From positions 23,243,328 through 23,307,327 of the forward strand of contig NC_092019.1 of the NCBI RefSeq assembly GCF_042242105.1: a stretch of 64,000 nt of DNA. Reading direction: 5' to 3'. This DNA is from Pempheris klunzingeri. Its lineage: Eukaryota > Chordata > Actinopteri > Acropomatiformes > Pempheridae. Below are positions 1 to 64,000 of the stretch, in pieces. The notes beneath the pieces were generated by a model. That model ran no database searches. It saw only the letters and a program-made list of their open reading frames with translations, and was not told the origin of the DNA. Both the position numbers and the translations under genes were made by a program. Numbering within the stretch: position 1 is the first letter of the stretch; each line of letters starts with the position of its first letter.

Positions 1-131
1 TTTTTTCCACCACAAGACTTTTTTTCTCAAAGAGAACATTGTGGCCAGTGGGTAAAGTCAAAATTAAACTGAGTTACAATTGTGGTAATCTCAAAACACA
101 TGCCAAAGTTAAATAACAACAGTCTACAAAC

Positions 132-682
132 CTTTTTTGGATCCTCCTCTTGGCTTGCTGTCCCTTCAGGCTGTTGCTCTGAGGAATTTAACCTCTTTAT
201 GTCCGCTTGAGGCTGATTTTGTGTTTCCACATCATCCTCTGTGTCACTGGGTTTCTCAGGTTCTTCAGAAATCCTCATCACCGCATGTGCCTGCCCTTCA
301 CGCTCACTATCAGCTCTGTTTAGTCCATCATTCACGCTCTCAGGCTCCTCTGGTTTATCATCTTCTCGTTTGTCCTCTTCATTCACAACAACCTCTGCTG
401 TCTGCTTGTCCTCGGCGCTGGTTTGTTGTTTTTCCAGGCTCTGCACTTGGACACACATTTGACTTGCCGTGTCTTCTTCATTCTCGTCCTTTCCTGCGCG
501 CTCCTCTTTCTTTTTCTCAGCCGACTCCCCGCTGCAGCTCGCTATGATGACAAGTGAACTGCTTGCTGTGTCTCTTTCAATGACACCCTCATTTATGTCT
601 CCCTCTTCAGTGATGACAAGAGGTTCCAGCAGCCCCTCCTCTGCCATTTCAACTTTGATCTCAGTGCCGTCCGTTAATCTTG
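132..682 (-). CDS. Glu-rich internal exon of an unrecognised gene (partial)
   Basis: An open exon on the minus strand is bounded by a pyrimidine-rich acceptor (ending CAG just above 682) and a GT donor just below 132. Reading starts in phase 1 and gives about 183 residues beginning RLTDGTEIKVEMAEEG. The product is strongly acidic and low in complexity, with many Glu, Asp, Ser, Thr and Gln, one short basic patch (EKKKEERAGK) and no Cys-based or membrane motif. It has no ATG near its start, so it is best read as an internal exon of a gene whose remaining exons lie off the left edge (downstream) and perhaps upstream at 0.7-2 kb. I do not recognise the family. It sits head-to-head with pbx2. The open frame together with two plausible splice sites supports a real exon, but chance cannot be excluded. 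Confidence 0.5.
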
Positions 683-722
683 CTGTCAAACCCAGAGAAG
701 ACAGGAACAGGGGTGAGGGCAA

Positions 723-2029
723 AGGTCTTAGATCTTAACACACTGTCAATACTGAAGTCACTTGAAACAGACATGAAGACGGTCATAGAGCAGCTGTGAC
801 TAGAAGAAACATATGTGAAACCAGTTTGGCAGGTTCTAGCGTGTCAGCTACAGATGTTTAACAGTAAGTCATATATTCCTGTCAGCTATATGACAACAAA
901 GTTGTGCCAACATGGTAGACGTCACCCTCCTGTTGCTTGTCTATTTCTGTTGTTTATTTTGCCAAAACTTCCACAGTAATTCCAGCTGACAGACACAATC
1001 TCTTGCTTTGCCGCACATCTTACCTTGTGTACCATACAGTCAATGTAAAATTCAGTTATTTCAGTCTTACCTTTATGTTTTTAACTTTGTCTCTTCAAAG
1101 CATCATCTCTTGAAGTCCGCACAGACGGAGCACAGCATTTTTCAGTTGGCCCTAGTCTTGTCAATACCTCTATAACGAAAAAAAAAAAAAGCCTGCTGTG
1201 AAGAGTTTCACATGCCGACGTGACAAGCTCTCGCTCGTTCTGTCTGCCTTGCTACCTTCTCTCTCTCTCTCTCTCTCTCGCCTCCTCTCTTCCTGTTCCT
1301 CTTACCACAGCCCACCCCTATTTACTTGGCCCACATCTGACAAGTCATCTTATTATGAAATATTACTGTCAAAAAAACCTCTTGGGTAGTCTGCATATGG
1401 TCCCAAGCAAAGGTCTTCAGCGTTTGAGATAAACTTAAAAGGTGTCAAAGCAGTTGCTGGTTTAACTGCTGCTCATTTGATTAGGACAGAGCCAACTGCA
1501 ACATGTTGAAACAGGTGCATAGATCTTCTCACACTGCTGTGGTTTTGGCACACATCCTGTTGACTTGTTGCTAAAAACGAGAAGTAGAGTCAGACAAGTG
1601 AGAGAAGCTGTCGAAGTGATCTCACTTAGTTTGATATCTCACGTTAAAGCAGCTTCTTTAATCTGGATGGCTGTTGATGTTTGAAACCAGGTTTAGCACT
1701 GTGGGATGACAACAGAGAACATAATCTCAGTTTTACTAACCTAGATTTCTTTGTAAGTCCTTGACACACACAGACACCCACCCACACACTTGTGTTTTCT
1801 GAAAGTGCATGGGGTGCAGATGTTTTGTTGTCATGAACCCAGATGTGTTCCCCCTTCAGCTGCCACAGGAGAGCATTTTCTATGACATGTTGCAGTGTGT
1901 TTACATGGCCTGTACCTTTTCCTGTCAATCGCTAGGGGACCCTGCTTTGTGCGATGCCTCGGATCAAGCCGTGTTACGCGTCTGTGAGCACAGTTGGGCA
2001 GCAGTCGTCGCCACTGTGCGTCGCTGAAA
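723..2029. promoter_or_regulatory. Intergenic region and pbx2 5' flank
   Basis: No coding exon is recognised. The stretch has a CT-dinucleotide run at about 1258-1280 and AT-rich sequence. From about 1940 it becomes CpG-richer, leading into the pbx2 start codon, so the pbx2 promoter and 5' UTR are inferred at roughly 1.8-2.03 kb. No clear TATA box was found. Confidence 0.35.
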
Positions 2030-7118
<5,089 letters not shown>

Positions 7119-7324
7119 TCGACAGAGCGACAGCGATGGAAAGTCTGATGACGGAGAAGACCGAAAGAATGATTTCACACTTCCCACTTGGCTGCAGTTG
7201 TTTTTGTACGTTGTATTATTTTAAATGTACACTGTTGTTTTTCTTTTCTTACTGCTCAGCGTTGGTCATTATTATGTTTGTATGATCAGCTGAGTGCACG
7301 GATAGTAGAGTGAACATGGGTGCG

Positions 7325-7357
<33 letters not shown>

Positions 7358-7830
7358 ATTGTGTGCATGCAAGTGTGGTTTTATTATTGGGGTTGTTGGG
7401 TTTGTTTTCCTCTACCTTTGAGATGTTACTGAGGGTGTGTGTTTGTGGTCGGGAAGGGGAGGGTGGCCCTGCATTATTATTGTTTTTAGCACACTATATT
7501 CTTATTTTTATTATTAATATTATTGCTGTTTTATCATTAGTGCTACAACAATTTTCATTTTAACAGCTCAGAAAGAGAGAATGCATTCAGCGAATGAGAG
7601 CGCAATAGAGAAAAATCCAAAGATTTTGTGTGTTTGTTTCTCTGTTTTGTTTTGTTGTTGTTTTTTCTTTTTTTACTGGGCTTATGTGTCCCTGTAAAAT
7701 GAATGAGGCGTGCCTGAGTCCATATTAATGGTTTGAATGAGTATATCAACAGTGCTGTCTTTTTTCTGTACAGTGAAACACCTGTATTCTCTCTACCTCT
7801 TTTACAATAAACACTCTGTATTCACAACCA
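7119..7830 (+). other. pbx2: pbx2 3' UTR with poly(A) signal
   Basis: Sequence after the stop codon is T-rich and holds a (GT)n array at about 7330-7358. An AATAAA signal at 7806-7811 gives a likely 3' end near 7830. The extent is inferred from the signal only. Confidence 0.5.
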
Positions 7831-8900
7831 CATGGCGGTCGGTCCACATTCATGTAGAGTCAAAAGGTTTTGATGGACAGCGTCATAATGTATCGTCCAG
7901 TGTTTTGGTGCAGGGTTGTACTATCTACTGCAGGAAAGAGGAAACTCCCCGAAAGCCTCAGGTTAACCAGTTAGATTTGACATAATTAACTGAAAATGTG
8001 TTCTTGAACTTGCACCATTCAAGTCAACCAAGGTAGGCTCTGCATAACTACTGCCCTATGAGATGGAGAGGCTGGTCAAAATGTGATTTATATTGTTTGG
8101 ACATGGTGTGTATCCCTTAATGCTTTTCACTTTTTATTCTATTAGTTTATTTTAGAGTGAACAACAAGAAAAAAAAGCCTAGGTTAGCCTAAAAAATCCA
8201 CATTTTCGTCAAAGGCACCTTAAAAGTAGGATAAAATGACCTGGATGATATAAAACTCACATACAGAACATAATGAATGTGCAGAAAGTGATGGCAGCCC
8301 CACAGTACACATCCACAGTGGATCACGTGGCGGTTATCTACAATTCAAACTTGATGAATGAAGAACACTAAGTTGAATAAAATTGAATGTTGGAGTCCAG
8401 CAGAGGGCATCCCAACAGGCCACTCCAGCCAAGTGGACAGTGTCTCTGAGGAACTGTGTCAAAAATCTAATGAAACTACTTTTATAGTTGTGGTCACATG
8501 GTGCTTATTCCTTACTTAGGATGTATTTAATAAAATGCCCAGCGCCCCTAACAGATTAACATAATGTAGACATGTGAATCAACAGTTTCAGTATGTACCT
8601 CACCAGAGTCAGTGAGAGCAGACAGTGGATTGAAATTATTTCCATAGGATAAACGTGTTGACTTGATTGTGTCCTCCCCCTAAAAGTTCCACCACTGACC
8701 CCATAAACATGTCTCATTCTGAAACCTAGTGATATGAGTATCACACATGTGTAATTGACCTCTTTTAAATGAGACAAAGGCCCCTTCAAAGGCTTTATAT
8801 CACTGAGTTAAAAGACAAATACGTTTATTTGTGCGTTTCTTTATTGGGAATGGTCAGTGGAGATGGAAAAATGAAACCAACTTTTGCGCCGAACAATAAA
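7831..8900. other. Intergenic sequence, no feature recognised
   Basis: No open frame, splice-bounded exon or long repeat is recognised here. It lies between the inferred pbx2 3' end and the CpG-richer her upstream region. Confidence 0.3.
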
Positions 8901-8939
8901 TAGGCATCTTTCTGTGCTGTGGCGTTAGATACTGTGGGA

Positions 8940-9790
8940 CAGGACCCCTGAGGGCTCCAGCTCGGGGCCCACTTGTTCAAAAAGCGGTCACGCGTGCGTC
9001 GCCGTCGTCTCTCTGCTTTCCCACGGCCGCCTGGCACCATCAAAGGGTCTCCACGAGCAAATGTCCGACAACTGCGTGCCAGCACGAGACGGCTACCCAA
9101 ATGGCACGCGTGCTCTGTTGTGACACGGAGGTGTGAATGCAAAATGTTCAGCTTTGTTACGCCCTCATCCTGCGGACTGACTGCCAAACGCAAAGGCGTC
9201 AAGTGGGAATGGTGAGGTGTGGGCACTCGCTGTGGATTAGATAGAAGGAGATATTAAGCAGAAAAACAGCCATTCAAAAGTCGTGGTGTTGAGCCACTGA
9301 TGGTTTGGTTTATCAATAAACCAGCAGAACAGATGGACAGACGTGCCAACTCGTTCAGCGACTCGCACCTCAAATGGTTTATGTTTTTCTTAAGGCATCA
9401 GAGTCCCTAGTCCCCAGTCCTATAACATACGAGACGAGTGGTGTCACATAACACTGCAAACCTAATTAGAATACAGTGGACAGGAGACAAAAATACATCT
9501 AAAGTGCCAAACCCCACCCTGGAGAGATGAAATGATTATTACGATTATACATGTTTGGAATTCTTTGCAATTTAACATCCACGTTAAAAACTCAAGTCGC
9601 TCCCACTTTGGAGAGCAGTGAAGCCAGGTAAAGCTTTAGCAGCGTTTCCACGTGGAATAGTCACCAGTAACTTTATTTTATTCCGAAAGTGTCTATACGT
9701 TAAGGGAAAATCTCAAAATCTAGATTTTCCTATATTTTTACGCATGGCTTTTTTTGGGCAGAGGTTTTTACGCACGGTTTTTTTTCGTCA
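8940..9790. promoter_or_regulatory. Putative enhancer upstream of the first her gene
   Basis: GC- and CpG-richer than its surroundings, with no coding potential I trust. It contains TTCCCACG at 9018-9025, the reverse complement of the CSL/RBPJ consensus CGTGGGAA, and a weaker AGTGGGAA at 9202-9209. Several CACGNG-type boxes are present. Two TTTTTACGCA motifs occur at about 9735 and 9765. The same sites recur between and after the two her genes, so a Notch-responsive element is inferred. Confidence 0.45.
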
Positions 9791-9939
9791 TATGTGAGGA
9801 TTCATACACTCGTGCTTCGGTTTTTGTTGCTTAGTCACACTGATTTGTTGCATGATGATGAGATTGATGCTTTATTTAAATAATTTTAAAGTATCTGCCT
9901 AAGGAATAAAAAAAAAAACGGTGGGATGTTGTGGATGAG

Positions 9940-10128
9940 GGGAGGGGCTGGGTAGTTGCTGAGGAGGTGGGAGGGATTGTCCAATTTGGTCGTGTGGGGG
10001 GAGGAGGAGTCTGCGGGACTGGCTGGAAGGAGGTAAAAGAAGCCGCCTGGGGCGAAAAGCTTCAGTACCTGATCAGCTTCAGTCTGTGAAGGAACCCCTC
10101 TGACCGGTTACAGGACACACGGGCTACA
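9940..10128 (+). promoter_or_regulatory. Core promoter and 5' UTR of her gene A
   Basis: A CCAAT box lies at 9981-9985 in a G-rich stretch. It is followed by an AT-rich GGTAAAAGAAG near 10031 that could act as a weak TATA-like element about 95 bases before the start codon. The arrangement resembles the second her gene, where GGATTAAAAGCCC lies about 100 bases before its ATG. The transcription start is inferred, not seen. Confidence 0.4.
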
Positions 10129-11242
10129 ATGGATCTGTTACAGAAGGATGCAACAAATGAAAGAAAGGTACAAAGAAATTCTTCTACATATGTTATAAAG
10201 TGTTGTTTTTTTTTTTAAATCTAGACTACAGACAATTGTTACACTTCACTACTTTGGTGGTTAAGGTGGTTTAAATGATTTGGTTTAGCCAAACTGTAGT
10301 GTAGATTTACAGGAAACGTAACCTTAAAGCTGCAAGGAAACTCTGGAACCAAAGTAAATGAAATGAAACTAAATAGCCCACTACTGAACAGTTAGGTCAT
10401 CCCCATGACGCCTGTTTTCTTCTTCTTTTAGTCCATAAAATCTCAGGTGGAGAAACGCCGAAGAGAGAGGATGAACTGCAGTCTGGAGCGTCTGAGGACC
10501 ATGCTGCTTCAGGAGCCACAACCGGTAAGTAAATATTAAATGATGTTGCTTGTGGAAAAAAAAAAACATTCAAACATTTCCATTAAAATGAATATAGGAG
10601 TGTTTGGGTAAAGAAACTGGGTAAAAACATGTCATTTTATTGAGAAAGCTGTATCTTAAGAAGATGTGATAATTCACCCCTTTTCATGTTTTCATGCAGG
10701 GTGGGACTCAGCACAGAGTGGAGAAGGCTGAGATACTCGAGCACACAGTCCTCTTCCTACAGAACACCGCAAAAACAAACAGCATGAGAGCTGCAGGTGG
10801 TGGTGGGGGCCAGAAACAGTCCTTCCAAGACGGGATCTCCACCTGCCTGCAGAGAGCTGCTTGCTTCCTGGGACCTGAGGGGAAAGGCCTGCGGCTTGGC
10901 GCAGCACTCGATGCATCTTTGGCCGCTCGCTTCTCCCGCTCAGACTCCGAATCAGTAGGAGCTCCACGGACAACCGGAGCCGGTTCCTCCTCCAGCTCTT
11001 TGCTGTACACAAAGTCCATTCTTCAGATGCTGAGGCAAAAGTCAAAGCACAGACTAGACGCGCGGGCCTTGAACAGTTTTGCTCACCCATACCGACTTCA
11101 AGCCCAGCAGAGGTTTCCTAGAATTCCCCGGCAGGCTCAGAGACAAAATCAGCTTGAGATCAGGGTGGAGAGACGGGCGAGCAAGCAGAGCCCGTCCCAG
11201 ATCTGCCCGGTCCGGCACACTTTGTGGAGGCCCTGGCCCTGA
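10129..11242 (+). CDS. HES/Her family bHLH-Orange repressor, gene A, 3 exons, 224 aa
   Basis: This encodes a nuclear transcriptional repressor of the Hairy/Enhancer-of-split class. Exons are 10129-10167, 10432-10524 and 10700-11242, all phase 0 with GT/AG borders. Exon 2 carries the basic region and helix 1 (QVEKRRRERMNCSLERLR). Exon 3 starts with helix 2 (HRVEKAEILEHTVLFLQ), continues through an Orange domain (FQDGISTCLQRAACFLGPEG, about residues 85-120) and ends in the Groucho/TLE-binding tetrapeptide within LWRPWP. The proline nearly always found before the basic residues in HES proteins (K-P-x-x-E) is serine here (KSQVEK), whereas gene B keeps it. The basic region and short N-terminus recall the HES7/her7 group, but I cannot assign an orthologue. 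The AATAAA signal is at 11935-11940. Confidence 0.9.
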
Positions 11243-11960
11243 GGCAGTTACCTCTGATGTTAAGCTTTTAATGCCTCTAATAACTGACTTATATTTACTG
11301 GTGCCAACTGTTCCTGAAAGAACTTTTGCATTGCAGTCTTGCAACCAACGGCCACTGAGAACTGAAAACTCATAACAGTGTCAGCTATTCAGCCTCAAAG
11401 CCTGTAAATAATGTAAAAAGAATTTCATGTGTACATGACTGTATGTGTGATAGGGTTGACTCACTGCTCTTGTTTAATGCTTTTGAGTGAGTGCAGTCAG
11501 TGGGGCAGCCGTCCGTTCTGCTGACAGGCACAGGGACTCACCCACAGAGAGCAGCCGAGCCGCCCGGCTGGGACTGCTGTGGGCTGAAGAGAGAGTTTAG
11601 AGGTGAGTGTCTTGGAGATGAAGAGGTCCTGATCTCCTTCAGTTACTGCTTAAAACCACCTCTGATGCATCCGCTGTCATGATTCAAGTGTGTGTGATAC
11701 CGAAGAGGATAATGATTGAGTGTCCATCCGTCACATTTCCAGGGTTCGAGGCTGGGAGAACCACATGACCATGCAGCCCCTCTCATTCACCTGTGGGCCA
11801 TGATGTCTGCGGCTGTATACAACATAACTTGTATTCTCTTTATATATATATAAATATATATCTTGTCTATTTTGCACACTAATTTATTTTGGATGTCTCC
11901 CTATGGTGAGCAGTATTCTTTTTTTTTATAGAAAAATAAAAACATTTCTTAAAATGAAGA
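11243..11960 (+). other. 3' UTR of her gene A
   Basis: AT-rich sequence after the stop includes a (TA)n stretch near 11842-11862 and AATAAA at 11935-11940. AT-rich 3' UTRs are usual for short-lived her transcripts. The extent is inferred. Confidence 0.45.
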
Positions 11961-14232
11961 AGCGTGGTGTCAGATTACTACATGAGATGAAAGCCCCGGG
12001 CCTTTCATTTGCGCCGACAGCCCTTTTTAGTCTAGGTCAGAGGTGTGAAACACGGCGTCCTGCAGAGCTACATCCTCTAGGTGTGAAAAGTCTGGCCATG
12101 GGGTGAAAGAGTTCAGCAGCAGTTCTCACTTCAAAGACATGAAAGAGCTCAGTTTGGATTAAGCCAAGAATGTAAAAGATATAATACAGCCGGTGCAACA
12201 GATTAACCACCATAACATATTTTAAAAAATCCTAGAAAACACCAGGTTTAGCTGCGTGGACATGAGTGGACCTGACACAGTGTGTTTCCATCCACCTCTT
12301 CTCTTCTTATAGAAATGTAACTGAACTTGTTCAGTTTCTAAAAAAAAAAAAACACAGTTCTCTGTCATGTAACTTCTTATATATCTAAGTAGTAACCTGA
12401 ACACACACACTGGCTGCATGCCTGCAGAGCCCCTGTCAGACTTGCTGCAGATCAATAAGTGGGCCACTACACGTCAGAAAAAAAAAACGTCTCTCCATCA
12501 TCATCCTCCTGACAGGATGAAGACTCATGCCCACGTTTGTCTCCCTTGTAATTAGTACTGATTCTCTCACCTGCGCGGCCCTCAGCTGCTCCCAGGCCGC
12601 TTGTTCTCTGCGCGTGTCCGGTGTCTCCTCACAGGAAACCAAACGTGTCTTAACACCTCCTGCAGCCCTTTGAAGCTCAGTCACACTCGGAGGGACAATT
12701 TGTCCGCCTCCTGGCTGTTTGAGGTCTTTTCGGTTTTTGTTTCTCCTGAAAATACAACAACATTTTTATTATTTGAAACCAACATAGAAAAATAAATGAT
12801 GTTTTTGGCCTGTCTTTACACTTTGATGAAGGCATTATGAAAAATCAAGAGCGCAGTCACCTTTATTCATGGAGGGGGGGTTTGGCTGCTTGTCTGGGCT
12901 AAGATTAAATGTTTTTGGTTTACAGGCCAGCAGCTGCCTTTGCTACAGTCCAACCTGTTCCTGGATGAAGGAGATCTAATGTGAGGCAGCATGGGAGACA
13001 CTTTTCTGGCTCGTTCTCGTGGGAAAGACAGAGCAAAGCGACCATTTGCACTTTTATTACCTGTTAGAATTAGTAGACAGCCCCCCCCCCCCCCCCCCCC
13101 GTACACACCCTCCACACACACACACTCACAGGTCACTCAAGTGCAAATCAGGCACCAGGCTGCGTCATATTAAATATTTTAGTCGTGGTCGTTTGCCGAC
13201 CCCATTAGGACTGTAGGTCTGCCCTATTTTTTTCCCCCAGAATCTAGATATATTTCTTCTGTATTAAATCATTATATTCACCTGTGTTCATCTTGTGAAA
13301 ACAGGGCTTTCTAATTCACCTGAACAAAGCCCGCAGTGATGTGGTGGTTTCCTTTACTGCTGTCTTTTTCCCTTTATCTCAAGTCTTTATCAACTATTAA
13401 GAATGAGGAGCAAGAAATGAGCAAGACACAAACGTTCACATTATTTTTCTGCCTTGACGGAACTGATTGGTAAAAGTTCTTCTAATGTAGATAAATAAAT
13501 AAAGACTGCAGACCAAATGGTTGTAAACTGCGTCCTGTGCCGAATTCATTGTTTGGTGTGTCTGAATGAGGTGTGAAGCGGTCGCGTGCTGCCGGAGCTG
13601 CTGCACGTGTCCGTCTCCGAGGGGATTAATGAAGTTCAGAGTTTACAGGTCAGATAACAAAGAGACAGTGTTCATTCATCAGCAGCTAAGGTTCATCATA
13701 AGGGAAGCACAGAGTGTCTAACATGTTGCCTTCTCTCTGCTGCGCGCAGTAAGAAGGCCTGGAAACATGGTGGCACAACTAGACTTATTTAACACTTTGA
13801 GGTGTTTGTCCTTTTCTTAAATATCCATTTTATGCCACTCTATACTGTGATGCTACACTTCACCACAGTGATATTGTACATTTTATTCCTCTGCCCTTTT
13901 TTGGCGGATAGAGTTATTAGTTACTTGATGGAGATTTGACATTGTGAAAAAAAAAAAAACAGTTTGAGGTCTCAAAAGGTCAAATTCTCCATTATTTCAC
14001 AAAAAGCAACGATAACAGACAAAGATGATATAGATTATTGTTTATTATTTAATGTTTATTGTTAGTTTTGTATTCTACTGAATGCTCCATTTTTCTTAAA
14101 CAACAGAAACGTGATATATTAGTCGTAAGGGATGTTTTACTGTAGAACAAGTGTGGATACGTGTTTATAATACTTCTGCATCTTTATATACTGTGAATGC
14201 GGACATTCTGCTTGTTTTGGGGGGGGGGGGGT
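11961..14232. other. Intergenic region between the her genes, left part
   Basis: No gene recognised. A poly(C) run lies at 13081-13100 and a poly(G) run at 14219-14231. At 13018-13066 a CGTGGGAA site (13018-13025) is followed by TTATTACCTGTTA (13054-13066), the same pair of elements found repeatedly in the duplicated blocks to the right. The remainder is AT-rich and featureless. Confidence 0.4.
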
Positions 14233-15716
14233 TATGTCATTGTACTGGAACTTTTATTGAAGTAAAAGGTCTGAGTACTTCTTCTACCACTGCTAGATTA
14301 CTGGTTATATAAGCAAGGAGCATATTCTTCAGACCAAATGACACTAAATATGGATGAACAAATGACCAAAGGTCGATGCACATTTGTCGTGTGACACAAC
14401 AACACGCAGACACATGTTGCATTAGTGTGACAGTGGGACAAAGTCCCTCACTCTTTCTCACCAGGAGAACGTGGAGCAGGAGGCTTCATCCTCACTTTAT
14501 TACCTGTTAAACGCGATGCTTCATTTACAAAGCGTGCTTGGAGCAGAGGTGCCTCTCAGGTTCCCACGTGCACACGTGACACTCAGAATGATCATCATAG
14601 GGCGTGATAAGAGTGACAAAATGTTTTTTTTTTCGTTTTGTTTTAGTGCTGAAACTAAACGCACTCATTGGAAGAGCCGCGCGTAAAAGATGGACTGAAC
14701 GCGAGAACATTTATGACAAAATGAAACGTACTAATGGAAAACAGTGAAAGAGACTTCTTGGTAGACAATCCATCAATAGATGATGCAAAGACTATTCAGT
14801 TTTGTTTACTGAGACTGTCCACTCTGACAAACCTTTAGTGCCTTTCGGCAAATGTGGGAGTAGCTCCTTCAACTGTCTCTCACGGGAAAACTGGGCAGTC
14901 AGCTCCATTCACACTTTATTACCTGTTAGAGTTGATACATCATTACACAGAGTGTTTGGAGGACCAGTGGCTTTTGGGTTCCCACGCGCTGCTTCTCAGA
15001 GTCATGAAATGCGCCACCATTTGGTTTTGATCTCATTGTTTACAGATATTTTCAGAGCCGTGCGTAAAACGTAACTTTACGCACGGACACATCAGTGACA
15101 TTTTCATCTGACACCATGGGTTACTTGTATAACCTGTGCTTGGATTATTAATAGATTAATTCATGTGTGTATAGGTAAAAGGAATATTGAACTTCCAAAC
15201 GTTGTTTTTGACTTGGTTTTGTTTTTTCACCCAAAACCAAAGAGACCACACTTTGCAGAACAGCGCATTAAAGAGGGGATTTTACGCACGCCGTAAGAGT
15301 TTTCTTTGTTGCATATGTTATCGAAAGCACAACCTCACTCATCAGTGAGTCACTGGATGAGCGCTGATTCAAAACGTTTTCTATTTCTCCTGATTTTCTG
15401 GGCTCCACGCTCCTGTTTCTCTCCGGCGGTGTGCGCCTGAGGACATGTCTCGTTTCGCCCTCCATAACAATGACGTGAGAAGTCTCCCACAGTCATTTGT
15501 CTGAGCTTCACGCTGCTTTGGCGGATGTTTGTTGCCTTCCCTCACATGTGCAAATAAGCGTCACACGAGCTGGTAACACCTTTGACAAGCGCGTGCCGCT
15601 GACACTCTGCTGGGCAGCTCCACGTGCCCACAGTGGAGGGTCTGTAGGCGCGTCGTTCAGCCTGCGTTAATCTTCCTGCCAAATGTGTTAAAAAGAAATA
15701 ATTAAGGAAAGGCTGC
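14233..15716. repeat. Duplicated block, copy 1 (regulatory-looking)
   Basis: A segment of about 1.48 kb is repeated head-to-tail at 15803-17175 with high similarity. Copy 1 has about 165 extra bases near 14641-14805. Each copy starts with a fragment of the AAGTA-rich teleost repeat (CTGAGTACTTCTTCTACCAC) and then holds two sub-units. Each sub-unit joins TTTATTACCTGTTA (14496-14509 and 14915-14928) to a CSL-type TTCCCACG (14561-14568 and 14979-14986). In the first sub-unit the CSL site overlaps a CACGTG E-box at 14565-14570, with another at 14573-14578. CGTGAGAA lies at 15474-15481. No credible coding frame was found; the open frames shared by both copies lack splice or family support. Confidence 0.8.
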
Positions 15717-15802
15717 ACATTGCTGCATGTGTATTAAAATGTAATACTGGCCTGTTCATGAGGCAAATGGTCACATCCGTTGTTTTGGAGTTGTATGTCG
15801 TT

Positions 15803-17175
15803 TTTATGTCGTTGTACTGGTACTTTTATTGAAGTAAAAGGTCTGAGTACTTCTTCTACCACTGCTAGATTACTGCTTATATAAGCAAGGAGCATAAAGA
15901 CAAACTGTAATAATGCTTCTGAGAGAATGAGGCAAATGGTCACATATTCTTCAGACCAAATGACACTAAATATGGATAAACAAATGACCAAAGGTCGATG
16001 CACATTTGTCGTGTGACACAACAACACGCAGACACATGTTGCATTAGTGTGACAGTGGGACAAAGTCCCTCAGCTCTTTCTCACCAGGAGAACGTGGAGC
16101 AGGAGGCTTCATCCTCACTTTATTACCTGTTAAACGCGATGCTTCATTTACAAAGCGTGCTTGGAGCAGAGGTGCCTCTCAGGTTCCCACGGGCACACGT
16201 GACACTCAGAATGATCATCATAGGGCGTGATAAGAGTGACAAAATGTTTTTTCTTTTTTATTGTTTTCGTTGTTTTTTTCGAGACTGTCCACGCCAACAG
16301 AACTTCAGCACTTTTGGCAAATGTGGGAGTAGTTCGTTCCACTGTCTCTCATGGGAAAACTGGGCAGTCAGCTCCATTCACACTTTATTACCTGTTAGAA
16401 TCGATACATTATTACAAAGAGTGTTTGGGGGACCTTTGGCTTTCGGGTTCCCACGCGCTGCTTCTCATAGTGTCATGAAATGCGCCACCATTTGGTTATA
16501 ATCTCATTGTTTCACAGGTACTTGCAGAGCCGTGCGCAAAAGGCAACTTTACGCACGACACACAGGTGATATTTTCACCAAAGTCTGTGGATTGTTTGTG
16601 GATTAATAAACACATTTCGAATACGATAATGTATTTTGGAACTAAAATTGTTGTTTTTGACTTGGTTTTGTTTTTGACTTTGGTTTTGTCAACCAAAACC
16701 AAAGACATGACACTTTGCAGAACAGTGCATTAAAGAGGGGATTACGCACCCCGGAAGAGTTTTCCTTTTTGCACATTTTACAGAACTTATTCAAACCTCA
16801 CTCATCAGTGAGTCACTGGATGAGCGCTGATTCAAAACGTTTTCTGTTTCTCCTGATTTTCTGGGCTCCACGCTCCTGTTTCTCTCCGGCGGTGTGCGCC
16901 TGAGGACATGTCTCGTTTCGCCCTCCATAACAATGACGTGGGAAGTCTCCCACAGTCATTTGTCTGAGCTTCACGCTGCTTTGGCGGATGTTTGTTGCCT
17001 TCCCTCACATGTGCAAATAAGCGTCACACGAGCTGGTAACACCTTTGACAAGCGCGTGCCGCTGACACTCTACTGGGCAGCTCCACGTGCCCACAGTGGA
17101 GGGTCTGTAGGCCTGCGTTAATCTTCGGATACCTGTCAAATGTGTTAAAAAAGAAATAATTAAGGAAAGGCTGAA
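15803..17175. repeat. Duplicated block, copy 2 (regulatory-looking)
   Basis: Second copy of the block at 14233-15716. TTTATTACCTGTTA lies at 16119-16132 and 16384-16397. TTCCCACG lies at 16184-16191 and 16448-16455, with CACGTG at 16196-16201 and CGTGGGAA at 16937-16944. Relative to copy 1 it lacks about 165 bases, and the E-box overlapping the first CSL site has changed from CACGTG to CACGGG. It ends about 370 bases before the start codon of her gene B, which places it as a proximal upstream element of that gene. Confidence 0.8.
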
Positions 17176-17399
17176 GCAGAAAGTAGATGAAATATATTTC
17201 TATGATATATAATAATAATTTCCATTAATTTCATTTAAAATGTAACAACAGCCTACTCTTTCCCCTGATATGACCAGCTCCTCACTTTTAATCTGGAGGA
17301 ACAAGACAAATGTTGAACATGTTACAGACATTAGCGACTTCTTTAAAACGAGTTTAGTACTTCAGCATTGGAATAAAACCATGAGTAAACTAAAGTCTG

Positions 17400-17541
17400 T
17401 GATCAGAGGTGGTGGGAGGGGCCTGAAGTCACGCCCACCTATGGATTAAAAGCCCTTGATTACAGCCGTGAGGAGTCATTCAGCTTGACAGACTGCCAGA
17501 GCTTCAGCGAGCCACCGCAGGATTGTTCTTGGAATACAATC
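17400..17541 (+). promoter_or_regulatory. Core promoter and 5' UTR of her gene B
   Basis: GGATTAAAAGCCC near 17441-17453 is a TATA-like element about 95 bases before the ATG at 17542, preceded by GC-rich CACGCCCACC. The ATG at 17542 is the first in frame; the same frame is open upstream but without an ATG. Confidence 0.5.
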
Positions 17542-18497
17542 ATGAAACTTCTTCAGGATTCAGAGGACGCGAAGGCCAAAAGAAAGGTACTTGTATCATG
17601 TTTTCTCTCATGGAATTTTGCTGATTTTTGTGCAGCCCATCACAGGGTCAGTTATCTGTACTGGGTCCCCTGAGATGCGCATTTCTCCGTATGTGGGACA
17701 AACGCATGGATTTTGCAAATCCTGCAACAATTTCTCCCTATTTCATTCTTTTATTTGACTTTGTCGTGTCTTTCTCGTAGAGTCTCAAACCTCAGGTGGA
17801 GAGACGTCGGAGAGAGAGAATGAACCGCAGCCTGGAGAGCTTAAAGACTCTTTTACTACAGCCAAAGGTAAAGGCCACATAGATGAGGTGGTCAGTTTTA
17901 TCATCCTCCCAACATGAAAGGCCTTTTAATGGTGGCTGAGAATCTGTTATTAACTCTTTGTTTCTTTCTTAGGAAGCGACTCAGCGCAGAGTGGAGAAAG
18001 CTGAGATACTGGAGCACACAGTCCTCTTCCTGCAGAACACTGATTCAGGGATCAAGACGATAGGTGAAGGTGGAGGCCAGAAACAGTCCTTCCAAGACGG
18101 TTTCTCCACCTGCCTGCAGAGAGCTGCTCAGTTCCTGGGACCTGAGGGGAAAGGCCTGTGGCTTGGAGCAGCACTGGATGCATCTTTTGCTGCTCGCTTT
18201 CCCCGTTCAGACTCTGATTCTGCCAGCGTTCAACGGAGACCCGGAGCCCAGTCCTCCTCCAGCTCTCTGCCTCTCAGGAATTCCTCCAGGTCTATTCTTC
18301 GGTTGCTGGTGCAGAGGTCCGGGAACAGACTGTGCACACCCGCCCTCAACGCTGCCAGATGCGTTCAGACCGGCAAAGAACCGCATCGCTATCCCACAAC
18401 TCCCCAACAGCCCCACAAAGTGGCGAGTCGAGCGAGCAAACAGAGCCCGCCCCAGAGCCAGCCGTTCAGCCAGTCACTGTGGAGACCCTGGCCCTGA
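17542..18497 (+). CDS. HES/Her family bHLH-Orange repressor, gene B, 3 exons, 218 aa
   Basis: Tandem paralogue of the gene at 10129-11242, with the same three-exon, all-phase-0 structure: 17542-17586, 17781-17867 and 17973-18497. The N-terminus is MKLLQDSEDAKAKRK. The basic region and helix 1 read KPQVERRRRERMNRSLESLK and keep the HES-type proline. Helix 2 is RRVEKAEILEHTVLFLQ. The Orange domain (FQDGFSTCLQRAAQFLGPEG) is nearly the same as in gene A, and the C-terminus ends SLWRPWP, a Groucho/TLE recruitment motif. The middle is Ser/Pro/Arg-rich. Such proteins bind N- or E-box DNA as dimers and often oscillate downstream of Notch. The duplicated CSL-rich block just upstream fits that control. 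It resembles HES7/her7, but the exact orthologue is unassigned. AATAAA is at 18750-18755. Confidence 0.92.
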
Positions 18498-18780
18498 TCA
18501 CCACACGGTGACTCCAGAAACTGAACTTTCAATGACTATAACATGCTGGCTAATATCCATACAACAGCGTGTGTTGTTAATGTGACTTTGTACAAGGACA
18601 TTCTCAGTGCAATGTATTGAACACGGGCCTCCTGTTTGTAGATACTGTAAATTTATTATGATCTCACCAATTGCTGCTACAGCCTTTACGGGCCTTTGTG
18701 TCATTCATGAAGTATTTTGCACCTTAATTTATTTTATTTGTCATTTGTAAATAAACAAAAGGGGAAAAAAATCATAAACA
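18498..18780 (+). other. 3' UTR of her gene B
   Basis: Non-coding sequence after the stop with AATAAA at 18750-18755. The extent is inferred from that signal. Confidence 0.5.
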
Positions 18781-19039
18781 ATGCATATGTTTTCCTTGAT
18801 TGTTGGCACGTGTCTTACGGAGCACGACTTGTGGTGCCACACGTGGGGATGAAAGGCACCATGCGGAGACGTTTCACACCTCATCCTCACTTCGAAAAAC
18901 TATAACACACATACAGGTGGCCAGAACATTCAATTAAAGATACAATACAGTATTGGCCTTTGATTTTCGATTGTCGGTAGGTACATTTATATGTCCCGAA
19001 TTATAGTTATTAATTATAATAGTTTGTTCAAACTAAATT

Positions 19040-19480
19040 TAGATATATAAGGAGATGAAGCGGTGCGTAAAAGGTGCCATTCCCGCGCGTTATGACATAT
19101 GTTCCTGCTTTGACGTCGCCATTGCGAGACAATATTCTCAATTTAAACAGAAATCTTAATTTCAAATAGGAATCTCTATTCTGCTGGCCAAAGTTGCTAC
19201 TTATTACATAAGGAATACGGTATTTGTGGCGTGCGTAAAACTGTTTTTACGCGTCACGCTGCCCGATCATTTAATTGCATCGGTTTAAAGAATTGTTCAG
19301 AGGACAGATGTTTACAGTTCTTACAGTCTGTAACTCATTAGCATTTCAATCGCCAGGGAATGCGCGTGGGAACGCGGGAAGTGTTTCCACCCGCTCCAGT
19401 GAGGCATCAGTTTTAACAGGTGATAAAGCTGTAAATGCAGAGTGTCATCTCCGCTTTTCCCACAAGAAAGAGTTTGAAAC
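19040..19480. promoter_or_regulatory. Putative CSL/E-box element downstream of her gene B
   Basis: It contains CGTGGGAA (19365-19372), TAACAGGTGATAAA (19414-19427, the reverse complement of a TTTATCACCTGTTA module) and TTCCCACA (19457-19464, which reads TGTGGGAA on the other strand). It also has GGTGCGTAAAA at about 19062-19072 and a facing pair GTGCGTAAAA / TTTTTACGCG at about 19230-19253. This is the same vocabulary as the blocks upstream of gene B, in inverted order. No coding frame is credible. Confidence 0.5.
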
Positions 19481-20283
19481 CTTTCGCCGTCTCTTTATAT
19501 GAACATATTTGGCGTCTGCGATTTAAAGGAGAAATATGACGTAAACTGGATTTCAGACAGAAAACGCATATGACAGCTGCAAATGATTTTTTGACCACTG
19601 GACAGTTGTGGAAGTTAAACGGCAAAAAGAATGATCGCATTCCTCTACTAGTCTCTTTAACCAACTGTGTTGCTGCTTGTTGTGAACATAACAGGATACA
19701 TGAGCGCTCTGAACTCACAAAGCCTTTTGATATACACAATCAGCGCGTGCCGGAAACACACTAGTACGCGCCAGCACTTCATACAGTATTCATACAGTAC
19801 AGTAAACCAATTGGTGTGAATTACAGCGCAGAGAAGATATTCTGAGTCCTGTTTGCCTCTTGTCTTGTGACTACATAAACATTTTAAATCCTTTAATTGA
19901 AATTCTATTGGAGATCTATACGTGTTCCAAACGTGTCCGATTGAATTTTAAATGTGTATGAAATTAAGACAATTACAATATTTCATTCAGATGTGGCGGC
20001 TCACACGGTAAATATGTGTAAAGTGATCAATGGAAAAGTCTAACCTAGATGGCGTTTAAAAATCTGTAAGGCAATAATATTACTTTGTGCCATTGCTTGT
20101 AGGATAAAAAAGCTGTTGTCTGGGTGTCACGCAGGATGACTGGATTGGTGGTGTGCAGTTTGGATAAGGTTTGGAATGAATTGGCTCTCTTTTGGGATTT
20201 CCAAATCCCAGCCTCTCTGCGTTGCAGTGTCAGGTGAATGTGAGGCAGCCTGTGAACTCAAAGGTGGAGAAGCCAAGTAATTA

Positions 20284-21045
20284 CAGTTGCACTCAAAATT
20301 ATTCAACCCCCACTGCAAATCAGGTGTATTGGCAACATTTACAAACTTTCAGCTGCGGTCAATGAACAACTCAAACAAGAATAATGGAGAAATAGCTCAA
20401 CACAACTAATATTACAGGTGGTTTCTCCAAATTCAACACAATATGACACTTTTAATGACGACTGCAGTCTGAAAATTATTCAACCCCCTGAATAGAATCC
20501 CTCATAGGAGACTCATTTGCAAATCAGGTGTTGTCTCAAACACACCTGATGTAACTGATCAAGGGCCGCTGCATCAGGTGTGCTTGGAAAGTCCAGTGAC
20601 GCCCCATTCAAACCTGAAACCAGACCACCGTGCTTGCCCCAAGGCAATGATCTCCTCTCTTAACTGTTTGGACAGTTCTTTCTGACACGCAGCCAAATGT
20701 GAACAAACCCAGAGCCAGTCCGAGCATTTGATGTTTTCTATCTCAAGCACACCTGATGCAGCTAATGAGGCCCTTGATCAGTTGCATCAGGTGAGCTTGA
20801 GACAACACCTGGTTTGTAAATGAGTCTCCTATGAGGGATTCTATTCAGGGGGTTGAATAATTTTGACTGCAGTCATTAAAAGTGTCATATTGTGTAGAAT
20901 CTGGAGAAACCACCTGTAATATTAGTTGTGTCGAGCGATCTCAGTCGTTCTTGTTTGAGCCGTTCATTGCACACAGCTGAAAGTTTGTACATTTTGCCAA
21001 TAGACCTGATTTGCAGTGGGAGTGGAATAAGTTTGAGTGCAACTT
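20284..21045. mobile_element. Tc1/mariner-type element with long terminal inverted repeats
   Basis: The element is flanked by TA dinucleotides (20282-20283 and 21046-21047). It begins CAGTTGCACTCAAA and ends with the matching inverted sequence, and the inverted repeats extend about 300 bases inward on both sides with moderate divergence. The unpaired centre (about 20590-20745) contains, on the minus strand near 20650-20695, a frame reading ELSKQLREEIIAL. This resembles the N-terminal helix-turn-helix of Tc1-like transposases. The rest of the transposase is absent, so this is a non-autonomous internally deleted derivative. Divergence between the arms suggests it is old. Confidence 0.82.
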
Positions 21046-21936
21046 TAAATTGTTAGGCAAATTCCACATAAACATAAACTTTTTTTTTTTAAAGATTTAC
21101 GTACTCATCTGTTATCTTTTACAATGATCATATTTATTTGTCATAACTGAAGTATTTTGGTTCTATTTATTGTATCTAACTGAAACTGATTCTGATATGT
21201 AATTCCCCTTCCTTGAAGTCTGATCATTTCATAATAGCAGTCAAACTGAACAAACACCTGTGCTTACTATGATGGAAGTGAATTAAAAAAAAACCAACAT
21301 GTGCATGAAAAGTCACTTTATTGCATGCATCAGCGGGATTCTGACATTTCTGTGCAGCCAAGCACGCTTGTTTAAGTCATGCCTCATGACTGTTTCTGCA
21401 ATAATCAGAACACAACCTGTTAGATGTCGAGACAAAGTGAATATATTATAGTATTTGGCAGCAGGATTCACAAGATGTTACAATTTCAGGGTGACTGAAA
21501 TGTTTTACTGGCATCCAGTTATTTTTCCTATTTGACTGCGATGCCATGTAAGAGAAAATTTACAAGGAGCAACATCCCCCTCCACGGTAAAAAAATATCT
21601 ATGATAATTTATGCAAGGCTGAGTAAAAACTGGGGGTGTGATTGGGTAAGGGACATCTCTCCAAGTGCTGCTGTCCATTCATTTGGCAGGAATGACACCC
21701 AATGGATGCACATTGGATAATAATTAAGGACAGTTAACAAATTGTATTTCCTGCTTCGAGACTCTTTGTAAGCCTCCTGCTTTTCTTTGGGTTTAATAAA
21801 AATAATACAGCTCATGTCAAACAGTGCTTCTCTGTCATTCTAGCTTCGCTGTAAGTCATTATCTTATTTACATGTCCCTCTATTCTTATGGGCTGAATGG
21901 AAAGGCAACTGATATTTGTTTGCTTGTGTCTGCTCT
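21046..21936. other. Intergenic sequence and inferred 3' UTR of the Notch-like gene
   Basis: No exon recognised. TTTATT at 21317-21322 (AATAAA on the minus strand) is a plausible poly(A) signal for the minus-strand Notch-like gene, implying a 3' UTR of about 640 bases. Confidence 0.4.
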
Positions 21937-24900
21937 CTACAAGGCAGTTTGTGTGGACCCAGTGGTGTTGTTCAACCTCTCCCCTCTGGACTTCTGCTCT
22001 GAATTTGTTGAACTCACTGCTGCTTGTTCTGCTCTACTGGGACTGTCGCCATTTACAGCTGGCTGGCGATCTGACTGGGTGGCCGCATCCGTGGGAGGCG
22101 AAACAACCGCTCTTTCTATGTGCTCAATGGCTGTTCTGTCTGTCACAATAACATAATTGGGCTCGGGCTGGTGGGCGCTGGAGCGGCGCTGCAATGCATG
22201 CTGGGTGCAGGAAAAGGAACGCTGTCGAGGGGCAGGCTGCGGCGACAGGAAGTGAGGTGTCGCGGCTCTGGGGGCTTCCTGGTGCCTTTCACGATCCTCG
22301 TCCTCTGAGGTCACCTCCTGTAAGGTGCTGATTGGCCGAGGCGAGCGGCCCATGACTCTCGGAGGGACCAGCGCTGTTGCTGATTGGTTGAGCTGCGGCC
22401 GCCAGTTCTGAGGGGACGGGTACTGCACTCGGCTCATCGACCAATCACTGGCAAGACAAGAATGTCATCACAATATTAGGCTGGCTTTTTTTCTTACATG
22501 AAAGGGGTTGGTGTTGGCACTTATAAATATTAAATACAATATAAATATTGGACTTCAGAGCACTTGAAACAGTTATCAATCACTGATTATTAAATAGTTG
22601 CATATTATTTTTCTGTTGATGGACTAATTGATTATCTTTTCAGCTCTACTTGTAGATTCCTCACTGACACATCACGCACACTGTTGTCTTGCACACATTA
22701 CATTACAGAAATCGTACTTTTGTGGAGGTGGGGTCATATCTCGATGCCCTATGATCCCAGAGAAGGAGGCACTTCTGCCCGGCAGACCTTGAGATCCGAC
22801 CCAAGGCGAGTACATCAGAGCGCGCTCCTCCCATAGCATGTCATTGGCTGAGTCGACGTGAACAGGCCCCCTCTGAATTTGATGAGCCAATAGGAGTTCC
22901 AGGACCTGGTGACGCATGCCCTCTCTGGCCACGTCGATCGGACGACGTCCTCTCCGATCGTGCAGCTCAAGGTTGGCACCGTGAAGGAGGAGAAGTCTGG
23001 CCGTATCATAGCAACCATGGAGGGAGGAGAGGAAGAGCGCCGTCTCACCCTTAAAGATAACAAACGCGAAATAAATAAGTATTGTGATTGTGTAATAATA
23101 CAAACAGGTCAAAATTGTAAATGCATACATAAAACCAACTTTAACCAAAAGAGCAGTCTGCTTGTACAGATTTATACGTAGATAAATTAGGATTCTCAAT
23201 CTGAATGCACCAATAAAGAAGCAGTCAGAACTCACCTTGTTGTCTTGCAGGTCCACAGCGGCCCCATAGCGAATGAGGGTCCTTGTTAGGGAGAGGTGGT
23301 TTACTGAGCATGCCCAGTGCAGGGCTGATCTCCCTGAGAGAGACAGTGTGAGTGGAGGGGAGGTGAGGGGGAAGAGGGGAGGGAGTAAGTCAGCCAATGA
23401 ACAACCATTACACAACAGAGTCGAGCCCAGGTGGTGAAGAGAGGGAGAATGGAGGGAAGGGACGTGGAGATGAATCGTATCAGCCAAAGGGGGGAAGAGA
23501 TGACACAGACAGGATAGAAATAGAAAATGAGAGATGAAGAAATGGAGGATGAAGAGACGGCAAAAGCAAAGAGAAAGAGCAACAAAGTTAATGTCCATCA
23601 ACCCGGGTTTGAGCGCTAGAGCACATTAACTTTGTTCTGAGTCAGATGAGGGCAACAGGGGAGCTGGAGGAGGAGGAGGAGGTGGAAGAGACGGAGAGAT
23701 GAGCACAGGTCGGGAGAGGAGGGACACAAAAGGAGGACGTGAGTGAGACGGGGTAAGTTACACCAGTTACTCAGCCCCTCGGTGCTCCGGTGGCAGAAGA
23801 TAATGGCTTTCTCAAGAGCTCCACATGTCATTTTTCTCCACGGTGAGCTTTAACCCATGCATGCACTGGATCCAACTCGTCATCGTCACCACAGTGGGTT
23901 GTTACAGATTGTTAACACGAAGGAGGCGTTTCAGCCACACGCTTCAGTCAGGCCATGCATAACGCCTCGAGTGTCTTATTTGCGCTTTAAGAGCGTAAAC
24001 GCATCCTGCAGTGCATTTTAAAGTCTATTTTCCGTTGTTTTCTGTACGTGAATACAGTGATTACGCGCTCAGCTCTGAGTGCTGCCACACAAACACGGAT
24101 GACCTACTGAGTCAATACTGTCCCTGAACGCATCCTATGAAGCTGCTGCTCTAAAACGTGCTGCTTTCACTGCACAGGCAGTGTAAACACGCTGTCAAGT
24201 CTCAAAAAATACAAAATGTTATTAGATGGAAGAATTTTGACATTTTTTTTCCAAGGACATTTTGCAACTGTTTGAAATCTACCACACAGACAAATATGAG
24301 AAATCTGACACAAAAGTGTGGACTATTACATAAAGTTCATGAAACAGAGAAAATAGTTTGTGTATACTAATGTTCTCAGTCATTGTGAGTTAAAAAGCAT
24401 GTTTGATTAGTTCATACATGAATGGGTTAAAGCAGAATCTCAGTTTATGACCTCTGAGATGACACAGCATTTGCAGGAAAGCGGTTGGATCTTATTCTGA
24501 ATCACATGAGCATTTATGAAACTGCATTTGCACATTATTCTTCATTACTGTTTTAATCTGCTTGCCTTATTCGATTGAGGTTTATTTGATTGTGAACTGT
24601 AATTTAAATCAAATGAATTACCATTTGTAGCATTCATTGTGTGCTAACTTTTAGAGGGATAAAAACAGGCACCAAGAATTACATGCAAATACTATTAGAC
24701 TTTCAGGGACTAAACTAATATTAGTGGCTGTGACACTGAGGCTTTACCAGTGTGATCAGTGTTGTTGACGGGAACTCCTGCTCTCAGCAGCTCCAGCACC
24801 ACTCTGTCCAGCCCGCTACGCACCGCTCGAATCAGAACCACAGACCCATCCGGGCCACACCACTCTGCCGACTGCCAACACAACCAATCCATGATGAGTA

Positions 24901-27716
24901 TATAATACAGACATACACAAAGTACAGATTTCACATATACTGCAAGTTATTCATCTCCTGTCCTATATTATACATTATCTGTATTCTATTTATGTGTATT
25001 CTAATTTTTTTCCCCCACCTTATGTTAACCTTATGTTAAAATTAATTGATTTTAATTCATTTTTAATATGTTTTAATGTTCATTTCACTTCTATCTAATG
25101 TGCATGTCATTGCTTTGTTGTAAAGGGCTCTGAGCTGCACTTCTTGTATGAAAAGTGCTGTACAAATAACATTTATTACTAATATTAATGTTGTAATTGT
25201 GTATAATTATTGTTAAGAGAAAGAAAATTGTAAAACATGAAATCAAAGGGGCTTTTAGAAGGAAAAACAGGACTACAAGCAGGGACACAACTCAGTCAAA
25301 TAAATAAATCTGAGTGGTGAACCATGTCACAGTATCCGCAAAGATAAGAGAGGGAGAATAAATAAACTAAATAACACTCACAACATGGAATAAAAATAAA
25401 GTGAACCAGAACAGACCTGCTGAGGAGGACTGAGCAGAGGCGGGGGTATGGCGTTCCTCTCCCATCCTCTAGGAGGAGCTGAGGAAGAACAAGATTCGGT
25501 TCAGGAGGATCTCCAACTGTGTCAGGATTCGGACACACATTCAAATACTGTATGTGGAAGGACACGCCGCACAATTTACATGTAATGACTTAAGTCCCAG
25601 ACTGGAACTGTGCACTGCACAGTCTGTCAGTATGAGTCCTATTTTACTTGCACTGTGTGTCTAGTGTCTCCATGAAATCCTTGTATGAAATCCTCTTGTA
25701 CATTTGTTGAAGTTGTGGAATACAGTGATTCTGATTCTGACAGTAAACACAGGCTGATTTTAAGCATCGCACATGTTTCAGACTGACTATACAGTGTGAT
25801 TTAATATGGAATGGGTGTATGATAATATACCCTTTATTTTCTTGATTAATCATTTTATCCAGAAAACATCAGCAAAGTGTGAAAAAGCCCCCATGTGACA
25901 TCTTCGAATATTACGAAACGCAAAGGTATTCATTTATTCTTTTTGGATTGGACAGTTAATAGTGAAGAAGCAGACAGCGTGCAAAGAAGAGAGTCTCTCA
26001 AGATATTCAGTTTCCAATGATATGAAACAGAAAAAGTAGCAAAACCTCATATTCGGGAAGCTGGACCCTGAGATTTTCTTTTTCCATTTTTGTTCTTTCA
26101 GGTACCCAATGATGTGATATCATCAAAATAGTTGTATAGAAATGACACTGAAATTAAGAAGTGGTATTCACCCAGCATCTGTCAGACCAGTGAACCCACA
26201 TAATAACTTATAAGCTATAAAACGAATAAACTAGAATTTATGTAAAGTATTATCTATGTAGTAGACGGGGTTCAAACTCAATCTGCGGTTTACAAATGTA
26301 TATATAAGATTTTAACAGATGTCATCCAATCAGAAACAAGGATTTTTTCCACCAAAAAACTAACTTGTAAGTAAATGAATGAATGAATGGATAGATGTTA
26401 AATCTTACGCTGTACAGGTCTGCGGGGCTGTGAGTCTCCAGCCCGGTAGTGCTTCTGCTCCTGGCTCCTGTGGTCACAGATAGAGGGGTCCTCCTGTCGC
26501 CTGGAGCATCTCGCATTAATGTCTTCCATTGAACTCTGGGTAAAGTCTGTGTCGCTGCCTATATCCTGGTCCCTTTTGAGAGGTCTGGAAGCCAAAAGCG
26601 CAGTTTTGATACAGCATATTAAGAAACGTTCACACTGGGTTTTCCTTGTGGGGGGAGGGACGGACAACAAAGCTTCCTTGTTGCAACTAAACTGGGAACG
26701 TTGTGGTTATGGAATATGCGTATAATCTGCAACTATCAATTATGTTCATTATCCACTAGTTTAATGAATTAAATGAAGAAAAATGCCCATCACAATTTCC
26801 CAAAAGCTCCAGATGAAATCTTCAAATGTTTTGTGTGTCCAACAGTCACAAACCCAACGCTCTATTACTTGATTACTTGATTACATGAAAGAGTATCAAA
26901 TCTTCACTTTTCAGATGTGGGAATCAGAAAAAATGAAACTGTTGCCAATTTATCTACTAACTGTGTCACCAGTAGTCACAGTGACTTGCAAATTAACACT
27001 AAATCATGAGCGTAATAGATTAAAGGTGAGGGAGGTTCAAGTCTTTGGGACTGGTTGGAAAAGCTAATAAGGTCGTTTTGTTTCCTCCAGCCTTTTCATG
27101 AGCTTCACAGGATGAACACTTGTTTTAGAATGCACCACATTTGCCTACATGACATCATTCCCCCAGCAGACAAAACATCCTCCCATGCCTCTCAAGTCAG
27201 CTCCTCTCACCGCATTCGAATGGCATCCTCCCCCAGCGGTTCCCTCCTTCTCCTTTTCTCTGCTTCCTTGGCTTTCTTCTTTTTCCTCAAGCTGATCTTC
27301 TCTTTCTCTCTGCTGGATCTCACCCTCTGCTCTTGGGGGGCTGTGTGCGGTGTCGCGGCCTTAGACTTGGGGTCGCCGTCTGTGGCTGTGGATCGGTGTC
27401 TCACCCTGCTACCGCCTTCCCTCTCTGCCTGCTGCTGCCTCACCCTCCTCACCACCAAGAACACCACCACGGCCAGTGCCAGCGCCAGGCCGACCGCTAT
27501 GGCGATCACGGCCCACAGCCACGCAGGGGTTGAATCTTTGAGGAGAAGAATAGAAAATCTATTTTACTACTATGAGGTTGAATGATTTTTCTTTCCTTTA
27601 TTTTAAGCTAAGTGTCCCCACAACTAAAACTGAAACCCCGCAGCACCGCCCATCAACATATGTACACACTGGAAACGGAAAGGTGTTTTACAGTGTTTTG
27701 TTTGGCTGTGAGCTGT

Positions 27717-27750
<34 letters not shown>

Positions 27751-30700
27751 CAGGACATGTGAGCCTACCTTTGACTTCCTTTATCTCAATTTCCTCCTCT
27801 CTGCTTCCTATTTCCTCTCGGACACCTCTAATACTGATGACAGCCTTCAGCTCGGAGAGGTTGGGGAACGAGCCAGGGTTTAGCAACATCACCGCACGCA
27901 GGAAACTGGCTGCTTCGGTAGCAGAGGGGAAACAGGTAGAGGGCAGACGGGAGCATGGCCTGTTGTCCACTTGGAGGAAAAGGAGGGAGCTAGTAAAGAG
28001 AGACAGAGAAGGAAACGTTAGGAAAGAGCATGTACGTCATCGCTGAGGCTTGTTCGAACGGGTAGGGCTGTCAGGATAAAGTGTTAATAAACTCTGGAAC
28101 CTTCTCAATCGTTTGCAAAAAGTCACACCTTCTTATAAAACAAACGCAAAAATGTACCTCTGAGATAACTTACTGCTAAAATGGATACACAGAAGTTAAT
28201 ATTCTCATATCCCTGCTGACACTTTAAGCTACTTTTAAGCTGCCATCTTGGCCAGGTCTGCTTCGCAAAAGAGGTTTCCAGCCTCTATGGGACTAAAATC
28301 AAGACTACGTAACTTCGTTTGAGCAGCTGCAGCGGTCGGCCTTAGTTGGCACAAATGGTAATTGCAGGACGCTGGTACATTTAGTTCTGTGCACAGACTT
28401 TGACACAACACAAGACCAGGAAAACTGAAAACTTCTGCACCCACAGCAGTTAGACACATAGACCCGTATAAGGTGCTGTGTGACACAGTGCTGTAAAGCA
28501 TTACACACTTCTCACAGGACATTGTACGTATTAAAGGAAGAGGCCCAGCGCGGGAATGAAAGAGGTGCCATTCTCCCTATTACAAGTAAGTGTCAACTAA
28601 ATCAAACTGATTTAGTTTGAATAGTTCAAAAATGTTGCTTTAACTGGTTAGACAAAATTAAATAAAACACAACTCCACTCCACTACTTCTGACATTTCAC
28701 TCAACACCTACCCATTTGAATCAGTCGGGGATGCCTGAGTCAGCAGGTTGGCGAGCTGCTGAGGGTCGACGTCAAACAGGTTCCTGTTAGTGGCGAGGGG
28801 GGCGGAGCCTCTCAGTTTGAGTGGTGAGTGGAGGAGGACACTGAGCGCCCAGAGCAGGGAGCTGTTGGAGAAGGTGCCACGGTTTTGTGGGAGGCTCGCG
28901 TGAAGGACCAGAGTGCCTTTGGCCCACAGGGGATTCTGGTGTGTGAAGCAGTCGCTGCCATCCCATCCACAGGGGGCGCTGTCGCATCCCTGCTCGCAGT
29001 GGGAGTTGGCGTAGTGGTCGCGACAATACTGGATGTGGCCCGGACTGAGAGCCATAATAGGGAGGGATGAAGCGATGTAAAGACAAGAGGAAGAATAAGA
29101 AATCTGACAAAATAATCTCCGCTCAAGGACTACCTACTAGCTTTTTCCCCCTCACAAACAGATTTGAACAAAGACCAGCAGATGTGGTATTTAGCTGTCA
29201 AACTCCTATTTCTGAGGAATAATGACCATTAATGATTAAACATCATTATTTCTACTATCATTTGTGCTCTGCTCTAATGAGTTCACTTTGTGGACAGTTC
29301 AATGCTACTCTTTTCATGCACAGCCTCAAATCAACAATGTGGTTTTAATATTGTGTTTCATATTGTGTTTATTGAACAACATATAAATGTTATTATGTTG
29401 CCTGCACCTAAGCCAAAAAAACCCCCTTTTTATTATTTCCCTATTTAATTATACTTAGCAGTAGAACTGCAAGTGTACTGATTAATAGCAATAAACAGCA
29501 GTGAATTAATTAAATTAATGATAATAATAATCATAATATCAATAATCATGAAGTTCTTAATGAGAGAAAAAACTTTCAAATATTAATACAAATACAAATA
29601 ATACAAATTAATGCAAAAAAAACAACACATAAACAGACATACAACAATTCAAAAGGACAAACATAACTGGCATAAAGAAGCCAAAGAAAACATGAAATGT
29701 TCTAATTCACAACATTCATTTTTAAGATGGAAATTGTTTTTCTATGTTCTCGAAGACACTGATAATGATAAAGTGTTTTTACTTGCACTGGCCCCGGTCC
29801 TTCAGGCAGTCGAAGCCGTCTCTAAGGCACTCAGGCTCCATACACTCTCTGTCACATGACCCGTTTCCGAACTTGTCCTTACACTTTCTGTTGACGGGAC
29901 ACTGGCCCCACGGATCACCAGACGCAGCTGTGACACAAACACAGATTAGCGCAAAAAATGTGGCAGTAGTGCACAGTGTTGTGATAAACTGAGATCATAT
30001 TGTAACAGTTGTAGTCAAAAATGGAATAATGGTATATTTGCAGAGTGATATACATAGAAATGGGCTACTGTATGTCTTATGAGGGTATTATCCATAAATG
30101 AATAATATGCTTGCAGCACTGAGATATGACAGGCAAGCAACACACATTCATATTCACATGTATGTATGTGTGCCTGTATGTGTAGATGACGTCTTATTCA
30201 TTTCAACTGTGCATTATTTCATTAGTTTCATTTAACTCTTGAACCAGACATTACACATAGCTACATTTATTTAACTGACCACACAAACTGGTTTCACAAG
30301 CGGTTTTATCGCAGGACCAACTTCACTCTCATATTCAAACCGCCCATTGTTTCAGAGCATTAGCAACTATTCACAACAATGCAGGTCAAGCCATGAAAAG
30401 TGGGTCCTGATACGGGCCGTTAAAGGGAACAGGAAATGGGGCCGACATAAACAGGAAGTTTCCAGGAGAAGCGAATAGCAACAGGAAATAGATTGGGCTG
30501 GGCCTTGATAAAGGTCGAAGGTCGTCACCGTGGCAATGAGGAATGTGATGGAGTTGGACAATGGGCTTGGCAGGTGTGTGCGGGACCGTAAAATCATAGC
30601 AGAAAAAAAAAAAAAGCCTGAACAATAGAACTGAAATTAGACATTTTAGGCTTTTCACTTGATCAGCAAAGAAAGGCGCAGTGGTACAGGGGCAATAAAA

Positions 30701-31157
30701 ATACATATACATACACACACAGTCCTTATATTTCTATAAATATGAATGTAAGGAATAACAAGAGTGTCAATAAGAAACAAACAAATGAAGCTGTTAATAT
30801 GAATGAAACTGTTACGCAATAAAATAGTTTTCACTTTGGAGAGATATTATGAAATGTTAACTCCACATCTCAATTGACCAAAAACAAACACGCAAAAAAT
30901 GCCTACATCAAAATATAACATATACTTATATAACTTAATATAACTGATTTAATGCAGCTCAGAGACTAGACGCCGCTTTTTTCAAACTGGTCATCAGATT
31001 CAACATTTCCGTACACAGCCTACAGCCACAGGATAGAGTTTCACTTACCTTTGAAATGTGTTTCATGTGTGTACAAAGGAAGAGAGAGCGGGGTGGCTAA
31101 CTCACCTTGACATGTCCAGCTCAGTCCCAGCAGAACAAACGTTCTCAGAGCCAACAT
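21937..31157 (-). CDS. EGF-less Notch-like receptor, 11 exons, 792 aa
   Basis: Exons, 5' to 3' on the minus strand: 31157-31106, 29927-29783, 29044-28712, 27989-27769, 27535-27211, 26584-26409, 25478-25417, 24871-24748, 23333-23236, 23049-22718 and 22447-21937. Junctions are GT/AG and phases agree throughout. The protein starts with a signal peptide (MLALRTFVLLGLSWTCQ) and goes directly into two complete six-Cys LNR repeats (about residues 27-100). Next come NOD (from about 102), NODP with VDNRPC and CFPSATEAASFLRA (177-250), one membrane helix (AVIAIAVGLALALAVVVF), a basic juxtamembrane stretch, a RAM-like region, three recognisable ankyrin repeats (about 445-590) and a Ser/Pro/Gln-rich tail. 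EGF repeats, LNR-A and an obvious furin (S1) site are missing. It sits beside pbx2, as NOTCH4 does in humans. Zebrafish databases list a 'notchl' gene that may correspond. Confidence 0.88.
25113..25195. repeat. Probable LINE/SINE 3' tail fragment
   Basis: TTGTAAAGGGCTCTGAGC followed by AAAGTGCTGTACAAATAAC and an ATTTATTA-type tail resembles the conserved 3' tail of fish L2-type LINEs and their SINE partners. Only the tail is seen. Confidence 0.5.
27716..27751. repeat. (GT)n(GA)n microsatellite
   Basis: GT array followed by GA, lying just inside intron 4 of the Notch-like gene, immediately after the donor at 27768. Open-frame read-through into it gives a false His-Thr run. Confidence 0.9.
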
Positions 31158-31505
31158 CTCCAGGTTGTCCAGGTCACCAGCTGCAGGCCTTTTCTTGTTT
31201 GCTCAGAGGGATCGGCGATCCAGTCCAGCTGCGTGATAAACCTGCCTCTGATCTCCAGAAGCCCACAGCTTTTATCTCTGTAAGAAATCTGCAGCTCTGT
31301 TGTGTCCCTTTAGTCCTGCTGTTCACAATGAACAGTTAACTCTGAGTGAAGTTGCCCAGCTCCATCCCCGCTGCCACCAACACCTTCCACCACCACCACC
31401 ACCACCACCCTGCCCACTTTGTTCACTCGCTCTTTTTTCAGAGGCTCTGCGGATATCTGGACAACTTCCTGCCACTGTGTGGAGAATAATAGGAGGGTGA
31501 TGACC

Positions 31506-31543
<38 letters not shown>

Positions 31544-31696
31544 ACGTGTATTCGTAGCTCTTACTGTGTCTCAACGTGAAAAAACCCAACAGTACGGGGT
31601 TAGTGAGCTGTTGGAGGAGCCGTTATTTCACAATGTTGTAAAAAGCTACAGGGTGTGAGGGGACGGCGTGGTTTGAATTTGACCTTCTGTCTGTAG

Positions 31697-31744
<48 letters not shown>

Positions 31745-32820
31745 CTGTTTGATCCAGCTGCTGAGTCCAAAAAAAAAAACACACTTGACTGCTTTGCCTC
31801 TGAGAGTACTCTGTAGTACTGCTTCTGATTCTTCTGTTTAATTCACAGAAGAAAAGAGAACATTTTGGGCCCAAATGGCTCTTTGTCGAGCACAAAGTGA
31901 CGTAAACAGGAACAACTAACTTGAGCAGTTTGCAGTGTTGTGAGTCCTTTGTGTTGCCAGCTGTCTGATATTAATTGCATATGTTGACTATGTTCTTTTA
32001 CACATTATGACATGTTTTGTCATAATTTGTCTTGAATCGATAATAATGATTGACAAAGAATAACAAAAGAACATTTTAACAGACAACGTAGCCTTTTCCA
32101 TTAAAAAACCTAAACGAATGTAGTGCTGAAATAATACCACTTAAGTGAAACACCTGTTCAGCGGCATAAAAACTGGATTGCTTCAGATAGTGTCAGCCTG
32201 GAAGACGCAACCACAGTCTGTGCTTAACAGGATTCAAAGGTCATCTATGCAACATTCAGAACATTAGTATGGCAGTATGACAGCTATCTGCTATGTAAAG
32301 ATACAGTGGAGTGATGGAGGCCTGAGCAAAGAATGAAGTCACACTCGATCCGTGTGTGTCGTAATCTGAGCTTCCCTGTCCTTTGTTTTGGTCATCGGAA
32401 CGGCTGCATGTGCATGTTAGTGCACGTGAGTCTGAGAGTCGTTCAGTGAGTGAATTTGTAGCACAAAGAAACGGACCCAAAAAAAACAAGCCAGAGCCGC
32501 TGCCCAGCGACAGACTCGGCTAAGCTAGTGAGCTAACACAGTAGCACGAAATCTAAGAGAGGTTGTCAGTCAGCAGAAACGAGTACAGAACGAACAAGAG
32601 CGAGCTAGAGAGCTGGCGGTGGAGGCGGCGGTGGGGGGTGGGGGGAGGCACACATTGCTGAGATGTTGAGATTTTGTACTATTAATGGACCATGAGACCA
32701 TTAAGAACAGTCATTTTGGCAAAGTCCTGGAATTTAACTTTGTCATCACGATGTAAGTAACGGTGTAATACACAGCTGGTAATTAACATAGCAATGAACT
32801 CCAAGATGGAACCTTTCTGT
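31158..32820. other. Intergenic region rich in simple repeats
   Basis: This is the upstream flank of the Notch-like gene. It holds (CCA)n at about 31388-31409, (GT)n at about 31509-31541 and (AC)n at about 31696-31742, plus AT-rich unique sequence. I looked for Cys-rich EGF-type exons on the minus strand here and between 29.93 and 31.1 kb and saw none. Confidence 0.5.
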
Positions 32821-32833
32821 CTTTATTCCCTCT

Positions 32834-35800
32834 CTACTGGTGACCTGCTCTCTCTGGTTGGGGCCCTGGAGCTCCTCTTTCCATGCAGTATTCTTCCCAA
32901 AGCTCATTAAACAAATTCCCAGTCGCCCCAAAAGAACACCCTTGATCCTTTTTGGGGTCACACAATCCCAAATCCATCTTTTTAAACACGGCACAGAAAA
33001 CCTGCCGTGAGAGCGGCGTCGTCACCTTCTCTACGCAGTGGTTGTAGTAGTGCCTGTACACCTCGGACATGTTGGAGAAGACTGGCTCCAGACACAGCTT
33101 AGAGATGGACGTGCCATAGCAGTATGAAGGCACTTTGGGCAAACTCTCCAGGAACTCCTTCAGGACTACGTGCTCTGAAGCTTTACGAGACTTCCTCTGC
33201 GTTTGCTTCTTGACTTTTTCCTCTGAACTACCCTGAACGAATGGATTTTGCGCCCAGTTAAGTACTGACCACTCTCCAATCCCCATAGTGGAGAGGAACA
33301 TCTTTTTGCAGACTTGCTTTCTGTCACCGTCTGCCATCAAATGATACCGCATGGACACTGATCTTCTCGACTGAGTCCACGGCGCTCTGGTTCTTTCCAC
33401 TGGGTCGCAGTCAACTAATCTGGCCACATACATCTTTCTCTGAGCCCAGTTCATGCACTGCCAGAAACTAGTGAACAGCTCCTTCCTCATTTCTTCACTG
33501 AAGTCAGCACAGAAGCGGTTGGATGCCCTCCTGCAAGCGCTGGATGTACATCCCGGTCCGATCGTCCTCTGAGCTTTAGTTATGGTCATGCCGTCTTTCT
33601 TTCTTTTGCTGACGTACGGTTTGCCCTCCATCCTGAGTTGCTTCTGTCGATTTTGCTTCCATGTTAGCGGCCTTGCAACCCTGGATTTCTTCCTGGCTGG
33701 TCCCTCTTGTTCTGGTGGCCTGTTTTTGTCTTTATCAGTGCTATTCACTTGTTCTGCAAAAACAGGGAAATACCATTACTGTGATTCACTTTGGGGTTAA
33801 GGCAAAAACTAAGGCCTTTTGCTAACAAATGGAAAATATTGGTACCAACTCTAACATTGTTACTTAAGTGTACTAAGCTGGGGCTGCAACTAACAGTCAC
33901 ATTCATTCTAAATTACTAGTCATTGATTTTTCCAATGAAATAATTAATGATGAAGTCTATAGAATATCAAATTGTTTGTAAAAGAAAAATGCATAATTAT
34001 CATAATTTTCTAAAGATAAACACCCAAAGGTAATCACTTAGCAAGTGTATGTACCAGAGCACAACACAAAGTCCTCACATTGAAAGGTTTGGAACTAGAA
34101 AATGTTTGGCATTTGTTTGGCTGGATAATTGATCGACTATCACATGCTGGCTTGTTGATATATCAACTAATTTTCTCAGCCCTACAAGTAAGTTTAGTAA
34201 ATAGCTGAAAAATAGTAAAGACAGAACAAATCCAAACAAAAGAGTACTCACCCTGGGTAACTTCCCCAGTATTAGTGATTGCAGTAGGAGCAGGGGTCTG
34301 CTGTGGGCACTGAGGGAGAGCAGGCCTCTTTTCTAAGTTGCTTTCAGTTGCTTCATTCTTTTTTGCTGTTCCCCTCTGCGCCCAGTTGAGCACAGACCAC
34401 TCTCCTATCCCCAGAGTGGACAGGAACATGTTTTTACACACTTGTTTCCTTTTGCCATCCACCACCAAGTGATACCGGAGTGAAACTGATCTCCTCGACT
34501 GCGACCCCACGGCTCGAGATCTTTCCACGCGATCGCGGTCAACTTGTCCCGCTACGTACTGTTTTCTCTGGGCCCAGTTCATGTGCTGCCAAAATTCATC
34601 AAACACTTTCATCCTGTCCTCCTCGTTGATTTCATTACAGTGCCTGTTTGATGCCCTCTTGCATGCGGTCGAGGTGCACCTCGGTCCCACTGCTCTTGGC
34701 TGTTTTGTCACAATCTCGCCGTCTTTTTTCCGTTTGCTCACGTACGCTTTGCCCTCCATCCTCAGCTGTTTCTGCATGTTTTGCTTCCACTTTGATGGAT
34801 CTGCAGCTTTGGTTTTGGGTTTTTGTCCTCCAGCCCCTGCCTTCTGCAAACGAGTGTTTCCATTTTTGGCAGCTGTGTTATGGAGCGCTGAAATGACAGA
34901 CAAAGACACGCCTGGATTAATTATTGGAAGCAGGGATTCTGAAATACACAAGAATCAGCTGGAATTTACATTTTTGGTTTAATGAACACAAAAATATCCA
35001 ATAAGCAATGTTATTCCTAGTTCTGGTTACTCCAACAGCCTACAGCACAAATGACACCTATTTTGACCAAAGCTTTGACAAACTTAAGTATGTGGACCGA
35101 CACACTAAAAATATCATTTTTATCTTTTCTTTGCTTTTCTGCTTACAATACAAAAAAAACATGTACATATGTGGAGAAAATCCCACTGAAAGGACACTGT
35201 TACAGAGCTTCAATGCCAATGTGATCGTAAAAAACAGCTGTATTTGCTGGCCTCATTTTGGGCCAGTGAGTACAGCTTACTTTCATTAGTTAAATTACAC
35301 CTAATATAACTAATAAAAATAAATCATGATGTGGATGAATATAAAATAATAGAATATAAATGATAATATAAAAAAATACTCTTGATCCAGGCAACTGTCA
35401 GGGATGTGACCATATAGGGTTTTATTTTTATGTTTTTAACAGGCTTTATGTGACTAATGAGTAAAAAACAGGACATAAGCTCAGGAAGAAAATTCTACAG
35501 TGTTATGTCACAGCATATTACGGTCAATGTCAGCTGACTGCTAATACCAGATCAAATCATTATTCTTTCGCATCTGCAGACTAGAGATCCCTCTCAAAAT
35601 ATGGCTGCAGAAGTTAAAACCACATGACTTCACCACACTGTTACTTACCAGTGTTGGCACCCAGAGGACCCGCGCCCTGAGAAGGAAACTGGGGGATCAT
35701 CTGCGGCTCTGCGATCATCACCGAGTGGGACCTTTTTTTGGATGCTGCATCACATTTCCTGCTCACATCAGCGGCGTGTGGGTGGTCTGGAGGAAAACAG

Positions 35801-35837
35801 CACACACACACACACATCTGGTTAAGCCGTGCCAGCA

Positions 35838-35921
<84 letters not shown>

Positions 35922-36054
35922 ACATTGAGACACTCAAGAGTCTGAGCTGATACACACCAGGCGGGATGTGGTGCAGCCCGAAAGTCTCAGTGACTGTGGG
36001 TCTGTGAACAGGGGGGTCATTGGTGGCTTTGGGATGGAGACCAATATCCTCCAT
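32834..36054 (-). CDS. Spliced gene with two transposase-like N-terminal domains, 4 exons, 596 aa
   Basis: Exons on the minus strand: 36054-35958, 35786-35649, 34887-34252 and 33753-32834. All introns are phase 1 and the frame closes at a stop. Exons 3 and 4 each encode a copy of one domain: KQLRMEGK-YVSKRKKDG, GP-CTS-AC-RASNR-C, FW--MNWAQRK-YVA, QSRRSVS-RYHL, KQVCK-MFLST-GIGEWSVLNWAQ. Only exon 4 continues with LPKVPSYCYGTSISKLCLEP, SEVYRHYYNHC and DPKKDQGC. This layout resembles the N-terminal part of a transposase-like protein family common in insects and fish, whose formal name I am not sure of. The catalytic part that would follow is absent. Open frames across spliced exons suggest a host-adopted gene. 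The ATG at 36054 is uncertain, because the frame stays open upstream to an acceptor near 36136. A poly(A) signal lies at 32822-32827, right after the stop. Confidence 0.72.
35841..35920. repeat. (AC)n microsatellite, long
   Basis: A perfect AC array of about 40 units lies inside intron 1 of the minus-strand transposase-derived gene, with a shorter AC run just left near 35801-35813. Confidence 0.95.
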
Positions 36055-36700
36055 TGCTGCAATGGCTAAAACACAAGAAACAGGTTGTTGGGGGTCTTTG
36101 GCACCAAGCAGAACAATGACAGACTCATATTCACCCTGAAAACAAACTAAAAACACCCTTCATCCACATCTCAGCAGTGGACAACACCGCCATGTGTCTG
36201 CATCCAGATGTTGTTGCTGCTGCTGACGTAGAAGTAGGCGTAGCGGGCCTGACATTCACAGAGAAGGTGAGTCCAAGCGGCCGGACCGGTGGCCACGTTA
36301 CTCACATATTCACCTTACGTGGAGCTAACGTTAAATCCTAGCAGCTCTTGTCGCAGGCTAAACCAGGACAAGCCCTTTAAACTGACACGTAATGTCGGCT
36401 CTGGTGTTGGCTTACACAGTGTTATACATTTGAACACGTCTCGTAGACCCGTCGGTTCCATCCAGACCAGAGGACAAGTTTCACCCGCCGCCGCTCTTCA
36501 CTCCATCGTGGCCCTGACGGCGAAGCACAGCATCTGTCTGCCGGCTCGACGAGCTCAGCTTGGTTTTGCTGGATGTCTGAAGTGTCCGATCTGAGGGGCT
36601 CCCCGCCATGGATGTGCCTCCCACTGGAAATCTGCCATCGCTGCGCATGCGCACTGGCTGTCGCGGACAAATTGGTGTCAGTCAGCTGATTGAGAAGAAA
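36055..36700 (-). promoter_or_regulatory. Promoter and 5' region of the transposase-derived gene
   Basis: CpG-containing sequence with a palindromic NRF1-type site GCGCATGCGC at 36643-36652, a common element of broadly active promoters. On the minus strand a short ATG-initiated frame (MAGSPSDRTLQTSSKTK) runs toward a GT donor near 36485 but does not join exon 1 in frame. It may be 5' UTR or a uORF. Confidence 0.4.
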
Positions 36701-36895
36701 TGTGTGCACACAAGGAAACTGACCTGCACACAGTGCCGAGAGCAATGTGAAGGAAGAGAGGTAGAAGTGGACGTACAGGTGAAATCAAACTGTTCCTGTT
36801 CATTTTACACAAGAATGCAAAGATATGGAATAAATACTGAATGTGTAATGTAATAGATTACTTTTTATGAATGCAAAGATATGGAATAAATACTG
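36701..36895. repeat. Short tandem duplication
   Basis: A unit of about 50 bases (GAATGCAAAGATATGGAATA through TGTAATGTAATAGATTAC) occurs twice in a row at about 36812-36863 and 36868-36920. Otherwise the stretch is featureless. Confidence 0.6.
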
Positions 36896-37580
36896 AATGT
36901 GTAATGTAATAGATTACTTTTTATATATGCAGCACCGGTCACACAACAACAAAAACAGCAATTATAATAGTACTGCTACTTCTACTACTACTATTGATAA
37001 TAATAATAATTATAATTATAATGTTTTGATATTTAAATGTCTTGCAGTATTGGAAGAAGTAATCAGATGTTAAAGGAATAGTCCTCAGAATTTTGCTCGA
37101 GCAAAAGTACAAACATAGTATGTCTCCACGTCCTTTACTTACAATACATACATGTAAAAAATACTCCATAACTAGGAAAAGTCTGAAGTAAAAGCACATT
37201 ATTATCACCAGCATATGCAAAGTGTTGTGCAAAGTAAATGTACTTGTTATGGAAATATACATCACATGATACACTGTCGAGTATTTCAGTTCAGTGTTTC
37301 CACACTAAGGGGTGGCCAGTGATTAAATGTAAGCAGTGCATACTACTTAAGTACAAATTCGAAGAATTTGTACTTTGCAGCTGTCTTGTTATTTTTCATT
37401 ATTATTATTTATTGCCCACACACAAAATAGATGAATTAGCTCCATGCTGACCAGTAAAATGCTACTTGCATATCAGTTTGTCTGTAGTAAAAATACTGAG
37501 GCCTAACCATCACTCTGGACTCTAAAAATAGGCTAGATAAATATAAAAAAAAAGACTTTCCTTCTGCAATAAATCTGTCA
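36896..37580. repeat. AAGTA-rich teleost interspersed repeat, copy 1
   Basis: The segment contains GGAAGAAGTAATCAGATGTT, AAATACTCCATAACTAGGAA and GTAAATGTACTTGT. These resemble a very common fish interspersed repeat built on AAGTAAAAGTAC words, probably a MITE-like element. It is repeated with high identity at 39890-40690. Confidence 0.65.
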
Positions 37581-39120
37581 AAAACGTATGTATTATTTTA
37601 AAACTACACTTGAAAGGATACACAGTCTAAGTTTAAGTGATTTATAGGGGCTTGAAAACAGGTTGCTTAAAACAGCTTACTTGTAGCTTTGCGCATGCCA
37701 TCCCTCTAACATGAAAGGAGGGGAAGGAAGGAAGCTATCAGGGGGTTCAAAGTTTCTGCTGGTGGTTTCATGCCCTCAGTTGTGGACTGCAGCACAAGCC
37801 AAGGACAACCAATCAGACAAAGCCAGCAACTATCCCGGGGCCACACACTAAGAGGCAGCCTGTCAATTGCTCTTTGGTAGTTTCATTAATTTCAAATTTG
37901 TAAAGGAATCTAAAGTATGATAGTAACTAAGGTAAGGTAAGGTAAGTAAGGTAACACTAGTTTTATACTAATAGAGGCAATAAGCCTTTCACAGCGACAG
38001 TAAACCAGCATGTAAAATAGCAGGACCTTGAAAGTGAATTAGCTAAATGGAATTCAGCCATCCTTAATTTAATCATTTACTGTGCTTTTATTGTGACATG
38101 TCAGAATGTCTGCAGTGAAGGCCTTTGGGGTGCCTGCACAACGGAGGTATCCTAGGGTCCGAACAATAAATGGTGAGCTCCAGTGCCCCCCAACTGGCTA
38201 CCAGGTATTCTGTAACATCTTAAGTCTCTTTTTCAAATGCTGTTTTGGGTCCAGCCTACTGTAACCTAACTTATTATCGGTTTTATACCATAACACCGTC
38301 GCCCAAAAACCTTAAACAATGTTCCTATAACATAGACAGATGTAACTTACACATTACAAGAAAATTGAATTAAAAGTGTCCCTTTCTATACAAAAATGTC
38401 TTCATCTAAAACGATATATATAATAAATATAATAATGATATTTTGCACCTTACTAATGTTTTAGATTCCAAATTTGCACTCAGTATATTTGCACTCTATC
38501 CTGCCTTGTACTGCATCTGCTGCACGACAACTTCCCTTCAGATAAATAAATCTTATCTCGTGAATTATTTACATAGTAAAACACACAGTAACACGGAGAA
38601 TTGCGGCAAGGTGTCATAAACATGATAAAACATAAACGCAACAGTATGAAAACAGTATGAATAAATGTGGTATTACTTTATCATAAATAACAGCAATAGT
38701 AATTCCATGTTTATTCCAGCATCACTGCACTACTGTCTTCTTCACACTCTTTGTCATAGTTTTTAACATCTACACACACATATATAAATATATATATATA
38801 TATATTTAAATTGTAAATGCTTAAGTTAATGTGTGTTAAGTAAATTCTGTGTGTTCATGTGTGAGTAAACCAGAGTAAACCTCTGATGATCGCGGTGATG
38901 CTCCACGACTGATGAGGCAGTTTCAGCTTCTGGTCACGTGGTGTCGCTGTTGGACTGTTTCCATCAGCCTCACTGACGTAACACGTAACCAGTGTACTGT
39001 GTTACATGCAACAAATATTATGTTTCCCGCAGAGGTTTATGAAGGGATTTGGAATAAATATGGTGCTACTTTTAAAGCAAAGTGTGCTTTAGTCGCTAGT
39101 CTTTGTCCGCCATGGTGGCA
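37581..39120. other. Intergenic AT-rich sequence
   Basis: No gene recognised. A (TA)n stretch lies near 38780-38808. The right end approaches the tap1 promoter. Confidence 0.35.
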
Positions 39121-39135
39121 GACATAGAGACAGCC

Positions 39136-39180
39136 GGGGCTTTCCGTGGTAGGAGGATATAAAGAGTTACTTTCGGTTTC
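39136..39180 (+). promoter_or_regulatory. tap1: tap1 promoter: kB site, TATA box and ISRE
   Basis: GGGGCTTTCC at 39136-39145 fits the NF-kB consensus. TATAAA lies at 39158-39163. TTTCGGTTTC at 39171-39180 fits the core interferon-stimulated response element (TTTCNNTTTC). The order kB - TATA - ISRE lies about 2 kb before the tap1 start codon. Mammalian TAP1 is induced by interferon and NF-kB, so these sites are likely functional. Confidence 0.62.
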
Positions 39181-39184
39181 TGTT

Positions 39185-39328
39185 GTAACCGTCGAGGCTC
39201 GACGTGTGAACGTGCGGCTGTTTGACTAAAACGTTCATAAGCGTTTTAAGTTTTGGTTCATTAAGGGAAAGAAGGCTTTTTTTCAGACGGACATCAAATA
39301 TCCAGCTTAAACTTCGCACGTCGAAAAA
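39185..39328 (+). other. tap1: Putative non-coding exon 1 of tap1
   Basis: Sequence downstream of the TATA/ISRE ends at a strong donor (AAAAA then GTAAGT at 39329-39334). The coding exon at 41178 is preceded by an acceptor ending TTTTCAG at about 41165. This fits an untranslated first exon spliced to the coding part. The start at 39185 is estimated from TATA spacing. Confidence 0.5.
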
Positions 39329-39477
39329 GTAAGTTGGGTTTGAACAAGCTAGCTTAAGCCGGGCTGGCCTACTGTACCTACTGTAAGGTTAGCTTACACT
39401 CTGACCCGGTTCTACACATGCTGGTGTTGTATTCTTCACTGTTGTGCAAAGCTGATTCGTTTCCAGCGGTGTGTTTC

Positions 39478-39500
39478 TGTGTGTGTGTGTGTGTGTGTGT
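39478..39500. repeat. (GT)n microsatellite
   Basis: A short GT array in the putative first intron of tap1. Confidence 0.85.
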
Positions 39501-39544
39501 TAGTGTGTGTCCTGGTTAGTCAGACCGTTTCCAAGAAATCAGCA

Positions 39545-39885
39545 GTGGGGAAGAAAATGAAAGTAAAGTAAATTGTTATCTGCATCAAACAGAAAGTAAA
39601 CTCTCATTGTCAATTCAAGGGCACTTAAGTGCAAATGAACGGCCTTGTTTGATTAGTTACTAAATGTGTAAATAGGCTAAATATTCAGCTGTGTATTCTG
39701 CATGTTACTGCCTACTTTTACTCAAGTACTGCACTTAAGTAAAACCCGCTTTGATGCAACTTCATACTTCCTCACCACTACATCTCAGAGAGGCAAGTAC
39801 TGTGCAACACACACAGTAATGCAGCAGGGATGATCCCAAAACAGCACATATAGTAGTAAAACCCTGACAGTTGGAACGTTTTACT
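39545..39885. repeat. Direct duplication, copy 1 (partner at 40720-41050)
   Basis: From GAAGAAAATGAAAGTAAAG through ACAGTTGGAACGTTTTACTG the sequence repeats almost unchanged about 1.17 kb to the right. Confidence 0.8.
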
Positions 39886-39889
39886 GTGT

Positions 39890-40690
39890 AATGTAATAGA
39901 TTACTTTTCATATATCCAGCAGCGGTCACACAACAACAAAAACAGCAATTATAATACTACTGCTACTTCTACTACTACTATTGATAATAACAATAATTAT
40001 AATTATAATGTTTTGATATTTAAATGTCTTGCAGTATTGGAAGAAGTAATCAGATGTTAAAGGAATAGTCTTCAGAATTTTGCTCGAGCAAAAGTACAAA
40101 CATAGTATTAGTAAAATGTAGTTTCACTATCAAAAGTAAAAGTACTCACCATGCAGTAGAATGACTCAGACTGTCATCATCAGTAGTGGTGGAAGAGGTC
40201 TCCACGTCCTTTACTTACAAGACATACATGTAAAAAATACTCCATAACAAGGAAAAGTCCTGCATTCAAAATCATACTGAAGTAAAAACACATTAATATT
40301 ATCAGCAAAATGTATGCAAAGTGTTTCAAGTAAATGTACTTGTTATGGAAATATACATCACATGATATACAGTCGAGTATTTCAGTTCAGTGTTTCCACA
40401 CTAAGGGGTGGCCAGTGATTAAATGTAACTACCTACATTTACTTAAGCAGCGCATACTACTGAAGTACAAATTCGAAGTATTTGTACTTTGCAGCTTTAT
40501 TATTATTTATTATTTATTGCCCACACACAAAATAGATGAATTAGCTCCATGCTGACCAGTAAAATGCTACTTGCATATCAGTTTGTTTGTAGTAAAAATA
40601 TTGAGGCCTAACCATCACTCTGAACTCAAAAATAGGCTACATAAATATAAAAAAAAGACTTTCCTTCTGCAATAAATCTGTCAAAAACGT
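39890..40690. repeat. AAGTA-rich teleost interspersed repeat, copy 2
   Basis: Near-copy of 36896-37580 with about 100 extra bases around 40108-40200, including AGTAGTGGTGGAAGAGG and more AAGTAAAAGTACT words. Copy 2 therefore looks like the more complete version. Confidence 0.7.
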
Positions 40691-40719
40691 TGACAGAAGC
40701 GTTTTAAGAAAATGAAGAA

Positions 40720-41050
40720 AATGAAAGTAAAGTAAATTGTTATTTGCATCAAACAGAAAGTAAACTCTCATTGTCAATTCAAGGGCACTTAAGTGCAAAT
40801 GAACGGCCTTGTTTGATTAGTTACTAAATGTGTAAATAGGCTAAATATTCAGCTGTGTATTCTGCATGTTACTGCCTACTTTTACTCAAGTACTGCACTT
40901 AAGTAAAACCCGCTTTGATGCAACTTCATACTTCCTCACCACTACATCTCAGAGAGGCAAGTACTGTGCAACACACACAGTGATGCAGCAGGGATGATCC
41001 CAAAACAGCACATATAATAGTAAAACCCTGACAGTTGGAACGTTTTACTG
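40720..41050. repeat. Direct duplication, copy 2 (partner at 39545-39885)
   Basis: Near-identical to 39545-39885. It ends about 115 bases before the acceptor of the first coding tap1 exon, so the duplication lengthened the first tap1 intron. Confidence 0.8.
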
Positions 41051-41177
41051 TGTAAAGCGATGTTGTGTCAGTACTTTTATTTAAATACTGATATTTTCTT
41101 CCCTGAAGGTTAGTTCCACCAATGGAAAGTGGCTCCCTGACCCTCTCTGTCACTTGTATTTTCAGGACCTGTGTATA

Positions 41178-44100
41178 ATGCAGAAAATGAGCTACTTCTT
41201 CCCTCTGCTCTTCGTGTGCCTGGATGTGTGCGTGGTGCACGCCATCCGCTTAGCCCAGCTTTCACCTGCCCTCCTCTCCCATCCCTTCATCACCCTGTGG
41301 GGAGGAGCGTTGACCAGGGCTGGCCTCCTCGCCCTCCTCACCCTCACCTCCACTGGATGCCCGTCATGGATGACCAGTTTCGCGGGCCTGCAGAGCTTAG
41401 GGGTCCTTTGCTTCCACTTCCCGGTGTACACTGCTCTTCTCTGGGCGCTGGGGCACCCCACCATGGAGGAACTGTGGGGGTGGCACTCCTGGGAAAGGGT
41501 GGGTGTCTGTGTTTTGCTGGTTGTTATACTGCTTTGTTCGAAACCTTAGTTAGCTGCAGGATGGATCCCACCGATACAACAGCAGGCACTTTTCTTAACG
41601 CGTTTCTTAGTGTATCAGTATTTCACTGGGGGTGACAGATCTAGAGCAGGTCCCAGCATGCATTATGGCTGCCAGACTGTGGTGTGTGTTCATGTGCTGG
41701 TGGAACTGCTAGACTTCCAGTTCAGCTGCTAAAGAGTTTTGTTATCAGATGCTATTTTGTCCCAAAACTGAACTTTGAAAAGAAATGATGGACAAACATG
41801 GACACCCTAAAATGGTGATGTGGAATAGTGCCCAGCCCAAGAGCACTTGGCAGAGATGCCAGGTAGGTAGTGTAGATGCTAGTTGTGGAATGTATCTAAG
41901 TACATTTACTCATTTGCTGTACTTAAGTACAGTTTTAAGGTACCTCTGCTGTACCTGAATGTTTCCATTTCATGTTGATTTATACTCTTACTACATTTCA
42001 GAATATAATATTGTTATATTATTATTATATGATTTATATCACGTCATGTTTTTTTCTGGATTCGTGCATTAAACCACTAAATCACTTGTTTCGCAGGTGT
42101 TACAGGGTTATGTAGTGACACTTGTGGCGTGGCTCTACTGGAGTCGATATGCGTCATCTCTGTTGCTCTCCTGGGGCCGATGTGTCTCTTCTCTTTTGAC
42201 GAGAGCACCACCCAAGATGCCCAAAGAGGACACCAGTACCCCTCTGAAAAGACTGATGGGGTACATGCTGCCCTACCTGGGGCGCTTTGTTGCTGTGCTG
42301 TTTCTCGTGGCTCTTTCTTCTTATGGTAAGCGAAATAACACCTTAGACCTAACAACTACAACGTTTTGGAGTTATTTCCTGCAGTTTTTGCTTTGTTGTT
42401 TGCGGCTTCATGCACAAAGGAGGTAATACTGATTAAAAACAATCCGTTTTGAAACAAGCACGCCTGATTGAACTGTGAAATGAGACGGCTTTCAAGTAGG
42501 GCTGTAGTCCTTCAGGTTAATGTAGAAATTTGTGAATCTTGGAAAGAATACACTCAACACTCAACATATTTTCCATCTGAAAATTGTCAGTTAACCTAAT
42601 TCAGTATATGTCAGTAAAATGAAATCATACTAGAAGGATAGTAAAAGTCTAAAGGTTTGCCTCAGTCATAGAGCACCAACAGACAGTTAAGTCTCCACTT
42701 TGCTAACTGTAGGTTGATCTAACAGCGTTAAGAGAGACAGTTTTGCCTTCCCAAAGATCAGATTGTGATAATATGAACTCCTGACCTCAGGTGAGATGGC
42801 TGTTCCTAAGTACACTGGTCGTGTGGCTGACTGGATCATGAATGAAGAATCACCTGATGCCTTCACAGAGGCCATCACAGTCATGACGCTGATGACTATC
42901 GGCAGGTAATGTAACCTTGAAGTTTGTATGATACTGGAATTTGTCGAGCTCGTAGTCTTCAAAAATCTCATCTTTATCTCTTTTCGCTCTTTTCATAGGA
43001 AAGAGCAGTTCATAATTTAACTGGAGAGCAAACGTGATCCACCTGGCAAAACATCACTTTTAGTTTTTGCATTTGAGGTTTTGATGCCAGAGTCCGATTA
43101 TTCCGCCTCAATAGAATGTTTTCAAACCCCAAATGTAGCAGCACAGTTTGATTTCTATGCTTTTTAAAAAGTGCTCCTCAGTACAGAATTACAATTTATA
43201 TAGCAAAAAATCCCCCAAGTGAATTTTTTTCTTTCCATCTGAAAATTTAAAGTAGAGGTGCTCGTTTAACGATATCCATGCACTGATACTGGAACGTGTC
43301 CTCTGTCATGTGTTTCAGCGCTGTGATGGAGTTCATGTGTGACCTCATGTACAATGTCACTATGAGCCGTGTGCACACCTCAGTGCAGGGAGCTGTCTTC
43401 CAGGCTGTGCTGAGACAGGAGATTGCGTTCTTTGAGGCCACTTCGACAGGTAAATCACGTGCATGCTGTAAAAACCACCGACTCAACAGAAAGTCATCTG
43501 CAAGCGGAAGACTAGCATATCCACTGTGTCACGAGTAAATCCATGCTTTTAATTATTATCAAGGGAAAGCTCAGGTCCTGATGTTAATGGATTTCCTAAT
43601 AGATATACTTGACAGAATGTGTGTGGGCTGGTGAAAATCCAGAGTATACTGGATTTTAACAACACAACGAATACATACTCACACCGTAACTCCTTTGACA
43701 AGGCTATGGCACAACTCTTTTCTCAGGTGAACTGGTGTCCCACATTACCACGGATACCAACGATATGAGCGAGGCACTGAGTGAGAAACTGAGTCTTGTG
43801 ATGTGGTACACAGCACGCTTTGCTTTCCTCTTGTTCTTCATGGTGAGCCTGTCATGGAAAATGTGCCTGCTCACTTGCATGGGACTGCCCATCATCTGGG
43901 TCATACCGGAGCTGACTGGACACTTCCACCAGGTAAATATGAGCTCCCTTAATGTCCCATTCTCTTCAAGGCTGCTTAAATCAATACTTGTTTATCCACA
44001 GTGGAAAAGACTGTTTAATGTAAAAGGTTTTGCTCAAAGTGACGAACTCACAGAGAATTATTCCCAATTTAGCAGTCCACTCTTCACTGTCCACTCTAAT

Positions 44101-47100
44101 CTGTGTTTCCAGTCACAAAAGGCAGCTCTTTTCAGCAAAATATCTGTGATGAATCGCCTGCATACTAACTGCTCAGCGCCAGGCAGGAGACAAAGTTAGC
44201 AACTAGCTGCTGAACATACTGGTGCATTTAGCAGCGAAAGAGACAGATGTTTCCCTCAGGAGTTAAACAGAGAGGGAATATTATACGGTATATTTGCCAG
44301 TTGGACAGAAACATGTTGTTCAACTTTAATTTTACAAGGAGATAATATGTCTGTGTTGTGCTCACATCTTGTCGTGCTTCCTTCTGTTAATGCAGCACTG
44401 GAAGCTGTATAAAAAACAGCTGCTGTAGCTCGTAGGCAATGCAACATCTTATCCCAATATTTCCAGTGCAGCTGTGATCATGATTGTGTCCATCACTCAT
44501 TTTTGTAAGATATCAAAGTGTCACAAATTCAGTCTATTTTGCTTTTCTCTATATTCCAGTCCATTGCTGTAAAGGTTCAGGAATCGCTGGCTAAGGCCAA
44601 CCAGGTTGCCACAGAGACCTTCTCCTGCATGAAGACAGTGAGGAGTTTTGCTAACGAGGAGGGAGAGACAGAGAGGTACAGACGGACGCTGGAGGACACT
44701 TACGCCCTTAATAAAAAGGAAGCAGCAGCCTATGCAGCCTCCACCTGGGCTAACAGCGTGAGTTGAATACTGATTTGAGTTAAAAGTATGCAGTGATTTC
44801 TTAGCATATGCTTGTCTGTGAGTATGAGGCAGTATTCTAACTTAAATTATGCCAGAGAATACAAATGAAAATACAAAATGATTTGATTGGATGAGAAATC
44901 ATTAAAAATGAGACCAAACATACAGGCTTACTCCTGGTGCAGATAATAAATCGGTATGTGGTCTACACTTTTTGAATATGGGCAACCAATCACCTCATGA
45001 ACTTTGATGCCGATGCAGTGATGTGAATCAATTAGTCTTACCATCCCTAGAAAATTTGATGAAATACATGCAAGAAATGAAACACGAGAAGTTTTAAAAT
45101 GTGCATTAGGTGGTGCGTAAGTGGAGCAGAAATGGGGCAAGAGAGTGGCAGCTACTATAGTATATACTATATCCATGCTTATGCCATATGTTACTCCAAA
45201 GTGAGCTCTTTGGGAGAACTGAAACTTGCTATAGAGACCCCAAGAAACAAAGAAAAAATACACTAATACCCTACATTCATTCATTTGTGTAAACCACTAT
45301 TTATGTTCCTCTCAGATGACCACTTTGGCCCTGAAGGTGTTCATTCTGTACTATGGAGGGACTCTTGTGACCAGGGGGTTCGTTAGCAGTGGAGACCTGG
45401 TGTCTTTCGTCCTCTATGAGCTACAGTTTGCCTCTGCTGTTGAGGTGAGCCACAAGCCAAGATCAAGGGAATAAGCTTGAATGAAATAATTATGTCTTTG
45501 CATTTGTTTCCTTTACTGGTTGATTGTTTAAATATGTAATTCAGTCTAAATAAATGGTGCCTCATTGTACAAACTCTCTTCCAGGCTGTCATGCGTTATT
45601 ACCCGGAGGTGAAGAAAGCAATTGGTGCCTCTGAGAAGATCTTTGAATATCTGGATCGAAAACCTGACGTACCCCCAGAGGGAACTTTGGCCCCGGGGAA
45701 TCTTGAGGGACACATTCAGTTTAAAAAAGTTACATTTTCTTATTCAGGGAAGACAGATGAAAACAGTCTTGTGCTTAAGGTATGTATCTATGTATCTATG
45801 TATCTATGTATGTATGTTTATCTCCTGACTCTTTACCAGTTCACCCTATTCTTCTCTGTTACCAGGGGGTGTCTCTGGAGGTAAAGTCCGGCCAAGTCAC
45901 TGCCCTTGTGGGGCTCAACAGATCAGGGAAGTCCACCTGTATCAAGCTGCTGGAGAGATTTTACCAGCCCCAAGCAGGGGAGATCCTCCTGGATGGGAAA
46001 CCACTGCAAAGCTACAAAGACCAGTACCTACATGAAAAGGTGGGTTATTTTTCCAATTTTAATTTCTCGTCCTTACTGAAGCAGTTTTCAGTTTTTATAA
46101 ACTCCGGACAATTCCCGGAGAATCAGGTCTGGACGTCCAGAGTCGCCCCTTTCACACATGTAGCACACAACCACACAGTCTATGCACACAACAGGAGACT
46201 GTCTGTCAGACTGTTACCACCCACTGAAACGCTCAGCTTGGTTTAGCCGAGGGCTGCAGGAGGCAGGACATGAGGCTAAGGTATGCCTCGGTTGAAATTC
46301 AGCATTTTTAAGTGTTTTCCAGAAACAAGCGGCTTTAATTTTACGCGAAATCACAGGAAGTCCACTCTGCCATTAGCGCTGCATCACAGCGGAGTGTTCA
46401 GGCCCAGTCTAATAGCTGCACCACTGTGGTCCAATCAAAACACCGGAGAACTACATAAGATACGAAATCAGTGTACCAAAAATTCAGGATGACAAATACA
46501 TATGTGAATTCTTTAGCTGAGAACATATAACGGAAATGAAATTAAAGCAGCCCCAAAGGAATGAAATTAACATTCCTTTGCTCCAGTTTTTTCTTTCATC
46601 TAACACTTCTCTAGCATTATCACACACTGGTCACAGAACTATTGTAAGGACACCTACTTGCACTCTTCTCGTTTTATTCTGCTGTTGGCATCATTGTAAA
46701 CCACTCTCAGAGTTACTGATGCTTCCTGTTCATCCTTTCATCCTGTTTGTTTACAGATTGCTGTGGTGGGCCAAGATTGTCTACTGTTTGCTCGCTCTGT
46801 GCGAGAGAACATCAAGTATGGCTACGAGGACGTCTCTGATGAGGAGATGTACAGGGCTGCCAAGCTGGCTAATGCCCACGAGTTCATCACGGAACTGTCA
46901 AATGGATACGACACAGGTTCGACCCACAGACTCATCAACTGTTAAAGCAGATCTTAAAGCGGTGTTCTTCTTGGGGGCTCTCACTTTAAGTTTAATTTAA
47001 GGATAAGCTCAGATGTTTACCCAGTGATAGAATGAATGCCTGTTGTGATACATGTTTAGTAGTGGGAAAAGAGTTTCTCTAAAGTAACTCAGGCTCTTCA

Positions 47101-47894
47101 GGTTGCCTGGTATGATTGTGAAACAGACATTAAATTGCATTCTATGCGGCATTAAAAAGGTCTTTAACGGGCTTAAACTTTGTGAACCCTTTTGTGAGCC
47201 TAGTGAAAGGTCTAGTGATTTTATTAAAATTTCATTTTTACTTTACTTTTTACAAAAAACTTGTATACGATAAAAATCCTCCACACCAGACTACAATTAG
47301 AAAAAAACAACCATATAGCAACAACAAAAAAATACTACAACATAGTTACTTAGAATTACAATAATTTCACAAATAATCACAATAATTATAAATCAGCTTT
47401 CTTATGCAAAATATCCTTTGTTGACCAACGATTGTCCAACCTATGAACAGATGCTGGCGAGAGGGGAGGCCAGGTGTCTGGAGGTCAGAAGCAGCGCATC
47501 GCTATTGCCAGAGCTTTAATCAGACGTCCTAAAATCCTCATACTGGACAACGCCACCAGTGACTTGGACATAGAGAATGAATACCAGGTAAGAAATTCTT
47601 GATTTTCTCACATTTTTTCTCCTAATGCTGTTTTCTACATGTAACACCAGTTGTGATCGACAGGTCCACCAAACTTTGTTAAACCAAGCCAACGACTGCT
47701 CCGTGCTGCTGATATCCAACAAGATGAGTGTAGTAGAGAAGGCCAACCATATAATTGTCCTTGACGACGGGATGGTGAAGGAGGAGGGCAGTCATGATGA
47801 GCTGCTAAAGAAAGGAGGCCTTTATGCTGAACTGGTGAGAAAGCAGAATATGGGCTTTCACCGTCAAGAAGAGGAGAGGAGTGATGCACACTGA
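41178..47894 (+). CDS. tap1: TAP1 antigen-peptide transporter half (ABCB2), 12 coding exons, 741 aa
   Basis: Half of the TAP1/TAP2 ABC transporter that moves proteasome peptides into the ER for MHC class I loading. Coding exons: 41178-41498, 42097-42325, 42791-42905, 43319-43449, 43727-43932, 44560-44757, 45316-45444, 45585-45779, 45866-46039, 46757-46916, 47451-47587 and 47664-47894. All phases agree. TAP1 rather than TAP2 is indicated by [47 protein letters not shown] and [11 protein letters not shown]-type blocks (here [11 protein letters not shown]). In the nucleotide-binding domain, Walker A reads GLNRSGKS (524-531), signature VSGGQ (628-632), Walker B LILDNATS with Asn653 at the catalytic-Glu position, and H-switch ISNK with Asn684. 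Mammalian TAP1 also has non-catalytic residues (Asp, Gln) at the last two. The Arg in Walker A is unusual. The start could instead be the second Met at 41187. Confidence 0.93.
41880..42000. repeat. Fragment of AAGTA-rich teleost repeat
   Basis: Intronic tap1 sequence with TGTACTTAAGTACAG, CTAAGTACATTTACTC and TTTCCATTTCATG, typical words of the same repeat family as at 36.9 and 39.9 kb. Confidence 0.6.
45780..45818. repeat. (TATC/TATG)n microsatellite at an exon border
   Basis: A GTATCTAT/GTATG tetranucleotide-type array starts directly at the donor of the tap1 exon ending at 45779 (AAG then GTATGT). Confidence 0.85.
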
Positions 47895-49282
47895 TGCGTG
47901 CAGGCAGCGAAGAACCACCTGTGTTACAGGAAGGCCGCTGCCTGAATGTGTACAGCTAAAGGGTCAAAACTCCAGCAACACTTAACTATACTACGGCACT
48001 ATGAATAACTACCACAAGCGTGCTAGTGTTTATGCCCATTAAGAATATTGTGCTTCGCTTTGCTCTTAATAAGTTGCCTGATATCAGACTGAACTGTCAA
48101 CTCTTTATACTCCGTTCACAGCCTCAGTCTGACATGGCCTCTGCTCTAACCAGTTTCCATGGGGGAGGGGAATTCAGTTTTCCCTAACCAATCACTAGAG
48201 ACCAACATATCCTGCTGAATCTAACTTCATTTGAAGTTGGCACTGATGCACAACCATGCCAGCATACTGGCTCTGCAAGCTCGGATGTATTATAAGACCT
48301 TCTTATTATACATCCATGGCTGTGAGAGTGGAGCACCATGAAGTAAAAACAAACTGATGTTTGTAAAAATGCTTGACACAGGTGTTAGTCTGTAGCACCA
48401 ATCATTAATTCCCCTGCAGCAGTCACTGGATATTCGCGCTTTCAACTGAGAAATTGCTGTTTCATGTCACGATGACTGATCAGTGTCAATCAAAACACTG
48501 GAGTGGTTGGATTCAAAGGTGTGGACCCGTCATCTGAAGATCCTATTTCACAGACAGCCTGATTACTTTCACTTGCACTTGGATGTGGACAAAATCATCT
48601 ATCTTGGTACATTTACTTTTATATTGCGACATCCGTGTATGCTGTAATGTAGTGAAATTTCTGGAAAATGCAAATCATCATGAAAATCAAGTCCTGCTCA
48701 GTCATTAGCAAAGTTGCCTCAATCATCGAATACAAATTCTGCAAGTTGTAATTTGAACAGTCCCATAGTATTTATTACCACGCCCAACCATAGTTTGAGT
48801 TGCCAGCTTCCATGTACCAGTGATTGTGAATGGGAATCATGAAGATGATGTTGATGATGATAATGATCACACACTCCTTTGCTTCATACATTTTGCAATT
48901 GTACATGTAGAAGAGATCAATCATCTGGATTAAGTATTCCATTTTACAATATTTAAAAGTGAGTGTATATATATTTTTTTCACGTTTTATTTGTACTGCT
49001 CTTGATTGTCACATGTGTTAGTACTCCCTCCCCAGAGTTACAAAAATACATTTTGAATCAATCTTTTCTTGTCTACCATTTTTTAAAAACTTTTTCACAA
49101 TAGCAACTGTTTTAATCAGGGCTACTCTGTCAAAGTGGTTACATTTATGGAAAATGTACTGCAAGTTGTTCCAGGTGCTTGTGAGGAATTCCAGTTTTCA
49201 AAGTGTGTGCACTCCTATTCTGGAAGAAGCAATCTGAGGCTCTGTCATATCACTTGTTACAACTGTTTGAGTTTGCTTCCAC
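47895..49282 (+). other. tap1 3' UTR and intergenic sequence
   Basis: No further exon recognised. I could not fix a tap1 poly(A) signal with confidence. Confidence 0.35.
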
Positions 49283-49622
49283 TTAAAGGGACACTCCACC
49301 AATTTTACAGAAGTTATTTGTTATGAGGAGAGCTGATGGGCCAGGAAAAGCACATCCTAAAATGTTGCCTGTGGCTCCTGAGTAAGGATGATAAACTTTA
49401 AGAAAATGGGGTTATCTTGGCTGTTTCTATTAACAGAAAGCCAAAGTTATAAATTTAGTTTGACAGATTTAGGCTTTTGTGGGGAATCGTAGGGTCCGGT
49501 GTATTTAGGGCTCTACCCATATGGATTAAAAGATAACATATTCTTTTCAAAAATCTGAGTCTCGTGAGTGTCCCAGCTTTAAGGAGGTGCAGAAATATAA
49601 ATTACTGGGGTGTCCCTTTAAA
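49283..49622. mobile_element. Short TTAA-flanked MITE
   Basis: The element begins TTAAAGGGACACTCC and ends GGTGTCCCTTTAA, giving terminal inverted repeats of about 12-14 bases bounded by TTAA at both ends. It is about 340 bases long with no coding frame. TTAA flanks suggest a piggyBac-like non-autonomous element. Sequences starting AAAGGGACACTCCACC are familiar in teleost DNA. Confidence 0.7.
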
Positions 49623-50100
49623 TATTGTGTCCCTCACCAGGCTGAGCGACCACACTAAACTATAGTCAAATGGTCTTCATAGTATATTAGTCAGACTTTC
49701 AGATAATCAAAGATTCTAACACATATCAGAATAAGTGTCAGTCCTATCATAATGTTATTAAAAACATTAACAGCTACCACCTACAAAATTCGAAGGGGAT
49801 TAATAAGGCAGAGATCTGCATCAGCAAGCTGCAGGTAACAAAAAACATCATAACACCGTTTCCTACAGGCAGAAGAACATCCGTCTGCAAAAGTAAAGCC
49901 TTAACTGTGAATACTTGCGAGCCAAAATCTAAATAAAACGGAGGTAATTGAACGCAGTGCGGATCTGTTACTTTACCATTGTGTTTAAGCACCACAGAGA
50001 ACAAGATGTACCGATCAGGGAGTGTCGGGCGTGTGCTGTTTGATAGACGTCCGGCTGTAGCCAATAAGAGCGCAGAACCACCGCCTGCGTCACAGGAAGT
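49623..50100. other. Intergenic sequence before brd2
   Basis: No gene recognised. It becomes CpG-richer toward the brd2 promoter. Confidence 0.3.
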
Positions 50101-50253
50101 ACGCAGCACTGCCACGTGGTGGGTTTATATAGGGTCAAGCGGAAGCGTTTAAGCGCCATTTCATTGCGGAGTTGGTTAGTTGTCTTTCAGTAGAGGTGCA
50201 GCGTCAACAGTGGTGGAAAAATTGGATTGTGATAACCCTCCGCCCTCAGCCCG
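50101..50253 (+). promoter_or_regulatory. brd2: brd2 core promoter and 5' UTR
   Basis: TTATATAG at about 50124-50131 is a good TATA box, preceded by a CACGTGG E-box near 50113. The transcription start is expected near 50155, giving a 5' UTR of about 100 bases before the ATG at 50254. Confidence 0.55.
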
Positions 50254-53200
50254 ATGGAAGCGGCCGTCAACCCGCCTCACGACAGGTAAAGTCTGCGGTC
50301 ATTTTTCTATCGATGCCTGGTTGAACCGAGCAGCGCACATTAAAGACCAACGTTAAGCACCACATTATAACGTTAGCTACCGTTAACGCCATCCTCCCGA
50401 CAACAGCGCTAGCTTGTCAGCCAACGGTTGCCTAAGGACACAGGCTGATTTAGCTAACGTTAGCTTCGGCAGCAGACCGTAGCTTGCCTGATTTCTACTA
50501 AATTATAGCAAAAATGGCAGCCTCGTTCAGCATTTTCTTTTAGCTTTGTAGCTTCACAAGTGGGCTGGCACAAAGAGGGCAGATGACAGCTGCAGCCCCA
50601 CCGGCTGCTCCAGTCGGCTGCTCCCCGCCGACTGTCTGTCAGTCGGGTCATTCATCGCTCAGGCACCCTGCTAACGCTAATCTCTGTGCTCATGTGACTA
50701 GCACACAAGATACATGGCAACAGATAACGTGGCCCGCACGCCTCTAACGTGCAACAATTGCCAGCAGCCCTCGGTGAGGCGTTATGTTTGTGCGGTGGTG
50801 TTGTTGCAGCCCGGCCAGGCGGTTAGCTTAGCTTCCAGCTCGCTGCTCCTGCGCCGGTCTACAAACGTCTGTCTGCTGGGGCAAAATGACTGGACTCGAC
50901 TGGCGGGTGAAGAGTTTGACCTTTTTCTGAAGCTGCACCGTTGGGTAAAGATTTCCTGTTGTGGGTCTTTTTTTTTTGTTGACAGAAAATCGCTGTCCGT
51001 CATTCGTGTGTGTCACGGTGAGGCAGTGTTTACAAACAGCGAGGGCGGGGCGTCCTAACCACGCGATCACCAGCTGTTGGGCTGTTGGATCCAAGTCTGA
51101 CTTCTCTGTCATCGCTCTGGTTACATGGTGGAGACTGAGTGGAGGCTGAAGTTGGTTGGATGCGGGCTGAAAGAGCAAACGAGCACCACGCCAGGGTCCC
51201 TGATGGACTCTGAAGTTAGACAATTACCTCCAGCCTCCCCCTGCATCCCTTAATATTTACCCAGTGTTATGTGTTCATATTTAGATACTTTTCTCAAATG
51301 TGCTGCAATTATTGCAGCTGTGAATGACTCAAAGCATGGATTGTGTCTGTTTTTAACCCTGTCCAATATTTCTTTTTAAATTAGCATTCTTGCTGTTTTA
51401 TCTTGTACTTTACTGGACACGCATACTCCAGAATTTTTTTAACCAGCAAGTCTCATAATAAAAGCAAAAAAAATTACAAAAAAGACTTTCTAACAAATTC
51501 TGTGCTACAGGTGCATCATCGCTGTGATCCAGTGTATATGCAATACAAGATCACAAATCACCTCAAGTCTCAGTGACCTGTTATTTCATGTAATTTACAA
51601 TTACATTACTCAACGAAGATGATCAGAAAGCTAAAATAAGCGGTGCTCACATACTATGTATTTGACTTGAAGTTTATTTTGAAATCCATCCAGTACACGG
51701 TGGCCATGTTTCTCTCAGTGCTAATGTGGTTCAGTCGGTCTTCGTGTTGCTGGGAGTCTGACTGATGCAGAAAATCAGCTCACAGGCTTTGCCACAGTTT
51801 GTGTGTCAGTGGGGCAGGTGTGTGTCCTGAACTCTGGGTTGAGATTTAACTGCTTCTAAATCTGGTTCTCGTGTTTTGCTTTAAGGGATGGGGGGGGGGA
51901 ACTGACTGCATGGACTGATATACCTCCCAGGTCTACATAACACGTGGTCTGTGTGGTTGTGTTGAACTAGTCTGTAGTCTGTAGGTACCTGTGGCTTGTA
52001 GAGTTTTCTCTGATCCTTCTTTTACTTAACTCTATTAATTTGGAAATGTGTCCTTTATATTTCAACCCATTCTTAAAAGTACCTGTAGGAGTACTGGGCA
52101 GCTGTAGGGCCCTGGGAACACCCCTAGTTCTGAGAGCTCAGGGTCTCAGTTAAGGGCACTGGCACATTTAGTCCCTTTTATAAACAGGAGGAAGACCAAA
52201 CTCACAAGTTTCATACAGAAAAGAGCCGTACTGAGATTTGGACTTAATGTGTCTGTACTTATTGGACCATATGTTGTTTATTTTAAAATAATTTTAGTTC
52301 TGATTCTTTCGTGTCATAGTTTTGTCTATTTATGTTTTTGTGACATTTCTCTCCAATGAATACTGAAAGTAAAAGCACAAAGAAGTTCAGACATGGTTGA
52401 TATATTTACCCTTTTGCTGTGCAATGTTACTATTTTGTTGTGTTTGTGAACGGCCTCAAGCATTCTTGCAATTTTACAAAAAAATTCAAGGCCAAATTAC
52501 AGTTAATTGTAAAATTAACTTTTTAGACTAAACTCATCTAGCAAGCAAGGTGAGTGCCAATGAGTGACAAGACGCAGGCTCACTAGTTAATCCTGTCTTA
52601 AATACCACAGTGGGTGTGTGAGACATTCACTTTAATGTCTGATTTCCTTCTAAGCAGAAGCTGTTTCCTATATTTATGTCACATACATTTCTGGGGTCTC
52701 ATCACCCAACATTCATAAGTGAATGTTTGTTTTTTCTTCGCTGGCGTGGACTCGTGTGATGACGGTTCCCACGACTTTGTTAAAAGCAGCAACCTATTGA
52801 TAGAGTCCCAGTTCCCTAGATGATGGTGTGTGGGCAGAGCTATAGCTTCACTGGTCATGGGTTATATGAATGAAGCATGTATAGGCTGCACTGTTTGACA
52901 TTAGCAGATTTTCCGTGAGCGCATGCTTTCGTGGGAGTGGATGGGTCGGCGAATCGATGGCGGGCTGCATCAATATGGATGGCAGAGGTCATAAAGCACA
53001 GTCAACTTCAAAGTGCCACTTCCTTCACTGGCAGGCATCTCTCTTTCTCTCCCTCTCCCTCTCTTGGCCTTGTATGTCTTTTTCTGCCTCAAAATGGGTT
53101 CACTTCTCCTTTTTCCTAATCTTTTATCATAGTTATCATTCTCATCTTTTTTTATTGTGCAATGGGATTTCTGTTTTGTTTTTTTTTTAATTTTTTTAAC

Positions 53201-56200
53201 CATCCTCCTCCTCTCTCCTCTCCAGCTCTCTGGTCGGGTTGGCCAGTGGTGGGATGGACCAGCACACCAGTTCAGGCAAACGAATTCGCAAGCCCTCCCT
53301 GCTTTATGAGGACTTTGAGAGCCCGTCTCTGCCGCACACGATGGCCCAGGGTCCACCTGTCCCACCACAGCCGGCAGTGAAGGATCCCAACCGGCCGGGC
53401 CGCATGACCAACCAGCTGCAGTATCTCCAGAAGACCCTGATGAAGTTGTTGTGGAGGCACCACTTTGCCTGGCCTTTCCATGAGCCTGTTGATGCTTACA
53501 GGCTTAATCTACCAGTGAGTTCAATGCAGAAGCTTCAGCTTTCACTTTGATTTTGTTGAGTCATGTTTATGTTTCTGCAACTCGTGGTGGTGCCTAGGCT
53601 AAGATGTTAAAGTAAAAACCCTCTACTGGGTGCTCCTTCCGGTCAGTTTAGTTGATTTGCAGTGTTTAACATCCTCCACAAGTTATGGTTTCATTTGACA
53701 CACGTCTCACTCCTGTCATTCATTTTCAGGATTACCATAAAATTATCAAGCAGCCCATGGACATGGGGACCATTAAAAAGCGACTAGAGAACAGCTTCTA
53801 CCGCAGTGCTAGTGAGTGCATACAGGACTTCAACACAATGTTCACCAACTGCTACATCTACAACAAGGTAGGTTAAAAGGTAAAATACTGATCAACATGT
53901 TAGTGCCCTTTTCATTTCTCCCTCAGTCTTTCCTTAATACGATGGGCTCACTCTGCTCATTACATTTAACAGTAGGTGGGCCTGGTAAAACCTTTTAGTT
54001 ATACTGATGATTTAGGCCAAGGTGCAGACCCAGGGATTCTTTTAACATTGTGGGGAGGGAAATTTGTCTTTTTTCCCATGAGAAAATGTTCTTCTAATAC
54101 TTTGCAAACAGAAAATGTATGGGATACTCTCCCATGGTATGTGACAACTGAACATGTGCCAACCTGCGTAAACTTGGGAGGCAAAAGGGAAAATGAAAAT
54201 GGAAAGGTGACAAAGAAAGAAATGGCTACAGCACTGAACTGAGAAACGGTTGATCTGAAAATTAAGTGTAGATCCATTACCAAATAATATAATGTGGTCT
54301 TTTTCTTTTGTAAAGCATTCAACCGCTACATCTTTCATTCAGCTTTGACAGTGCATCTGTGTGTGCCAAGGGTGTCTAAGTGGTAGCTGCAGTGCATGGC
54401 AAAAACATTGATCCTGTCGTAGCATCAACACAACCAAGGTTCTCACTATCGGTTTCATTATAGCTGATTTCACTTTTGTTATTCATTATCATATATAAAA
54501 TATCAGAGGCAGTGACAAATCCCAAAGCAAGTTCCAAGTATTTGAAGTTGTGTCCAGTCAAAGTTTTGTATTTAATGTACGACTGATGTTTTCATCTGTC
54601 AGCAAACATATTAGTCAGCTGATTATTGAAACAATAATGAAACACATATGTTGAAGTTAAAATCTGTCCCAAGAACAATCCCTTTTTTATATTCTGGCTT
54701 CTTTGCAGTGTATTAATGTGTTTTATAATTATTATTATTCTTTTTTTTTGGGCAGCCAACAGACGACATTGTGCTGATGGCCCAGTCCTTAGAGAAGATC
54801 TTTCTCCAGAAGGTGGCCTTGATGCCCCAGGAGGAGGTCGAGCTCCCTCCTCCAGCTCCTCGAAGCAAGAACAGCAGGGGAAGAGGTCGCAAATCAGGTG
54901 AGTCTTGCAGAATTTGAATAAAGTTGTTTATGATGATTGTTGTTTTGGTTCATTCCAGGAATCACCTGAAAGCTTCTGTTATGACTGTGCAGACTGGACA
55001 CATTTTCAGTCACATATCTGCCTCCGTTATTGGCATCTTATGTACAAATGAATTACAGCTCAGCAATAATACAAAATATTTTCCCGTTGCAGAAATGTAT
55101 CATGTAAAAGTTGCATGACAGAAGCCTTGGAAGAAGCGGGTTATTACTGGACACATTCACTGCTTTTTACAAACTATTCTGAGTTCTAGTACTAAAGTAG
55201 AACGTACTGTATCTCTCAGCTTCGAGGGCCCAGCAGGTGCCAGCAGTGTCCCAGTCGGCCTACTCTCCTTCTTCCTCGGACACTGGGGAGTCCATGCTGG
55301 CCAACTCTCCCCAGACTGTGCTGACCAAAAGCCTGCCTCCGGCCACCATCATGGGCCTGCCCCCTACACAGCCCACAACTAAGGTATGTGCCAAAGACAT
55401 GCTGATAATGATGATCATCGTTGTGTTGTATGTCATTATTACAATCATAACATAGACGTTTCTATCAAGTTTGTCAATTGCTGCACACACAAAAATTGTA
55501 TTATTGTCCAAAAAACACAAATGTCTGGGGGGGGTTTGCTGAAACAGGAAGGTGTAGTGATTCAGAAAAGTTGCGAAATATTTCATATATTCAGCATTTT
55601 TGCTGGAAGAAGAAATATGTAGAATTACATTGTGAGTGGAATAAACATTGTGATCATAGCGATGTCCAACCTCTCTGCTTGTAGAAAAAAGGTGTGAAAC
55701 GTAAGGCAGACACCACCACCCCCTCCACCATGGGCTTGTCTGTGGGCATGTCGGGAGGAACGCACATGGTGGGCTTGGGGAAAGGAGGCCACGGGGGCCA
55801 AGTCCACGACAACTCCATGCACACCATCTCCTCCATGGGGGGCATGAGCTTGGAGACCCCACCTGGGATGGGCCTGGTCAGGAGCCCCGGAGGCCCAGTC
55901 CTGCTCCAGCCAATGATGTCTGGCACTGGGCGCAGAGTGGGCAGCGGACGCCCCATTAAACCCCCCAAGAAAGACTTGCCCGACTCTGTTCAGCCTCAGC
56001 CGTCGAGGAAGGGCAAACTAAGCCCTCAGCTGAGGTACTGCAGTGGGCTGCTGAAGGACATGCTGTCAAAGAAGCATGCTGCGTACGCCTGGCCTTTCTA
56101 CACACCTGTGGACGCAGCCGCACTGGGACTTCATGACTATCATGACATCATTAAGTGTCCCATGGACCTCAGCACCATCAAGGTGACTCGTACGCTTTTA

Positions 56201-58966
56201 ACTTATGGAACGTAGCAATAGAAACTCAGAATAGCTCCAACTGTGTTACTGATTGCACATTAAAGTTATGTTCTTTCTGAAACAGTGATAACATTGGGGG
56301 GGGAAAGAAGCACTAATAATGTTCTTTTCTAACTTGATCAGAGGAAGATGGACTGTCGTGAATACAGGGACGCTCAACAGTTTGCTAGCGATGTCAGACT
56401 CATGTTCTCCAACTGCTACAAGTACAACCCACCTGACCATGATGTGGTGGGCATGGCTCGGAAGTTGCAGGTGAGCCTGACTGTCTAATCCGATTTTTCA
56501 AATGATCAGACTGAGATGGAAGCGCAGTAGAATGTGAAGGAACTTGTTTCTGGTTAATCAGTAAGTTAATTTCTTAACTTCATTGATTTGGGCTTCTTTT
56601 GTGCCCCAGGATGTGTTTGAGTTCCGTTTTGCCAAGATGCCAGATGAACCACATATGGATCACACAGCCATGTCAATGAGTGGCCATCCAACCTCGTCGT
56701 CATCCTCCTCCTCATCCTCCTCGTCCTCATCCTCCTCCACCTCAGAGAGCGAGCCCAGCAGTGAGAGTGAAGAGAGCGAGAGCAGCCCCAACTCAGACAG
56801 CGAGGAAGAGCGGGCACATCGCTTGGCTGAGTTACAGGACCAGGTGTGCACGCAAGTAAGACCCCGAGGACTATTATTCATCCGCTTCTCTTAATTACAG
56901 CAAATCGCACGAAGAAACGTACAACGTCTTCACCGTGATCGTAATTTAAAATGCTCTTCTCTAAACAGCTCCGGGCCGTGCACGAGCAGCTGGCTGCCCT
57001 CTCCCAAGGACCCATCGTCAAGCCCAAAAAGAAGAAAGAGAAAAAGGATAAAAAGGAAAAGAAGAAAAAGAAGAAGCTGGAGAAGCGAAGTCGAGGTGGC
57101 AGAAGCAGAGCTGGCTCTGAGGAGTGGAAAATGCCCGGCAAGATTCTGAAAACCAAGTCCGCCAGAACAGGCAGCTCCCAGGCCAAGAAAAGCCAGGGGA
57201 AGAAGAGTAACAAGAACAGCAAGTTAGTAATTAAGTTAATTACCCACCTCACCCAAGTGACCATCCAACTGTCACTGTCGCATCAATGTGGAGTTTATAA
57301 CGCCAGTGCGCCAGAGAGTAAACAAAGTTGTATTATTAATGACGTATTTAGAATGCCTATAATGAGCTTTTGTCCCGACTCTATTGCCCCCTCTTGATTC
57401 TACAGGGCCACAAAGAAGCCATTCTACCCCCCACTGGCCCCTTCCATGCTGCCACACTACGACTCGGAGGAGGAGGAGGAGATTGTGCCCATGTCGTACG
57501 ACGAGAAGCGCCAGCTGAGCCTCGACATCAACAAGCTACCGGGAGAGAAGCTGGGCCGCGTGGTCCACATCATCCAGTCCAGGGAACCTTCCCTGAGGGA
57601 CACCAACCCCGAGGAGATTGAGATTGACTTTGAGACGCTCAAGCCGTCCACACTGAAGGAGCTGGAGCGCTACGTCATGACCTGTCTGAGGAAGAAGCCC
57701 CGTAAGCCTTACGGCGAACTAGGTAGATGAAAGCTTTAATAATGTCCTTTGCACTCACAAGTGAAAGTTAATCAGTATCCAGCACGAGCAGCTGTTTCTT
57801 TGGACAGTTTTGGGGTGAGCATTTAAAGTTAGTGTGTGTGTCTGTACTGAAGGTAAACACTGCTGGATAAGCTCCTTCAGTTTACAGTATAAAAGTTGAT
57901 TAGGCATTCTATCAGTGACATGTAATTGAAGTTGGTGTGATGTCGGGTCATATCAAAAAACACTCCTTAACACTAACCACAGCTCATCCTCAACAGTAAA
58001 CTAATGCACAGGTCACTGCATTGCCATATGGACTCCAGGTCCTAGTAACAGCTTTGTTGCCTTTTTGAGGTGCCGCAGCGAAGAAGGGCAGTATTGGCAA
58101 GTCTAAAGAGGAGCTGACTCTGGAGAAGAGGAGGGAGCTGGAGAGGAGGCTGCAAGATGTCAGCGGGCAACTCAATTCCGTCAAGAAACCTACGAAACCT
58201 AAAGGTGAGTTCACACATCCCCGTTCTCTGTGTGAATGTCTCCACGTGCACCTTCCATACTGCTGTTTAGATGATAACTGTTTCTGGATCGTTGCTTGTT
58301 TTTATAAAATATTTCTCTGGGTACATTAATAGTTCTGCTGCTTTTAATCTCTACCTGGTAGGTGTGTAAAACTCTCACCACGGTGCCACCAGGTCATGGA
58401 ATTAAGAGTCTTTTCCAGACCGGGAAAGCCGAGGAATTTATGAAATTAATGGGGCAAGTCATGGAAAATCAGGGGATTTTGTGCACAAAAATGTACATTT
58501 ATTTTCCCCCTAGACCAGTATTTTTTTTTATTTTTTTGTAAAGTAAGTAAGTTTCCTCTTCAGGTTGTCTCCAGTAATGCCTACATAAGATCCTAGCACC
58601 TGTTTCTCCTCCTCAGCTCCTGCTTTAATATTCACTGTTAAATCTGAGGCAAAGTCAGCAAACATGCCAGGAAAGCGTGCAGGAGCTTTGGTTACAAAAT
58701 GATGTGGAGAACTGAGTGTCAGCAATACATGACAGAAATGCTAAAGAGTCTAAAATGATATTTTTGCATTCCTCTCTTTGACAGAGCGGGAACCCTGTCT
58801 CATCTATTTACTCACATTTCTTGTTCTGTCCGCAGTGGAGAAGCCCAGCGCCGTAGAGACCCACACCCAGCCCTCACGCCTCAGCGGCAGCAGCTCCAGC
58901 TCCGACTCATCGTCATCCTCCTCCTCCTCCTCTTCCTCAGACACCAGTGATTCAGACTCTGGTTGA
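50254..58966 (+). CDS. brd2: BET-family double-bromodomain protein BRD2, 12 exons, 817 aa
   Basis: A nuclear reader of acetylated histone H4 that supports transcription. Exons: 50254-50285, 53226-53514, 53730-53867, 54756-54897, 55220-55383, 55685-56182, 56342-56470, 56610-56843, 56969-57222, 57406-57722, 58079-58204 and 58836-58966. Phases agree. Domains: [17 protein letters not shown] motif; bromodomain 1 (about 70-180, HFAWPF, acetyl-lysine Asn in NCYIYN); [13 protein letters not shown] basic motif; bromodomain 2 (about 365-475, YAWPFY, NCYKYN); Ser/Glu acidic stretch; a Lys-rich block; the ET domain (about 645-725, [20 protein letters not shown]); and a C-terminal poly-Ser tail ending SDTSDSDSG. 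Length matches vertebrate BRD2 (about 800 aa). Exon 1 codes for only 10 residues plus part of a codon before a 2.9-kb intron. A second Met at [11 protein letters not shown] in exon 2 could serve as an alternative start. Adjacent to tap1, as in the MHC region. Confidence 0.95.
50286..53225 (+). other. brd2: brd2 intron 1
   Basis: A 2.94-kb intron. The first 0.9 kb is CpG-rich with a GTTAGC/GCTAAC word cluster at 50350-50470. Several open frames here lack family resemblance and are treated as chance. The rest is AT-rich, with CT-rich sequence before the acceptor. Confidence 0.6.
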
Positions 58967-59340
58967 GAGAGAGAGAGAAAGAGAGAGATAGAGATAGAGA
59001 GAGTGAGCGAGGGAGAAATCAAGCTAAGAGAGGAAACGCTAATAACTCAGGGACTTGGGCTGGCCCAGGACACAGCACACCCTGAAACAGTGGGCTGGGA
59101 TGTTGGATACCTTGGCGGAAAAAAACACTCCAAGTGGACTCCTCAAATATTTTGAATGTGGGACTGAGAGATGTAAAACAATGTCTCTGTGGATAATCGC
59201 AGAACCCAAACACTAAATGCCTTGTTTCCCCTTCCTCCCCTTTGTAAATACTTGTACAAATTTATGTTTCTTTTATAAAGAAGAATTTTATGGCGATCCC
59301 CCAAAGAGGGAAGAGGAGTAATAAAAAAAAAAAAAAGGAT
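58967..59340 (+). other. brd2: brd2 3' UTR
   Basis: It starts with a (GA)n-rich stretch to about 59010. AATAAA at 59320-59325 is followed by an A-run, a possible proximal poly(A) site. Longer 3' ends up to about 60.6 kb cannot be excluded. Confidence 0.5.
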
Positions 59341-62300
59341 GTGGATAGATGGGCCTTACTCCAAATCTGCTTTGGCTGGCCTTATGCTGTGTCCTCTGCG
59401 GCGAGGGAGCGGAAGAGTGTTTGTTAATTTATTTGTCGTCTTCACCCACATTTCTGCAGACATTACTGGAATTTGAACCAGCAACCTTTTTGGTCACAAG
59501 CATTGCTTTTCTAACATCATCATCACCACTATCATCATCATCATCTTAGAACATCTCCTGTACTCGGCCTTAATCATTCAAATGGTTAATAATGGAAAAA
59601 GACAATACTGTCAAGGAGCTCAAAGGTTCCTTCTCGCGGTCACAGGTCTGAGAGCTGTGCAGCAGTAAATGGTTCTGGAGCAGTTCTCTTATGTTTACAC
59701 ACATTGTTGCAGTCAAATCTCAGTTTGACTTTGAGTTTCATGCTGCAGCCTGTATTTCTTGTGTTTTGGAGAAGGAAAAAAAAAAAAAAAGTGGGTTTAT
59801 ACAGTATAGAAATGGCTCAACATACTGTAATTACAACGTTTGCAAGTAACATATTTATTCAGTTTGTGTCGCCTTGGATGGCTGCACTGTTCTCCTCCTA
59901 AAAGCCCACCAGCCGTTTGAAGACTGACTAGTCTTATAAATGTAACACTAATCAAAGGACTGTCACTCAGTATTTTGAAATCAGTTCTTACTCTTCAGTA
60001 TTGATATTGTTCCCAACGTTTCTCTTCATTACATCAAACTGTAAGTGAAGCGCACGTTTACTTCTCAAGAGTTGAACACAGGCTGCTGAATGTTACCTGA
60101 TTCTAGGGCAGGTTTCTGATTTCCACATTATCCTGAAGACATCTGTAGCATTTTGAAAAGTTTCTCCAAAGAAACCCTCTGGCTGCTCTGCACCTGTGGA
60201 ACAAATGGTGTTGACTGATTAAACTAAAGCTGGCTAACGCTACAAGGAAATAAAGGTTAAAGGTGATCGTTATTTAGACATAAAGAGCCAGAAGTGCTCG
60301 TAGTCCATGCATAGTTGAAGCTGTTGTTGAACGTTCAGTGAAAGAATATATGCTTGTATATACTTAAACGGTATTTGCTGTTGCACAAACTTGTATTTCT
60401 GCTGTTCAGTCTCTTTTTCTTTTCTTTTTTTTTTCCAGTTATCTTGGTTCCTTGCTTTTTTACCTGCTGTTACTTCTCATTCCACTTAACTGTCTTAGTT
60501 GTTTCCTGAAGAGCGTTCACATGAGCATTGCTGCCTCTGGTCAAGCAGGTTGTTGCCTCTCAGAAGCATACCTTTCATTTGACAATTGTGTTTATTAAAA
60601 TATTCTCTTCTGTAGAAACTGAGCTCCGTCTGGCTGTGTGAGATGTTTCAAGTTTCTGTCTGGAGTCAATTGACTACGCGGTGTGTCACCTTTTTATTAA
60701 GTGATATACTGTTAAAGTCACTCATCAAACTAACACCCCTCACATGCTGTGGTTCCAGCTTTGACAAAATAAGCAATTTGAAGACATCACCCCTAGTTTT
60801 CCACGATTCTTTGAAATTCTTAAAGAGCAAATAAACTGATTAAGTAACAAAATGAAAATATCTTGAACTCAAAGCTGACAGTGACCTTTAATGGAAGTCA
60901 GGAGCACAAGTTACCCCTCAGTTTTGTGACTGACTTAGTACTTGACTGCTATTCAAATTCATATTAGATTGTAATATACTGAAGGACAAGAGGCCCTTTA
61001 ATGAACAGGACATCCCAGAGCTTTAAAAGCAACATCGTTGCTGTAAACTTGGTATTTTAATAAAAAAAAAAAAAACAAGCAGTGCCCCATATAAATGTTT
61101 CCTCCTGACAGCTGCATGCTGTGATTGTGATGTTCCTCCACTAGGTGGCAGCAGTTACCCACGAGATCCTTCTTCCTTCAGTGTTTTAAAGGTGGAGACC
61201 AGCTGCCACTGAGTTACAAAAGCATTGATTGGTTTGTGCTGTCAGGGAGTCATCTCTCACAATATGAGTCCAGTCTGATGTTGGGGAGGGACAAGCTGCA
61301 GGCAGAGAAACCTGCTCAGTTTGGTGAGTGAAGGACCTGAAGTGCAACATGGCGATGAATGTGCCCCCAGTGCTGCTGGGTCTCTGTGTTCCACAGTGCT
61401 GTCGAGGTTAGTCTTTGACATGACTGTAAGGAGGCTTTCAGAGTTATTGTCCTGAGGATGCACCAAGTAATGAAACTAATGAGGAATTCTTTGGTCATGA
61501 AAGATACATCATTACATTTTGACCATCATTAAAAGACTATTTTGTCTTCCTCTGCATTCTAAAATGTGACTGTCTTCTTCTGCTTAACTGTGGTTCACGT
61601 AGGTTTAGGTTTAAGTTTAGGTTGGCTTTTGGACTGGCATTGACTCTGGTGTCTGCTCCCAGTGCTTGCAGCAGCAGCAGCAGCAGCAGCAGCAGGCTGG
61701 TTAGAGTCATCTCTCAGAAGAGATGAACTAACTACTGGTTTAGGGAACATCAATAAATTACCGTTTAATTGTAACACAAAATTGTCTATCATAATGCTGA
61801 CTTGCCAGTATTAGTGAACATTTTGATTAAAAGAAAACAACTAAATTGGCCTCATGTAGCACGTCTACGTTTGATTATTAATGTGTAATTTGTTGTTCCT
61901 AAACGTTTTATTAAAACATAATGGGGTTTTCTTCAGTTGCTACCATTTAATGTGAGTAATTCCAACCAGCACTAGAAATGATCACCACAGTGTATAAGTA
62001 TATTGGATTTTAGTGCTTCATCTATTATCTACTAATATATTTATGGAGAAGTTGTGATTATTTAGCTTTGATTTAATGTGACGCAGTAATTAAAGCGTAT
62101 CACTACATAGTCCAGATAAGATGTTCCTCTTTATATTGGATTTTAGAGCTAAAAACCTGATAAAAAGATTTAAAAATATATAATAAAAGGAGCTCTAAAA
62201 TGCAACATAATAAGAGGTATGTTATAGTGATACATTTTGGTAATGATTTGGCATCACTGCGTTAGATTACATGGAAGCTATTTTAAAAAATCATAATTTA

Positions 62301-64000
62301 TCCATAAAAGTATTTATTAAAAAATGAGCTCTAAAATCCAATATAAAGACATGTGCACTATTTCTAATGTGTAATATTAATTTGTGGTTCTGATTAAGAA
62401 TCAGTGGCTATAGACTGTATAAAAGAAGTTGACTCTGGGCCTAAAAAGTGACTTCACTGGTTCGAAAAGAAGACTGATTGTAGGAAGTCTATGAGAAACT
62501 GACCTTTCTCACTTGATTTATTACCTCAGAAAACATTTTCCTTATCAGTTTATGATCACAATCACTAGTTTTAAGTCTTCTTTCATACAGCACGATGTTA
62601 TTAAGGAAATGATAGTCCATTTAGAGTAAAATAGATGATAAAGCAGGGTATGCTTTAGGGTGGGGTTATGAGGTGCGTCTCACCTAAACCTAACCTTCTG
62701 GACTAAACGTCACTTCTGGCTCCAAAACCAAGACGGTGACGGTCGAAATGCCAAACTGGAGGCTTCAAAATGGCAGTGCACACCCCAGTGAATGATGTCG
62801 CAGTGCCTATGTCCACTTCTTATATGCAGTCGATGTCACTGGGTCAAACAGTAATTTATTGGTGGTCCCTAAGTCAGCCTCCAGCAGTTATGCACAGGTT
62901 CTGGGAGGTGAGCCAACCATCCTCCTGCTGTCAAAGCTGGGGTAAACTGGGTAAGACCCAGCTGGGTCTGGAGTAAATGTCTGTCCAACACCCAAATTAA
63001 AACTAACCTCACTGAGGTCTGATGGAGCCAAACACTGCCAAAACCTTAGTAGCTGGTTGAATGTTATAAATTCTCCACAGCTTAGACACCAGATGTGTTC
63101 TTTGAACAACTTGATTGCTCATTACCAACACCATTATATCATCTAATGTGTTTTAAACCCTCTCAAACTGCAGGTAAACACTTTCTTTGCTTTCTGACCT
63201 TCTGTCAAAGGGTCGTCCCTGGCGACGGCAGCACCATATTGAATTTGACTGTGATCAGCTTTTCTTCGTCGGCCCCGTCATCTGTCAGGCAGCTCGGCCT
63301 CTGCCACAGTTTGCAGAGCGGTGGACCCCTGATCCCGGGCTCAGGATGCACGGTGACCTCAGGGTACCTGTAAGTACAACATCCCATAAAGGGAGAAAAT
63401 CATCCTCCAGAGATCACACATGAGATTTTTCTTATCCTATGAGTACTTGTGAAGATGTTGCTGAGACAGCGGGCTTCAGGGCAAATGGAAAGTCACCTTT
63501 AGTCAGTGACAGAAGAACTCAGATCTTTTACATCAGTAAACGTTCCACTTACAGCCACGTATAAACACTCCTCCAAGTACATACACTAAGTATTACCAGC
63601 AAAATGTAGCTAAAGTATCTAAAGTACTTTCTGCAGGGTATTGTCCCTTATAATCTATCATCATGTAGTATTAGATAGCCAATACTGATGCAGCATTTTA
63701 CTGTGCTAGCTGCTCGAGGTGGAGCTAGTTTTAGCTGTTTCATGTGCAACTGGTAAATTAGTTCAGTGGTTTCCAACCCAGGGGTCAGACCCCCTCTTAA
63801 GGGTCACAAATTAAATCAAAGGGGTCGTGAAATGACTTATGTGAGAGGAAAGAAAGTAAGTAGGCTAATCCTAAGAAGGCTACAGAGTTGACATTTCTAT
63901 GGACGCAGTTCCAACCGTAAAATCTAATCTTTTGTCTCATTTTTAAATCAATAAAATCAATTTAATCTTAGTCAAATTATTGATTTTTTTAGGTAAGTAG
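59341..64000. other. Intergenic tail, no gene recognised
   Basis: No splice-bounded exon or family motif was found. It holds (GCA)n at about 61668-61695 and AAGTA-type repeat remnants near 63490-63650. At about 63770-63850 (GGTTTCCAACCCAGGGGTC and onward) there is a fragment resembling another common fish interspersed repeat. Confidence 0.4.

Follow-up and report, generated by a model that had tools for sequence, protein, structure and literature searches.

The DNA stretch analysed here (the window) comprises 64,000 nt of Pempheris klunzingeri contig NC_092019.1, and all coordinates below are relative to it. The window contains a Notch-type gene on the minus strand and, on the plus strand, the following genes and exons:

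3418..5301, plus strand: PBX-type gene, with the PBC domain in the ORF at 3418-3864 and the homeodomain motif WFGNKR at 5284-5301
17542..18497, plus strand: her/hes-type gene, with the basic region, helix 2 and a C-terminal WRPW
42073..47894, plus strand: exons of a TAP-type ABC half-transporter
53200..56212, plus strand: exons of a BET (BRD2-type) bromodomain gene

The Notch-type gene (31157-21937) consists of 11 exons which, in the chain that we rebuilt, yield 2379 nt encoding 792 amino acids and a stop codon, with GT-AG at every intron and phases that close throughout. The exons are as follows, with the basis of each assignment in parentheses (the P0001 model is the predicted structure of an orthologue):

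31106..31157, minus strand: exon 1, signal peptide (MLALRTFVLLGLSWTCQ), ending in phase 1 (rebuilt chain)
29783..29927, minus strand: exon 2, LNR-B and, before it, the last part of the AB linker (GDPW) (chain, Pfam, PDB alignments)
28712..29044, minus strand: exon 3, LNR-C and the first part of the HD (chain, Pfam, PDB alignments; strands and helices 110-168 of the P0001 model)
27769..27989, minus strand: exon 4, the remaining HD (NODP), an S2-like A-V dipeptide and a juxtamembrane stretch (chain, Pfam, P0001 model)
27211..27535, minus strand: exon 5, transmembrane helix (about 27524-27444) and a basic stretch without the RAM WxP (chain, alignment, P0001 model); it includes the NLS-like RRRREPLGED, with REPLGED at about 27245-27225
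26409..26584, minus strand: exon 6, a conserved DIGSDTDFTQSSMED box (chain, family alignment)
25417..25478, minus strand: exon 7, linker (chain)
24748..24871, minus strand: exon 8, ankyrin repeat 4 (chain, NOTCH1 alignment; all but two of its 39 positions are invariant across 22 aligned proteins)
23236..23333, minus strand: exon 9, ankyrin repeat 5 (chain, NOTCH1 alignment)
22718..23049, minus strand: exon 10, ankyrin repeats 6-7 and a GRSASFSG box (chain, NOTCH1 alignment)
21937..22447, minus strand: exon 11, C-tail with the RPISTLQEVTSE and APRQRSFSCTQ boxes and the stop codon (chain, family alignment)

Gene model and absence of EGF repeats

Exon 1, in which the signal peptide was assigned only by eye, is spliced to exon 2 (29927-29783), the start of which supplies eight full codons before the first cysteine of LNR-B (C27). 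The best-scoring database protein, predicted from Epinephelus moara, is also 792 aa long and shares 90% identity with the query along its full length (100%), which excludes a chance chain of exons. The rebuilt GT-AG chain and this match bear out the preliminary description of the locus, in which a signal peptide exon joins an LNR exon in phase within an 11-exon, 792-aa gene. Of the 127 family proteins P0001-P0127, 109 have the motif that opens LNR-B no more than 35 residues from their first residue, 9 have it further in and 9 show no match. The 31106/29927 junction, which had been proposed for checking, also finds transcript-type support. The family members P0005 (789 aa), P0050 (799 aa) and P0090 (779 aa) are complete, and their longest source contigs measure 2989, 3191 and 2748 bases. 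Contigs of about 3 kb are too short for a 9.2-kb gene and so represent either a spliced transcript or an intron-poor copy; if the gene is equally intron-rich in those species, they support the junction between the signal peptide and the LNR.

The earlier statement that no EGF pattern lies between these exons or in the 1.6 kb upstream holds and can be extended to the whole window. A profile built from the EGF repeats of bichir and sturgeon, which yields 23 and 16 domain lines when run against the two proteins it was derived from, detected no EGF repeat among 2733 ORF fragments of the entire 64 kb (best E 0.13). A tblastn comparison of the bichir and sturgeon EGF regions with the window produced a single weak match (E 0.49) overlapping the LNR-C exon, and an EGF regular expression matched the window only once, in low-complexity sequence. 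These profile, tblastn and regular-expression scans reject missed EGF exons in the window. In the 33 aligned orthologues, selected from about 127 retrieved, Pfam likewise finds no EGF repeat (0/33), and the EGF-less architecture is shared by all of them.

A control profile for LNR recovered both LNR exons (8e-14 and 1.3e-13). This profile also returned one weak additional ORF on the plus strand, at 49116-49181 (E 0.008).

Extracellular and membrane regions

Two LNR stretches (PF00066) are identified by Pfam in the 792-aa protein, and PDB alignments show both to be co-linear with LNR-B and LNR-C of NOTCH1 and NOTCH3. The DPW start of LNR-B is kept; LNR-A and the preceding AB linker are missing. 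In NOTCH1, L1482 and F1484 of this linker fill a void by strand beta-5 (PMC3145759). Of the three LNRs initially assumed, only two are thus found, and the notion that three LNRs hold Notch off is inapplicable to this protein because it lacks both LNR-A and the AB-linker plug. None of the 12 LNR cysteines varies across the 33 orthologues aligned.

The HD/NODP domain is present according to Pfam, the PDB alignments, the P0001 model and Foldseek. A furin-type S1 pattern, RX[KR]R, occurs between LNR-C and NODP in 0 of 25 proteins; an S2-like A-[VI] pair occupies the corresponding alignment position in 24/33 orthologues. The structural model is that of the orthologue P0001 rather than of the window's protein and, with its mean pLDDT of 51 and unresolved LNR modules, was used only for the HD domain and the ankyrin helix pairs; it contains a folded HD-like domain and four helix pairs in the ankyrin part. 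In a Foldseek search with this model, the first match was the ankyrin domain of mouse NOTCH1, and three NOTCH3 NRR chains were among the best 50. The 50 rows returned by VIA-align contained ankyrin matches, mostly to designed ankyrins, and Notch in none.

Cytoplasmic region and conservation

The ankyrin part aligns with the ANK domain of human NOTCH1 in one ungapped match of 129 residues that reaches to within 4 residues of the end of that chain. We read the repeats, four rather than seven, as ANK4-7, with ANK1-3 missing. The RAM WxP was sought within 140 aa before the NLS and found in 0/25 proteins. A Trp is left in the RAM region in 29/33 orthologues, and may allow weak RBPJ binding in those that keep it; the window's protein is without this Trp.

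In 22 aligned proteins, ANK4 is the best conserved repeat, with a mean pairwise identity of 98.3% and 37/39 positions invariant, followed by ANK5 (92.0%), ANK6 (84.5%) and ANK7 (81.6%). Four boxes outside the ankyrin part range from 81.5 to 92.2%, like ANK6 and ANK7, the highest value being that of the APRQRSFSCTQ box; no Pfam domain covers these conserved boxes. The variable parts are the C-terminus (36.0%) and the signal peptide (37.7%). What is kept, then, is LNR-B, LNR-C, the HD fold, the membrane helix, the REPLGED stretch, ANK4-7, one linker box and three boxes in the C-tail. About half of the signalling part has been lost. Judged by the sequence conservation of ANK4, ANK5 and the boxes and by the invariant LNR cysteines, the gene is not decaying.

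Within ANK4, D446 and D460 are invariant in 33/33 orthologues. By our own count along NOTCH1, D460 and D446 presumably occupy the MAML1- and RBPJ-bonding places of NOTCH1 ANK4, E2008 and D1994. In NOTCH1, E2008 (ANK4) and D1972 (ANK3) bond MAML1, and D1994 (ANK4) bonds RBPJ (PMC9118731).

The family in ray-finned fishes

In the first database search, restricted to candidates of 436-1386 aa, the 8000 sharing most words with the query were scored and 191 matched. Among the best 120 of these 191 matches, some of them partial, all named organisms are teleosts, no precomputed Pfam list contains an EGF family, identity is 55-90%, and several proteins are named notchl or 'Notch receptor, like'. A second search (780-2481 aa, 8000 candidates) produced 115 matches, seven of which are non-Notch ankyrin proteins, and added, among others, Scleropages, Arapaima and Paramormyrops.

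The form from the bowfin Amia is EGF-less and 794 aa long. By pattern count, the form from the sturgeon Acipenser ruthenus (1445 aa) contains 14 EGF repeats and that from the bichir Polypterus (1719 aa) 21, and these two are the only proteins among P0001-P0129 in which the pattern finds EGF repeats. Residues 182-298 of the bichir EGF array align with the ligand-binding EGF11-13 of NOTCH1 (2vj3, residue range from PMC3415683). Both forms already have two LNR stretches and no WxP, and the match of the bichir ankyrin part to NOTCH1 begins, by our reading, in about the third repeat. The fish sequences group as a single clade in the NRR tree, branching as bichir, sturgeon, bowfin and then teleosts. 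When these sturgeon and bichir intermediates are read on the accepted fish tree, LNR-A, the RAM WxP and the initial ankyrin repeats were lost earlier, and the remaining EGF array followed in a second step, before the split of bowfin and teleosts. Gar and non-ray-finned relatives do not appear among the matches listed, and the NRR region of bichir, used as a query for full-length NOTCH1-4, returned only the bichir protein itself.

Neighbourhood and relationship to NOTCH4

In the human MHC gene list, PBX2, GPSM3 and NOTCH4 appear in sequence (PMC1309616). In salmon, NOTCHL, GPSM1B, TAP1, PBX2 and BRD2A belong to one set of selected genes (PMC6786245), from which we infer that NOTCHL and the other listed genes are neighbours. 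An MHC-type position of the Pempheris gene, with PBX, TAP-type and BET neighbours, is supported at the level of gene families.

The half-transporter scores 264.5 bits with TAP1, 263.6 with ABCB9 and 198.5 with TAP2, that is, a tie between TAP1 and ABCB9; two-copy ABCB1 chains outscore half-transporters through matching twice. With fewer exons, the values were 154.4 for TAP1, 153.3 for ABCB1 and 123.3 for TAP2; given the ABCB9 tie that more exons brought, the gene is called TAP-type rather than TAP1. For the second bromodomain of the BET gene, BRD2 is the best among single-domain chains, behind multi-domain BRD4 chains; the first fits BRD4 and BRD3 and does not separate BRD2 from BRD3/4. Pfam gave no match on the last exon of the her/hes-type gene, and a pattern scan of the window found no GPSM3-type GoLoco motif.

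The NRR tree joins notchl and NOTCH4 with a support of 64/39, for a NOTCH4 row that is very long-branched and does not come from a database record. In topology tests, a sister position of NOTCH1 is not rejected (p-AU 0.44), that of NOTCH2 is (0.022) and that of NOTCH3 comes close to rejection (0.063). A PDB look-up with this NOTCH4 NRR returned no NOTCH4 chain. Both the PBX, TAP-type and BET neighbours and the expression in endothelium suggest that the gene belongs to the NOTCH4 lineage, and it is probably the counterpart of mammalian NOTCH4 in fish. The NOTCH4 position suggested at the outset is supported at the level of gene families, short of the exact paralogues, and the tree, with its support of 64/39, neither establishes nor rejects orthology. 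A NOTCH4 orthologue was reported absent from the 2005 zebrafish assembly and from Fugu, in a paper that missed PBX2 as well (PMC1309616), and a 2023 paper places Notch4 in mammals only and describes its origin as debated (PMC10277265).

Possible function

Our reading, which we hold at slightly better than even, is that this is an intact, conserved Notch-family gene, most probably the NOTCH4 of ray-finned fishes, which was uncoupled stepwise from the ligands and would act as a Notch modulator in arterial endothelium. Zebrafish notchl, picked from an arterial cluster, is expressed in the dorsal aorta and intersegmental vessels (PMC9338088). Without EGF repeats, the protein would be unable to bind DSL ligands. 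The LNR-B/C cap over the HD would still restrain S2 cleavage, given that, in vitro, removal of LNR-A and the linker is insufficient for this cleavage and loss of LNR-B is also needed (PMC4537882). The ANK4-7 surface, with acidic residues kept at the places that face RBPJ and MAML in NOTCH1, would be offered either tethered or shed. As the high-affinity RAM anchor is missing, the RBPJ/MAML complex would be touched and not firmly held, so that a damper is likelier than an activator. The protein would accordingly not serve as another ligand receptor: in arterial endothelium it would modulate canonical Notch signalling, most likely by damping it. The ANK4 contacts could also support activation.

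The evidence can be set against several other readings of the gene. A gene-model artefact, with EGF exons overlooked or lying outside the window, is hardly credible: the relatives are mostly automatic predictions, exon 1 has just 52 bases and the first search was blind to proteins above 1386 aa, but the 64 kb hold no EGF signal, the transporter exons begin about 11 kb upstream of the Notch-type gene, Pfam finds EGF missing in 33/33 orthologues, complete proteins come from contigs of about 3 kb, and the search open to 2481 aa revealed EGF-bearing forms in sturgeon and bichir only, among the matches listed. Descent from a duplicate of NOTCH1 or from another paralogue, and not from NOTCH4, is unlikely. 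PBX and BET genes are found near other NOTCH genes, too, the automatic names read notch homolog 1, and the tree with NOTCH1 as the sister is unrejected (p-AU 0.44); for the other paralogues, NOTCH2 is rejected as the sister and NOTCH3 nearly so. Against an origin from NOTCH1 are the TAP-type transporter inside the window, the salmon set that joins NOTCHL with TAP1, PBX2 and BRD2A (PMC6786245) and the listing of human NOTCH4 beside PBX2 in the MHC (PMC1309616).

With respect to function, the main rival to a damper is an RBPJ-independent effector, in which ANK4-7 and the serine-rich boxes would bring in further signalling proteins, either while membrane-bound or once released. We consider it somewhat unlikely: no partner is known and no Pfam domain lies over the boxes, although the four boxes, at 81.5-92.2% mean pairwise identity, are comparable to ANK6 and ANK7, and endothelial effects independent of RBPJ are reported for mammalian NOTCH4 (PMC9054879). 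Quite improbable is a constitutively active Notch, cut freely at S2 and releasing a nuclear fragment that would activate RBPJ targets without ligand. The missing LNR-A and AB linker, which carries the plug residues of NOTCH1 (PMC3145759), would fit such a protein, as would the basic NLS-like stretch and the invariant D446 and D460, mapped by our own counting to RBPJ- and MAML1-bonding NOTCH1 residues (PMC9118731). However, the 12 LNR cysteines are invariant in 33/33 orthologues, as expected for a working cap, and deletion of LNR-A and the linker alone does not permit S2 cleavage in vitro (PMC4537882). Since the RAM WxP and ANK1-3 are gone as well, a simple always-active Notch is not the leading reading; the preliminary suggestion of a ligand-independent or differently gated Notch was reasonable but overlooked these losses.

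Returning to the NOTCH4-derived modulator, a bolder version, to which we give somewhat less than an even chance, is that NOTCH4 is neither a mammalian novelty nor lost in fishes: it would have been rebuilt stepwise, the gate and nuclear module first and the EGF repeats last, and kept as an arterial, membrane-bound damper of Notch that never sees a ligand. If the gene is the fish counterpart of NOTCH4, the debated origin of Notch4 becomes directly testable. In that case, the zebrafish also offers a natural experiment in which the Notch gate and ankyrin module are separated from ligand binding, and strong conservation of a Notch would be possible even in the absence of the EGF repeats by which the family is defined.

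Comparison with known Notch systems

As a gene, this one is not new: it is already in databases under the name notchl. The same family and architecture are seen in zebrafish notchl ('notch receptor, like') and in its orthologues from other teleosts, with no difference in sequence features; notchl was described as previously uncharacterized (PMC9338088). In the open-access literature searched, we found no account of a vertebrate Notch lacking EGF repeats, no identification of notchl as NOTCH4 and no discussion of its missing domains.

In comparison with NOTCH1-3, LNR-B/C and the HD of the fish protein align with those of all three and ANK4-7 with those of NOTCH1, whereas the EGF repeats, LNR-A, RAM WxP, furin-type site and ANK1-3 are missing. 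NRARP has an inhibitory role and is soluble, without a membrane or LNR part. Mammalian NOTCH4 contains three LNRs. Like the fish protein, NRARP is a short ankyrin-repeat protein, found in one complex with RBPJ and NOTCH1 (title of 6py8). The fish gene shares with mammalian NOTCH4, called endothelial-specific (PMC10119233), similar surroundings at the level of gene families; unlike the fish protein, the mammalian one possesses RAM, seven ankyrin repeats (PMC3192765) and EGF repeats (PMC10119233).

The combination of LNR, EGF and ANK is considered diagnostic of a Notch receptor (PMC2770060). The fish protein has two of the three LNRs and four ankyrin repeats, but no EGF repeat; among the features of canonical receptors, the HD/NODP is present, and seven ankyrin repeats, the RAM WxP and the furin-type S1 site are not. 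Because the LNR/EGF/ANK definition would exclude it (PMC2770060), we describe the fish gene as derived from Notch and not as a canonical Notch receptor.

Neighborhood of notchl

The 235-aa ORF at the edge of the window and the paired ORFs at 33-35 kb had no match in a Pfam search; the two paired ORFs share the WKQNRQKQLRMEGK...GPxCTSxACxRASNR pattern and are related.

734-27, minus strand: 235-aa ORF
33775-32834, minus strand: ORF, one of the related pair
34954-34163, minus strand: ORF, the other of the pair

The interval between the PBX-type gene and notchl, the Notch-derived gene that lacks EGF repeats, holds two her/hes-type genes, both encoding the EKAEILE helix 2 and a C-terminal WRPW.

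About 10432-11242, plus strand: second her/hes-type gene
17542-18497, plus strand: her/hes-type gene, basic region also seen

Upstream of the latter, two stretches (about 14380-14480 and 16000-16110) are near-identical in sequence and look like part of a longer tandem duplication.

That a Notch gene is adjoined by repressors of the Notch-target type is notable. A gene model from Nibea albiflora fuses notchl with a her/hes-type gene, and the two are therefore still neighbors in that fish.
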